A stretch of 64,000 bases of DNA from the NCBI GenBank assembly GCA_012861695.1, contig JAAOOA010001645.1:1-64000 (forward strand), in the 5' to 3' direction. The translations under genes and the position numbers were made by a program. Positions 1 through 64,000 of this stretch are shown one piece after another. The notes below the pieces were generated by a model. The model saw only the letters and a program-made list of their open reading frames with translations, was not told the DNA's origin and searched no databases. The DNA is from Trematomus loennbergii. Its lineage: Eukaryota > Chordata > Actinopteri > Perciformes > Nototheniidae. Within the stretch, counting starts at the first letter, position 1. Every line of letters begins with the position of its first letter.

Positions 1-1086
1 GGCGTCTCGCTACCGGAGGAAACTGGTAATATGACAGTCTTCACTGGGCTCTTCACAGGGTTCTTGACCGGTCTCTTTCCACCGGAGGCTACTGCAAGCA
101 TTACAGTCTTCACTTGGCTCTTCACAGGGTTCTTTACCGGTGTCTTCCCACCGGAGGCTACTGCAAGCATGACAGTCTTCACCGGGCTCCTCACAGGGGT
201 CCCGCTACCGGAGGTTACTGGGGAATGCATGACAGTCTTCACCGGGGTCTTCACAGGGGTCCCGCTACCGGAGGTTACTGGGGAATGCATGACAGTCTTC
301 ACCGGGGTCTTCACAGGGGTCCCGCTACCGGAGGTTACTGGGGAATGCATGACAGTCTTCACCGGGGTCTTCACAGGGGTCCCGCTACCGGAGGTTACTG
401 GGGACTGCATGACAGTCTTCACCGGGGTCTTCACAGGGGTATTGCTGCCTGAGGCTACTGTGTTTATGCCGGAGGTACTTGGGATTGCCAGGCCCTTAAA
501 TCGTATACATTCGTCCTCTTCCTCAAGAACAGCAGCACTCTGCTTCCTGGGTTTTAGCTCCTTTTTCAGCCTGGAGCGCAGGGTCTTCACCTCATCATTG
601 AGGGCATCCTTCTGAGCCCTCAATGCCACATTTTCCAGCATCACCTGCCTGCAGTCCTCGTTGTCACACTCGGTATGGGGAGAAGGGTGGAGGGTGCCCG
701 GGGTATTCCCCCTCATTGTCTATATCCAATGATGTAGCCATTCCAATGATGGGGTTAGTCTCACGGAGGTCATGGAGCAACTGCAGTGCCACACTATGCT
801 TCAGCCTTGCCATGACCTGCTGTGCCTCATGTCGGGACAACTCAGGGTGGTCATGTTTTACATGACGGTCCAGTCTCTTCCCAGCGTACGAACACCCAGC
901 GATGGGACAGGGTTTGGTCCGAACATTTATCCTTCCACTGGCTATTTTCAGGAGGATTCCCCTCTCCTCCAAGTTCCGCACTGCATGCTTGTGCTTAAGG
1001 TGTTTGTTCAATGCCAGATAGAAGAGTCTGCACACCGGGCATTCAGATGACATCCTTACTGAAACACACATAATGAATTTGATCAA
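1..1086 (-). CDS. Two-finger C2H2-like zinc-finger protein with C-terminal 20-residue repeats (partial, frameshifted)
   Basis: Seen: the minus strand from 1086 opens with two zinc-finger-like motifs, C16-x2-C19...H29-x4-H34 and C60-x4-C65...H75-x4-H80, the second followed by LDRHVKHDHPEL-type residues. ATG at 1053 (MSSECPVC) is a better start than 1086 because it lies directly before finger 1. That frame stops at about 664. A second open frame, shifted by one base, carries on to the window edge: a leucine/lysine-rich coiled-coil-like stretch (about 520-665) and then a tandem repeat rich in TPVKTPVKTV and PVTSGSG. The second frame has a stop just upstream of the junction, so a one-base indel near 680-720 or an unseen intron is needed. 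Known: paired C2H2-like fingers usually bind nucleic acid. Inference: one gene, either a young pseudogene or one with a sequence error. I do not recognise the family. The 3' end lies outside the window. Confidence 0.55.
25..475 (-). repeat. Coding minisatellite, 69-bp then 60-bp units
   Basis: Two 69-bp units (from about 33 and 102) are followed by four and a half 60-bp units starting at 171, 231, 291, 351 and 411. Both lengths are multiples of three, so the minus-strand reading frame is kept through all units (20 residues each, TPVKTPVKTV core). The 60-bp units are almost identical, so unit number probably varies between individuals. Confidence 0.85.
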
Positions 1087-1540
1087 AATGATGTTATAGT
1101 TCTCCGTTTATATGCGTTAGCGTGAGCGGTGGTTGCGACACTGGGTCCGATGCATCAATTCATGGTGCATGGACGAAGGGAAGTATTGGGTTACCACCGG
1201 GTCAGATGGTCCCACTTCCGCACCAACGCGGGGCTGGTGATGGCAACATTGGGTCCGATGCATCCATACATGGTGCCCCGACCATGAGAGGGTTTGGGGT
1301 ACCCCGGAACCAGGCACCACCCCAGCAGGAAACGGGTTGTATGGTCAAAGGAGGAAAGAGTGATAGAACCGGGGTAAAGCAAAGAAAGTGTCCGACAATA
1401 GTGACTTGTGAGGCGGCCAGAGAGTCTGTCATATCTCGGTCCTATCCTCCAGGCAACGCTGTGGCCAAAACTGGGCTAAAAACAAAAAAAAACTAAAAAA
1501 TATTTCATCCAGGGAAATTTGGGTGAAAATGAAAAAAAAG
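1087..1540. other. Upstream region of the zinc-finger gene; no gene seen
   Basis: Two diverged copies of a short segment around GGTCCGATGCATC (near 1145 and 1251) lie about 106 bp apart. Short open frames exist on both strands, but none has recognisable domains or consistent codon use. An A-rich stretch lies near 1480-1500. Confidence 0.4.
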
Positions 1541-1957
1541 TACCCAGAAATAGTGCTTCATTAGCCAGCAGCAGTCCCCTGTCGACTCATGTGACATTCC
1601 TCCAGGGTTACATAGAACCAGGGTGTGGGGTCCGAGCCATCTCCGAGACATCTCTAGTCCGTGTTGATAATGGGGGAAATGTACCCCAAAATAGTCCTTC
1701 ATTAGCCAGCAGCAGTCCCCTGTCGACTCATGTGACATTCCTCCAGGGTTACATAGAACCAGGGTGTGGGGTCCGAGCCATCTCCGAGACATCTCTAGTC
1801 CGTGTTGATAATGGGGGAAATGTACCCCAAAATAGTCCTTCATTAGCCAGCAGCAGTCCCCTGTCGACTCATGTGACATTCCTCCAGGGTTACATAGAAC
1901 CAGGGTGTGGGGTCCGAGCCATCTCCGAGACATCTCTAGTCCGTGTTGATAATGAGG
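1541..1957. repeat. 141-bp tandem repeat, three copies
   Basis: The same segment recurs at 1561, 1702 and 1843, a constant 141-bp period with very high identity. Because 141 is 47 codons, open frames run through it on both strands, but the translations are exact repeats with no domain. Confidence 0.9.
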
Positions 1958-2007
1958 TACCCCCAAAAAAGTGCATCATGACTCAGCAATCATCACACTC
2001 AACTTTG

Positions 2008-3500
2008 GTGAGAACCGGGGAAAGGGGTCAAAATGTAAAAAATATACCCCAAAACAGTGCCTCATGACCCCGCAGGAGTCCCCCGCGGACTCCCCTGACA
2101 TTCCTCCATGGTGGAAATCATCCAACTCAACTTTGGTGAGAACCGGGGAAAGGGGTCAAAATGGAAAAATTGTACCCCAAAATAGTGCCTCATGACCCCG
2201 CAAGAGTCCCCCGCGGACTCCCCTGACATTCCTCCATGGTGGAAATCATCCAACTCAACTTTGGTGAAAACCGGGGAAAGGGGTCAAAATGTAAAAATTA
2301 TACCCCCAAATAGTGCCTCATAATCGGGTAGAGTCACCTGCAAAAGTGCCCTCGCATTCCTCCAAGTGTTGGGAGAACCAGGCTGGGGGGTCTTGAGGCA
2401 CAAAATGAGGCCCACTCAGAGTGCTTGGTGAGCGGATACATTCTTCCATGATTTCCAACAGCCGGCGGAGGCCCTCCGATGGCGGGTCACGTTTGCCATT
2501 CGATCAGTGAGAGGAGAGAGGAGAGGAGAGGAGAGGAGGAGGAGAACGCAGCAAAAATGGTCAAAATCCGTCAACGTACGGGGTGAAACGGCTGTACTAG
2601 AGCCCTGGGGGGGCACCCGGGACCGGGCAGTGCCCCCGGGAGAAGGAACCGGGTCAAACGGGCCAAAACAGGAAAAAAAAAAAATAAAAAGAACCGGGCA
2701 AAAGGGGGGAAAATGTGAAAAAAGTGTCCGAAAATAGTGCCTCATGACCCCGCAAGAGTCCCCCGCGGACTCCCCTGACATTCCTCCATGGAGGAAATCA
2801 TCCAACTCAACTTTGGTGAGAACCGGGGAAAGGGGTCAAAATGGAAAAATTGTACCCCAGAATAGTGCCTCATGACCCGCAAGAGTCCCCCGCGGACTCC
2901 CCTGACATTCCTCCATGGAGGAAATCATCCAACTCAACTTTGGTGAGAACCGGGGAAAGGGGTCAAAATGGAAAAATTGTACCCCAGAATAGTGCCTCAT
3001 GACCCGCAAGAGTCCCCCGCGGACTCCCCTGACATTCCTCCATGGAGGAAATCATCCAACTCAACTTTGGTGAGAACCGGGGAAAGGGGTCAAAATGGAA
3101 AAATTGTACCCCAGAATAGTGCCTCATGACCCGCAAGAGTCCCCCGCGGACTCCCCTGACATTCCTCCATGGAGGAAATCATCCAACTCAACTTTGGTGA
3201 GAACCGGGGAAAGGGGTCAAAATGGAAAAATTGTACCCCAGAATAGTGCCTCATGACCCGCAAGAGTCCCCCGCGGACTCCCCTGACATTCCTCCATGGA
3301 GGAAATCATCCAACTCAACTTTGGTGAGAACCGGGGAAAGGGGTCAAAATGGAAAAATTGTACCCCAGAATAGTGCCTCATGACCCCGCAAGAGTCCCCC
3401 GCGGACTCCCCTGACATTCCTCCATGGAGGAAATCATCCAACTCAACTTTGGTGAAAACCGTGGAAAGGGGTCAAAATGTAAAAATTATACCCCCAAATA
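2008..3500. repeat. 127/128-bp satellite-like tandem array, interrupted
   Basis: The unit around CCCCCGCGGACTCCCCTGAC recurs with an exact 127-bp step at 2821, 2948, 3075, 3202 and 3329; a one-base C insertion gives 128. The first block (about 2008-2310) is separated from the second (about 2738-3500) by unrelated sequence, including a purine-rich AGAGG stretch (2505-2545). Central units are nearly identical, which indicates recent unequal exchange. Confidence 0.9.
2313..2464 (+). repeat. 152-bp direct repeat, copy 1
   Basis: This segment, ending in TTTCCAACAGCCG, is repeated almost without change at 3619-3770, 1306 bp downstream. The two copies bracket the second satellite block, so the block and its edge probably expanded together. 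Confidence 0.85.
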
Positions 3501-3618
3501 GTGCCTCAAAATCGGGTAGAGTCACCGGGAAAGTGCCCTCGCATTCCTCCAGGGCTCAAAATGTCACACTTAAACTATTTGGAGAACCGGGAAAATGTAA
3601 AAAATAAGCCCCAAAATA

Positions 3619-3770
3619 GAGCCTCATAATCGGGTAGAGTCACCTGCAAAAGTGCCCTCGCATTCCTCCAAGTGTTGGGAGAACCAGGCTGGGGGGTCTT
3701 GAGGCACAAAATGAGGCCCACTCAGAGTGCTTGGTGAGCGGATACATTCTTCCATGATTTCCAACAGCCG
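3619..3770 (+). repeat. 152-bp direct repeat, copy 2
   Basis: Partner of 2313-2464. It ends at the same CAACAGCCG motif, after which the two loci diverge; this copy runs into the long tandem duplication starting at 3855. Confidence 0.85.
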
Positions 3771-3854
3771 TATTTTTTCTGAGTCCACCCAAAAACTGGG
3801 TTTCTGATTTCGTGCGGAAGGTAGTCTGAAAAACATGGATGAATCTTTTTGACA

Positions 3855-6080
3855 GAGAAGTGGAAATGAAGCCCAGGGACTTTTTCCCCTTCTCCGTTGT
3901 ACCAACCATCGGAGAAGGGGAAAAATCGGGCCGAAGCGCCAAACACCTGGCCACTACTCCCGTTGGCACTTAGAAAAAATTTCACAATTTTTCAAAACTT
4001 CATTTTTGATTATTTTAAGATATAATTAAGCGTTTTCTTCACTTTTTTTTTTGCTCCACGGGTGGGGGCGCCTGGCAGGCCGCCTATGAGCACCCAAATT
4101 CGGCCTGGATCATCCAGGATTTGTGGGAAAAAATCCATAAACTGACTAAATCACCCAGAGAGGTCCCCTACCTAGCCCAAATATATATAATACAAATACA
4201 TTTAAATAGTAAAAGGTGCACTTGTGCTCTGCATTACCCGGAATTTTATTTTCATAGCCCCATGATAGTGATTAAAAATCATTTTCATGGGAAAAAGTGT
4301 TAAAACGCCTGATTAAATTATATGCAGGACCCCAGTGAGCTCCAGACTATGTGCATTGTGTTGGGGAACCATATAAATGATAGAATAAATGCATTCAAAT
4401 GCAAAAATAATGATTTAAAATCATTTTAGGGGGACAATTGTGGAGAGGAGCCTGAAAATGACTCTGTTTTAAGATATAATTAAGCGTTTTCTTCACTTTT
4501 TTTTGCTTTCCACGGGTGGGGACGCCTGGCAGGCCGCCTAAGAGCACCCAAATTCGGCCTGGATCATCCAGGATTTGTGGGCAAAGCTCCATAAACTGAC
4601 TAAATCACCCAGAGAGGTCCCCTTTCTAGCCCAATATATATAATACAAATACATTTAAATAGTAAAAGGTGCACTTGTGCTCTGCATTACCGGGAATTTT
4701 ATTTTCATAGCCCCATGATAGTGATTAAAAATCATTTTCATGGGAAAAAGTGTTAAAACGCCTGATTAAATGATATGCAGGACCCCAGTGAGCTCCAGAC
4801 TATGTGCATTGTGTTGGGGAACCATATAAATGATAGAATACATGCATTTAAATGCAAAAATAATGATTTTAAATCATTTTAGGGGGACAATTGTGGAGAG
4901 GAGCCTGAAAAAGACTCTGCAGCACCCCGGATAACTACCACTTCATCTGGTTTAAATGTGGTGGTGATAGTGGCATTAACTAGTACCCAGTACTGGGAGA
5001 GAACCAGGTTACAGCACATGTCTTTTCGACCCAGGAAAGAGTGCTCGAAAGCTGGCTACAGCATAGTCACAGTGTGGAGGAACATGTTTCAAATGACAGC
5101 ACACTGCTGCTTGTTGGCAGGCTGACTCACTTCACTGGTCTCACACACACAGCCAGGGGGGAGAAAGAGGACACATTGACCCAGGAAAGAAGCCTCAAAA
5201 CACAGGTAAAAGTGTGTTAAACTGTGGGGGAACATGTTTCAAATGACAGCACACTGCTGCTTGTTGGCAGGCTGACTCACTTCACTTGTCTCACACACAC
5301 CCAGGGGGGGAGAAAGAGGACACATTGACCCAGGAAAGAGTGCTCGAAAGCTGGCTACAGCATAGTCACAGTGTGGAGGAACATGTTTCAAATGACAGCA
5401 CACTGCTGCTTGTTGGCAGGCTGACTCACTTCACTGGTCTCACACACACAGCCAGGGGGGAGAAAGAGGACACATTGACCCAGGAAAGAAGCCTCAAAAC
5501 ACAGGTAAAAGTGTGTTAAACTGTGGGGGAACATGTTTCAAATGACAGCACACTGCTGCTTGTTGGCAGGCTGACTCACTTCACTTGTCTCACACACACC
5601 CAGGGGGGGAAAGATAACACTTGTACCCAGGAATAAGTCTTTGAAAGGCGGGGAAAAGTTGTTTGAAATAGTATAATACCTCCAGGCCGCTTAACTGCAC
5701 TTTACCACCCAGAAATAATGTTTAAATGGTCGGGGAAAGTATTTTTAAATGTCTGGAAGAGAGTTTTAGACAGTCATTTTGCACGAAATTATTTAACATA
5801 GACGCTCTCCTGAAAATGCACAGAATATGTGCTTTTTCAGGAGACCGTTAATGTTAAATGATTTCTTGCAAAATGACTGGCTAAAACCCCGGAATAAATG
5901 TTTGAAAAGCTGGGAAAAGTTGTTAAAAATAGGCTGATATCTCCAGGGCGCATCACCAAAAATGTACAAGCCAGGGAAGATGCCTGAATCCCGGATACTT
6001 TAGGTCTGTCACTTAGGGTGACCGCACCACTCCGACGCTCCCGAGAGCGGACGTCCATTGTTTGCAAGGCACCTAAGAGG
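3855..6080. repeat. Large tandem duplication, unit 1 (2.2 kb)
   Basis: The sequence starting GAGAAGTGGAAATGAAGCCC at 3855 starts again at 6081, and both copies run in parallel to the motif GGCACCTAAGAGGGAG. Each contains two tandem copies of a 454-bp AT-rich unit (here 4015 and 4469), a block of 140-150-bp units with AACATGTTTCAAATGACAGC (here 5091, 5231, 5380, 5530), a 123-bp hairpin, and a single-copy tail. No coding sequence is convincing; short open frames are repeated in each unit. Confidence 0.9.
5764..5886. repeat. 123-bp imperfect hairpin
   Basis: The outer arms begin TTTTAGACAGTCATTTTGC and pair with the reverse complement of the sequence ending at 5886, with a few mismatches. Between them a second arm pair, CTCCTGAAAATGCAC and GTGCTTTTTCAGGAG, continues the stem, leaving a loop of about 7 nt. 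It could be a small MITE or a hairpin RNA source; I see no terminal duplication. Confidence 0.8.
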
Positions 6081-8457
6081 GAGAAGTGGAAATGAAGCCC
6101 AGGGACTTTTTCCCCTTCTCCGTTGTACCAACCATCGGAGAAGGGGAAAAATCGGGCCGAAGCGCCAAACACCTGGCCACTACTCCCGTTGGCACTTAGA
6201 AAAAATTTCACAATTTTTCAAAACTTCATTTTTGATTATTTTAAGATATAATTAAGCGTTTTCTTCACTTTTTTTTTGCTCCACGGGTGGGGGCGCCTGG
6301 CAGGCCGCCTATGAGCACCCAAATTCGGCCTGGATCATCCAGGATTTGTGGGAAAAAATCCATAAACTGACTAAATCACCCAGAGAGGTCCCCTACCTAG
6401 CCCAAATATATATAATACAAATACATTTAAATAGTAAAAGGTGCACTTGTGCTCTGCATTACCCGGAATTTATTTTCATAGCCCCATGATAGTGATTAAA
6501 AATCATTTTCATGGGAAAAAGTGTTAAAACGCCTGATTAAATTATATGCAGGACCCCAGTGAGCTCCAGACTATGTGCATTGTGTTGGGGAACCATATAA
6601 ATGATAGAATAAATGCATTCAAATGCAAAAATAATGATTTAAAATCATTTTAGGGGGACAATTGTGGAGAGGAGCCTGAAAATGACTCTGTTTTAAGATA
6701 TAATTAAGCGTTTTCTTCACTTTTTTTGCTTTCCACGGGTGGGGACGCCTGGCAGGCCGCCTAAGAGCACCCAAATTCGGCCTGGATCATCCAGGATTTG
6801 TGGGCAAAGCTCCATAAACTGACTAAATCACCCAGAGAGGTCCCCTTTCTAGCCCAAATATATATAATACAAATACATTTAAATAGTAAAAGGTGCACTT
6901 GTGCTCTGCATTACCGGGAATTTTATTTTCATAGCCCCATGATAGTGATTAAAAATCATTTTCATGGGAAAAAGTGTTAAAACGCCTGATTAAATGATAT
7001 GCAGGACCCCAGTGAGCTCCAGACTATGTGCATTGTGTTGGGGAACCATATAAATGATAGAATACATGCATTTAAATGCAAAAATAATGATTTAAAATCA
7101 TTTTAGGGGGACAATTGTGGAGAGGAGCCTGAAAAAGACTCTGCAGCACCCCGGATAACTACCACTTCATCTGGTTTAAATGTGGTGGTGATAGTGGCAT
7201 TAACTAGTACCCAGTACTGGGAGAGAACCAGGTTACAGCACATGTCTTTTCGACCCAGGAAAGAGTGCTCGAAAGCTGGCTACAGCATAGTCACAGTGTG
7301 GGGGAACATGTTTCAAATGACAGCACACTGCTGCTTGTTGGCAGGCTGACTCACTTCACTTGTCTCTCACACACAGCCAGGGGGGAGAAAGAGGACACAT
7401 TGACCCAGGAAAGAAGCCTCAAAACACAGGTAAAAGTGTGTTAAACTGTGGGGGAACATGTTTCAAATGACAGCACACTGCTGCTTGTTGGCAGGCTGAC
7501 TCACTTCACTTGTCTCACACACACCCAGGGGGGGGGAGAAAGAGGACACATTGACCCAGGAAAGAGTGCTCGAAAGCTGGCTACAGCATAGTCACAGTGT
7601 GGAGGAACATGTTTCAAATGACAGCACACTGCTGCTTGTTGGCAGGCTGACTCACTTCACTGGTCTCACACACCCAGGGGGGGGAGAAAGAGGACACATT
7701 GACCCAGGAAAGAGTGCTCGAAAGCTGGCTACAGCATAGTCACAGTGTGGAGGAACATGTTTCAAATGACAGCACACTGCTGCTTGTTGGCAGGCTGACT
7801 CACTTCACTGGTCTCACACACACAGCCAGGGGGGAGAAAGAGGACACATTGACCCAGGAAAGAAGCCTCAAAACACAGGTAAAAGTGTGTTAAACTGTGG
7901 GGGAACATGTTTCAAATGACAGCACACTGCTGCTTGTTGGCAGGCTGACTCACTTCACTTGTCTCACACACACCCAGGGGGGGAAAGATAACACTTGTAC
8001 CCAGGAATAAGTCTTTGAAAGGCGGGGAAAAGTTGTTTGAAATAGTATAATACCTCCAGGCCGCTTAACTGCACTTTACCACCCAGAAATAATGTTTAAA
8101 TGGTCGGGGAAAGTATTTTTAAATGTCTGGAAGAGAGTTTTAGACAGTCATTTTGCACGAAATTATTTAACATAGACGCTCTCCTGAAAATGCACAGAAT
8201 ATGTGCTTTTTCAGGAGACCGTTAATGTTAAATGATTTCTTGCAAAATGACTGGCTAAAACCCCGGAATAAATGTTTGAAAAGCTGGGAAAAGTTGTTAA
8301 AAATAGGCTGATATCTCCAGGGCGCATCACCAAAAATGTACAAGCCAGGGAAGATGCCTGAATCCCGGATACTTTAGGTCTGTCACTTAGGGTGACCGCA
8401 CCACTCCGACGCTCCCGAGAGCGGACGTCCATTGTTTGCAAGGCACCTAAGAGGGAG
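6081..8457. repeat. Large tandem duplication, unit 2 (2.4 kb)
   Basis: Second copy of 3855-6080. The offset is 2226 bp at the start and 2374 bp at the hairpin. The 148-bp difference equals one extra internal 140-150-bp unit (five here, four in unit 1). The copies are otherwise almost identical, which fits a recent duplication followed by slippage inside the short array. Confidence 0.9.
8138..8260. repeat. 123-bp imperfect hairpin, second copy
   Basis: Copy of 5764-5886 carried by the tandem duplication, 2374 bp downstream, with the same arms and the same inner stem. Confidence 0.8.
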
Positions 8458-10666
8458 TACGCACATACACAGTGTACCCGCGACTCTTACAATGAAGGCT
8501 GGATAATCAGCTCACAGCATATAAAATGGCATATAGGTGTAAGCAGGGGTAAAGTGCTATTTTATAAATTAAAATTATTAGTAATTATGGCGTTACAAGC
8601 TCCATAGTTGTATTTATCATCTAAATTTGCCGAAACAAGTTTAATATTCTGAAAGCCAAGACTTTGTTTATTTAAAATCAGATGAAAACAAACTGTAACG
8701 GACCCTGCCGTGTTATCTTGATATTTCCGGCACAGACCCTTTCATACCGGCAATGCGCGATAGAAACAAGAGGAACTGCGACAGCATAAATATGCGAACA
8801 CAAACCTTAACCTACAGACTGCTGGAGAAGAGATATCACAGGGGGGGGGGGGGTTGGGACACACACATTCCGATGGCCAATTCGTTTTAAACAAAGAGTA
8901 GGCTATACTCAACATAAGGCGCATTGTGGGGTGGGGGCTGGTGAACGGTATGGTCAATGTTTGTAAACACTGTGACATTTTGACTTTATTTCATATTACT
9001 GTTTTGCCTGGCTGGACCTGTAATTTACAGGAAAGGAGTGCACGCTACTAAAGAGACACGCTACCATGGAAACCAAACAATGGTGTTGCTGTATTGAAGT
9101 CCGAGTGGAAACAGTCGTATTTGGAGCGTTATGTTAGAATGAAACAGCGAGGTTGTGACTCACAAAAAAAAAGTGTTACTTCACTAACTGTAAGCTTGTC
9201 ATTCAGAGTAACCTACAGTTAACTTAACTGTTGGAAAAGAAAGATCAGGGGGGGGGGGGGAGAGCTGTGATGGGCCATTAGGAGTGTAAACACACAGCTG
9301 AGAGCTGCCGTTTCATTCTGACGGTTTAAAAAACAGTAACAACGGACTATTTTTCTTAGCGGATGCATGTAAATTTAAATCAATACATAGAACTATTTTT
9401 TAAATCAATAAAAATATTTTGTAAATCCATAAAAGCATTTTAATTAATATTGGGAGTCATGTCGTTACTTTGTTGAGAATGTGGCCATGTAATAAGCGGG
9501 ATAATTTGCAGCGACTTGGTCATTATGGGGAAAAATAACACCCAGGGATCAGTAATTTTTAGTGAATTACTGAGTTTAGGCACGTTAATAACATTTTAAT
9601 GAAGTTGAATACAGTCAACTGTAAATAAAAAGTCATGAAAGAGATAAGGAGGAGAAAAGGTTTAAGGAAGTAAGCAAGGAATACAGAATGTTTCGTTACG
9701 TAACTTTGTTGAGAATGTGGCCATGTAATACACGGGAAAAATAACACCCATCCTGATCGTTTCAATGAAGTTGAATACAGAATATTCATATTTGTCAGTG
9801 ATTTCATGTCAATTCGGCGAACATAAACAATGATGATGATTAAATTAGGATTAAAAATCGGGAGAGCCGGCTCGTTCGTTTTTTTCGACTAAACAACATT
9901 ATTTTGTTAAATAACAACATGGTGATGTTTTGTAAATGATTACATGTCTTATTTAGCACAGACTATGATCCTATCCGTGACATATGGATCTTAACAAAGA
10001 TCCGCTATACATTAGTACCAGACATATTGTGGTGATTGACATTATTCACCCACGGATCTATGGGTTGGGGTATTGTTCCGCACGGACATTTTAGTGAACC
10101 AGACCAGCTGTTTCCGCCGGTCTTCGCTTCCCGGGCATGAAGTTGTTTACATGTGTGTTCAGATGCTAAAAAAAGTTTAGCTTTTACTTTTGATACCCCG
10201 CCTCCGACTCCCGTCTCTCGGCACCACAACATCCAGTTTACTGTATCGAAGTTGATTTCACATGAGCTCCAGTGTGGAACCCCACTGCACCCCCTGGTGG
10301 ATCAATGATCCATTGCAGCGGCTTCACAATAATTAAATGTATTTATCACGGGGGCGGTATCAAGTCAGACTGGGGGCCGGCCGGCCATCACGGAACGTGC
10401 ACGAACCGATCACGACCCTCGCATTTTAAACTGTCCAAAATAAGACGCTTCATCTGTATATGCTGTTTATATTGCTTGTAATTGGGATTAAGTAAACATC
10501 TGTTGAGTATTTTTTTATTTTTTTTTACACGTCTTTTTATTTCATTATAGTGTACAATAATCGATGCCATTTCATTTATATTGTAATATCACAGTACACT
10601 CACTACACTCCCCCCTCCCTCCCTCCACCACACATACCCGCACAGGCAAAACCAAAAAATGCTTAT
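8458..10666. other. AT-rich intergenic DNA with old interspersed repeat pieces
   Basis: No gene seen. 8458-8560 matches the left part of the hAT at 60293-61328 (shared ACCCGCGACT and AATCAGCTCA). 9040-9110 matches 20692-20762 (shared CTACCATGGAAACCAAACAA). 9455-9510 and 9690-9745 are two copies of TTTGTTGAGAATGTGGCCAT. 10440-10505 matches 42550-42605, part of the piggyBac relic there. Poly-G runs occur near 8840 and 9250. Confidence 0.6.
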
Positions 10667-10734
10667 CAATATAACAACCCTGTCTCCTACAAATTACGTT
10701 CCCACAGAACTAAACTGCATTCTCAATTACGTTT

Positions 10735-11025
10735 AGCTAGAAACGTATTTTCTCCCACGTTACGTTTGTTATGAACGTATCTCAAATACGTTTATTTTCT
10801 ACATATCTTCTAGAAACATATTTTCTCCCACGTTACGTTTGTTAGGAACGTATCTCAAATACGTTTATTTTCTACATATCTTCTAGAAACATATTTTCTC
10901 CCACGTTACGTTTGTTATGAACGTATCTCAAATACGTTTATTTTCTACATATCTTCTAGAAACATATTTTCCCACGTTACGTTTGTTATTAACGTATCTT
11001 AAATACGTTTATTTTCTACATATCT
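10735..11025. repeat. 73-bp subterminal tandem repeats, left arm
   Basis: About four units with the core CCCACGTTACGTTTGTTA recur at 73, 73 and 71 bp spacing (for example 10801, 10874, 10947, 11018). Each unit contains several ACGTA/TACGT motifs, a layout expected of transposase binding sites near an element end. Confidence 0.85.
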
Positions 11026-11192
11026 TTGCCATTTATTGTCTTGCTTATAATAATGATAATAGTCATTTATAAATATCATTTTAGAGCATACTTTGAAATC
11101 GACGATCGGGCTCGATATCCTATGGTTAAATTCAAATCAGTAGGCGAGGCTGTAAATTCGCCAGCTGCGAGGCAGAAAATAATAGTTTTAAC

Positions 11193-11318
11193 ATGCCAAA
11201 AAGCTGCTGTGTCGTTTATTGCACCTCAAACATTAAAACAAATCCAGAGTTACGTGTTTCTGTACTTCCTCTAGAAAGGAAAGTATACAACAGAAGAGCT
11301 CTGTGGCTTCAGGCTTGA
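11193..11318 (+). pseudogene. THAP domain N-terminus, left arm of the P-like element
   Basis: ATG at 11193 opens a 41-codon frame starting MPKSCCVVYCTSN and ending RALWLQA before TGA at 11316. MPKSCC...C near the start and a later W-L-Q-A are hallmarks of the N-terminal half of a THAP zinc finger (C2CH). The second half (CxxH and the AVPTIF-like box) is not found downstream in any frame, so this is a truncated exon or an exon missing its partner. THAP domains bind transposon ends. Similar starts occur in P and Kolobok transposases, so the domain alone does not fix the superfamily. Confidence 0.6.
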
Positions 11319-11465
11319 TCGCCGTTCAAATGACAGCTGGTTTCCCCAAAAGTGGGCGGGGCTGTAAAGTGACGTAGGACAGATCCTCAGCTCGCTGATT
11401 GGATGTTTTAGCCGCAATGCACGTCGGGATATGGTGTTAATGCGATATGAAATCCGGAAAAAAAA

Positions 11466-13419
11466 TCAGAGTTTAGGATCGCCGAAGACACTACACTACC
11501 CATAATCCCCAGCTATCGTTTGGGACTACAGTCCCGTTGACAAACCCCGTGATTAATCTTCAAGCTCTGGGATTGGATGTTGGAGTGGCAGTGCGCCAAG
11601 GTTACGCCGAGCGCCAAACAGCTCTTTGAAATGGAACGAAACCACGGCAGACTTTCCAAAACTGGACTTGAACGCCTCCCCAGAACTACACATGCTGGCT
11701 ATTGTGTTTCGCAACATGTTCTATGGCACGTCTCTACTGGGAATTGTAGTTTTAAAAGACGTTAAAAAAATTAGAAGTTGACTACAATTCAGAGGTTAAC
11801 CTGGTATTTTTACTCCACTACATTTATTTTAGTTACTTTGCAGATTCTGATTAATGATGTGAAAATAAACAACCCTTAAATCAGACTTTAGTTACACCTG
11901 AGTAAAATTCAGGGAAAGGTGATTGTCAAGTGCCAACAATCAGGAGAGATATTAGTTGGTGCTTGAGAAGACTAAACATTTATCTGCAGATCTCTATAAA
12001 GTATATTCATTACTCGTTATTCTCTACTAATAGTTAATTAAAAACTGTATATAATAGCTATTTTGCACATCCCTTTCAAGATTTTCTAAGGTTTATTGAC
12101 ATATCATATACACAACTATGTTGAAGTTATGCAATTAATGAAAAACTTGGGTCACAGGTTCCTCAACAATGACAAGACATCTATCAATATGTGTGTATAC
12201 CTCCACCATTAACTCAAATTCTGCACATGTCTTATACTATCTACATACATAAGAGTATAATTAATATATATATAATATCAGTTAAAATAAGTGCTTCAAC
12301 ACAGTTAACCTTGCAGGAAAGCAATATATTAGACGTTAAGTACTTTGTCAGGCTTAATATTTATCTGTAGATAGATACCCCCAAAGCTTTTTTCTTATTT
12401 GAAAGAAGACCTTAACCTAAAGTATTCTTTAATGTGTTAATAAGGTTAATTAGTTTGTCTGTTTTGCATATCCTCATATTAATATCTTTGTACATCAGGC
12501 ACTAAACTGTTTTATTGTAGAGATCACTTACAGTATCTTCTTGATTTTTTATTTCTATATTTCTATCATTGACCTTCTACTTTCCCCCTATGAAAGTATG
12601 TACTCTTAATATTGTATTCATCAAATGACATTATTCAACAAAAATAACATTATTCAACAAATAACATTATTCAACAAAAATAATTAAATAACGTGCTTTA
12701 ACCACTAGGCGGTGCACACAAGGTACACACAGTATACTAATAATAACTTTGTATTATTAGTGTAGGACACTTATGTATGTATAACATCTGAAGATGTGTA
12801 GTTTTTTTCATGTTTTTACATAATTGTACAGGATATTTCTATATTATTTCTCATGTTTTACTTCTACACATTAATATCTGATTTGTAAAACATCACAGAC
12901 AGAAAGGTATATCCGTCATTTAATGGTAAGCTATTGAAATTGTGATTCCATAGATGCGTCTCCCATCACCCAAATCCCTGACTATTCTCTCACTCAGTAT
13001 TTACATTCTTATATTCAAAGAAAATCAGTAATATCTTTAAAAATGACAAGTCCTTTTCTATCATCTGTGCACCGTTATGGTGTAAATATAACCTATCTAC
13101 CAATTGGATCAAATATATAAGTCAGCCGAATTAGTATTGATACTGTAAGGAGACGTATTTTGTGAAAAGAAATGTAAGATGTTGTTTAATTGTTGATATA
13201 TTTATGATCCACGTCACGTATTCAGTTTCGGCGGCAGTTCTTCCTGTTTGTCCAGAAGTCTTCTCATCAGGGCTCTATAAATAAAGAACTACGGCAGATG
13301 TGTAATATTTAATGCAGCCGAACCGTGTATTACAATGCTGTTATGTGATGACTTTCAAAGAGAAAAGCAAGAACACTCGGAATAAAGTATTTTTTTTTTT
13401 TTTTTTTTATGTTTTTCGG
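11466..13419. other. Interior of the P-like element; no gene
   Basis: AT-rich sequence with two borrowed repeats. 11560-11765 is similar to 63165-63415 (shared ACCACGGCAGACTTTCCAAA), and 12135-12240 is similar to 63893-63995 (shared ACAAGACATCTATC). A small tandem repeat around AACATTATTCAACAAA lies near 12630-12680. No catalytic transposase domain is visible in any frame. Confidence 0.5.
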
Positions 13420-14024
13420 ATTTCACATCGCATAAACACCATATCCCAACGTGCATTGCGGCTAAAACATCCAATCAGCGAGCTGAGATCTTTCCTACGT
13501 CTGTTTCCGGTATTGTTCCTGTAATGAGAGTTCACATTTATGCTACATTGAAGGGTGGAATTGACTACACATCTTCAGAAACATAATTTGCTTCAGATAT
13601 ACTGTAACTCATAGCAATATTGTAACCATTAAGAAAAGCCAACTGCATTAAAAACCCAGTTAACAAACACTAGGTAAAGTATTTTTTCCTTCAGTAATGA
13701 AGATGTAATTCCAATGTAGACACACCTGGGGTCGCTGTTCAGTCTGTTACGCTGAGCCATGCATTGTCTGGAACGTAAAAGGGACAAAGAAGACAAAGTG
13801 AAGTGACGTACTTCCGGTTCAATGTGAAAACATTCCCAGTTAAACAACAGAAACAAATCGCTTAATGAAAAGATAAAACACTGGCATGTAATTTACGTTA
13901 GAATAAATAGAATAGTTTTGAATAATAGATGAGAGTAAAATCTACGTAACTTTACAGCCCCACCCACTTTGGGGAACCAACTCTGTCATTTGAACGGCGA
14001 TCAAGCCTGAAGCCACAGAGCTCT

Positions 14025-14091
14025 TCTGCTGTCCTTAGAGGAAGTTTGAGGTGTTTGAGGTGCAATAAACGACACAGCAGCTTTTTGGCAT
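14025..14091 (-). pseudogene. THAP N-terminus relic, right arm
   Basis: The reverse complement from 14091 again begins MPKSCCVVYCTSN but loses the middle of the exon by deletion, then rejoins the sequence encoding RRALWLQA. It mirrors 11193-11318 and shows that the right end derives from the same 5' region as the left end. Confidence 0.55.
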
Positions 14092-14254
14092 GTTAAAACT
14101 ATTATTTTCTGCCTCGCAGCTGGCGAAATTAAAGCCTCGCCTACTGATTTGAATTTAACCATAGGATATCGAGCCCGATCGTCGATTTCAAATGTGTGCT
14201 CTAAATGACTATTATCATTATTATAAGCAAGACAATAAATGGCAAAGATATGTA

Positions 14255-14530
14255 GAAAATAAACGTATTTGAGATAAGTTCTAACAAACGTAACGTGGGA
14301 GAAAATATGTTTCTAGAAGATATGTAGAAATAAACGTATTTGAGATAAGTTCATAACAAACGTAACGTGGGAGAAAATATGTTTCTAGAAGTATGTAGAA
14401 AATAAACGTATTTGAGATAAGTTCATAACAAACGTAACGTGGGAGAAAATATGTTTCTAGAAGATATGTAGAAAATAAACGTATTTGAGATAAGTTCATA
14501 ACAAACGTGTGTGGGAGAAAATAAGTTTCT
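14255..14530. repeat. 73-bp subterminal tandem repeats, right arm (inverted)
   Basis: Reverse complement of the left-arm array, again about four units, with TAACAAACGTAACGTGGGAG as the recurring core. Small indels differ from the left array. Confidence 0.85.
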
Positions 14531-14946
14531 AGCTAAACGTAATTGAGAATGCAGTTTAGTTCTGTGGGAACGTAATTTTTAGGAGACAGGGTTGCAATAT
14601 AACTTAAAGCTCCCATGTCATGCTTTTCCGGTTATTACCCGTCCCCTTGTGTGTTATGAAGGTTTTTATGCATGTAAACGGTGTGCAGAGTCAAAACCCT
14701 CAAAGTACACCCTGTAGCGAGTAAACTCTAACACAGAAAATACCTCCCCAAAACGCCTCGTTGGAGATACGTCACTGCCCATTTGAGTCTTCCATTTCGT
14801 TCCGGGTACGGCATGATGTCATGTGGTACCCGAACGAAATGGACCAATCCCGAAGAGCTATGGCCACACCCAGCGGCGCTGGCCGCACCCTCTGCCAGCC
14901 TAACATTTACTGTTGGAAGCGCTGGTTGTTCACAATCGATCCAGTC

Positions 14947-17900
14947 ATGCCGATGCCAAAGACCTGTTTCCTGAAATGTGAGGAGAAATCTGAGCTGTTT
15001 GTCCTACCGATGGAAGAACCACGACGAAGTCAGTGGTTGAAATTTCTGTTTAACACTGTTCCTTCAGAGGTTCGAAGAACGTTACTGTGTGCCCGGCATT
15101 TCATAGACGAAAGCTTCCAAAATTTGCCCAGTTTGAGGCCGGATATGCACAGCATTTGAAACTGAAGGACGATACTATGCCTAGTTTGTTTGGACCGTTT
15201 GGAGCAGGAGAAGATTCGGGTACACAACCTGTAAGTTTGCATTTATTTGTGTATTTATCAAACAAGGTATCTACCACGACTGTTTAAATGTGTAAACCGG
15301 ACTGCTAAGTCATTGACATAGTGCTAACTAAGTTGCTAGCGTTTCCATATATCAACTCCAATATCAGCAGATCGCCTTACATACATGTATCTCATAGCAG
15401 GATAATGTCTGCATTCACACACGAAATAGTCATAGACCGTATACTCCTGGTGATTTACCGTACGGTCAGTCGCGAAACGTAATTACATTATAGCTGGCGT
15501 AACGAGCGTGTATGCTACCGAGCTAAACAACGAGGCTATTCCTAGTTTGTTTGGACCGTTTGGAGTAGGGAAGATTCGGGTACACAACCTGTAAGTTTGC
15601 ATTGTTATTTGTGTATTTATCAAACAAGGTATCTACCACGACTGTTTAAATGTGTAACCGGACTGCTAAGTCATTGACATAGTGCTAACTGGGCTAACTA
15701 AGTGCTAGCGTTTCCATATATCAACTCCAATATCAGCAGATCGCCTTACATACATGTATCTCATAGCAGATAATGTCTGCATTCACACACGAAATAGTCA
15801 TAGACAGTATTCTCCGGGTGATTTACCGTACGGTCAGTCGCGAAACGTAATTACATTATAGCTGGCGTAACGACCGTGTATGCTACCGAGCTAAACAACA
15901 AGGCTACTAAGAGCTAGACATGAGTTTGCTCAGAAAAACATTGGTTTTATGCCAGCTACAATGAATGTAGCAGACTACCCATATAAGATTGCAATTGTAA
16001 ACATGTTGTTGATAGCCTAATATGAACCTATCTGTTGTTCATAGTATAGTATAGCATATTACACTGAACAACTAGCCAACGTAGATTAGCATTGTAATCC
16101 AGCTGGCAAGCTGACGAACATCAAACAACTAAGTTTCAATAATATTTTGTGATTTGCACTTCATTTCGTTAGGAATGTCTCCCAGAAAGTGTTGCTTTTA
16201 GGAAATTGACTGTTTGACAAAATTAATTTTATGAATGATATTTGTATCTTTCTTAGAGTACATCACAGCAGGACCCCGTAACCACCACCGCTCCAGTACA
16301 GTCGGATGCCAAACAGACCGTACAAAGACTGTTTCTGTGGGAACTCTACAGAGGGCTGAGACACGGTCTGTGGGAACTCTACAGAGGGCTGAGACACGGT
16401 CTGTGGGAACACAGACAGTGGAATTGAAAGTGTCAGTTGCTACACAGTTGTCCCGGTGAACACTGAAGTCGGCACACGTGAGGAGCAAAGCTATAACATA
16501 ACACTGACATTGACTGTATTTTTCATTTGAGATACCTTAATTGTGCTTTTATTACATGTACAGCACTTTGGCTCGAACAAAATCGTTTTTAAATGTGCTC
16601 TATAAATAAAACTGTATTTGATATTATTGTTTATCACTGAAATACTGTTATGTGGACTACAGGAAATACAGTGCTTTGTGTAGTTCATTCTAAATATTTC
16701 ATGAATTACTGTCAGATGTACACAAGTTGTTGGCCTTTTAAAATGTATTAGTGTATTATATAATGTACAAAGTATTTATGCATTTTTCCCTTTTATTAAT
16801 AGGCATCCAGGCCACGGTTTCTTTCCAAAGTGTTGGCACTGAAACTTCCACCTACCCAGATTTCCCCTTGGCCTCTACACCAATAAAGGGCCCAGAACTG
16901 GGACCTAGAAGAGACCTCGACTGGAGTTGGAGGAGGAACAAGGAGAGACTTCAACTGAATTTGAAGAGACTCTGGATTCGAGTTACCACCCTGATGATTC
17001 TGTACTTGCAGAAGAATCTGACGTATCGTAAGTTTGATATATTGGGTATACATTACTATTACTGTACTTCAGAGTTGAAAAAAGAATATTGGAAATCTAA
17101 CATGTATTGTTAATTTTGTTTTGTTACATTAGACTTCAGACACGATCCACGCACAGTGACGCAAAGTACATTGTGTTTGAAAGCTGCCTCGGACAGCTGT
17201 TTGAAAAATGTCCGGTGTGTAAGAGAGACTGTGATGTCCAAAGACGAAAACTGGGGACTTTTGTGGCGTTCACACAGCGTTGTCCAAGCTGCAGTTACCT
17301 CAGACAATGGAGAGCCAGCCCGTCGTCGGAAGTACCCCGGTTAGCAACTTACAATTATCCGCTGCTACATACTTCAGTGGTGGTTCCTTCTTCCAACTAC
17401 AAAAGGTATTTTACCATCTAACATCCATAGCATATGAACATTGACAGCAGTGGACTTTTTCAAAAACGTTTCCTCTTTTTCTATGTATTCATAGATATGC
17501 AGAGCCATGCAGCTGGAGATCTTCAGTATGAGACCTTCAGGAGGCATGCTAGGAATTACTTGGAGCCTGCTATTATCCACAAGTGGAAGACTGATCAGCT
17601 GAAGATTTTCCAGCAACTACACCACCAGGGGGAAATGTCACAGTTGCAGGAGATATGAGAGCAGACTCTCCAGGTAATCGGAAACAAACAAGACAGTCTA
17701 GTGCCAGAGTTACTGGTGTATATTACAATTCATCTAAGTTATCCATTGACATTCTGTTGAAAAGCTTTGAAACCTCCTTTATTATATTATCTTCAGGGCA
17801 CTCAGCGAAGTTCGGAAGCTACACACTCATGCACCTGGGAAGCAATACCATTGTGGACTTCCAGCTTGTTCAGGTGTGAATCTCTTTCTGGGTGTTATCA

Positions 17901-19937
17901 TTTTATGCTTACTGGCTGTTGATGCATGTTTCAGTATATTTATGCCCTATTTCTTATTCACCAACAGAGCAATGAAGTAGGTGGTAGTTATCACATGGAA
18001 AAGGAGGGACTGAACAGATGCCTAGATCATCTGGAGTCAAACAATTTGGCGGTTGAGTACATTGTGACTGACCGTCATCCACAAATCCAGAAGTTTCTGA
18101 GGGAACGCAACATAGAACAATTCTATGATGTGTTTATCCCTATATGTTTGAATGGAAGAATACCAAATCAGAGACACTGTCCTTTGTTCAGATATTCCTT
18201 TGTTTTACTATGCAATTTATCCTGAGCTTCTAATCAGCAGCAGACATGACATCATGTCTGGATAGATACATGATTTATATCCCCCTACAATTTGTCCTCT
18301 AATCTGGTCTTTCCTCTGTTATTGTAAACTGTCTGCCAGACCACTTGATCACAGCCCCTTTTGTCATTGTAAATTCAATTTCACTCACTACTCTTAGGAT
18401 AATGTGAGTACTCTTTAGAATGGGAATTTAGAGTGATGTGTATATGAATATGTATGGGGGTTTCCTGGGCTGGCTATTAAATGCTTTCAGACAGAAGGGT
18501 GTGTCCCTGACCATTGTCAGGCAATTATCATATGGATGTTATGGTTGTAATTAACATGCTGTGCTTACCCTTCTGTCTGCCCCCCACCCTTCTTTCCACC
18601 ACACCCTTGAATATTGTCCATCACAGCACATCATTTACACACTATGGCTTGAATATTCACTTGTGCATGTGTTTCTTTTTATCAGGTTTGTCCAAGAAAC
18701 TTGTGAAACTTTCACAGAACAAGGACTGCAATTTGTTGAAGAGGTGGCTGCACAGCATAAAAAACCATGTATACTGGAGTGCGACGAGCACAACCTCGGG
18801 CCGGAGAAGGTGGCAAGGTGGACGTCAGTCGTCAACCACCTACAAAACATTCACGTGCACGACGACCCCCTATTCCCCAAGTGTGAACGTCCTGAAAGAG
18901 CCACAACAGATGCAAATAAATGGCTAAAACCTGGTAAGTTCAATATTTATAAAACAATTGGAAATAACAAGTGAGAAATTTAAAAACACTTCACTTCCTT
19001 CATAATATCAACAATATTGAATGTAAATAAACATTGTTGTTATGGAAAATGATAGTTGTAATGTTCTAATGTTCTCAAAGATGTGAAAAAGCTAAGCCAT
19101 CACTACCAGACCTCATCGCTGGAGTCGTTCCACAGCTTGATTCTGCGTTTTGCCCCCAAAAATGTGGTTTTCCCCTTCATGGGAATGTTGTGCAGGTAAT
19201 ACACTGTATAATTTATTCTGTAGCATCTTATAACACAGTCACTGTTTAGTGGCATGAGGGTTTTATTCTGTCATAACACAAAGTCTCATTTTATTTTGCT
19301 ATTCTATAGGTTGTGTCTAGCAGCCATGCATCACAATGAGAATGCTGACCGTGAGCAAGCCACAACAGCTGCAGGACTACTTGTGTACAAATTGGCCTAT
19401 CCAAAAGCAAGGAGGGAGAATGTACCGCAAAGCCTGTAAAGAAGGACCCTACATACAGTAAGTTGTCAAATATTTTAGTTTTTATTAAAAACATAACTTA
19501 CATTTTAAATGATTATTGCACAAAGTACCAATGAACTGGCCAGATATATGGAGAACCGGGATGACTGGAAGCAGGGAGGGCTCGTCTGAGGACGACCTAG
19601 AGAGATAGCCACACTGAATTATATGTACAATGAAAGAATAAAAGAAAAATACAATAATAAATTATTATATGAATGTTATATTTTTCAGTGTATGTGGGTG
19701 AGCTGATGAGGCTGGTGTTTGAAGAAGTATTTGAGGATCCAAACGCCCTTTGTGGAGGAGATGAATAAAATTCCCATCCCAAAGGACCTGTCCACTCAAT
19801 TTGACAGGCCCTCAAAGGAGGAAGTGGTAGCCCGCCATGTCTCACGTTTTAGTCAAGGGGCGGTCGGAAGCCAACATACTGTCCTGCCAGATCAGGAAAC
19901 TCCCGGCGTATCCGGCGGACAACACTTGGCGGGATGA
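14947..19937 (+). pseudogene. Kolobok transposase, about 11 exons, frameshifted
   Basis: Exon 1 (14947-15230) encodes a full THAP C2CH signature: TCFLKC, then W, then CARHF; a one-base shift near 15120 separates it from its continuation, followed by donor GTAAGT. Further exons by splice sites and conserved text: about 16257-16480 (repeated SVGT), 16803-17027, 17133-17405 (KYIVFESC, CPVC, CPSC), 17495-17673 (DMRADSPG), 17797-17873 (GHSAKFGSYT), 17968-about 18140 (SNEVGGSYHME, VTDRH), 18686-18933 (KNHVYW), 19081-19195, 19310-19457 (MHHNENADR) and 19689-19937 (FEEVFEDP, IPIPKDL). The acidic residues in DMRADSP and VTDRH fit a DDE-type catalytic core. Frame breaks lie in exons 1, 3, 4, 8, 10 and 11, so no functional protein is expected. 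Enzyme role in life: cut-and-paste transposition. Confidence 0.8.
15180..15900. repeat. 361-bp tandem duplication in the Kolobok gene
   Basis: The segment starting CCTAGTTTGTTTGGACCG at 15180 starts again at 15541. It copies the end of exon 1, its GTAAGT donor (15231) and part of intron 1, so the pseudogene has a second, duplicated donor near 15591. Confidence 0.85.
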
Positions 19938-21500
19938 CCACTCTGATGCCTCGTCCTAAGAAGCCCCAGCACCAGCTTACAAAGCTGCGATAGGCAAGAT
20001 GCCGAAAATGCCTATAAGAGAGGAATGGATGATAAGATATATGTGCTGTCCTGTTTTTCACCCTTACCCTCTGGCTGCTTGAAAAACTGATTTTCCCCAC
20101 AGGTCCATCTTATCTTATACAGTGTATATATGTATATCAATCATCATTTTGTACATTTCTAGAAATAATGTTTGATAGAAATACTTGGTAGCCTTTCTTC
20201 CCTGAATTATTTGCTCCTAGATAGCATATCATTCATATATAGCAAACCATGATTTGATTTTTCATCAAATACAGTAGTAGTTTATTACAGGTAAAAATAA
20301 CTTACTCTCCTTCTGTTCTACACCTCAAAGGTCCATAATCAAACCTATAAATGTTATGGAGGTTCTGCAGGGTGTATGGATTTAAACAGTTCTAGTCCGG
20401 GGTGGTCAACCATGCACACAATAGGTTCTGGGACTTGCATCATTCGTGTTGCAACCTATAGGAAGATAAGATATTTGTAACATAACACGTTTAGCAATTA
20501 ACTCAAATATGGCGAGGTTTACAAAATAAACATTAATTAACATTATTAATAAATAAAAGGGCATATAATAGTCTATTGACTTGACAAGTATGTAGGCCTA
20601 TGGTGTATATAATGTTGTGTGCTACTGTTGGTGTTTTTGTTGTATCTGTCACCATACTTGCCAACCTTGAGACCTCGGAAATCGGGAGCATTACTAAAGA
20701 GACGCGCTACCATGGAAACCAAACAATGGTGTAGCTGTATTAAAGTCCGAGTGGAAACAGTCCAGGGTAAATCTGATTTTGTCAGAAATCGGGAGAAATG
20801 CGGGAGAAATATGACCCCGGGAGGAAACCGGGAGAGGGCTATGAAATCGGGAGTCTCCCGCTAAAAGTATGTCTGTTACCTTTCTAATTTCCCTGCAACA
20901 GACGTTTTCCACTTCGGTTGGCATGACTGCGCAGTTTCCACACGTGCACCTATATAACAGCAGTTGTAGGTACAGTTTGGTTAGTCAGCGAAACAAACTT
21001 GTTACTGTGATGTAGATAAATTATGCAGTTCTAACATTACATCTGAAGTGTAAGAGCTATACAAAATTTAAACTTTCCACTGTGAAACCGCCTGCTCCAG
21101 TCTAGTTTGGGACGGTGGATCAGGTCCATCACGGTCCGTCTCACTTTCAGGATCGGACTCCGGTTCAAACATGTACGGCTGTACTGACGCCATTTGAAAA
21201 CTGATGCTCAGAGCCGAAAACACAGTGTTAGACATGGGCGGAGCCTCTCTGGTGGTTGACTAATCAGAACAGAGTGGCCGAGCTGACCAATCGGAGCACA
21301 CTAGGCTCACAGGGAGGGGGGGGGCAGGAGCACAATCAAGCCGTTTTGCACAGAGAGTGAATACTGCTGAATACACATACTATACAGAGATGCTGTATGC
21401 GAAACCAATGTGAGTTTGGAAAATTGCACAGTATAAATCTATTTTAGTATACCTCAACAATGTAATTATGATCAGTGGAAATGGCCATGACATGGGACCT
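19938..21500. other. 3' non-coding part of the Kolobok element
   Basis: No gene. Contains the MITE-like piece, then sequence around GACCAATCGGAGCAC (about 21280) and the right terminal repeat. Short open frames here lack domain content. Confidence 0.5.
20655..20870. mobile_element. MITE-like insertion in the Kolobok 3' region
   Basis: The piece begins near ATACTTGCCAACCTTGAGAC, contains the repeat also seen at 9040-9110, and ends in repeated CGGGAG motifs. The same core at a second site shows it is interspersed. I could not define both termini or a target duplication. Confidence 0.45.
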
Positions 21501-21504
21501 TTAA

Positions 21505-23521
21505 ACAACAGAACCATGAAAATAAACATAAAAAGGAAAAGGAAAAAATAGAACCAAAAAATAAATAAATTAAAAATAAAATAAAAACCAAACAAGTAAA
21601 ACAAACAAATAATTATACAATACAAATAATTATACAATACAGTGACAATGTAGACAATGACAACACCATAACACGTATTTCCGGCCGTCAGGACAAATAG
21701 CCACAGAATGCACCATTCCATCACTTGGTCATATCTCAGATATGTTTTCCAAATAAGAAAACAATGGCAACCACAGAGCTTGAAAAATATGTCCACGATT
21801 ATATTTTTCCAATGTCATTTTCTCCAGAGGTAAAAAATGTGTTATCTGATCAATGAAAAGTTTAAATGTTGGGGGACGTTCATTCTTCCAGAATAAAAGT
21901 ATACATTTCTTGGCAAAATATGTTATTGTGATTAGTATTCTGTAATGTTTTGAGTTCAGTTTAAAGTTTGGCATGTCATTTAACAGGAAAAAACATGGAT
22001 TTAGGCTAATTTCGATGTCTAAAACGGCTTTTGTGAGAGCATGAATCGAATCCCAGAAATGTTTCAAGAGATCACAATCCCAAAACAGATGCATAAATGT
22101 TCCTTCTTTTATTTTACATCTCGGACATTTTGGAGTTTTCTTTGGAAATGTTATGCATCTTTATGGGTGTGAGGTCAAATTTGTTGATACATTTAAAGTT
22201 TGCTTCTTTGATTTTATTGCTTGTGAATGGAAAATGTGTTCTTTCACAATATTCAGCCAAGTAGTTGCATCTATCTGTATCCCTAAGTCCTTTTCCCAGA
22301 TCTTTTTTAAAGTTAGAAATGATGACTGAGCTCTTTTAGAAAAACTGCATTAAATTCACTAATTTTACCTTTGATCGTGCTCGATGACATCAATATCTCC
22401 TCCTCTTCTAACAATCCCGATCTCAATTTATTGCTTTTAATAATTGATTGGATCACGTTCCTAATTTGCAGGTATCTGAAAAAATCCTTATTTGAAATGT
22501 CATATTCTGCTCTTAAATCATTAAATGATTTCATTGTTATATCTTTGTGAAACAAATGTTTCAATTGCTTTATACCTGATTTCGTCCATTTGTTTATATC
22601 GATTGACAACAAATATTTGCTAAGATCAGGATTGTTCAAAATAGGAGAAAAGATGGAAATACCAGAGTTAACATGAACTTTTTTTGTACAGTCCCTCCAG
22701 GCTAAAAGTGTATTGACCACTGTAAAACATTTGTCCATATTTTTCACCTTATTGAAATCTTTAACAAATATAAGAGTTTCCACTGGCAACGGGTCAAAGA
22801 CATTGGCTTCTATCTGAACCCATAGTGAATCATTTCTTCCCAGAGACCATGATAGTACATTTCTTAAATTGAGCTGACCATAAGTAGTGTTGAAAGTTGG
22901 GAAGACCAAGTCCCCCCATAGTTTCTGGTTTCATAAGAGTAATTAACTTGATTCTTGGTTTTTTATTACACCAGATACATTTTGAGATATGTCTATTGAG
23001 AGATTTAAAATAGTCAGCGGATAAATAGCATGGTAACATTTGAAAAAGAAAATTACATCTCGGTAGAATATTCATTTTTATGACATTGATTCTTCCTAGC
23101 AGTGATATTGGTAATGTGGACCATTTAGATACATCCTGTTTGATTTTGTCAATGAGCGGATTGTAATTCTCTTTAAACAGATTATCCAGTGTGGTGTTAT
23201 ATTTATTCCTAAGTATTTAAAGCCACCTGGTGACAAATTAAAAGAACAAGACTTTTCCAGATTTGCTGTTGGCGTCATATGTAAGAAACAAGCATTAGAT
23301 TCTTAAAATTAATTTTATATCCTGAGTATCTTCCAAATTGCTCTATCGTGTTGTGCAGATGTGGTACTGAATTTTCTGGGTCTGTTAAGTAAGAATGATA
23401 TCGTCAGCATACAGAGAAATGTTGTGATCATCGTTATCTTCACTCCTTTAATACCCTGTTTGCAGCAAAACGTCTACTTCTGTATTGATGAGTTTAGATA
23501 CTCTTGATCTAAATCAGATAA
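21505..23521 (-). pseudogene. L1-type LINE ORF2, 3' half (split by the palindrome)
   Basis: Minus strand, from 23521 downward: LPTLSDLDQEYLN text, then a deletion of most of the reverse transcriptase core, then the catalytic box ISLYADDIIL (about 23412-23440), the FKYLGI...IT region (23278), MNILPRCNFLFQMLP and MGGLGLPNF (23075-22900), and the C-terminal MHLFWDCD region (22094) ending at 21729. These are landmarks of L1-type ORF2 after the fingers/palm. Several frames are used, so it is decayed. The 5' half continues at 37404-38657 on the other side of the inserted palindrome; the two join in frame across the CCTACG (CGTAGG) target site. The far 3' end, near the Kolobok TTAA at 21501, is not clearly defined. 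Confidence 0.8.
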
Positions 23522-23689
23522 CGTAGGAGTAGTGTTACCAATCCCGCTTCAATCTCATTAGTATGCATAAAAAAGTGACAGGTCACACCTTCTAAGTCCC
23601 GCCCCCTAATTATGTTTATGACATCCTCCTTTGATATGCTAATGAGCCCCTTTGATCGAGGTGTTATCGCGTACAGGTGTGACATCACA

Positions 23690-23925
23690 TCCTCACCTAG
23701 CCCCCACCCCCCTCAGCCCACCCCCCTCCCCCTCACATACAGGTGCTACATCCTCTCAGGTAGCCCCCCCTTCTCAGCCCCCACCCCGCTCAGCCCCCAC
23801 CCTCTCAACCCACCCCTCCTCCCCTTACAGCAGGTTTCACATCCGCCCTCTCAGCCCCCACCTCTCTCAGCCCCCACCTACCGCAACCCACCCCCCTCCT
23901 CATCCCCCTCCTGTCCGGTCAGCAG
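23690..23925. repeat. Pyrimidine-rich subterminal repeat, left arm
   Basis: Repeated CTCAGCCCCCACC-type units, strongly C-rich on this strand, about 160 bp inside the left end. A related shorter stretch lies at 24643-24720. Mirrored near 37010-37240 as a G-rich block. The G-rich strand could form quadruplex structures (inference). Confidence 0.8.
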
Positions 23926-25520
23926 GGCTGTTACAGTTTAAATCTTACGGACAAAATTAGATATGATTCGCTATTAAACAAACTAATTATAGTAGATTAA
24001 TTAACTATTCAAACGTGTACAGTAATTTACAATAACACGGGAATAATAAAACGGGGGCGCTCTCCCTCCTCTCATGACAACACGCCAGTATCATGCAGCT
24101 CGCGGGTCCAATAGTGAGTGACTCGATAGTAAAACTAAAAAACATAGTTATAACTAGTTTAGGTAGTTTGAGAGGTAATTAAAATAGCTGCGTGTGATAT
24201 CTGAAGAGTGTGTTTTGTTCCGCTCAACGCATACAGAGATGCATGGCGAATAGTCCGCAGCACCGGTTCTCCCGTCAGCAGCAGCACAGCGTCTCTCCCG
24301 TCACGTTACTAGCGTTTATGTCCATGCGCAATCAGCCCATACAGGATATCTTCTGTCGGTCACACACTATTCTTGTATGTCACATAAGTGGTGCAAATGA
24401 TACGGTATTGCGCTAAAGGGTGGTATCATTCTGGGCCGGAGAGATTTCCCTCCACACACACACGCACACACAAGTCTCTCTGGAGAGGTTAACAATAGTT
24501 TAAAGATCTTACTGACCATGGGGTATTTTTGGTTTTTTCTTTATGTTTAATTACATCACCCATTAATAAAATAATCCTTATATGAAGTTATATGAGATTA
24601 GAAATAGCTGTAGGTTAGGAGGAAAGAGAAGATTTTTTTTTTATGTCGCCCCCACCACCTCCTCAGCCCCCACCCCCTCTCAACCCCCTCCTCCTCATCC
24701 CCCTCCTGTCCGGTCAGCGGGGCCATTACAGTTTAAATCTTACGGACAAAATTAGATATGACTCGATATTAAACAAACTAATGGACAGTCTCCTGAGACA
24801 TATGGTGGGGGACTCGTTTGGGGGGTGTACACATAAGTGATGCAACTTTAGATACACTTTTGAAGTAAGCACCACTCTACAACTGGTAGAAAGTTAAGTA
24901 CTTTGTATGGAATTGGGTTTTCTTTAGAGCTGTTTTCAGTGAGACAATGCAGTTTCTGATCATTTCAAGTTTCAAGTTTCAAGGATTTATGGCATATGCC
25001 CATTAGCTACAGTGTAGATATGTCAATGAAAAACATAGGTCACAGGCTCCTCCAACAGTGCACATAAAACAGATAAAATACTGCAATTTGTGCGTAATTC
25101 TCTCACAAAGGAACTGTAAGATACACGTTTATGTATGGAAAACTATATAACTTGGTAAAATATTCATTCATTTGTAGTGAATTGAGTTTTCTTCAAGAAT
25201 AAAACTCTAAATGGAGAGTTAGTGATTCGATGAAACAATGCAGTTTTGATAACTTGACTTGACTAACATTACTTTTTTTTAAATATATGTTTTTTAGATG
25301 CTTTACTTTTGATTTCTTTCATATTATTTTAACACAACATTACTTTTTTCATATTTTTCAACATACTGTGAATATATATATATATATATTTTTTTTTTTC
25401 TCTCCATTATATTTTTGAATATACAGTGATTTGTACCAAAATACAACATGCAACTATTACATTATACAATATTATGGCTTTTTGCGATATTTTCAACACA
25501 ATATACTTTCTTTTTTGTAG

Positions 25521-25696
25521 GGCTTCAGGATATTGGGCATGTCATGCGTAAAACTGGTGTCATCTTTCCTGAAACTGATGTGCTGTCCGTTTTACAAACA
25601 AGTTATCTTTCTGCTTCTTCACCCTCTGAATTTTCCTCCCCCGTCCCTCTTCCTTCAGCCATCACAACAGCAATCAAGTCAGATCTGAGAAATTAA
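25521..25696 (+). CDS. Possible terminal exon, left arm
   Basis: After a strong acceptor (TTCTTTTTTGTAG) a 58-codon open stretch runs to TAA at 25694, starting GLQDIGHVMRKTG and ending IKSDLRN. The acceptor and clean stop suggest a last exon; upstream exons are not identified. Mirror copy at 35239-35414 (minus). Unknown family. Confidence 0.35.
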
Positions 25697-26482
25697 ACAC
25701 CTCTTCCCAAAGCGTGACTTCCCTATTGAGGGAGGGGGGCAGTGGGGCCTAACCCTATTTGGCCAAATATACTAACATGCAGAACATATGGTATGTTTGA
25801 AAAAAGACTAACCATCTATCCAGTTCAAGCTGTCTTTAAGATGTGACTTTTTCCCCGTAAAATCGTGACAAACTATTACTTATTAAATTTGACCTCATGC
25901 TGCTTGGTTGAAAATGATAGATGAGCATTTAGCAACAGATCAACGCGCAATCAACCCATACAGGAGATCTCTTTTCTACACATTATGTGTTATCACTATA
26001 ATATCATGTCATTATTTAATGTTGTTTTGTTTGTGTGTGTGTGTGTGTACAACGAAGTCTCTTTGAGAGGGAAAATTATAATTTAAAGATCTTAATACCC
26101 CCTTATTGTTTAATTACTTCACACAACTATTAAAGAATCCCTATATGAAGTTACATGAGGCTACATTTTACGGGTGTGCTTCCTTAGATGATGTAAATAG
26201 TTTAAGTGTCATGTTAGGGGGGCATTACGGACCTCAGGAGTCCGCCCTTGGAGGCTTGGAGAGCGGATAAAGAGAGGCGTATTTACTGGTGTTGAGCCCG
26301 GGATGATGTAAATAGTCCAAGTGCCATGGAACTCAGGAGTCCGCCCTTTGAGGCGTTGTTAACATTAATGTTTTTTGCTTCTGTTTTTGTTACTAAGATA
26401 CTTTTTAGCCTTATGATAGGATGAACTTAAGCTGTAGTCAATAAAGACATGTTTAATAGAGTGTTGCTGTTAGAGAACATAC

Positions 26483-27049
26483 CTGCGCAGCACTCCACCA
26501 CGTCTTGGTTTTGGCTTCATGGCCTTCACTGTCCTCTCCCTTTTGAGTTTTTTCAAAGGCTAGGATACATTTTTCCAAATGATCACTTGTTACCTGGTGA
26601 CAAACATATGGTTATATAACCTTAAAGAACTAACAAAAAATAATTAAGTATTTGCAATGCATAAACATAGAAGATATCACTGTCATATTATGATCACTTA
26701 TTGTAAGTAAGTTTAAGTAAAACTAACACAAGTCAATATTATTCACCTGGGCATTAGTGGGCTTGAGGGTCTCAGGGAGCGTGGACAAAGTGACTTGTCT
26801 CTGTATTTGAGGATTCTCAGTGCAGGCACTAACAGGAAGCTGCTGTGCATTAGTGGAGAGTCCTCTGAAGGCAGCTGTTATTTCATTCACACACTCATCT
26901 GTTACCTGCTGACTCCTCATAGTAAGTCTATCAAAGTCAGCTGTTAAGTTGTCCATACCATCGCTGGATAACAGGTAACTTTTGATTGACAGTCCAGCCA
27001 TGGCAGCTGCCAACTCGTCCATATAATTCTTAAGAACGTGGTGACAATA
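26483..27049 (-). CDS. Two exons of the same unidentified gene, left arm copy
   Basis: Mirror of 33886-34452: exon A 26747-27049 and exon B 26483-26593, with the same splice sites and no amino-acid difference seen in exon A. Identity of both copies suggests either a very recent palindrome or conversion between arms. Confidence 0.45.
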
Positions 27050-28428
27050 CTACAAAAAAGTGTATATATTAGGTCAGTTAACCTTGAAGAGCTAAACAGT
27101 TCAAGTGGTAAGTAACTAAGTATTTGCAATGAATAAACATAGAAATGATCACTGTCATATTATATAATCACTTAATATGGAGATAAGTAAAACTGACACA
27201 GACAGTTTAAACTGCTTGTTAAAACGCTATTGCTTATTGTGTTTTCTCAGCACACTAACATAAATTAAGGATGTATAATATAAAAAACTAGAAAACGATA
27301 TAGTATTTTCAAGTCTTACTTTAGTATGGTAAAATTAAGAATAAGTCACATTAAAGTGTGTCATGATTTTCCGTAAAAAAGTCAAGTATAGTTTGTCAAA
27401 AGAATATGAAAAAATCATTTTGTAGAGTAGTATATTGAAAATCTCAGTGTTTAACTGAACACACCTACATGTGATAACGCCTCGAACAAAGGGGTAATTA
27501 GCATACAAAGGGGGGTCACTAGCATCAGTGGGGGAAAGGTGCTATGGGAATGAACTTTGAGGAGGGGGAACTTCCAGCCCCTAAACATCTAGTTGGGCAA
27601 TGTGAATTGAACGATAAACCGATCACTGTAAATGAAACGCGGAGAGAAGCAGCAGTGCAAATCGCTAAGTCTATTACCTTGTATGCACTACGACATTAAC
27701 TTGGTCAAATGTAATATGTCTTTCTGAAGATGTGGCGAATGGTGTGTTTTTCAATTAAACAACCATAACAAAATGAAAATGTGTTTTATTTTTGCTTTCA
27801 TATATAGTAATAGTATTAACTCCTCTGACTAGACTGTACTAAAATAAGACGTTTCACTGTTAAATAAAAATGGAAGTAGAAAATCGAGATAATGAGGAGG
27901 CTCGTTATGTATCCAGTAACTATGAACAGCAGTTTGAAAATGTTATTTAACCCTTTAACTCTAATTGACAAATCTAAAATAGCCTCTAGCTTATCTATAA
28001 ATTTGTGATTTTAACACTTATTCACTGACACAAGGCAGATTATGGCTTTTTTCTCTTGCCAAGATACTTTTAGACACACTCTGAGGTATGCAAAACCTTA
28101 AAACTAGAAAATGAAGTACATTGTCTGATTAGATTTTTTCGTAAAGACTGTTTCTCTAAAAGGCAAGTTTGTGATTTTTAACACTTATTTACTGACACAA
28201 GGCAGATTTTTGACTTTTTTCTCTTTTCATGTGTTACCAAGATACTTTTTAGATACACTTTTTTGTATGCAACACTTAACAAAGGGGTATAATATGAAGT
28301 ACTTTGTAAGGAATGGGGGTTTCTTTAATACCCCGTTGTAGAAAGTTAAGTACTTTTTCTGAACAGATTTTCTTTAAGACTGTGACTCTTAAAGACACTC
28401 TGGGATTTTAGTAAGACAATCCAGTTTT

Positions 28429-28803
28429 ATGGAAGTAACTAAAATTATTTTTGTTTTTTTCTCCTACAAAGATACTTATAGTTACACTTTAGTGGATGCA
28501 AAACTTAAAGTAAAATTAAAAATGGGTAACTACTATGGAAAACAATCTGTATATATCTATCAGAATGCAGTCAATACCTGTTTAATAAGTGTGTTGTTGA
28601 TGACGATTGAAAACAGAATGAGTAGTGATCCCCGTGTAAACAGAATGGTTGAAGTTTGTAAACTAGAAGACATTTTGGATATCGTTCATTCTGGCAGTAC
28701 TATTCCGGGTCATTGGGAAACGATTGTAAACGAAACATTTAAAGTGGTACTGGAATCTTCATTTTCCGAAACATTCTGTAACATTAGTCAAGTCATAGTA
28801 TAG
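28429..28803 (+). CDS. 124-residue open frame, unknown, left arm
   Basis: An open frame from ATG 28429 to TAG 28801, starting MEVTKIIFVFFSYKDT, with a mixed, protein-like second half (SDPRVNRMVEVCKLEDI, WETIVNETFKVV). A possible 3' exon, because an AG-like polypyrimidine context precedes it (TTTTTCTCCTACAAAG near 28470). Its exact copy lies at 32132-32506 on the minus strand. No motif I recognise. Confidence 0.35.
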   Translation: MEVTKIIFVFFSYKDTYSYTLVDAKLKVKLKMGNYYGKQSVYIYQNAVNTCLISVLLMTIENRMSSDPRVNRMVEVCKLEDILDIVHSGSTIPGHWETIVNETFKVVLESSFSETFCNISQVIV

Positions 28804-28974
28804 TTTGACAAAAAGATCTTGAAAAAGTCATGACATTGTGTGTTGAAATGGTTTTGAATAAACACATCAGTATTTAAAAAAGTAAAATTGTATCAAGTGC
28901 ATCAGACAACTCAAATTACTCCATTTGAACCATATTATAAATAAGTATAGAATGGTCATAGTATATAGCAGGGG

Positions 28975-30195
28975 TGTTTAATAGATTTCTGTGTTCTGTG
29001 TTTTGTGTGTCAGTGTTGCAGTGTTTCAGTGTTTCAGTGTTTCAGTGTTCTGTGTTTCAGTGTTGCAGTGTTTCAGTGTTTTGTGTCAGTGTGTCAGTGT
29101 TGCAGTGTTGTAGTGTTTCAGTGTTTTGTATGTCAGTGTTTCAGTGTTTCAGTGTTTATGTATTTCAGTGTTTTCAGTGTTTTGTGTTTCAGTGTTTCAG
29201 TGTGTTTGTGTTTCAGTGTTTTCAGTGTTTTTGTGTTTCAGTGTTTCAGTGTGTTTGTGTTTCAGTGTTTCTGTGTTGCAGTGTTGCAGTGTTTCAGTGT
29301 TTTCAGTGTTTCTGTGTTTCTGTGTTGCAGTGTTGCAGTGTTTCAGTGTTTTCAGTGTTTTGTGTTTCAGTGTTTCAGTGTTTTTTGTGTTTCAGTGTTT
29401 CAGTGTTTCTGTGTTTTTGTGTTGCAGTGTTTCAGTGTTTTCAGTGTTTTGTGTTTCAGTGTTTCAGTGTTTTTGTGTGTCAGTGTGTCAGTGTTTCAGT
29501 GTTGCAGTGTTTCAGTGTTCAGTGTGTCAGTGTTTCAGTGTTGCAGTGTTTCAGTGTTTCAGTGTTTTGTGTTTCAGTGTTTCAGTGTGTCAGTGTTGCA
29601 GTGTTTCAGTGTTGCAGTGTTTCAGTGTTTTCAGTGTTTTGTGTTTCAGTGTTTCAGTGTGTCAGTGTTACAGTGTTTCAGTGTTTCAGTGTTTCAGTGT
29701 TCTGTGTTTCAGTGTTTTGGGTGTCAGTGTGTCAGTGTTGCAGTGTTTCAGTGTTTCAGTGTTTCAGTGTTTAGTGTTTCAGTGTTTTCAGTGTTTTGTG
29801 TTTCAGTGTTTCAGTGTTTTTGGTGTTTCAGTGTTTCAGTGTTTTTGTGTTTCTGTGTTTCTGTGTTTTTGTGTGTCAGTGTTTTCAGTGTGTCAGTGTT
29901 TCAGTGTTGCAGTGTTTCAGTGTTTTCAGTGTTTTGTGTTTCAGTGTTTCAGTGTGTCAGTGTTGCAGTGTTTCAGTGTTCAGTGTTTCAGTGTTTTCAG
30001 TGTTTTGTGTTTCAGTGTTTCAGTGTGTCAGTGTTGCAGTGTTTTGTTGTGTCAGTGTGTCAGTGTTGCAGTGTTTCAGTGTTTCAGTGTTTCAGTGTTT
30101 ATGTGTTTCAGTGTTTTCAGTGTTTTGTGTTTCAGTGTTTCAGTGTTTTTGTGTTTCAGTGTTTCAGTGTTTCAGTGTTTTGTGTGTCAGAGTGT
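28975..30195 (+). repeat. Degenerate 8-bp (TTTCAGTG) repeat block, left arm
   Basis: About 1.2 kb made of TGTTTCAGTG and variants (TTGCAGTG, TTTTGTG, TGTCAGTG). An 8-bp unit without stop codons gives long open frames in all three plus frames; these are not genes. Confidence 0.95.
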
Positions 30196-30260
30196 CAGTG
30201 TTTACAGCCTTTCTTTGCTCTGATCAATCCCACAGGGATCTCCCCCTGGAAGGAATATAG

Positions 30261-30412
30261 CAGGATGAGAGAAAAACATTAAAAAAACGTATCTTAGAAG
30301 TGGCTATAACATTTGATGCAATTCTAAAAGATAGTCAGATTCCTAAAAAGTTACAAACGGATGATGGAAAAGAATTATTTAACAAGATTTTTGAAGCCTT
30401 GCTGAAGAAAAC
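30261..30412 (+). pseudogene. Polinton-type integrase core fragment at the palindrome apex
   Basis: The plus-strand frame from 30261 (after a TAG at 30258) runs through the left arm end and the 32-bp centre. It contains LQTDDGKELFN followed by FEALLKK. In retroviral-like integrases of Polintons, the second catalytic aspartate sits in a TDxGxEF-type box followed by a partly basic helix; D in TDD and the NKIFEALL helix fit this. The text before it (spaced ...AILKDS..IPKK) also matches the family pattern. The first aspartate and the glutamate are absent: upstream is low-complexity repeat, downstream the frame turns into antisense of itself. A mirrored partial copy lies on the minus strand at 30413-30530. 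Non-functional remnant; it would have joined element ends to target DNA. Confidence 0.65.
30381..30412. other. 32-bp unique centre of the palindrome
   Basis: The only part of the element without a mirror copy. Arms meet as AAAGAATTATTT on the left and AAATAATTCTTT on the right. On the plus strand it is coding, continuing the integrase-like frame (FEALLKK). Confidence 0.9.
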
Positions 30413-30594
30413 AAATAATTCTTTTCCATCATCCGTTTGTAACTTTTTAGGAATCTGACTATCTTTTAGAATTGCATCAAATGTTATAGCCACTTCTAAG
30501 ATACGTTTTTTTAATGTTTTTCTCTCATCCTGCTATATTCCTTCCAGGGGGAGATCCCTGTGGGATTGATCAGAGCAAAGAAAGGCTGTAAACA

Positions 30595-31960
30595 CTGACA
30601 CTCTGACACACAAAACACTGAAACACTGAAACACTGAAACACAAAAACACTGAAACACTGAAACACAAAACACTGAAAACACTGAAACACATAAACACTG
30701 AAACACTGAAACACTGAAACACTGCAACACTGACACACTGACACCCAAACACTGAAACACAGAACACTGAAACACTGAAACACTGAAACACTGCAACACT
30801 GACACACTGAAACACTGAAACACAAAACACTGAAAACACTGAAACACTGCAACACTGAAACACTGCAACACTGACACACTGAAACACTGAAACACAAAAC
30901 ACTGAAAACACTGAAACACTGCAACACTGAAACACTGACACACTGAAAACACTGACACACAAAAACACAGAAACACAGAAACACAAAAACACTGAAACAC
31001 TGAAACACCAAAAACACTGAAACACTGAAACACAAAACACTGAAAACACTGAAACACATAAACACTGAAACACTGAAACACTGAAACACTGCAACACTGA
31101 CACACTGACACCCAAAACACTGAAACACAGAACACTGAAACACTGAAACACTGAAACACTGCAACACTGACACACTGAAACACTGAAACACAAAACACTG
31201 AAAACACTGAACACTGCAACACTGAAACACTGCAACACTGACACACTGAAACACTGAAACACAAAACACTGAAAACGAAACACTGCAACACTGAAACACT
31301 GACACACTGAAAACACTGACACACAAACACTGAAACACAGAAACACAAAAACTGAAACACTGAACACAAACACTGAAACACTGAAACACAAAACACTGAA
31401 AACACTGAAACACAAAACACTGAAACACTGAAACACTGAAACACTGCAACACTGCACACTGACACCAAAACACTGAAACACAGAACACTGAAACACTGAA
31501 ACACTGAACACTAACACTGACACACTGAAACACTGAAACACAAAACACTGAAAACACTGAAACACTGCAACACTGAAACACTGAAACACTGACACACTGA
31601 AACACTGAAACACAAAACACTGAAAACACTGCAACACAGAAACACAGAAACACTGAAAACACTGAAACACTGCAACACTGCAACACAGAAACACTGAAAC
31701 ACAAAAACACTGAAAACACTGAAACACAAACACACTGAAACACTGAAACACAAAACACTGAAAACACTGAAATACATAAACACTGAAACACTGAAACACT
31801 GACATACAAAACACTGAAACACTACAACACTGCAACACTGACACACTGACAAAAAACACTGAAACACTGCAACACTGAAACACAGAACACTGAAACACTG
31901 AAACACTGAAACACTGCAACACTGACACACAAAACACAGAACACAGAAATCTATTAAACA
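30595..31960 (-). repeat. Degenerate 8-bp repeat block, right arm
   Basis: Mirror of 28975-30195 (CACTGAAA units), about 140 bp longer. This length change accounts for almost the whole difference between the two arms, so the repeats have slipped since the palindrome formed. Confidence 0.95.
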
Positions 31961-32131
31961 CCCCTGCTATATACTATGACCATTCTATACTTATTTATAA
32001 TATGGTTCAAATGGAGTAATTTGAGTTGTCTGATGCACTTGATACAATTTTACTTTTTTAAATACTGATGTGTTTATTCAAAACCATTTCAACACACAAT
32101 GTCATGACTTTTTCAAGATCTTTTTGTCAAA

Positions 32132-32506
32132 CTATACTATGACTTGACTAATGTTACAGAATGTTTCGGAAAATGAAGATTCCAGTACCACTTTAAATGT
32201 TTCGTTTACAATCGTTTCCCAATGACCCGGAATAGTACTGCCAGAATGAACGATATCCAAAATGTCTTCTAGTTTACAAACTTCAACCATTCTGTTTACA
32301 CGGGGATCACTACTCATTCTGTTTTCAATCGTCATCAACAACACACTTATTAAACAGGTATTGACTGCATTCTGATAGATATATACAGATTGTTTTCCAT
32401 AGTAGTTACCCATTTTTAATTTTACTTTAAGTTTTGCATCCACTAAAGTGTAACTATAAGTATCTTTGTAGGAGAAAAAAACAAAAATAATTTTAGTTAC
32501 TTCCAT
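32132..32506 (-). CDS. 124-residue open frame, unknown, right arm
   Basis: Mirror copy of 28429-28803 with the same protein. Retention of an intact frame in both arms means no information about selection by itself, since arms can correct each other. Confidence 0.35.
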   Translation of the reverse strand: MEVTKIIFVFFSYKDTYSYTLVDAKLKVKLKMGNYYGKQSVYIYQNAVNTCLISVLLMTIENRMSSDPRVNRMVEVCKLEDILDIVHSGSTIPGHWETIVNETFKVVLESSFSETFCNISQVIV

Positions 32507-33885
32507 AAAACTGGATTGTCTTACTAAAATCCCAGAGTGTCTTTAAGAGTCACAGTCTTAAAGAAAATCTGTTCAGAAAAAGTACTTAACTTTCTACAAC
32601 GGGGTATTAAAGAAACCCCCATTCCTTACAAAGTACTTCATATTATACCCCTTTGTTAAGTGTTGCATACAAAAAAGTGTATCTAAAAAGTATCTTGGTA
32701 ACACATGAAAAGAGAAAAAAGTCAAAAATCTGCCTTGTGTCAGTAAATAAGTGTTAAAAATCACAAACTTGCCTTTTAGAGAAACAGTCTTTACGAAAAA
32801 ATCTAATCAGACAATGTACTTCATTTTCTAGTTTTAAGGTTTTGCATACCTCAGAGTGTGTCTAAAAGTATCTTGGCAAGAGAAAAAAGCCATAATCTGC
32901 CTTGTGTCAGTGAATAAGTGTTAAAATCACAAATTTATAGATAAGCTAGAGGCTATTTTAGATTTGTCAATTAGAGTTAAAGGGTTAAATAACATTTTCA
33001 AACTGCTGTTCATAGTTACTGGATACATAACGAGCCTCCTCATTATCTCGATTTTCTACTTCCATTTTTATTTAACAGTGAAACGTCTTATTTTAGTACA
33101 GTCTAGTCAGAGGAGTTAATACTATTACTATATATGAAAGCAAAAATAAAACACATTTTCATTTTGTTATGGTTGTTTAATTGAAAAACACACCATTCGC
33201 CACATCTTCAGAAAGACATATTACATTTGACCAAGTTAATGTCGTAGTGCATACAAGGTAATAGACTTAGCGATTTGCACTGCTGCTTCTCTCCGCGTTT
33301 CATTTACAGTGATCGGTTTATCGTTCAATTCACATTGCCCAACTAGATGTTTAGGGGCTGGAAGTTCCCCCTCCTCAAAGTTCATTCCCATAGCACCTTT
33401 CCCCCACTGATGCTAGTGACCCCCCTTTGTATGCTAATTACCCCTTTGTTCGAGGCGTTATCACATGTAGGTGTGTTCAGTTAAACACTGAGATTTTCAA
33501 TATACTACTCTACAAAATGATTTTTTCATATTCTTTTGACAAACTATACTTGACTTTTTTACGGAAAATCATGACACACTTTAATGTGACTTATTCTTAA
33601 TTTTACCATACTAAAGTAAGACTTGAAAATACTATATCGTTTTCTAGTTTTTTATATTATACATCCTTAATTTATGTTAGTGTGCTGAGAAAACACAATA
33701 AGCAATAGCGTTTTAACAAGCAGTTTAAACTGTCTGTGTCAGTTTTACTTATCTCCATATTAAGTGATTATATAATATGACAGTGATCATTTCTATGTTT
33801 ATTCATTGCAAATACTTAGTTACTTACCACTTGAACTGTTTAGCTCTTCAAGGTTAACTGACCTAATATATACACTTTTTTGTAG

Positions 33886-34452
33886 TATTGTCACCACGTT
33901 CTTAAGAATTATATGGACGAGTTGGCAGCTGCCATGGCTGGACTGTCAATCAAAAGTTACCTGTTATCCAGCGATGGTATGGACAACTTAACAGCTGACT
34001 TTGATAGACTTACTATGAGGAGTCAGCAGGTAACAGATGAGTGTGTGAATGAAATAACAGCTGCCTTCAGAGGACTCTCCACTAATGCACAGCAGCTTCC
34101 TGTTAGTGCCTGCACTGAGAATCCTCAAATACAGAGACAAGTCACTTTGTCCACGCTCCCTGAGACCCTCAAGCCCACTAATGCCCAGGTGAATAATATT
34201 GACTTGTGTTAGTTTTACTTAAACTTACTTACAATAAGTGATCATAATATGACAGTGATATCTTCTATGTTTATGCATTGCAAATACTTAATTATTTTTT
34301 GTTAGTTCTTTAAGGTTATATAACCATATGTTTGTCACCAGGTAACAAGTGATCATTTGGAAAAATGTATCCTAGCCTTTGAAAAAACTCAAAAGGGAGA
34401 GGACAGTGAAGGCCATGAAGCCAAAACCAAGACGTGGTGGAGTGCTGCGCAG
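33886..34452 (+). CDS. Two exons of an unidentified gene in the right palindrome arm
   Basis: Exon A, 33886-34188, follows a TTTTTTGTAG acceptor and ends CAG|GTGAAT; it encodes 101 residues including NYMDELAAAMAGL. Exon B, 34342-34452, follows CACCAG and ends CAG|GTATGT; it encodes 37 residues (HLEKCILAFEKTQK, then WWSAAQ). Both are phase 0 and fully open, and the splice sites are good, which supports real exons. The alternative start ATG at 33913 would make exon A a first exon. I recognise no family. The remaining exons are not identified, so the gene may be incomplete. An identical copy lies in the left arm. It may be a Polinton accessory gene or captured host sequence. Confidence 0.45.
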
Positions 34453-35238
34453 GTATGTTCTCTAACAGCAACACTCTATTAAACATGTCTTTATTGACTA
34501 CAGCTTAAGTTCATCCTATCATAAGGCTAAAAAGTATCTTAGTAACAAAAACAGAAGCAAAAAACATTAATGTTAACAACGCCTCAAAGGGCGGACTCCT
34601 GAGTTCCATGGCACTTGGACTATTTACATCATCCCGGGCTCAACACCAGTAAATACGCCTCTCTTTATCCGCTCTCCAAGCCTCCAAGGGCGGACTCCTG
34701 AGGTCCGTAATGCCCCCCTAACATGACACTTAAACTATTTACATCATCTAAGGAAGCACACCCGTAAAATGTAGCCTCATGTAACTTCATATAGGGATTC
34801 TTTAATAGTTGTGTGAAGTAATTAAACAATAAGGGGGTATTAAGATCTTTAAATTATAATTTTCCCTCTCAAAGAGACTTCGTTGTACACACACACACAC
34901 ACAAACAAAACAACATTAAATAATGACATGATATTATAGTGATAACACATAATGTGTAGAAAAGAGATCTCCTGTATGGGTTGATTGCGCGTTGATCTGT
35001 TGCTAAATGCTCATCTATCATTTTCAACCAAGCAGCATGAGGTCAAATTTAATAAGTAATAGTTTGTCACGATTTTACGGGGAAAAAGTCACATCTTAAA
35101 GACAGCTTGAACTGGATAGATGGTTAGTCTTTTTTCAAACATACCATATGTTCTGCATGTTAGTATATTTGGCCAAATAGGGTTAGGCCCCACTGCCCCC
35201 CTCCCTCAATAGGGAAGTCACGCTTTGGGAAGAGGTGT

Positions 35239-35414
35239 TTAATTTCTCAGATCTGACTTGATTGCTGTTGTGATGGCTGAAGGAAGAGGGACGGGGGAGG
35301 AAAATTCAGAGGGTGAAGAAGCAGAAAGATAACTTGTTTGTAAAACGGACAGCACATCAGTTTCAGGAAAGATGACACCAGTTTTACGCATGACATGCCC
35401 AATATCCTGAAGCC
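35239..35414 (-). CDS. Possible terminal exon, right arm
   Basis: Mirror copy of 25521-25696 with identical translation and the same acceptor in reverse orientation. Confidence 0.35.
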
Positions 35415-37009
35415 CTACAAAAAAGAAAGTATATTGTGTTGAAAATATCGCAAAAAGCCATAATATTGTATAATGTAATAGTTGCATGTTGTATTTTGGT
35501 ACAAATCACTGTATATTCAAAAATATAATGGAGAAAAAAAAAAAAAATATATATATAATATCACAGTATGTTGAAAAATATGAAAAAAGTAATGTTGTGT
35601 TAAAATAATATGAAAGAAATCAAAAGTAAAGCATCTAAAAAACATATATTTAAAAAAAGTAATGTTAGTCAAGTCAAGTTATCAAAACTGCATTGTTTCA
35701 TCGAATCACTAACTCTCCATTTAGAGTTTTATTCTTGAAGAAAACTCAATTCACTACAAATGAATGAATATTTTACCAAGTTATATAGTTTTCCATACAT
35801 AAACGTGTATCTTACAGTTCCTTTGTGAGAGAATTACGCACAAATTGCAGTATTTTATCTGTTTTATGTGCACTGTTGGAGGAGCCTGTGACCTATGTTT
35901 TTCATTGACATATCTACACTGTAGCTAATGGGCATATGCCATAAATCCTTGAAACTTGAAACTTGAAATGATCAGAAACTGCATTGTCTCACTGAAAACA
36001 GCTCTAAAGAAAACCCAATTCCATACAAAGTACTTAACTTTCTACCAGTTGTAGAGTGGTGCTTACTTCAAAAGTGTATCTAAAGTTGCATCACTTATGT
36101 GTACACCCCCCAAACGAGTCCCCCACCATATGTCTCAGGAGACTGTCCATTAGTTTGTTTAATATCGAGTCATATCTAATTTTGTCCGTAAGATTTAAAC
36201 TGTAATGGCCCCGCTGACCGGACAGGAGGGGGATGAGGAGGAGGGGGTTGAGAGGGGGTGGGGGCTGAGGAGGTGGTGGGGGCGACATAAAAAAAAAATC
36301 TTCTCTTTCCTCCTAACCTACAGCTATTTCTAATCTCATATAACTTCATATAAGGATTATTTTATTAATGGGTGATGTAATTAAACATAAAGAAAAAACC
36401 AAAAATACCCCATGGTCAGTAAGATCTTTAAACTATTGTTAACCTCTCCAGAGAGACTTGTGTGTGCGTGTGTGTGTGGAGGGAAATCTCTCCGGCCCAG
36501 AATGATACCACCCTTTAGCGCAATACCGTATCATTTGCACCACTTATGTGACATACAAGAATAGTGTGTGACCGACAGAAGATATCCTGTATGGGCTGAT
36601 TGCGCATGGACATAAACGCTAGTAACGTGACGGGAGAGACGCTGTGCTGCTGCTGACGGGAGAACCGGTGCTGCGGACTATTCGCCATGCATCTCTGTAT
36701 GCGTTGAGCGGAACAAAACACACTCTTCAGATATCACACGCAGCTATTTTAATTACCTCTCAAACTACCTAAACTAGTTATAACTATGTTTTTTAGTTTT
36801 ACTATCGAGTCACTCACTATTGGACCCGCGAGCTGCATGATACTGGCGTGTTGTCATGAGAGGAGGGAGAGCGCCCCCGTTTTATTATTCCCGTGTTATT
36901 GTAAATTACTGTACACGTTTGAATAGTTAATTAATCTACTATAATTAGTTTGTTTAATAGCGAATCATATCTAATTTTGTCCGTAAGATTTAAACTGTAA
37001 CAGCCCTGC

Positions 37010-37240
37010 TGACCGGACAGGAGGGGGATGAGGAGGGGGGTGGGTTGCGGTAGGTGGGGGCTGAGAGAGGTGGGGGCTGAGAGGGCGGATGTGAAACCTG
37101 CTGTAAGGGGGGAGGAGGGGTGGGTTGAGAGGGTGGGGGCCGAGCGGGGTGGGGGCTGAGAAGGGGGGGCTACCTGAGAGGATGTAGCACCTGTATGTGA
37201 GGGGGAGGGGGGTGGGCTGAGGGGGGTGGGGGCTACCGGT
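37010..37240. repeat. Purine-rich subterminal repeat, right arm
   Basis: Mirror of 23690-23925, reading GGTGGGGGCTGAG units on the plus strand, with minor unit differences from the left arm. Confidence 0.8.
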
Positions 37241-37403
37241 GAGGATGTCACACCTGTACGCGATAACACCTCGATCAAAGGGGCTCATTAGCATATCAAA
37301 GGGAGGATGTCATAAACATAATTAGGGGGCGGGACTTAGAAGGTGTGACCTGTCACTTTTTTATGCATACTAATGAGATTGAAGCGGGATTGGTAACACT
37401 ACT

Positions 37404-38657
37404 CGTAGGTAAATTAATGTTATGGAGATAATTGTCCAGTTCATCTTGTGAGTAATCAGATTGAGATTTGTATAATTTGTTATAAAATTCATAGAAAGTC
37501 TGGTTAATCTGTTTTGGGTGGTAGGTTATTTCGTTGTCTTTCAGACAAATTGCTTTTATAGCCCTTTCTGCTTGCTCCTTCTTTAATTGATAAGCAAGTA
37601 GTTTACTTGGTTTATTGCCGAATTCATAATTATTTTGTCTGATAAGATTCATTTGTGTTATGTTTTAATTTGTTAAGTCAATATTAATTTAGCTCTGGCT
37701 GTGTTTAATTGTTTCCAGTTTTCATCTGTTGATGCGGATTTATGAAGTGCTTCACATCTGTTTACTTCTCTTTCAAGTTCTTGTCTGAGCCTAATTTTTT
37801 CACATTTTTTAAAAGATGTGTATGAGATAATAAGTCCTCTTAAAGTAGCTTTTGCAGCTTCCCAAATAATATTCGGATCTATAGAGGGGTCATTGTTTTC
37901 TTTTATATAGTACCTTATCCACATTCGCATTTTGTATTTGAATTTTTCGTCTCTAACTAAGGAGTTATCAAATTTCCAGCGCCTGGATACAAATTCTCCA
38001 CTCTCCAAGTGAATAGTTAAATGAACTCTTGCATGATCCGAAATATTAATGGAATCAATTTTACATTCTTTTACCCTATGCATGTATTTTGAGGGAATAA
38101 AAAAATAATCTATTCTAGAATAAGAGTTGTGGACATTTGAAAAGAAAGTGTAATCTTTGACATCCTGATTTAGTTGACGCCATACATCAATAAGGCCACA
38201 TTCTGCACAAAGTATGTAGGCACAATGTAGGGTTAAGAGTGCAGTTGAAATCGCCGCCCATCAGTCCTAATCCTTTACAATTTTCATTGAAGAGCAGCAC
38301 CATGTCAGACATGAACATTGGTTCATCTATGTTGGGAGCATAGATATTTAAAAAGGGTTCCAAAAATAGTACCGACAACCAAAACAAACCCACCATTTGG
38401 GTCCGTAACTAATTTTTTCTAAGGCAAGTTTTGTTTATCACAATAGCTGTCCCTCTACTATGGGTTTTATATGATGAAAAATACACCTGACCTATCCAAT
38501 CTCTTTTCAATTTAAGGTGTTCAGTATCTGAGAGAAAGGTTTCTTGTAAGAAGACCACATCAGCTTTGTCTTTTTTAAGAAGAGATAGTACTTTATTCCT
38601 TTTTATGGGATTTCCCAAGCCTTTAATATTCCAAGAATATATTTTCATATTTTGCAT
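37404..38657 (-). pseudogene. L1-type LINE ORF2, 5' half: endonuclease and linker
   Basis: Starting at 38657 on the minus strand: MKIYSWNIKGLGNP, then VVFLQETFLSD, the N and QET boxes of an AP-type endonuclease; then NIYAPNIDEP (38340) and MGGDFN (38270). Downstream frames (38083-37673 and 37652-37410) give the linker before the reverse transcriptase, ending HNINLPT at the palindrome junction. At least two frame changes and stops break it. The LINE copies itself by target-primed reverse transcription when intact; this copy cannot. Its 5' leader may extend to about 38900. Confidence 0.8.
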
Positions 38658-38659
38658 GG

Positions 38660-39200
38660 TGACTGCTGCATATCTGTGGGATTATATTTAATACGTTGTA
38701 TATTTTGGCCCCATACACAAAAGGGATTGTCACTGCTTTTATTATTTACCATTAAAACTAATGTAACAAAAACGTAAAACACAAAAAGAAAACAATATAA
38801 CATCCCACCCACACCAGGGTCTTCCGACCCTGGCAGTTCATCTACCCAATTTGTTGTAGCCCAGAGAAACAAACGTCAGAAAAATGTTCATCTCAGAACT
38901 AACGAAATGTCCTCTTTGTGTTGGCAACTTGGAGCTCCCATCCTCAGTTCTCATTGAAAATAAATACATTTCTTCATAATTTTCCTCCTAAACAGAGGAC
39001 GGGTAGATAGAAAAATAATGGAAACAACTTTCCCTCATATTGAAAACCCGTCCGCATCCCAAATTTCATCATGGTATGTTCCATCCGATTATTTACATGT
39101 CAAACAATAAATTGCCATAAAAAACAAGACAAATCAAAAAAGAACGATCGGAGGAGTACATGGTGATATCTTAACTGTCAAATAAAAGTGGAGGAAGATT
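38660..39200. other. LINE 5' flank and unique AT-rich DNA
   Basis: 38660-38900 may be the LINE 5' leader. Beyond that I see no gene or clear repeat until the duplicated block at 39236. Confidence 0.4.
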
Positions 39201-39235
39201 GTATTTTAAACAAAACAGTATGTTATTGTTTTGTC

Positions 39236-39602
39236 TGTTGAGTATTTTAACATACAATTGTTTGATTGTGTTGAATTGAAACCCAAAAAGGCAGCAGGTC
39301 CACCAGACCCACGAACACTGGCTGAATAACAAAAATATGAACACCAGACAAGGGTTAAGAGGCTTTCCAGAAAATAAAGGCCCACTCTTGTCATAGTACA
39401 CAGGAACAGAAATGAATGACATCCTGGGTTATGCTTCTGCTTGTAACGATTAGTAATGGACAATCATGCATTTGGCCCGTGCCACAGATTGAAACAGAGA
39501 ACAAGTTCACCCTTGATATCATGAGTTCAACCAGATGACAGGTGCATACAATGCGGTTTTAAACGGAAAACAAATATGTGTGGATCAAAAATTCATATGT
39601 AA
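39236..39602. repeat. 367-bp segment duplicated at 42596-42964 (contains piggyBac-like end)
   Basis: Runs from TATTTTAACATACAATTG to AAAAATTCATATG and is nearly identical to 42596-42964. It includes AACACCAGACAAGGGTTAA, whose reverse complement TTAACCCTTGTCTGGTGTT resembles the conserved terminus of fish piggyBac elements, including the TTAA target. Confidence 0.75.
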
Positions 39603-39956
39603 AACTTTTTTCTGTGTAAAACCTTTATTTACATGTATTTGAAACTGAACACATGCGACAAAACCCTCTGAACAACACAACCCTCTGTTGCGTGTGTTGG
39701 TAGCTTGGCTACTTCCCTGGAACCGTTGCTGCTTCCAGTGCTTCCTCCTGAAGTCTTTGATCACTACCAGTCACCGGGCTTGAAGTGGTGTTGTGGCGCA
39801 TCAGCTGGCGTCGGCAGTACGGCTTTCACCTGAGAGTGGATAGCTGAGAGGGAGACTGAAAGACTTATACAGTAGTTCAACAAAAGGCAACTTACATTGT
39901 CTCAACTTTCAGAAACAGAATAATATTCTTTAAATCTGTGCCAGTTTGTCTTGTGC

Positions 39957-40088
<132 letters not shown>

Positions 40089-40122
40089 CTTTTGTGTTTC
40101 TGCCCCTGCCATTCCCGCACAA

Positions 40123-40446
40123 TGTATTTCTGAAATTGTAGGTCTACAAATCCCTCCATCACCTCATGTAGTTATTTTCGGTAGGCCCCCAGATGAAATC
40201 AATATGACAAACACTCAAACCAATGTCATTGCCTTTACCTCCTTGAGTGCTCGTAGAAAAATCCTTCTTTTGTGGAAATCTCCTTTACCTCCCTCTTTTA
40301 AAATGTGGCTGGGTGATACTATGTCTCTCCTAAAGTTGGACAAAATTAAGTTTACTCTCAGGGGTTCTTCAGATAAGTTGTACGCTCATTGGATGCCACT
40401 GATCAGTAATGTAGACCGTCTTGCCCCTGATATGGTGTCGCTGTAG
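40123..40446 (+). pseudogene. LINE ORF2 C-terminus, unit 1
   Basis: Continues the L1-type ORF2 tail: SEIVGLQIPPSPHVVIFG, then NVIAFTSLSARRKILLLW and KMWLGDTMSLLKLDKIKF, ending MVSL and TAG at 40444. Only the last 108 codons are present, preceded by the TG tract. Identical text occurs at 44535-44860 and nearly identical text at 43260-43582 and 61350-61560. Confidence 0.75.
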
Positions 40447-40818
40447 GGATTCTCCCTTTATCTGCCTATAATTCTGATATTATTACTCCCCTGTCCGCCA
40501 CACATGCAGCCCGTGTGACATCCCTTGATATATGTGTTAGTATGTGTATGTGTATGTGTACATGTATGTATGTATGCAGGTATGTGTATTTGTATATACT
40601 GTATGTCCATGTAAATTATTGTATTTATCATTTGGTATGTAATTGATGTACTGTTGCCTCAGTGCTCCGGGAGAGGGGGTCGGTGGGATGGGGCTGGGTT
40701 GAGGGAAAGTGGGTAAGGGTTCTTTTGTAAAAAAAAAAATGAAAATGCCTTATTGGCTGCAATGCACTGTTACACTTTTTTCATGTGACTAAAAATGTTT
40801 TTGAAAAAAAAGAAATAC

Positions 40819-41338
<520 letters not shown>

Positions 41339-41499
41339 GTTGCAACATTGTTGATAAATTCAGGCACCGACACCTGTCTGCTCTCACATTCCCGCATTAT
41401 GTTTTGCGGAAACCAATCCTTTTTTTTCCCCCACTCTATCCCAGCTGCAAATTTGGGGCGAAACACAATAAATAAAGCTTCGCCAGTTTGGGTCCTTAT

Positions 41500-42247
41500 T
41501 AGGGATGCTCCGATCGCCAATTTTGGGGCCGATCGCCAATCGCTGGAATCAGTATCGGCCGGAATCAGTATCGGCCGATACCGATCGCCGATCCGATCGA
41601 GTGGGCGGCGCCTAAATGGAAGATTTAAACATCACTTTAAATCTTCCATTTAAAGTGATGTTTAAAACTCAGTTAATGGGGCTCATTCACTGGCGCTTCC
41701 ACAAACAACAATAAACTTAATTATTACATTCAAATGATGTACATTATTCAAGTTTACATTAACTTTGGATAATAACACGGGAGAAATGAGCGGAAGCGCT
41801 CTCTTTTCCTCTCTCCCCCTCTCTCTCTCCTGACAGCCCGTCAGTATCTCATGCAGCTCACTGATCCAGTAATGAGTGACCCGACAGTGAAGAATAAATA
41901 TATTTATAACTAGTTTAGCTTGTTCCAGAGGTAGATAAAATAGCTAAGTGTGTTAGGTCTAACTCTTGTGTGTTTCGCTCCGCTCACCGGTCCGTCACAG
42001 CGGGTGGAGCTGCAGGATTTCTGCTTCACACACACGTTGCATACCGCTATTTTACTGTCTTTTTCGGACACCTTAAAATAATGCCAGACCGGTGAAGCCA
42101 TTTTGGCGAGCTTGTTTTGCCCCGCACAGAGAAAAGTGTCATGTATTTTACGTCATGCGATCGGCATGTTTAGAGAGCACCGATCGATCGGTAGAGAGTG
42201 AGTATCGGCAGATCTCGATCGGTGACCGATCGATCGGAGCATCCCTA
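41500..42247 (-). mobile_element. hAT element, 748 bp, internally deleted
   Basis: The ends are TAGGGATGCTCCGATCG and its inverted counterpart, flanked by the 8-bp duplication GTCCTTAT (41492-41499 and 42248-42255). These are hallmarks of hAT. The minus strand retains a BED-type finger start (SPVWHYFKVSEKDSK, CNVC) at 42101-42020, the N-terminus of hAT transposases. The rest of the enzyme is gone. A 38-bp perfect hairpin around ATGGAAGATTTAAAC lies at 41613-41650. It sits inside the piggyBac relic. Confidence 0.85.
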
Positions 42248-42269
42248 GTCCTTATCACAACTGATCAAG

Positions 42270-42497
42270 ATGGCCAAAAGATTCTCTGCTCAGAGCGCCT
42301 TGCAAATGATTTTGTAAGAGAGAGAACCATTTGATGATGATGTAGAGAAAGAGGAAGATCTTTCAGAATGTGAGGATCACATTTCTGAGAATTCTGAGTC
42401 TGACAGTGACTTTGAAGAAGAGGGTGAGATTGAGCATCAGCTACAAACAAAAAACGAGCCACAGGACCAGCCTGTCGGCCGGCAAAATAACAAGTAG
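42270..42497 (+). pseudogene. piggyBac transposase N-terminus relic
   Basis: ATG at 42270 opens MAKRFSAQSALQMIL, then TAA at 42315. In the same frame the text continues with the acidic stretch typical of piggyBac transposase N-termini (DDDVEKEEDLSECEDHIS) to TAG at 42495. The catalytic domain is missing; about 220 bp downstream comes a piggyBac-like terminus with TTAA. Inference: remains of an internally deleted element. The stop in codon 16 excludes function. Confidence 0.65.
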
Positions 42498-42595
42498 CAC
42501 TTTAATTCATTAATGTGATCTAACAAATGTAAAAGGACAAATATTAACCATATATGCTGTTTATATTGCTTGTAATTGGGATGAAGTAAACATCT

Positions 42596-42964
42596 GTTGA
42601 GTATTTTAACATACAATTGTTTGATGGTGTTGAATTGAAACCCAAAAAGGCAGCAGGTCCACCAGACCCATGAACACTGGCTGAATAACAAAAATATGAA
42701 CACCACACAAGGGTTAAGGGGCTTTCCAAAAAATAAAGACCCACTCTTGTCATAGTACACAGGAACAGAAATGAATGACATCCTGGGTTATGCCTACATC
42801 ATACGCTTGAGACGATTAGTAATGCACAATCATGCATTTGTCCGAGCCACAGATTGAAACAGAGAACAAGTTCACCCTTGGTATCATGAGTTCAACCAGA
42901 GGACAGGTGCATACAATGCGGTTTTAAACGGAAAACAAATATGTGTGGATCAAAAATACATATG
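42596..42964. repeat. Second copy of the 367-bp segment with piggyBac-like end
   Basis: Partner of 39236-39602; the terminus here reads CACCACACAAGGGTTAA (TTAA at 42715-42718). It lies just downstream of a piggyBac transposase relic, consistent with an internally deleted piggyBac element. Confidence 0.75.
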
Positions 42965-43582
42965 TATGCCATTAATAAGATCAGAACCAATTGGGAAAAG
43001 GAACTACAGATCACCTTCTCTGATGACTTTTGGAAGGAGGCCCTGAGAGCCGTCAACTCATCCAACAGTTGTGCTAGACTTAGCATAATACAATTTAAAG
43101 TTCTCCATAGATTACATTATAGCAAGGCTAAGCTCTCCAGGATTTATCCAGATAGATTGGATGACAGGTGTGATAGATGTTCCCAGGCCCCCTGCGACCT
43201 GACTCACATGTTCTGGTTGTGCCCTAAATTATCTAGCTTCTGGCAATCTTTCTTCAAATGTATTTCTGAAATTGTAGGTCTACAAATCTCTCCATACCCT
43301 CATGTAGCTATTTTCGGTAGGCCCCCAGATGAAATCAACATGACAAAGACTCAAACCAATGTCATTGCCTTTACCTCCTTCATTGCTCGTAGGAAAATCC
43401 TTCTTTTGTGGAAATCTCCTTTACCTCCCTCTTTTAAAATGTGGCTGGGTGATACTATGTCTCTCCTAAAGTTGGAAAAAATTAAGTTTACTCTCCGGGG
43501 TTCCTCAGATAAGTTTTACGCTCATTGGAGGCCACTGATCAGTTATGTAGACCGTCTTGCCCCTGATATGGTGTCGCTGTAG
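42965..43582 (+). pseudogene. LINE ORF2 C-terminal third with CCHC-like knuckle
   Basis: Open over about 206 codons: INKIRTNWEKELQ, the knuckle CDRCSQAPCDLTHMFWLC (C-x2-C...H-x4-C), then the tail also found in the composite units, ending MVSL at TAG 43580. The reverse transcriptase part is missing upstream, where the piggyBac segment joins. The longest intact piece of this LINE family in the window, and the likely source of the tails in the composite units. Confidence 0.8.
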
Positions 43583-43674
43583 GGATTCCCCCTTTATCTG
43601 CCTGTAATTCTGATATTATTACTCCCCTGTCCACCACACATGCAGCCCGTGTGACATCCCTTGATATATGTGTT

Positions 43675-43678
43675 AGTA

Positions 43679-43721
<43 letters not shown>

Positions 43722-43790
43722 GTGTACATGTATGTATGTATGTATGTATGTATGTATGTATGTATGTATGTATGCAGGTATGTGTATGTG
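43675..43790. repeat. (TATG)n / (TGTATG)n microsatellite
   Basis: GTATGT and TATG repeats in the LINE 3' untranslated region. The same position in the other composite units has a much shorter tract, so it expanded here only. Confidence 0.9.
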
Positions 43791-44058
43791 TATATACTGT
43801 ATGTGCATGTAAATTATTGTATTTATTAATATATGTAATTGATGTACTGTTGCCTCAGTGCTCCGGGAGAGGGGGTCGGTGGGATGGGGCTGGGTTGAGG
43901 GAAAGTGGGTAAGGGTTCTTTTGTAAAAAAAAAATGAAAATGCCTTATTGGCTGCAATGCACTGTTACACTTTTTTCATGTGAATAAAAATATTTTGAAA
44001 AAAAAAGAAATACATATGCAAAACTTTTTTCTGTGTAAAACTTTTATTTGCATGTATA

Positions 44059-44298
44059 TCAAACGGAACACATCCCTCTGAACAACACAACCCTCTGATG
44101 CGTGTGTTGGTAGCCTGGCACGCTACTTCCCTGGAACAGTTGCTGCTTCCAGTGTTTCCTCCTGAAGTCTTTGACCACTACCCAGTCGCCGGGCTTGAAG
44201 TGGTGTTGTGGCGCATCAGCTGGCGTCGGCAGTACGGCTTTCACCTGAGAGTGGATAGCTGAGAGGGAGACTGAAAGACTTATACAGTAGTTCAACAA
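44059..44298 (-). pseudogene. Retroviral integrase C-terminal fragment, copy in unit 3
   Basis: Same fragment as 45265-45519 with HHFKPGDWVVVKDFRRKHW. Open over about 79 codons but truncated at both ends relative to any integrase. It moved here as part of the composite unit, not as a separate insertion. Confidence 0.6.
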
Positions 44299-44386
44299 AA
44301 GGCAACTTACATTGTCTCAACTTTCAGAAACTAACATTACATTAACAGAATAATATTCTTTAAATCTGTGCCAGTTTGTCTTGTGC

Positions 44387-44388
<2 letters not shown>

Positions 44389-44480
<92 letters not shown>

Positions 44481-44500
44481 GTGTGTGTGTGTGTGTGTGT
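44389..44500. repeat. (TG)n microsatellite, interrupted
   Basis: TG repeats in composite unit 3, with GGTTG and TTGT interruptions. Confidence 0.95.
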
Positions 44501-44534
44501 AACTTTTGTGTTTCTGCCCCTGCCATTCCCGCAC

Positions 44535-44860
44535 AATGTATTTCTGAAATTGTAGGTCTACAAATCCCTCCATCCCCTCATGTAGTTATTTTCGGTAGGC
44601 CCCCAGATGAAATCAACATGACAAACACTCAAACCAATGTCATTGCCTTTACCTCCTTGAGTGCTCGTAGAAAAATCCTTCTTTTGTGGAAATCTCCTTT
44701 ACCTCCCTCTTTTAAAATGTGGCTGGGTGATACTATGTCTCTCCTAAAGTTGGACAAAATTAAGTTTACTCTCAGGGGTTCTTCAGATAAGTTGTACGCT
44801 CATTGGATGCCACTGATCAGTAATGTAGACCGTCTTGCCCCTGATATGGTGTCGCTGTAG
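44535..44860 (+). pseudogene. LINE ORF2 C-terminus, unit 3
   Basis: Same tail as 40123-40446, ending at TAG 44858, with the GT-rich 3' untranslated region after it. Carried by the composite unit duplication. Confidence 0.75.
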
Positions 44861-45232
44861 GGATTCTCCCTTTATCTGCCTATAATTCTGATATTATTAC
44901 TCCCCTGTCCGCCACACATGCAGCCCGTGTGACATCCCTTGATATATGTGTTAGTATGTGTATGTGTATGTGTACATGTATGTATGTATGCAGGTATGTG
45001 TATTTGTATATACTGTATGTGCATGTAAATTATTGTATTTATCATTTGGTATGTAATTGATGTACTGTTGCCTCAGTGCTCCGGGAGAGGGGGTCGGTGG
45101 GATGGGGCTGGGTTGAGGGAAAGTGGGTAAGGGTTCTTTTGTAAAAAAAAAAATGAAAATGCCTTATTGGCTGCAATGCACTGTTACACTTTTTTCATGT
45201 GACTAAAAATGTTTTTGAAAAAAAAAAGAAAT

Positions 45233-45608
45233 ACATATGTAAAACTTTTTTCTGTGTAAAACTTTTATTTACATGTATATGAACCGGAACACATCCCTCT
45301 GAACAACACAACCCTCTGATGCGTGTGATGGAAGCTTGGCACGCTACTTCCCTGGAACCGTTGCTGATTCCAGTGCTTCCTCCTGAAGTCTTTGATCACT
45401 ACCCAGTCACCGGGCTCGAAGTGGTGTTGTGGCGCATCAGCTGGCGTCGGCAGTACGGCTTTCACCTGAGAGTGGATAACTGAGAGGAAGACTGAAAGAC
45501 TTATACAGTAGTTCAACAAAAGGTAACTTAAATTGTCTCAACTTTCAGAAATTAACATTACATTAACAGAATAATATTCTTTAAATCTGTGCCAGTTCGT
45601 CTTGTGCC
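45233..45608. repeat. 1.2-kb composite unit, copy 4 (truncated)
   Basis: Contains only the integrase-like half and stops at TCGTCTTGTGCCT; the lectin gene sequence begins beyond. The array edge is therefore next to the lectin exons. Confidence 0.75.
45265..45519 (-). pseudogene. Retroviral integrase C-terminal fragment
   Basis: The minus-strand frame contains HHFEPGDWVVIKDFRRKHW, the pattern of the SH3-like C-terminal domain of integrases from gammaretrovirus-like endogenous elements. Only about 80 codons survive; there is no catalytic core, LTR or other retroviral gene nearby. Related pieces lie at about 39690-39890, 40905-41100 and 44059-44298. The first two lack one C in the run after CACTAC and are frameshifted. 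Described only as an old, dead fragment. Confidence 0.6.
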
Positions 45609-45717
45609 TTGGGCCATCAAGAGAGCCAGCTTTTCACGGCAAAAATCATTTGTAGCTGATTTCACAATGATGACATGCTATTCTCTTTTTATTAACCAGT
45701 AAAATAGATCTTTACAG

Positions 45718-46483
45718 GATCAGAATATTTTCCAGAGGAGCACATCTGGTGATCGTAGACAGTGAGGAAGAACAGGTAATGTGTGCTGCTTTAATACTTG
45801 TGATTGTATAACTCCTGCTTTTATCAATCAATAATGTTTTTATTGTACATATACTAGCAAATGTGTCTATCAGCTATAATTATTACGTTACAACAATGGT
45901 GTTAATTACATATTTCTGAGCTAGTGAAAAGGGAAAAGTTTTCTGAATGTTGATGTCCATCCCAGTAAACTGCATTTTTAATATGTGAACAGGGATTCAT
46001 CTATGGCATGATCAAGAAAGACACTTGGATTGGTTTGAGTGACAGAGAAGAGGAGGGGACCTGGAAATGGGTGGATGGATCTCCACTGAATCTGACGTAA
46101 GGCTTTACTTTGGTTTTAAATACAGACGCTGGTTTATGTTGTGACCTTTCTAAATGTTTCACATGTTTCTGTAATGGGAGTTAACACAACACACATGATG
46201 CATTTAAACGTAGGGTGTCTGCCCCTTTCACCAGAAGATTCATTTGGCTATTAAGAAAAGAACATGGCTGTATTACTTATAGTTATTTGTATTTGATGTC
46301 CAATCTTTTATTTCATCTTGTTTTCCTGTAATACCTGTTAGGTTTTGGAGCAGAGGAGAGCCTAATCATGGAGGAGTGAATCAACAGTGGGGTGAAGAGG
46401 ACTGTGCCCACATCTATTCTAACAAAAATGTTTGGAATGACATGTCCTGTAGGAACCATGTGCCTTGGATCTGTGAGATTTAA
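45718..46483 (+). CDS. C-type lectin domain protein, last three exons
   Basis: Exon a 45718-45775 ([14 protein letters not shown]), exon b 45993-46096 ([19 protein letters not shown]) and exon c 46342-46483 ([26 protein letters not shown], stop TAA 46481). Junctions are GT-AG and phases agree (0, then 2). Motifs WIGL, EPN, WND and the paired late cysteines define a C-type lectin fold; EPN plus WND usually means calcium-dependent mannose-type binding. The first domain cysteine and the WxxS/CYYF region should precede exon a but are not found upstream, where the transposon array ends. So the gene is partial: 5' exons deleted, displaced or unrecognised. Likely a membrane immune receptor of the CD209/asialoglycoprotein-receptor type (inference). 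Confidence 0.8.
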
Positions 46484-47104
46484 GCTTAACATTGGTGTCT
46501 GTTTGGATACTAAAACTGCAATCATGCTTTTACAATTTAGTTTAAATTGAGTTATTTAAAACTATACAAAATGCCTGATTTCATGAATAAGAATGACTTT
46601 GCTTGAATTGATAAATCACATTTTTTTTGTGTTTTTGTTTAGGATTAATATCAGTAATAAATAAATAGTCATTTAATTTGTTTTGCCAACTTTTGTTTGC
46701 CTCAATTAAATTAGTATTTGTATTAATCCTTTTACATATCAACATAAAGCAGCTTATTAAAAACATCTGCTGATAAACCCACAGTTCCTGAAAGTTATAA
46801 TATTGAAGGTGCCTTATTGAGTAGAATATGATATAAATAAGAAAAGGAAAAACTGTCAAACATTATTGAATAATTCAGACATATACAACAATACTCTAGT
46901 CTCAGCATTGGTCTAACTTGTTCAAATGTGTAAAATAGCCTGTGTGTTATACAGTATGTTTCCGAACAATGACCTCTTGTGGCCATGTGAGTATAAATCT
47001 ATTGCAGGTATTTAACATTCATAGGTACCAGCCACTTTGTACATACTGTAAGAACTAGTGCTGTAAATTAATACAAACATGTATGTATGTTTAACACAAT
47101 AATA
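46484..47104. other. AT-rich intergenic DNA after the lectin gene
   Basis: 3' untranslated and intergenic sequence. No gene or clear repeat seen; short minus-strand frames lack domains. Confidence 0.5.
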
Positions 47105-47415
47105 ATCTGGGACTTTAACTACAGGATTTGCTCAAGATTAATTAAAAAAGTAAACTGCCTTTTATTTGAAGATAATTACAGAACTTTAGTAAATGGGCAA
47201 ATTAGATATAGCTAGATCAGGAAATGGCAACTTTCTTTGAGCATGCATATAAAGATAAAAACCGTGTGAATATATTGTGGGTGTCTTACATGTTCTCTGA
47301 CAAGATAAAGCTCTTCCACTTCAACAAACTGCTGTTATCAGATAAAAAGCAGCTTTACCACTTTACCTTTTTTTCTCAAAGTGAACAATTCCTCCCTGAA
47401 AGTTATCTTTGAAAT
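47105..47415 (+). repeat. Lectin-cluster paralogous segment, copy 1
   Basis: Contains GCTAGATCAGGAAATGGCAA, AAGATAAAGCTCTTCCACTT and TATCAGATAAAAAGCAGCTT. Diverged copies in the same orientation lie at about 53530-53780 and 61825-62085. 100 bp downstream (47519-47580) lies a relic matching the sequence around lectin exon a. Probably the 5' region of a duplicated lectin gene. Confidence 0.6.
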
Positions 47416-47518
47416 GATGTGCACTTTTTATATTTATGATCAGCGGCAGACAGAGTACTTCATAGAAAGACATTTGTGTTTATCAGCATTTAAAATCAAG
47501 ATCCCTGCTTTCACAACA

Positions 47519-47580
47519 ATGTCATGATATTCTCTTTTTATTAACCCGTAAAACAGAACTATACAGGATCAATACATTTA
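47519..47580 (+). pseudogene. Relic of lectin exon-a boundary
   Basis: TATTCTCTTTTTATTAACC, then AAAACAG and TACAGGATCA, aligns with 45680-45725 just before lectin exon a, but the following coding sequence has decayed. A dead lectin paralogue. Confidence 0.45.
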
Positions 47581-47992
47581 GAATATTATTCATCTGTATG
47601 GCTTTGTAAGATGATATGTCTCTATTTAACACAATGGACTTGATTATCTCACTTGTTTCAGTCTTAAATCTGTATTGTCAATGTGCTTTGGCAATAGTAT
47701 GTTTTTAATATGGGCATGTCAATAAAGCTTATTTGAATTTGTCTTGACTCTCAACTCTTGTTCTGTTGTCACATGTGTTATCATTATTTTGAGTTTACCC
47801 ATACAGGGTTAAGTATGGATGCACTGTTGGGAAATGCAAGAAAGGTGATACAAATTATGTACACAGGTTTAGAAGCTCTAAAAGGTGCATTTTTGAGAAG
47901 TGATTGGAGAACTATGTGTAAAGGAGAGTTGTTACAACACAGAAAACACCAGAATTTAAACTATGAACATTAATATAATTTCAGTATTAGTT
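47581..47992. other. Intergenic; nothing recognised
   Basis: AT-rich; a short open frame at 47758-47973 shows no domain. Confidence 0.4.
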
Positions 47993-48360
47993 AAAGGTGA
48001 GGTAGGTAAGTTTGAGAAACCGGCTCGAGATACACTTTTTGTTATATTCCATGGAATGCTCTTAACATCCCGATAGCAATGAATATCTTAAGTGCTTTGA
48101 CAAAAAATCCATAAAGCCGTAGTACTGTAAAAAGCACGACCAATCATTTTAGCCGGCCCTGCTAAAATAACTGGATGGCCTACCTGCCTTTCAGCCTTCC
48201 ATCTGTGCACAAACTTATCTCGTGCCCTCATTGGTCATGTGCACGTTTGTGTGTGTCGGAGGAGGGGCTCTGTAAGGAAGTGGCAGATTTTTTCCGGTTG
48301 TGTATTTTCAAATTCTAGCGCACTCGAGCTGGTTTCTCCAAAATTACCTACCGCACCTTT
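47993..48360. mobile_element. MITE, 368 bp
   Basis: The ends AAAGGTGAGGTAGGTAAG and CCGCACCTTT are imperfect inverted repeats over about 36 bp (both include GAGAAACC...GCTCGAG in mirror form). No coding capacity. A target duplication is not clear, so the superfamily stays open. Confidence 0.7.
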
Positions 48361-48456
48361 CATGGCCTAAACAACCCAATTAAAAAAGTGCTTATACAAA
48401 TGAAACATCAAGGTGGAGATATTGTATTTATGCAAGAAACACATCTGTCAAAAGTA
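48361..48456 (+). pseudogene. LINE endonuclease fragment
   Basis: Translates GLNNPIKKVLIQMK followed by DIVFMQETHLS, the N-terminal part of an L1-type endonuclease (QETH box). Only about 30 codons; cut on both sides by other repeats. Confidence 0.65.
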
Positions 48457-48752
48457 CTGTGCAACATTGTTGATAAATTCAAGCACCGACACCTGTCTGC
48501 TCTCACATTCCCGCATTATGTCTTGCGGGAACCAATGAAGTCCAGGGCAAATAATTGCAAGTCTCTTCAATGCGCATGTCACAAAACGAGATGCATTGTG
48601 GGACATGTAGTTTATCGGCAACCTGCTTCTGTAAAGTGGCATGTAACCGTATAATAAACGTATTATATTCTTTGTAAGCTCTTGCGGGGCCACATAAAAT
48701 GAAGTTGCGGGCCGGATTTGGCCCCCGGACCTTGAGTTTGAGACCCCTGCAT
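48457..48752 (-). mobile_element. hAT-like element end
   Basis: The right end, read on the minus strand, begins GCAGGGGTCTCAAACTCAAG, a terminus type well known for hAT elements. The left part (from TGCAACATTGTTGATAAATT) also occurs at 41340-41410. The second terminus and target duplication are not found. Confidence 0.5.
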
Positions 48753-50042
48753 TAACCCATTGAGTTACAGGATACAGAGCCCTTTAACAGTAAATACAGT
48801 GTTTTCATAATTACATTAGTTCAAGGGGGGCAAAGAAGGAAGAAAAAAAAAAAGCACAGAGATAAACACAAAGAAAGCAAATAATAATAATGATAAAGGA
48901 ATAGAAAGAGAACAATTATTAATCAATAATATATAAATATATATTAAATGCTCACAGCTCACCACTCAATCCAACCTTATTCTTTATCAAGTGGATCTTG
49001 TTGTGGAGATCCAGCACTCACACAACAGGAAAGAATGAAACAGAGAGGAACCAATACTCCACAAACACAGATATAGCTGATAAGTAATTATTATTTAGTT
49101 GTTGCAACAAACAAACAATAATGGGAAGTGTTAAGGAATAATTCTTCTAGATATCTAACCTTTTACTCTGACATGTGTTATCTCCTTTAAGGAAAGGCCT
49201 TGGTGCCATATGTGTTGTTGTCACCAGTGTGTGACCGGTCAACTTGACTGGCACGAAGGGTAATTGTTGTGGGAACACTGAGGCACTTCTTTATCGGTGT
49301 TTGTGGGCTCTAGGATGTGAAATCCTTGAGGCCATGAGTGTCGGACACAAATTCAGTGTTTAGTCTACTCCTTCAGAGATGTTGATTTCTCTCTGTGAAC
49401 CAGTTAAAAGGTCTAGCATAGAGAGAGGCTCTTCAGAATTGACGTGGCAACTCTACCGTGTAGTCAGAACCTCTGACTCTTTGATTTGTGATGTGAATCC
49501 TCCGGCCGAATACTCTGAATAAACCCATCAGTGTTTGACATCAAAGCTCCAACTCTCACCGTGTCTCCTTCCTGAGTCGGTGACTCCATGCATTACTACA
49601 CAGAAGTTTCCTCCACAGGAAGTACATCACCTGCTGCCACAGCAGCCAATCGCGGAAATGCCCCCAAGAACAGAAGAAACACAGGGCTAGATATACTTTT
49701 CTAAATGACACACGAACATGTTCCCCAAACATGTTTAACGCACACACATTTTATCATGCAGCCAACCACACAAATGTCACATGTTTTTCTCTCTGAAAGC
49801 TATACCTGTACTGTATATGTTTAAACGTCATCATCTCATGACATCTTTAGGATTAGTTAACTAACAAAGGTTAACTGTTTTTATAACCCGAGGCCTTCTC
49901 TGCACTTCCTATACCTCGGTGTCAGCTCACTTAAAATGAATACATCTATTGATAATTCAGAACGACCATTGTCTCTCTAACTGTGTGTGACCCAACTCAG
50001 TAACACACATCATATGGAATACCATGTGATCATTAATGAATA
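48753..50042. other. Intergenic; nothing recognised
   Basis: AT-rich DNA with an A-rich stretch near 48840-48900. Short open frames only. Confidence 0.4.
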
Positions 50043-50325
50043 TCATAAATACGCTGTATTAAACATTCTGCCATAACAATCTTGTAAGGAGTCATAAAAG
50101 TCCAGAAAGGGTTTCCATGTTCTAATAAAGGTGTTAGAGGAGCCCCTGAGTAAGAACTTAATTTTCTCTAACTGTAAGAAGTACATAACATATTTGACCC
50201 ACTGAGAAAAGGATGGAGGGGAATGTTGCTTCCCTTTTAGAAGAATCAAACGTCTCGCAAGAAGTGTAGAAAAGGCTATAACTACATGGGCACTGTTTGG
50301 TAGGGTCTGGGTGATTTTTGGAGAC
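50043..50325 (-). pseudogene. LINE ORF2 C-terminal fragment, second LINE family
   Basis: The minus strand encodes VVIAFSTLLARRLILLKG, then SFSQWVKYVMYFLQLEKIKF and FIRTWKPFLDF, ending at the stop near 50043. It aligns in pattern with the tails at 40123 and 43260 but is clearly a different lineage. Truncated; it ends about 60 bp from the host exon at 50389. Confidence 0.7.
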
Positions 50326-50388
50326 TAGCTGTCACTCTATCCAGAGTGGCAACCTGTTTTCATATCGACTTTCTTCTTCTTCCTCCAG

Positions 50389-50596
50389 GCCTGAGCGTTG
50401 GGAGGAGGTGAAGAGGGCGGTGGACTGGGTCTGCTGGGCGGACCGGCAGTACCCGTGTGTCTACAGCCGGCTGGAGTTTGGATTCAGCTGGGAGTCCTCC
50501 ACCCGCCAGCTGCTAGGCTTCGAAGGCCTCCCTCCCTTCTCCGCTCTCAGGGGACTGAACCTGCAGAAGACCGTCCCCCAGGTTCTGGTCCACTGA
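50389..50596 (+). CDS. Last exon of an unidentified host gene
   Basis: After the acceptor TTCTTCTTCCTCCAG (ending 50388) a GC-rich frame of 69 residues begins PERWEEVKRAVDWVCWADRQ and ends LQKTVPQVLVH with TGA at 50594. High GC, third-position bias and the polypyrimidine tract set it apart from surrounding AT-rich DNA and mark it as a true coding exon. The first base is shared with the previous codon. No upstream exon of the same style lies between the lectin gene and this exon, so the gene may be broken by the repeats, or its 5' exons lie farther away. I do not recognise the protein; tryptophan-rich soluble C-terminus, no membrane segment. Confidence 0.6.
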
Positions 50597-50616
50597 GCAG
50601 GATAGTGAGAGGGAGG

Positions 50617-51969
50617 CAGTGGCGGTTCTACGGGGTGGCACGGGGTGGCAGCTGCCACCTCAGAAAAATGCCTTGCCACCCCAGCTGCCACCCCAGTTGG
50701 CAGCTTTGTTTTGAAAGAAAAGTTGTGGCTCATCGGACATTTATGAGAGAAAATCTCTAATATCCGAGTGCAAGTGAATGCAGCACAAGATGCGAGCCTT
50801 GTAACCCCTCCCCCGGCCCTGGCGCGAGCTTGGAAATATGATTGGCGGCGATTTCATTTGAACGGGGGACAGCGCAAAACGAGAAGCATTTCGGATCCAA
50901 GAAGACGGAAGGAATGAGGTATTTGCGGTCTACAATGACAGAGAAGAGACTGTCAAGTTTGGCTGTACTCAGCATTGAATCAAAACGCACTAAAGCTTTA
51001 AATCTTAATAAGTTTGTGAGGCGTTTTGCTGAACAAGATGGTAATCGCCACATTCAGCTGTAATAGGCATGCCAACTTGATGCTCTGCTCACGGATGACT
51101 CGATGAGCATAAACAACTGTTAAGATGATGACCTTACGTGTGTATAAGTGGGGGTCTGCCCCAAAAAACAGTTTCAAGTCCTGAGAGAGTCAAATAAGGT
51201 GTGTAAAACTTCACTGCCCAGCCAAAAAAAGTAACCACTTTGATTTAACTAGGCCAAGGACTTTCCACTAGATAATAACTGCAGCGATGTATATGTTTTA
51301 GCTGAATACACGTTTCTTTAACCCTAATTGATGCAGTTAGTCACTTCTTTAATGTTTGTTCTTTCTGATGTAAAGTCCAGGTTGTAACTGTTTGCAGTAA
51401 AGTCGTGGGGCGTTGAACTGTTCTTTTGATTCTTATGATATATGATAGTAATTATTTGTCTTTCAAATTTGAAGGAGGGTGAGCAAGCATCTTGAGGAAC
51501 ATTCATCATCAACTCCTCCAAAAATATAGTTTATTCAATAATAAATGAATATGTGAATCATAACAGTGATTGACAGCTGATAGGAATAATATGATTGTTA
51601 ATAGTATCATATTAATTTAGACAAACATCGACGAGACAGTTAATTAATGTACTTATTGCAGCAGTCTGCATAGATGTGGTACCCCTGCTGGTCTAAGAGT
51701 GAGACAAACTCATTCAGGGTTCATTTCAGTTAAAATTCATTCAATTACGTCTGCCACCTTATATATTTCTATGTAAGGCTTTACTGATGTGCCACAATAA
51801 TGTCACCAAATGTTATTGAGTTAAAATATAAATATTGTGGCTTTCCAAGTTAACATTAATTGATATGACTGCGATTAAATCAGCATATACTTCTGCCAGG
51901 GGATGCCACCCCTGAAATTCTCCTGCCACCCTCTTGCCACCCATGAATATTTGTCTAGATCCGCCCCTG
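50617..51969 (+). mobile_element. hAT element, 1353 bp, deleted, in the 3' UTR of the host exon
   Basis: Begins CAGTGGCGGTTCTA and ends TAGATCCGCCCCTG, inverted with few mismatches, flanked by the perfect 8-bp duplication GAGGGAGG (50609-50616 and 51970-51977). It starts 21 bp after the host stop codon. A transposase C-terminus remains inside. The ends repeatedly carry GCCACCCC motifs. Confidence 0.85.
50905..51063 (+). pseudogene. hAT transposase C-terminus
   Basis: The frame contains LRSTMTEKRLSSLAVLSIES followed by NKFVRRFAEQ and a stop at 51061, the usual end of hAT transposases after the dimerisation domain. The catalytic part is deleted. Confidence 0.65.
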
Positions 51970-51977
51970 GAGGGAGG

Positions 51978-53529
51978 TTCATACCCCTTTGCCTTTTTAT
52001 GGGGATTACATAATCTATTGGATGTATTTGTAGCCCTTTATTGTCAGTGTGTTTACATGTTCTTAAATAGGTAGATACAATTGGCTTACTGCAGACCTGA
52101 TTTATTAAACTTAAACTGCTTTGGGTCTACATATCGCCTTTTCTGCACGTCAGCATCTTTTTTCAAATGTATTCCAATAAGGGGAGAGCTTATACTGTTT
52201 TACACCGTGGTCTTCAGAGAAAGAGTTGCACCCCTCGTCTTTCTTCTGACCGTTCCACCGTTTTGGTCAAGTTGAAAATATTTAAACTTTCCAGAAAAAC
52301 GCTGTTGACGTCACTGAAGGAAATGACTGTCTCACTGTCAGACAGTAACCATCATAACAAAGACCAAAGAGCCTGTTTGTTGGAGCAGATCTGCCAGTGA
52401 GTGTGTGGCTTTTATCGTACCGTACACATATCATCCTCCTCACTCTAAAGCTGTCAGACTAAAGCTGTGACACTCAATCACACAAAATGTGAGAACAAGC
52501 ATCCTCCTGTTTGTTCTCATAGACACAATGTCAAACAAATATATAGCACAAATCGATAATAAAATCCAAGGGTGAGGCTAGTCTGTAATACAACAATGGT
52601 GATACAGTGTCAAGATATTGCTGTCATAGGAACAACAAAACAACATTGGGAGTTTGTTTTTGATAAAACGCTCGGGGGAGACTCTGCTCGGTGCCTTTCT
52701 CCCAGAAAAAAAGCATTATGTGGACAGGCCCTTATTCGGGGAAAGGGGATTTAAAGGCTAGATTATATTTTATGGCCATGTACACTGATACTTATCATCT
52801 TGTTCACATGCATGCAAGTCCACAGCAACTCCTTCAGACAGAGATAGCATCATTGTGACCAGTGATAAAAGGGAAGGTCACGATGAGTAGCAGTCTATCT
52901 GCATGTTTGTAATCATCCCATCTCAAATTACGCAACTTCTCAAAGTCTACTTCTTCTAAATGTTCTACTGGTAAATGTAGTCACAGCTGTCTTCCCACAG
53001 TTGAACACACAGTCACATGTTATTATAAAATAAGGATGCAGTGCCTTTATGCCCAAAAAGGGTCAGTTTCTGACCTGCTGAAGGTGTGTGTTGCTTCTCT
53101 GAGTAACCTTGTACATTTCTTTTGTCTAGTGTTTCATTTATAACTGCCTTAAGCACCTTTGATTATTTTAGTGTAGGATATAAAATTTTCTTTCACAGTA
53201 TATGCAGTTTTATATCATGGTAGCGGTATAAATCAGGGTACAGTATAGTATTGTTCTGTAAATTCAATAAGAAGTGGATTAAAACAACCAGTTTTTGGAT
53301 TGTTTTCGTCTTTTATTTGGAACTACAATATTAACTAAATCAACCGACTCACGAGAGACAAAGCCAAAGACTTAAAACCTTTAAAATTTTGAATGTGAAA
53401 CACGTTTTAAGGTTAAACGGTGCAAATAACTTTGACTTTGAAATAAATATCAGTCTGACTTCAGTCAATGCAATATGAAGCACCATAAAGATCCCGCAAG
53501 TTTTCATTTCAATACAAAAACAAAACAAG
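51978..53529. other. Intergenic, AT-rich; one doubtful exon
   Basis: A frame ending SDSNHHNKDQRACLLEQICQ at 52397, followed by GTGAGT, could be an exon but has no clear acceptor or domain. Nothing else recognised. Confidence 0.3.
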
Positions 53530-53780
53530 ACTTTTACTGCAGGATTTGCTCATGTTTCATTCCAAAAAGTAAAGTAAAACTCCCTTTTATTTGAAGTACA
53601 TTACAGTTCTCGAGTAAATGTGCACATTTGATGTAGCTAGATCAGGAAATGGCAACCTTTTTACACAAGATAACACTTAAAAGAAATATGGTGGGTGGAT
53701 TACGCTTTGACAAGATAAAGCTCTTGCACTCAACAACTTACTGTTATCAGATAAAAAGCAGCTTTACCACTTCCCATGCT
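53530..53780 (+). repeat. Lectin-cluster paralogous segment, copy 2
   Basis: Same landmarks as 47105-47415 (CTAGATCAGGAAATGGCAA, GACAAGATAAAGCTCTTGCA, TATCAGATAAAAAGCAGC), about 75% similar by eye. It ends at a piggyBac-like terminus. Confidence 0.6.
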
Positions 53781-53783
53781 TTC

Positions 53784-54000
53784 TTAACCCTTGTATGGTG
53801 TTCGGGTCTGTGGTCCCGTTTTCATTATGTATCTAAAGAAAATGATATGAGAAATTATTTTTTCAAACTCACACTCAATGGCCTTGGCTCATTTTCTGTG
53901 AAGAACATATATCAGAACACATTTTCAATGACCACCCACTGTACACCCCCCCTACACATTTACAGGCAGACTATCTTTAATGACTCCATTACAGTTTAGG
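53784..54000 (+). mobile_element. piggyBac-like element, left end
   Basis: TTAA at 53784-53787 followed by CCCTTGTATGGTGTTCGGGT, the conserved terminus of fish piggyBac-type elements. It breaks lectin segment copy 2. The right end is not identified; the end coordinate is nominal. Confidence 0.55.
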
Positions 54001-54716
54001 AACTGGGGTAGTATCTATAGTAACGCAGTGTAGGCGGAGCCGTGACGTGATCTTCAGAGAACCCCAGAAAAACAACACAGCCGTTAGCTGTTAGCACTCA
54101 GAGCTCACAGCTCCTCATATATGTTCAGAAACTAGACAAAAGTTAAACAAGTACAAACCACAGACTGCCTGTGTAATGGTGAATACAGTCGCTGCTTTAT
54201 TTATGTCTGTATAGGCCGTTGTTGTGAGTGTGGACGGTCGGAGCATATACTGCGTTAGCTTAGCCAATCTCCATTTAGAACACACGCATTTTAAAAGGTT
54301 TTTCGCCTGCCGTCTGTCTGCAGACTTGACAAAGCATTAATTCATGGTTTTTACTAACCGGTATCAGTATGTTGTTACTTCGGCATCATTTTTTTTTTCA
54401 TTTTGAAACTTGTATTACAATTAAATCACGGTCAAATATGTCTATCTTGTTGTAGTTGTAGCCCCCTTGCCAGCGATGCTCTCTCTAGTTTAGCATACTC
54501 AGCCCGACTCAGCCTCGTTGTCTCTGGCCCTAGACCCGCGATTTTATGAGGCCAGAAAAACTGTGAATTAGGACCCGCCGGCCGGTACTAGGCCAAGTGG
54601 AAACGCAACCAAAGACGGGCCGCTGACGTCACAGCCCTCTTAAACCGTGCTCCGCGCTGTAGTGGAAACGCGCCATAAGTGTTCATGTAATTACTATTTT
54701 TAAGGTCTGTAACTTA
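54001..54716. other. Probable DNA-transposon flank; no gene
   Basis: GC-richer sequence ending GTAGTGGAAACGCGCCATAA (54661-54680), which looks like a transposon terminus, but I found no inverted partner. Low confidence. Confidence 0.3.
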
Positions 54717-54910
54717 AAATATTAATAAGATCAGAACCATTTGGGAAAATGAACTACAGATCACCTTCTCTGATGACTTTGGGAAGGAGGCCCTGAGATC
54801 CGTCAACTCATCCAACAGTTGTGCTAGACTTACCCTAATACAATTTAAAGTTCTCCATAGACTACATTATAGCAAGGCTAAGCTCTCCAGGATTTATCCA
54901 GATAGATTGG
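54717..54910 (+). pseudogene. LINE ORF2 fragment, part 1 (before the gypsy)
   Basis: Closely matches 42967-43160 (INKIRTIWENELQ, VLHRLHYSKAKLSRIYPDR). It stops at GATAGATTGG, where the gypsy enters, and resumes at 60181 with ATTGGATGACAGG. So one LINE copy carries the gypsy in its knuckle region. Confidence 0.8.
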
Positions 54911-55343
54911 TGTTACGAACTCAGACACTTAGGATGTAGGACCCAATTGCACGACCCGGGAGACAGAGGTAAAGTACTTGTAAGATACTTTATTTTCCAA
55001 ATACAGCAATGAACAACAAAAAAGGTAACTATCAAATCTCTAACCGAGATGACAAAAATAGAGGAACAAAATGAAAGCGCTCACGTAGTGAGGAATCAAA
55101 CTTTACAAGAGCACAAAGAGCATAGACCTGACCATAGCAAGAGACAATACGAACTGACAAAGAACACTTGGGAGACAGGGGAATATAAGCACAGGGTAAC
55201 TAGACACAGGTGGGACCAATCAGGGGCGGGGCTGACATTGATGAGCACAGGAGACACAGGTGAAAATAATCAGGAAGCCTGGAATGAGAGAAAGCAAACG
55301 TAAATAACATGCATCTCTCTAGCATTTCTGTCGGTGCACAACA
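54911..55343 (-). repeat. 3' LTR of the gypsy
   Basis: 433 bp; in element sense starts TGTTGTGCACCGACAG and ends GAGTTCGTAACA. The last codons and the stop of pol (55319-55343) lie inside it. Carries AATAAA in element sense, as does its partner. Confidence 0.95.
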
Positions 55344-58300
55344 GTACCCCCCCCTCTAGGGCCAACTCCTGATGGCCCAGGCTGATTGTAAAAATCGTGG
55401 ATAAGCGTCTTGTCTACGATAAATGACGCAGCTACCCAGCTTCTAGCCTCAGGACCGTAACCCTTCCAGTCTACCAGGAATTGCTTCCCCCTCCCCCTAT
55501 TACGGACCTCTAGTAGCTTACGGACCTTGTAAACCTCACCCCCTTCAAAGAACTCGGGCGGTGGAGGGGGCTTGGAGGCGGGAACAAGTGTGCTCTCACA
55601 CACCGGCTTGATTTTACTGACGTGAAACGTCGGATGTACTCTCATAGTTCTGGGGAGTTGCAAGCGTACAGACACCGGGTTGATGACTCTGGACACCGGG
55701 AAAGGACCCACAAATCTCGGAGCCAGTTTCCTTGAGGCGACATGGAGTGGTAAGTCCTTAGTGGAAAGCCAAACATTTTGGCCTGGTCTGTAGGAGGGAG
55801 CGACCCTGCGATGGACGTCTGCAACAGCCTTCATCCGAGCTGAACTTCGGAGAAGAGCCTGGCGAGCACCAGCCCAAACTCGTCGACAACGTCTGATCAT
55901 GGCATGAGCCGATGGAACCCTCACCTCTTCCTCGTTGTTAGGGAAAAATGGAGGCTGGAAACCATTGACACAATGGAATGGAGAGACACCTGTGGCTGCC
56001 GTAGGAAGAGTATTGTGGGCAAACTCGACCCATGTGAGGTGGTCACTCCAGGTAGTCTGGTTCCGGGAGACGAGACAACGTAGCGTAGTCTCTAGTTCCT
56101 GGTTCAGACGCTCCGACTGTCCATTTGACTGAGGATGATATCCTGATGACAAGCTGACGGTGGCACCTATGAGTCGACAAAACTCCTTCCAGAAAACGGA
56201 AATGAATTGTGGACCCCTGTCGGAAACAATGTCATCAGGGAATCCATGGATCCTGAATATGTGATTCATCATGACCTCTGCGGTGACTTTGGCAGAGGGA
56301 AGCTTGGTCAATGGGATGAAGTGAGCCATCTTTGAAAATCGATCCACCACTGTTAAGACCGTAGTCTTGCCTCTGGATGAAGGAAATCCTGTCACAAAAT
56401 CCATTGAAATGTGTGACCAAGGACGTTGGGGAATCGGCAGGGGCTGGAGCAAGCCCATCTTGACTTGTGATGAGGTCTTATTACACGCACACACCGGACA
56501 AGCCGCTACGTACTCTGCCACATCTTTCTTCATGGCTGGCCACCAGAAACGTTGTTGTATCCTGAACATTGTCCTTGTTACCCCCGGATGGCACGAAAGC
56601 ACAGATGAGTGAGCCCAGTGGATGACCTTGGAGTGAAGAGCCTCAGGAACAAACAGCAGATTGTTGGGACACTCGCTAGGTGCTGGATTCTTGACATTCG
56701 CCTTTTTTACGTCCGACTCCACTTGCCAGGAAAAGGCTCCGATCACACGGTTAAGTGGAAGGATGGTCTTGGGCTCTACCGCAAGTGGTTCTGGATCATA
56801 AAGACGAGACAAAGCATCGGGTTTTTGATTCTGAGACCCGGGACGAAAAGAGAGGGTGAAATTGAACCTACTAAAGAATAGTGTCCACCTGGCCTGACGG
56901 GAGTTGAGACGCTTAGCCTTTCTTATATATTCCAGATTCTTGTGATCTGTCCAGACTAAAAACGGCTGCTCTGCACCCTCTAACCAGTGTCTCCATTCCT
57001 CGAGGGCAGCTTTTACAGCTAACAGTTCCTTGTTCCCCACGTCGTAATTCCGCTCTGCCGTTGTCAGTTTCCGCGACAGGTAAGCACATGGATGCATCTT
57101 GTTGTCTTCTGCAGAACGTTGAGACAGTACTCCTCCAATTCCCTCATTGGAAGCATCAACCTCGACCATAAACTGGCGCTGGGGATCTGGAATGGTGAGT
57201 ATGGGGGCTGATGTGAATCTCTCTCTGAGACGTTGGAAAGCGAAGTCCGCCTGGGGAGTCCACTTGAAAGGAACCTTAGGAGAAGTCAGAACATGTAGAG
57301 GGGCAGCAACAGAACTGAAATTCCTAATAAACTTCCTATAGAAGTTAGCAAACCCTAGAAACTGTTGGACCTTCTTCCTGGAGTCTGGTGTAGGCCACTG
57401 GGATACTGCACTGATTTTAGCAGGATCCATTTGCATATGATTAGGTGAGATTATGTATCCTAAGAAGGATACCTCTTTTGTGTGGAACTCACACTTCTCT
57501 GCCTTGACATATAACTGATTCTCTAGCAGTTTCTGCAAAACCTGACGGACATGGTTAACATGAGACTTAGTGTCTGGGGAGAAAATCAGAATATCATCCA
57601 GATACACAAACACTGAAATATTCAAAAATTCCCGTAAAACCTCATTCACAAGAGCTTGAAACACAGCCGGTGCATTGCATAGTCCAAAAGGCATTACTAG
57701 ATACTCATAGTGACCACTCTGAGTGTTGAATCCTGTCTTCCACTCATCCCCTTTTCTTATTCTAACCAAGTGATATGCATTTCTTAAATCTAACTTGGTG
57801 AATATTTTGGCAGTTTGAAGTAGTTCAAAGGCAGATGTCATGAGTGGCAGAGGATAGCGGTTCTTCACCGTAATGTCATTTAGTGGACTGTAGTCTATGC
57901 AAGGTCTCAGAGACCCGTCTTTCTTTCCCACAAAGAAAAATCCCGCTCCGGCTGGAGAAGATGAAGGACGGATAATTCCTGATTTGAGTGAAGAGGAAAT
58001 GTATTCGTCCATTGCTGCTCTCTCAGGTCTCGAAATCGAATAAAGTTTCCCCTTGGGAATGGGGGCTCCCGGTAAGAGATCAATGGGACAGTCAAAATCT
58101 CGGTGAGGAGGTAGCGACATGGCTTTGGATTTGTTAAAGGCTTCCTTTAAATCATGGTAACAGGAAGGTACCTTCTGTAGATCAGGATAGTCGGGGTGAT
58201 CTATAATGATTTTACGAGAGTCTGTTGGTGCATTAACAGGTTGTGAAAGTTTACACCTGCCCATACAATCCTCTCCCCATTCTTTAATTTTCCCTGAACG

Positions 58301-58897
58301 CCAGTCAATGTGAGGATTGTGGATCTTTAGCCATGGAAACCCCAATATAATCGGGTGCTGAGCCGACTCAAAAATATGGAATTGCATGCTCTCGGTATGG
58401 TCCTTATTCACAGTAATCTGAATGGGCTCAGTGCAATGGGTAACTGTGAACAACAAGCGGCCGTCTAAGGCACTGGCATTAATAGGATGAGATAGCGGAA
58501 CAGTCTTTATTTCTAGCTGATTTACTACGCCCCAGTCCATAAGACTTTCGTCAGCCCCTGAGTCTATTAACACACCCTGGTCAATGGTTTGATTGTTAAT
58601 ACAAATGTTTACCTGCGTAACAGGTCGAGGAGGAAAGTCTGCGGGAAACTTGCTCACCAGCGCCCTCCTTTTGACTGGTGAGCACGATCTTTTCCCGGGC
58701 ATGAAGCGAGTTGATGATCCGACTGGCCGCAGTAGAAACAACAACCCTCCCGTAGACGGCGCTGCCTCTCCTCCAGAGAAAGCCTGGTTCTTCCCAGCTG
58801 CATGGGTTCCCCGGAGCCATTCGGAAGTGTATCCTCTGACGGTGTGGTAACATGGGCTGGACATCCTCGGCTGGCGGCGCGACCCACCAAGATGCAT
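55319..58897 (-). CDS. pol polyprotein of the gypsy (PR-RT-RH-IN-chromodomain)
   Basis: One open frame of up to 1192 codons; the first 85 or so overlap gag and probably are not the true start, since gag and pol would be linked by frameshifting. Protease DSG at residues 112-114; reverse transcriptase with YLDD at 432-435; RNase H with VDASN at 580-584; integrase with C800-x2-C803 in its zinc domain and catalytic D833, D893, E929 (exact DD35E spacing); chromodomain at about 1120-1171 ([28 protein letters not shown]). All key residues are present and no stop interrupts it. The chromodomain usually guides integration to marked chromatin. The C-terminal end runs into the 3' LTR. This is potentially functional machinery except for the gag break. 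Confidence 0.95.
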
Positions 58898-59732
58898 TCT
58901 GGGAGCTGGGAATAACGTCTCGGTTGCGTCGACGCTCCCTCTCTCTTTCCCGAAGACGGTTATCGATCCGGATGGCCACGGCGATGAGAGATTCCAGATC
59001 CCGGGGTGTCTCCAGTGGAGCCAGCTGGTCTTTTATCGGTTCCGAAAGTCCCGTCATGAAGGCGTCACGAAGAGCCGGAACATTCCATCCGCTGTCCGCT
59101 GCTGCTGTGCGAAACTCGATGGCGTAATCAACCACCTGGCGGTTGAGCTGGCGTATATGAAAAAGTTTTCTGCTGGCCTCTGTAGCAGGCGATGAGTGGT
59201 CAAAAATACGACTCATAGTCTCTATGAAATCGGTCAATGAGTAACATAGTTCAGTTTCTCTTGACCATTCTGCAGTAGCCCAGGCTGCAGCTCTTCCCGT
59301 TAAATGAGACACAATAAACGCCACTTTACCATGGTCCGATGAAAAGGCTCCTGGGTTGTGTTGAAAATGCAGATCGCACTGTACCAAAAAGGCTCTGCAA
59401 TTAGAAGAATCTCCGGAAAATCTCTCCGGAAGAGCCAGCCGTAAAGGGGAAGAAACAGCCTGACTTGGGAAATCAGCTGGAGCATTGACAGGCAACCTCT
59501 CAGTTGTGGATGACGTCACCGGAGGAGCAGTCTGTTGGTGAGTGAAAAAATGATTCATTTGGACAGCCAGTTGTTGCATCTGTGTGGATAATGCTTCCTG
59601 AATCCCGGCCTGGCGTCCTCTTAGTTCTTGCATTTCCTGGTTGACTAGGCCCAGCTGTTCCTCGTGATGAAAGATCTTCACGCCCTGTGCTGACAGCGCT
59701 GCGTGAAGCGTTCTTGGGTCGGCTGGGTCCAT
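58654..59732 (-). pseudogene. gag of the gypsy (capsid plus zinc knuckle, one frame break)
   Basis: ATG at 59732, only 16 nt after the LTR. An N-terminal heptad-like region (residues 15-60) is followed by a capsid-like helical part (LPERFSGDSSNCRAFL, then FDHSSPATEA) and a basic [11 protein letters not shown] tract near residue 270. From about 58900 the expected continuation changes frame: [16 protein letters not shown] and the knuckle [14 protein letters not shown] (C-x2-C-x4-H-x4-C, about 58700-58742) lie two bases out of register and end at 58654. The original frame runs on to 58596 without recognisable motifs. Either a one-step indel or an unusual frameshift separates capsid and nucleocapsid. 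Gag forms the particle that packages element RNA. Confidence 0.75.
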
Positions 59733-59736
59733 AATG

Positions 59737-59746
59737 GTCAGTTCGT
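59737..59746 (-). promoter_or_regulatory. Self-priming primer-binding site
   Basis: Two bases after the 5' LTR, in element sense, ACGAACTGAC is a perfect 10-nt complement of GTCAGTTCGT at the predicted mRNA 5' end (59996-59987). No tRNA-type TGG site is present. Tf1/sushi elements are known to prime from their own folded-back mRNA. Confidence 0.7.
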
Positions 59747-59748
59747 TC

Positions 59749-60180
59749 TGTTACGAACTCAGACACTTAGGATGTAGGACCCAATTGCACGACCCGGGAG
59801 ACAGAGGTAAAGTACTTGTAAGATACTTTATTTTCCAAATACAGCAATGAACAACAAAAAAGGTAACTATCAAATCTCTAACCGAGATGACAAAAATAGA
59901 GGAACAAAATGAAAGCGCTCACGTAGTGAGGAATCAAACTTTACAAGAGCACAAAGAGCATAGACCTGACCATAGCAAGAGACAATACGAACTGACAAAG
60001 AACACTTGGGAGACAGGGGAATATAAGCACAGGGTAACTAGACACAGGTGGGACCAATCAGGGGCGGGGCTGACATTGATGAGCACAGGAGACACAGGTG
60101 AAAATAATCAGGAAGCCTGGAATGAGAGAAAGCAAACGTAAATAACATGCATCTCTCTAGCATTCTGTCGGTGCACAACA
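59749..60180 (-). repeat. 5' LTR of the gypsy with promoter signals
   Basis: 432 bp. In element sense: a CCCCGCCCC box with CAAT-like ATTGG (about 60050-60075), TATATT at 60025-60020, then 29 bp later GTCAGTTCGT (59996-59987), the likely mRNA start; AATAAA at 59832-59827. Confidence 0.9.
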
Positions 60181-60292
60181 ATTGGATGACAGGTGTGATA
60201 CAGTAGATGTTCCCAGGCCCCCTGCGACCTGACTCACATGTTCTGTTCTGTGTATTTCTGAAATTGTAGGTCTAAAAATCTATCAATCCCTC
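60181..60292 (+). pseudogene. LINE fragment, part 2 (between gypsy and hAT)
   Basis: Continues the LINE from ATTGGATGACAGGTGTGA through CCCCCTGCGACCTGACTCAC, with an internal deletion compared with 43150-43280, and stops at the hAT left end. Confidence 0.75.
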
Positions 60293-61328
60293 CAGGGGCG
60301 TCACCTGGACCTGAAAACATTCGGGGCTTAGCCCACAGTGGCGGCGGCACTACAGTGGCATTTTTCACTGCAACACTCCCCACACGCACACACACAGTAC
60401 ACCCGCGACTGTTACAATGAAGGCTCGATAATCAGCTCACGGCATATAGGCAGGGGTAAAGTGGTATTTTTTATGAGTGGGGGCTCACCTCCTCTAGGGG
60501 GGTCCGGGGGGGGGGATGCTCACCCGGGAAGATTTGTTTTTAAATATTGAAGTTAGATGCATCAATCTGGTGCACTTTGAGAGCAAATGAAGAGATCTAT
60601 GGATACCTCTCTCAGCACCCATATGAAGCAGAACTGTAAACAGATGTACTTTTTCTTTATGGATATTTTACTAATCACTCCCCTTTTAAACTCTATTCTT
60701 GTTTTACTGCCATATAGTATTTCATAACTGTTTTTCCTTTATTCTCTTATTTTTTTTAATAACTATAATGTTCATATAAAGGTGTGCCGCGGAAATAATC
60801 TTTTGAATAATTTGTGACCAAACCGTTTGAGACCCACTGAGATAACTTAGACTAAAGTTATGTATCTAAACACTCAGAGAGTCCTTTAGCTCACCTGAGT
60901 CTCTCAGTCTGAGAGGAGAGGACTCTCCTCCAGCTTCTTGTTGGAACAAAACAGCTCCATATGTCCGTTAGTGCAGCTAGCTAACCAGATGCTAACAACA
61001 CGGTCCATGCTGGCACCCTGTCCCTCCCCCTCTCTCCCTCTCTCTCTCTCTCTCACTGTGCGCTATTGCCACACACACACACAGAGCCGAGCTTGAATGA
61101 CACAAGCACACGTTTATTTCCATGCAACTCTCTGATTGGTCTGGTGTCATGCCTCTGTTGCATTCAACGAACACGGGAAATTACAGTGCTGCCGTCCTCT
61201 CTTGTGTCATGATGAGGTTCACATAAAGCACGGTTAATGTATTATATTATTGAGGGAGAATTGTCCGGGGCTACAGAAAAAACATTCGGGGCTAAAGCCC
61301 CGGATGCCCAGGCCAGGCGACGCCACTG
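60293..61328. mobile_element. hAT-type non-autonomous element, 1036 bp
   Basis: The left end CAGGGGCGTCACCTGG and right end CCAGGCGACGCCACTG are inverted with few mismatches; both are followed inward by ATTCGGGGCT-like sequence. The flanks are ATCCCTC (60286-60292) and ATCCCCTC (61329-61336), an 8-bp duplication with one base lost on the left. Comparison with the empty LINE site at 44560-44590 confirms it. No transposase. A related piece lies at 8458-8560. Confidence 0.85.
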
Positions 61329-61560
61329 ATCCCCTCATGTAGCTATTTTCGGTAGGCCCCCAGATGAAATCAACATGACAAACATTCAAACCAATGTCAT
61401 TGCCTTTACCTCCTTGAGTGCTCTTATGGAAATCCTTCTTTTGTGGAAATCTCCTTTACCTCCCTCTTTTAAAATGTGGCTGGGTGATAATATGTCTCTC
61501 CTAAAGTTGGACAAAATTAAGTTTACTCTCCGGGGTTCTCCAGATAAGTTTTATGCTCGC
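61329..61560 (+). pseudogene. LINE fragment, part 3 (after the hAT)
   Basis: Resumes the ORF2 tail (NVIAFTSLSALMEILLLW, KMWLGDNMSLLKLDKIKF) and breaks off at TTTTATGCTCGC, where the composite-unit sequence (TTTTTCTCTGTGTAAA) joins. Confidence 0.75.
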
Positions 61561-61685
61561 TTTTTCTCTGTGTAAATTTGTTATTTACATGTATATGAAA
61601 CGGAACACATTCCTCTGAACAACACAACCCTCTGATGCGTGTGTTGGTAGCAAGGCACGCTACTTCCCTGGAACCGTTGCTGCTT

Positions 61686-61687
<2 letters not shown>
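61561..61687. repeat. Composite-unit fragment
   Basis: Matches the start of the 1.2-kb units (ATTTACATGTATATGAA, GAACAACACAACCCTCTGAT, ACTTCCCTGGAACCGTTGCT), so the unit also exists outside the 39-45 kb array. Confidence 0.75.
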
Positions 61688-61740
<53 letters not shown>

Positions 61741-61820
61741 TGTGTGTGTGTGTGTGTGTGGTGTTGTGTGTGTTTGTGTGTGTATGTTGTGTGTGTGTGT
61801 GTTGTGTGTGTGGTGTGTGT
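61688..61820. repeat. (TG)n microsatellite, interrupted
   Basis: TG repeats with GG and TT interruptions at the expected place in the composite-unit fragment. Confidence 0.95.
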
Positions 61821-61824
61821 TGCA

Positions 61825-62085
61825 GGATTTGCAGTAAAGGTTATGTTATTTGAAGTCAATTGCAGTACTTAATAAATGTTCAAATTTAATATAACTAGAT
61901 CACGCAATGGCAAGTTTTTTTGAACATGCATACCAAGATAAACACCTAAAATAAATACTGTAGGTGTACTGAAAGTGATTTGACAATATAAAGCTCTTGC
62001 ACTTCAACCAATTGGTGTTATCAGATAAAAAAGCAACTCTACAGTTTCCTATTTTTTTTTTTCAAAGTGACGAACTCCTTCCGGC
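61825..62085 (+). repeat. Lectin-cluster paralogous segment, copy 3
   Basis: Landmarks CTAGATCACGCAATGGCAA, ATATAAAGCTCTTGCACTTC and TATCAGATAAAAAAGCA align with 47105-47415 and 53530-53780. A TATAAAG here is compatible with promoter function (inference). No lectin exon follows within reach. Confidence 0.55.
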
Positions 62086-63160
62086 CAAGTTTTTTTTAGT
62101 ACTTCAGAGGAAAGAAATGACAAAAAGTGAAATGCACACAACTGATTTGGACTGTTTGGAAATTGGCTTCAGTTTCAATTGTATTTTGTTCAGGAGGTCA
62201 TTTATAGTTTATTTGTGTATTTATGTAATCATGAACACATTTAAATATTTTGAAATGTTGTTAAAATCCAGATGAAACATTTGTCCTTTGTCTACCTGTT
62301 CCAAAAATAAAACCTGTCAAAAGGGATGAATCAAGAACTGCCAATATTATTGACCTTTATGGGTAGTTTATGTATCTCTATTTAACAGAATAGATTTCAT
62401 TGGCCGTCGAACACCCTCCACATCTCAGCTGAGAACCCCTGAAACGATTCCAAAAGTGCCACAAGGCTGACACCTACTCCAAAGTGCTTCCCCGAGGAGA
62501 CCCATGAGGAAAGCAATCTTAGCCTTAAGACTGACACAATCCCACATCAGCGTCATACCGTTCAGGAGCGTGGACCCATGGCTCCCTGACAGGTTGGAAA
62601 TCATGGCTTCCTGTACAACACATTCTCACTCCCAACTCGGCCTTTGTTGACGTTATATCAGGGTCCCTGTCGTCACTTTCCAACTCGGCCCTTTAGCGTC
62701 GAGTTTCAACTAACAGGGAGTCCCCATTGACTTGCATAGAGCTCCCTGAACGTTGGTAATAGACGATTTGGGATCGCGGCGAAATGCTCTCCGCAGATCC
62801 ATTCTCACAGCGTTTATCAACCTTTTTCTTACTCAATATCAAGCCACACTTATTGTGTTTACTTCTTTATTTTAATTTAATAATTTCGGGCTTTTGTTGC
62901 CGTCAGTTATGGGGAGAGTACGGGGCTCAGAATACTGAAATCTGTATTGTTTCATCGTTTTTTCCTTCTAACTATGTATTCTTTTCTAAACTACACACTG
63001 TTATTTACTCAACAATAAGACACAGTTATCCTTGTGTTTATTTATTTGTTTGATTAATAAACACAAGTTGGAGTCCGTCAGGACCGAGGGTCGGAGCAGC
63101 TCATAGTAGCTGCTTTAGAGAATTTTACACCCGGAAGTAAGTATTCTCTCCGCTTCGCTT
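62086..63160. other. Intergenic; possible repeat pieces, no gene
   Basis: 62600-62800 (CATTGACTTGCATAGAGCTC region) is GC-richer and may be an interspersed repeat, but there is no second copy in the window. Short open frames only. Confidence 0.35.
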
Positions 63161-63415
63161 GACAAACCCCGTGATTAGTCCTCAAGCTCTGTGATTGGAT
63201 GTTTGAGTGTGCGCCGAGGGTTACGCCGAGCGTTGAACATCACTTTGAAATGGGATGGAACCACGGCAGACTTTCCAAAACTGGATTTGAACGCACCCCG
63301 TCCCCCCCCTCCCCCACCCCGTCCCCAGAACTACACATGCTGGCTATTGTGTGTTTCGCAACATGTTCTATGGCACGTCTCTACTGGGAATTGTAGTTTG
63401 AAAAGACGTTTTCGT
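63161..63415 (+). repeat. Interspersed repeat shared with 11560-11765
   Basis: ACCACGGCAGACTTTCCAAA, CTACACATGCTGGCTATTG and CACGTCTCTACTGGGAATTG recur in the same order as in the P-like element interior. A C-rich run (63296-63325) is inserted here. Unclassified element. Confidence 0.7.
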
Positions 63416-63639
63416 ATTTCCCATAATAAGAAGTTGCCAGTATTAAACTGTGTACATCCCTGGAGGTTTAGGGATAGGAAACACTCAAATGTAAAACATA
63501 TCATTAATAAATGGGTGAACATTGCTTGTGTCCATAATGGGCAGCATTAATATATACCCACATGACAGCTAAGGTCAGAAGAGCTTTATTTAACAGCTGG
63601 TCTTATGTCTGTGACCCCTCCTGTTGTTAATTGATAAGC

Positions 63640-64000
63640 CTGAAACATGCACTTGTCAAGGTTCAGAGGCACATTTTGCAAATATGGCAGTAGCCATCGA
63701 TCGTCTTAAGATAAGATATACTTTATTGATCCCAAGTTGGACATTTTTTCGTTACAGCAGCATGTGTACCAGTTGTAAATATGCAGTGGTGTTTATTTGT
63801 AAATCATTTAGTATAATCACACAAATTCTGTGTTTTATATTTAATAATTCTGTGTTCTTTATTTATTGAATGTTCAATACCTGACAAGGTCAGAGATGAA
63901 AAACTTGGGTCGCAGGTTCCTCAACAGTGCATTACAAGACATCTATCGATATGTGTGTACCTCCACCATTAAACTGTCATATTCTGCACATTTCTTATTC
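63640..64000 (+). repeat. Interspersed repeat with ACTTTATTGATCCC motif
   Basis: 63711-63745 carries AAGATATACTTTATTGATCC, a motif common in teleost repeats; 63893-63995 matches 12135-12240 and, more weakly, 25030-25060. The element continues beyond the window. Confidence 0.6.

Follow-up and report, generated by a model that had tools for sequence, protein, structure and literature searches.

The window is a 64,000-nucleotide stretch of DNA from Trematomus loennbergii. Its central part is occupied by a near-perfect palindrome of 13,876 bp (23528–37403), inserted into an element identified by eye as a LINE. The features of this region, in order along the window, are listed below.

22313..23521, minus strand: open frames of the LINE (named by eye), left flank
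23522..23527: left copy of the duplication (TSD) CGTAGG
23528..30380, plus strand: left arm, 6,853 nt, with AGTAGT at its start
23528..24829, plus strand: outer arm, 1,302 nt, matching the full-length Maverick C86 at its polymerase-side end (96.4% identity)
28522..28803, plus strand: 93-codon ORF with three database relatives
28986..30203, plus strand: minisatellite of the left arm, 8-bp unit (TTTCAGTG), 1,218 nt
30261..30416, plus strand: fragment of a Maverick integrase, truncated by the fold, around the second catalytic Asp (QTDDGKELFN)
30381..30412, plus strand: loop, 32 nt, single-copy, the fold point common to the family
30413..37403, minus strand: right arm, 6,991 nt, mirroring the left arm, with ACTACT at its end
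30590..31949, minus strand: mirror minisatellite of the right arm, 1,360 nt
37404..37409: right copy of the TSD CGTAGG
37410..38260, minus strand: open frames of the LINE, right flank, sharing a reading frame with those of the left flank over the empty site

Architecture of the palindrome and its insertion site

The palindrome, the lengths of its arms, its 32-bp centre, the inverted termini starting with AG and the CGTAGG duplication had been described in the original prediction, and all of them are exact to the base, with the outermost 102 nt of the two ends identical. Alignment of the arms with each other also bears out the view that the whole element is terminal repeat, since nothing but the 32-nt loop separates them. 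The stem adjoining the loop is perfect over 332 bp, the arms are identical over 3.6 kb, and the 5,022 aligned nucleotides that lie outside simple repeats (24001–25260, 25401–28985 and 30204–30380) contain no substitutions. Between the left and right minisatellites there are 38 substitutions and 12 gap events. Five difference events, as opposed to none in the 5,022 nt (p = 4.9e-7), fall in the outermost 293 nt of the arms, a stretch that is also of low complexity. A chance origin of an inverted repeat of such length and identity is far out of reach, and at the level of sequence the palindrome is confirmed as a real feature of the assembly.

Removal of the element together with one copy of the TSD recreates the empty site, in which the joined flanks form a single continuous LINE frame, although a Pfam scan of the LINE pieces gave no family match. 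The flanks themselves are not mirror images, with only 35 of 100 nt alike. The ends, AGTAGT//ACTACT, correspond to the commonest end-motif of vertebrate Mavericks in a published survey that also gives their TSDs as 6 bp (PMC8097293). The proposed Polinton/Maverick origin is supported by this agreement, as well as by the match of the apex to the integrase of C86 described below.

Coding content of the arms and the apex

The Pfam scan covered 40 ORFs of the arms, all 45 codons or longer, in unspliced frames outside the minisatellites. It revealed no complete gene in the window element and no protein-primed DNA polymerase B, ATPase or protease (best E value 0.01), the sole match of capsid type being a weak one to the minor-capsid family P9_TM (E = 0.048). 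The best local matches of the 93-codon ORF to its three relatives are 84–93% identical, and two of these relatives have a longer C terminus.

Of the integrase gene expected in a Maverick/Polinton, the window element has only the fragment at the apex, the last codons of which lie in the mirror arm. This fragment, present as originally predicted, matches the integrase of the full-length Maverick C86 of the same genome up to the fold, with 79% identity, past which the C86 integrase continues differently. In the scan of the 40 arm ORFs its Pfam rve match was at chance level, three of the eight other listed families scoring better. With a small integrase profile it outscored all of 5,000 shuffles and ranked first among 116 arm ORFs (the runner-up was the same ORF), a test that is partly circular because the motif of the fragment itself had been used to select four of the five profile sequences. 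It was the comparison with C86 in the genome, not the profile, that provided sequence-level proof of the identity of the fragment. An integrase piece from beyond the fold is near-identical in all 40 copies scored, 20 of them at 100%. A 7-bp microhomology had been considered at the fold, but the C86 sequence diverges right at the turn and allows no more than about 3 nt, so the idea was dropped.

Database searches with the apex fragment yielded 12 protein candidates, none at E ≤ 0.001, in one case and three, none at E ≤ 10, in another, and there was no match for it in PDB, NCBIfam or PHROGs. IMG/VR, scanned with the fragment, the relative P0001 and the terminal 16-mer, yielded no relative; at the 24 loci with the terminal 16-mer, similarity was limited to 16–17 nt at the terminus. 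No Rfam family matched in the region.

A family of palindromes and its full-length relatives

The loop sequence has 187 matches in the 1.2-Gb genome at up to three mismatches, compared to none for the reversed control, and all 30 of the loci that were read are mirrored at the same fold point. Their loops are of 32 nt (19 loci), 31 nt (nine) or other variants (two). The 31- and 32-nt variants agree at the junction to within one A, and two terminal variants also exist. All eight copies fetched end to end, picked by similarity rather than randomly, are mirror elements with arms 96.5–99.5% identical in the longest match, and seven have TSDs of their own (CGTGTG, TAGAGC, CAGAAG, TACGGC, AAAATG, GGTGAC and TACGAA, the last with one base shared). 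Three of four further copies of the 31-nt-loop type are flanked by GATATC, CAAACC and TGTGAT, so that, with the window copy counted, 11 of the 13 palindromic copies in which ends were sought carry their own 6-bp duplication. The palindrome in the window is one member of a multi-copy family. Hence the unusual fold-back Polinton postulated originally stands as a type but not as a single element.

The wider family also bears on the assembly. If mirrored reads or haplotypes had been joined by the assembler, arms identical over several kilobases would be expected, and in copy C506 the flanks are indeed mirrored. We consider such an artefact very improbable for the element described here, since its flanks are unrelated and close the LINE frame, its minisatellites differ between the arms, and separate TSDs accompany most of the palindromic copies examined. 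A fold-back read is likewise an unlikely source in view of the unmirrored flanks, the continuous LINE frame and the independent copies elsewhere, some of them on contigs 25.7 and 32.9 Mb long.

Full-length Mavericks with the ends of the palindrome are present in the same genome. C86, of 15,197 bp and with the TSD TGCTTG, shares its termini, and among 38 end-pairs built from the 100 termini listed, seven enclose Maverick polymerase and integrase, 19 enclose the apex and 12 enclose neither among the matches used. The apex lies near the middle (0.446–0.534 of the length) in 17 of the 19, and in none of the 38 does it occur together with the polymerase. Candidate helpers are indicated by 122 PF03175 matches in the genome, with stop-free frames of at least 900 aa at eight places, and by the near-identical integrase piece from beyond the fold. 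Further copies and a full-length Polinton with these termini, on which the original prediction had been made to depend, were looked for in this genome, and both are there.

No direct parent came to light; the integrase of C86 is only 79% identical at the apex. Comparison with 8.1 kb of C86 gave no long match to the inner arm (1.3–6.7 kb), and a non-exhaustive search found no full-length element carrying this part. Since the outer arm resembles the polymerase-side rather than the integrase-side end of C86, simple copying of one C86 end does not explain the arm.

Origin and spread of the mirror elements

Our preferred explanation, which we regard as very probable, is a giant fold-back Maverick family, in which a mirror genome produced by one fold-back multiplied with helper proteins acting in trans. 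An ancestral Maverick would have been replicating by protein priming and strand displacement when a 3' end within its integrase gene folded onto its own strand, skipped 31–32 nt and was copied outward to the same terminus; the two terminal origins of the resulting mirror genome would be identical. Polymerase and integrase would be provided in trans by full-length Mavericks, and the AGTAGT ends would be all that the element needs to replicate and to integrate with a 6-bp duplication. The displaced mirror strand could anneal to itself end to end, giving a ready duplex origin and letting repair keep both arms alike; the multiplying unit would be the palindrome itself, not a fresh full-length parent each time. 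The replication route, packaging and helper dependence are features that we infer. Comparison of the sequences strongly suggests that integrase acts in trans on the ends of the palindrome, the TSDs at gene-less copies lend indirect support to mobilisation by helper proteins, and the gene-less palindromes apparently spread with enzymes made by their intact relatives.

The excess of differences in the outer 293 nt is not predicted by plain fold-back and counts against it. For that reason we took seriously an origin in place, by which a chromosomal Maverick, broken within the integrase gene, folded back and, once one arm had been copied, was rejoined via the opposite terminal repeat; this would retain the TSD and fit the outer differences, in a stretch that is, as noted, of low complexity. 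The fold point is, however, common to 30 of 30 loci and to copies with different TSDs, and an identical break recurring at many sites is implausible. Together with the eight mirror copies out of eight, this largely refutes such an origin, and we give it hardly any credence. Slightly less remote, though still quite unlikely, is that full-length parents repeatedly yield mirror molecules at one hot spot, each integrating once, with the palindrome itself not multiplying. Full-length Mavericks are abundant, and the two loop variants and two terminal variants could be separate events, but the junction varies by no more than one A, the non-exhaustive search brought up no full-length element that carries the inner arm, and the C86 integrase, at 79% identity, diverges after the fold.

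A mechanistic precedent for a single fold-back may be found in phi29 polymerase, for which, in a study of multiple displacement amplification, 406 of 475 cases were inverted chimeras that had lost an intervening stretch (PMC1855051). Fold-back priming, a strand-displacing protein-primed polymerase and a short skipped stretch would be common to both; the chimeras, unlike the palindrome family, are a non-heritable by-product formed in vitro (PMC1855051). As regards vertebrate Mavericks, the same survey gives sizes of 12.7–24.6 kb and terminal repeats of 46–1,447 bp around unique genes (PMC8097293). The palindrome resembles them in its end-motif, 6-bp TSD, size and an integrase pointing to the centre, whereas its terminal repeat is 6.85 kb long. 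Lacking a complete gene, it is a derivative and not an autonomous Maverick.

Adenoviruses form mirror-type defective genomes with two identical ends, and protein-primed yeast linear plasmids give rise to hairpin or inverted-dimer derivatives. In these, as in the palindrome, a protein-primed replicon is reduced to a mirror image with the same end on both sides and one fold; however, they exist as free DNA, either in cells or in particles, whereas the palindrome, known from the assembly alone, is integrated, multiplied and kept in a germline genome. Foldback (FB) transposons have very long inverted repeats and, going by that general description, resemble the palindrome in being almost entirely terminal inverted repeat, but they differ in ends and enzymes from the palindrome, which has the 6-bp TSD and the end-motif of a Maverick. 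MITEs and other non-autonomous transposons have ends recognised by enzymes made elsewhere, as those of the palindrome probably are, although its 13–14 kb, its mirror structure and a presumed need for polymerase besides integrase set it apart. Among the papers listed from the Polinton/Maverick/adintovirus literature, no title or abstract opening contains a description of a palindromic Maverick.

We hold it possible, while leaning somewhat against it, that the family is a lasting self-complementary Maverick satellite. Its mirror genome, made by one fold-back, would be replicated, integrated and perhaps packaged by helpers, would gain from a self-duplex origin and would have its arms kept alike by self-hairpin repair, and read-through RNA would fold into a hairpin of great length, which could contribute to silencing helpers with the same ends.

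Long palindromes are usually unstable in chromosomes, and this family suggests that one can multiply in the germline, that a heritable mirror genome may arise through protein-primed replication, and that, given proteins from another source, a Maverick may need no more than its ends to replicate and integrate. With near-identical full-length Mavericks in the same genome, minimal ends and helper dependence can be tested. The palindromes would thus represent a natural record of the Maverick mode of replication.

Structure and Maverick features of the palindrome

The element occupies positions 23528–37403, with the mirror symmetry of its arms starting at the first base and a single-copy loop of 32 nt (30381–30412) adjoined by a perfect stem of 332 bp. 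With simple repeats left out, the inner arms show no substitutions in 5,022 aligned nucleotides, compared with five arm-to-arm differences in the outer 293 nt (23528–23820 and its mirror); the 8-bp minisatellites have drifted between the arms by 38 substitutions and 12 gap events. Arm alignment, loop and stem thus bear out the near-perfect palindrome of about 13.9 kb with a 32-nt centre described in the original prediction. Left and right flanks are unrelated and, once joined with one copy of CGTAGG, yield an uninterrupted LINE frame; the insertion is clean, and lies inside a LINE between CGTAGG duplications, as had been proposed.

The ends of the element are AGTAGT//ACTACT, described as the most frequent end-motif among vertebrate Mavericks, which have 6-bp target-site duplications (TSDs), two centre-pointing gene modules, integrase being in one, and, in most of them, accessory regions outside both modules (PMC8097293). 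The apex fragment, located at the fold, aligns with the integrase of the full-length Maverick on contig C86 of the same genome (79% over 115 nt), the alignment ending at the fold. Its open frame bears QTDDGKELFN, read here as the motif surrounding the second catalytic Asp in DDE integrases. The Pfam match of this fragment to rve (E = 0.04) is weak by Pfam alone, and three of the eight other families listed in a scan of 40 arm ORFs outscore it. The suggested Polinton/Maverick origin, with an integrase fragment at the apex, is upheld by the end-motif, the 6-bp TSD and the C86 integrase match.

Further features of the arm and of the rest of the window
23603–23681: subterminal box with ATGCTAAT, repeated in inverted orientation within the arm at 27460–27534 (79 nt, 77% identity); it may be a control element or a former terminus
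24060–24229: 179-nt arm stretch, 75% identical to 41813–41989, right of and outside the element
26456–27049, minus strand: two adjoining ORFs, exon-like with splice sites (judged by eye), neither of which matches a Pfam family; they may represent a captured host gene
28522–28803: 93-codon ORF with three relatives, all on short contigs (P0001–P0003), two of which have about 45 extra C-terminal residues absent from the arm
31–8007: numerous tandem arrays, unit size 60–453 bp
55319–59032, minus strand: Gypsy-type pol, 1,237-codon open frame with integrase and chromodomain

Palindromic copies and the shared fold point

The genome (1.208 Gb, 3,566 contigs, C1645 being that of the window) was searched with the arm's outermost 973 nt, yielding 2,242 first-look candidates, 40 of which were scored. 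The 40 best places show 95–100% identity over at least 885 nt; two of these are the window's own arms. Eight more convergent end pairs, each retrieved as halves, were picked for similarity to the window and are therefore not a random sample. All eight are giant palindromes (arm–arm identity 96.5–99.5%, longest match), so that the search for further palindromic copies in the same genome was successful. Seven have their own 6-bp TSD, with one shared base in one of the seven. In the C506 palindrome (C506:65336–81767; stretches L041 and L042), the flanks are mirrored and a direct duplication is absent, reflecting either a larger inverted duplication or an assembly error. The ends were also probed in four copies of the 31-nt-loop type; TSDs are present in three (C1, GATATC; C12, CAAACC; C23, TGTGAT), and the stretches retrieved for C14 stop short of the ends. 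In C12 and C23, both arms end in a variant terminus, AGTAGTAGTACATATCCCGC (L087:1724, L088:1410; L091:421, L092:973), which probably escapes a search with the terminal 39-mer; that search, at up to three mismatches, gave 318 matches (164 + 154; control 0).

The loop pattern, also at up to three mismatches, has 187 matches in the whole genome (86 + 101; reversed control 0). The apex is mirrored in all 30 loop loci cut out, with a loop of 32 nt in 19, 31 nt in nine, and other small changes in two. In several of these loci, including L059, L067, L070, L072, L075, L077, L080 and L082, one of the arms is partly missing or altered next to the loop. Among the eight copies fetched in halves, the loop is present in C147, C506, C1041 and C65, C623 and C87 have integrase arms in mirror arrangement around an altered loop, C272 shows integrase on just one side, and the fetched halves of C27 yielded no loop and no integrase arm.

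From 100 terminus places listed of the 318, all exact matches, 38 end-pairs were built by eye and combined with 100 apex places listed of the 187, as well as 14 PolB and 13 integrase places picked. The apex lies inside 19 of the 38, at 0.446–0.534 of the length in 17. PolB and integrase lie inside seven, and neither class, among the places used, inside 12, three of which (C27, C87, C272) are palindromes by fetched sequence. Apex and PolB/integrase occur together in none of the 38.

Likeness of the arms within a copy

Arm segment 4060–5440, compared in seven of nine copies (C27 and C65 were dropped as partial), differs on average by 0.03% within a copy versus 0.09% between copies, the own mate being the nearest or joint nearest neighbour for 13 of 14 arms. 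For two outer segments the values are 0.29 versus 0.67% and 0.30 versus 1.07%, with the own mate nearest for 8/18 and 11/18 arms; these figures, noisy from gap placement, weakly favour homogenisation. Stronger support than these distances comes from insertions and a duplication that are shared or unshared: an insertion of ~1.06 kb is common to both C506 arms and one of ~240 bp to both C272 arms, and a ~508-bp tandem duplication is found on a single arm in C1041 and C87 and on both arms in C27. Additionally, one diagnostic apex site has the same letter on both arms at 25 of 28 loci, the rest being A/C (L061), G/C and a gap. From the both-arm insertions, both-arm variant termini and matching diagnostic letters, we infer that changes pass between the arms.

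Full-length Mavericks and a proposed mechanism

A profile search of the genome with PF03175 (protein-primed PolB) gave 122 matches from the 91 candidates scored out of 116; stop-free frames of at least 900 aa occur at eight places. PolB lies ~4 kb inward of six terminal matches to the arm's first 973 nt (C86, C140, C150, C17, C717 and C2709), and the C86 element proved to be the full-length Polinton with shared termini sought in the same genome.

The full-length element on C86
24986781–25001977: Maverick, 15,197 bp, TSD TGCTTG
Near the end opposite the polymerase side, pointing inward: integrase, 390 codons, open stop to stop

Its polymerase-side end is 96.4% identical to arm 1–1302, and at its integrase-side end the similarity to the arm comprises the initial 160 nt (98.8%) plus short repeats. 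Within that integrase-side end, the subterminal 92–159 nt segment is present in about five copies in tandem (L083:3507–3824). With the C86 integrase piece lying past the fold as query, the scored 40 of 419 candidates are near-identical, 20 of them, including C86, at 100% over 441 nt, indicating that full-length Mavericks have multiplied very recently in this genome.

In phi29 reactions, freed 3' ends are described to reprime on neighbouring strands, with chimeras inverted in 406 of 475, accompanied by intervening deletions and often by short complementarity (PMC1855051). A single fold-back inside the integrase gene, with 31–32 nt skipped, would create the apex; the fold junction has space for ~3 nt of homology at most. 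The resulting mirror molecule would have two identical ends, whose AGT repeats are expected to act in initiation by jumping back (PMC8097293). Because a complete integrase is absent from the element, its integration would have to occur in trans, and the TSDs mark it as regular. Since 13.9 kb falls within the 12.7–24.6 kb of intact vertebrate Mavericks (PMC8097293), packaging by a helper would be possible.

The direct parent of the palindrome was not found. The resemblance of the arm's outer part to the C86 polymerase-side end may reflect either a parent with long equal ends or later replacement of the ends by recombination; such replacement would fit the existence of variant termini as well as the elevated number of arm-to-arm differences across the outer 293 nt. 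None of the entries listed in the literature searches, which covered few subscription papers, describes a palindromic Maverick family. Judged by integrase, polymerase and terminal-repeat length, the element is not an autonomous Maverick; in its mode of working, it may be likened to the satellites or mirror-type defective genomes associated with protein-primed replicons, as well as to a long-repeat fold-back transposon.
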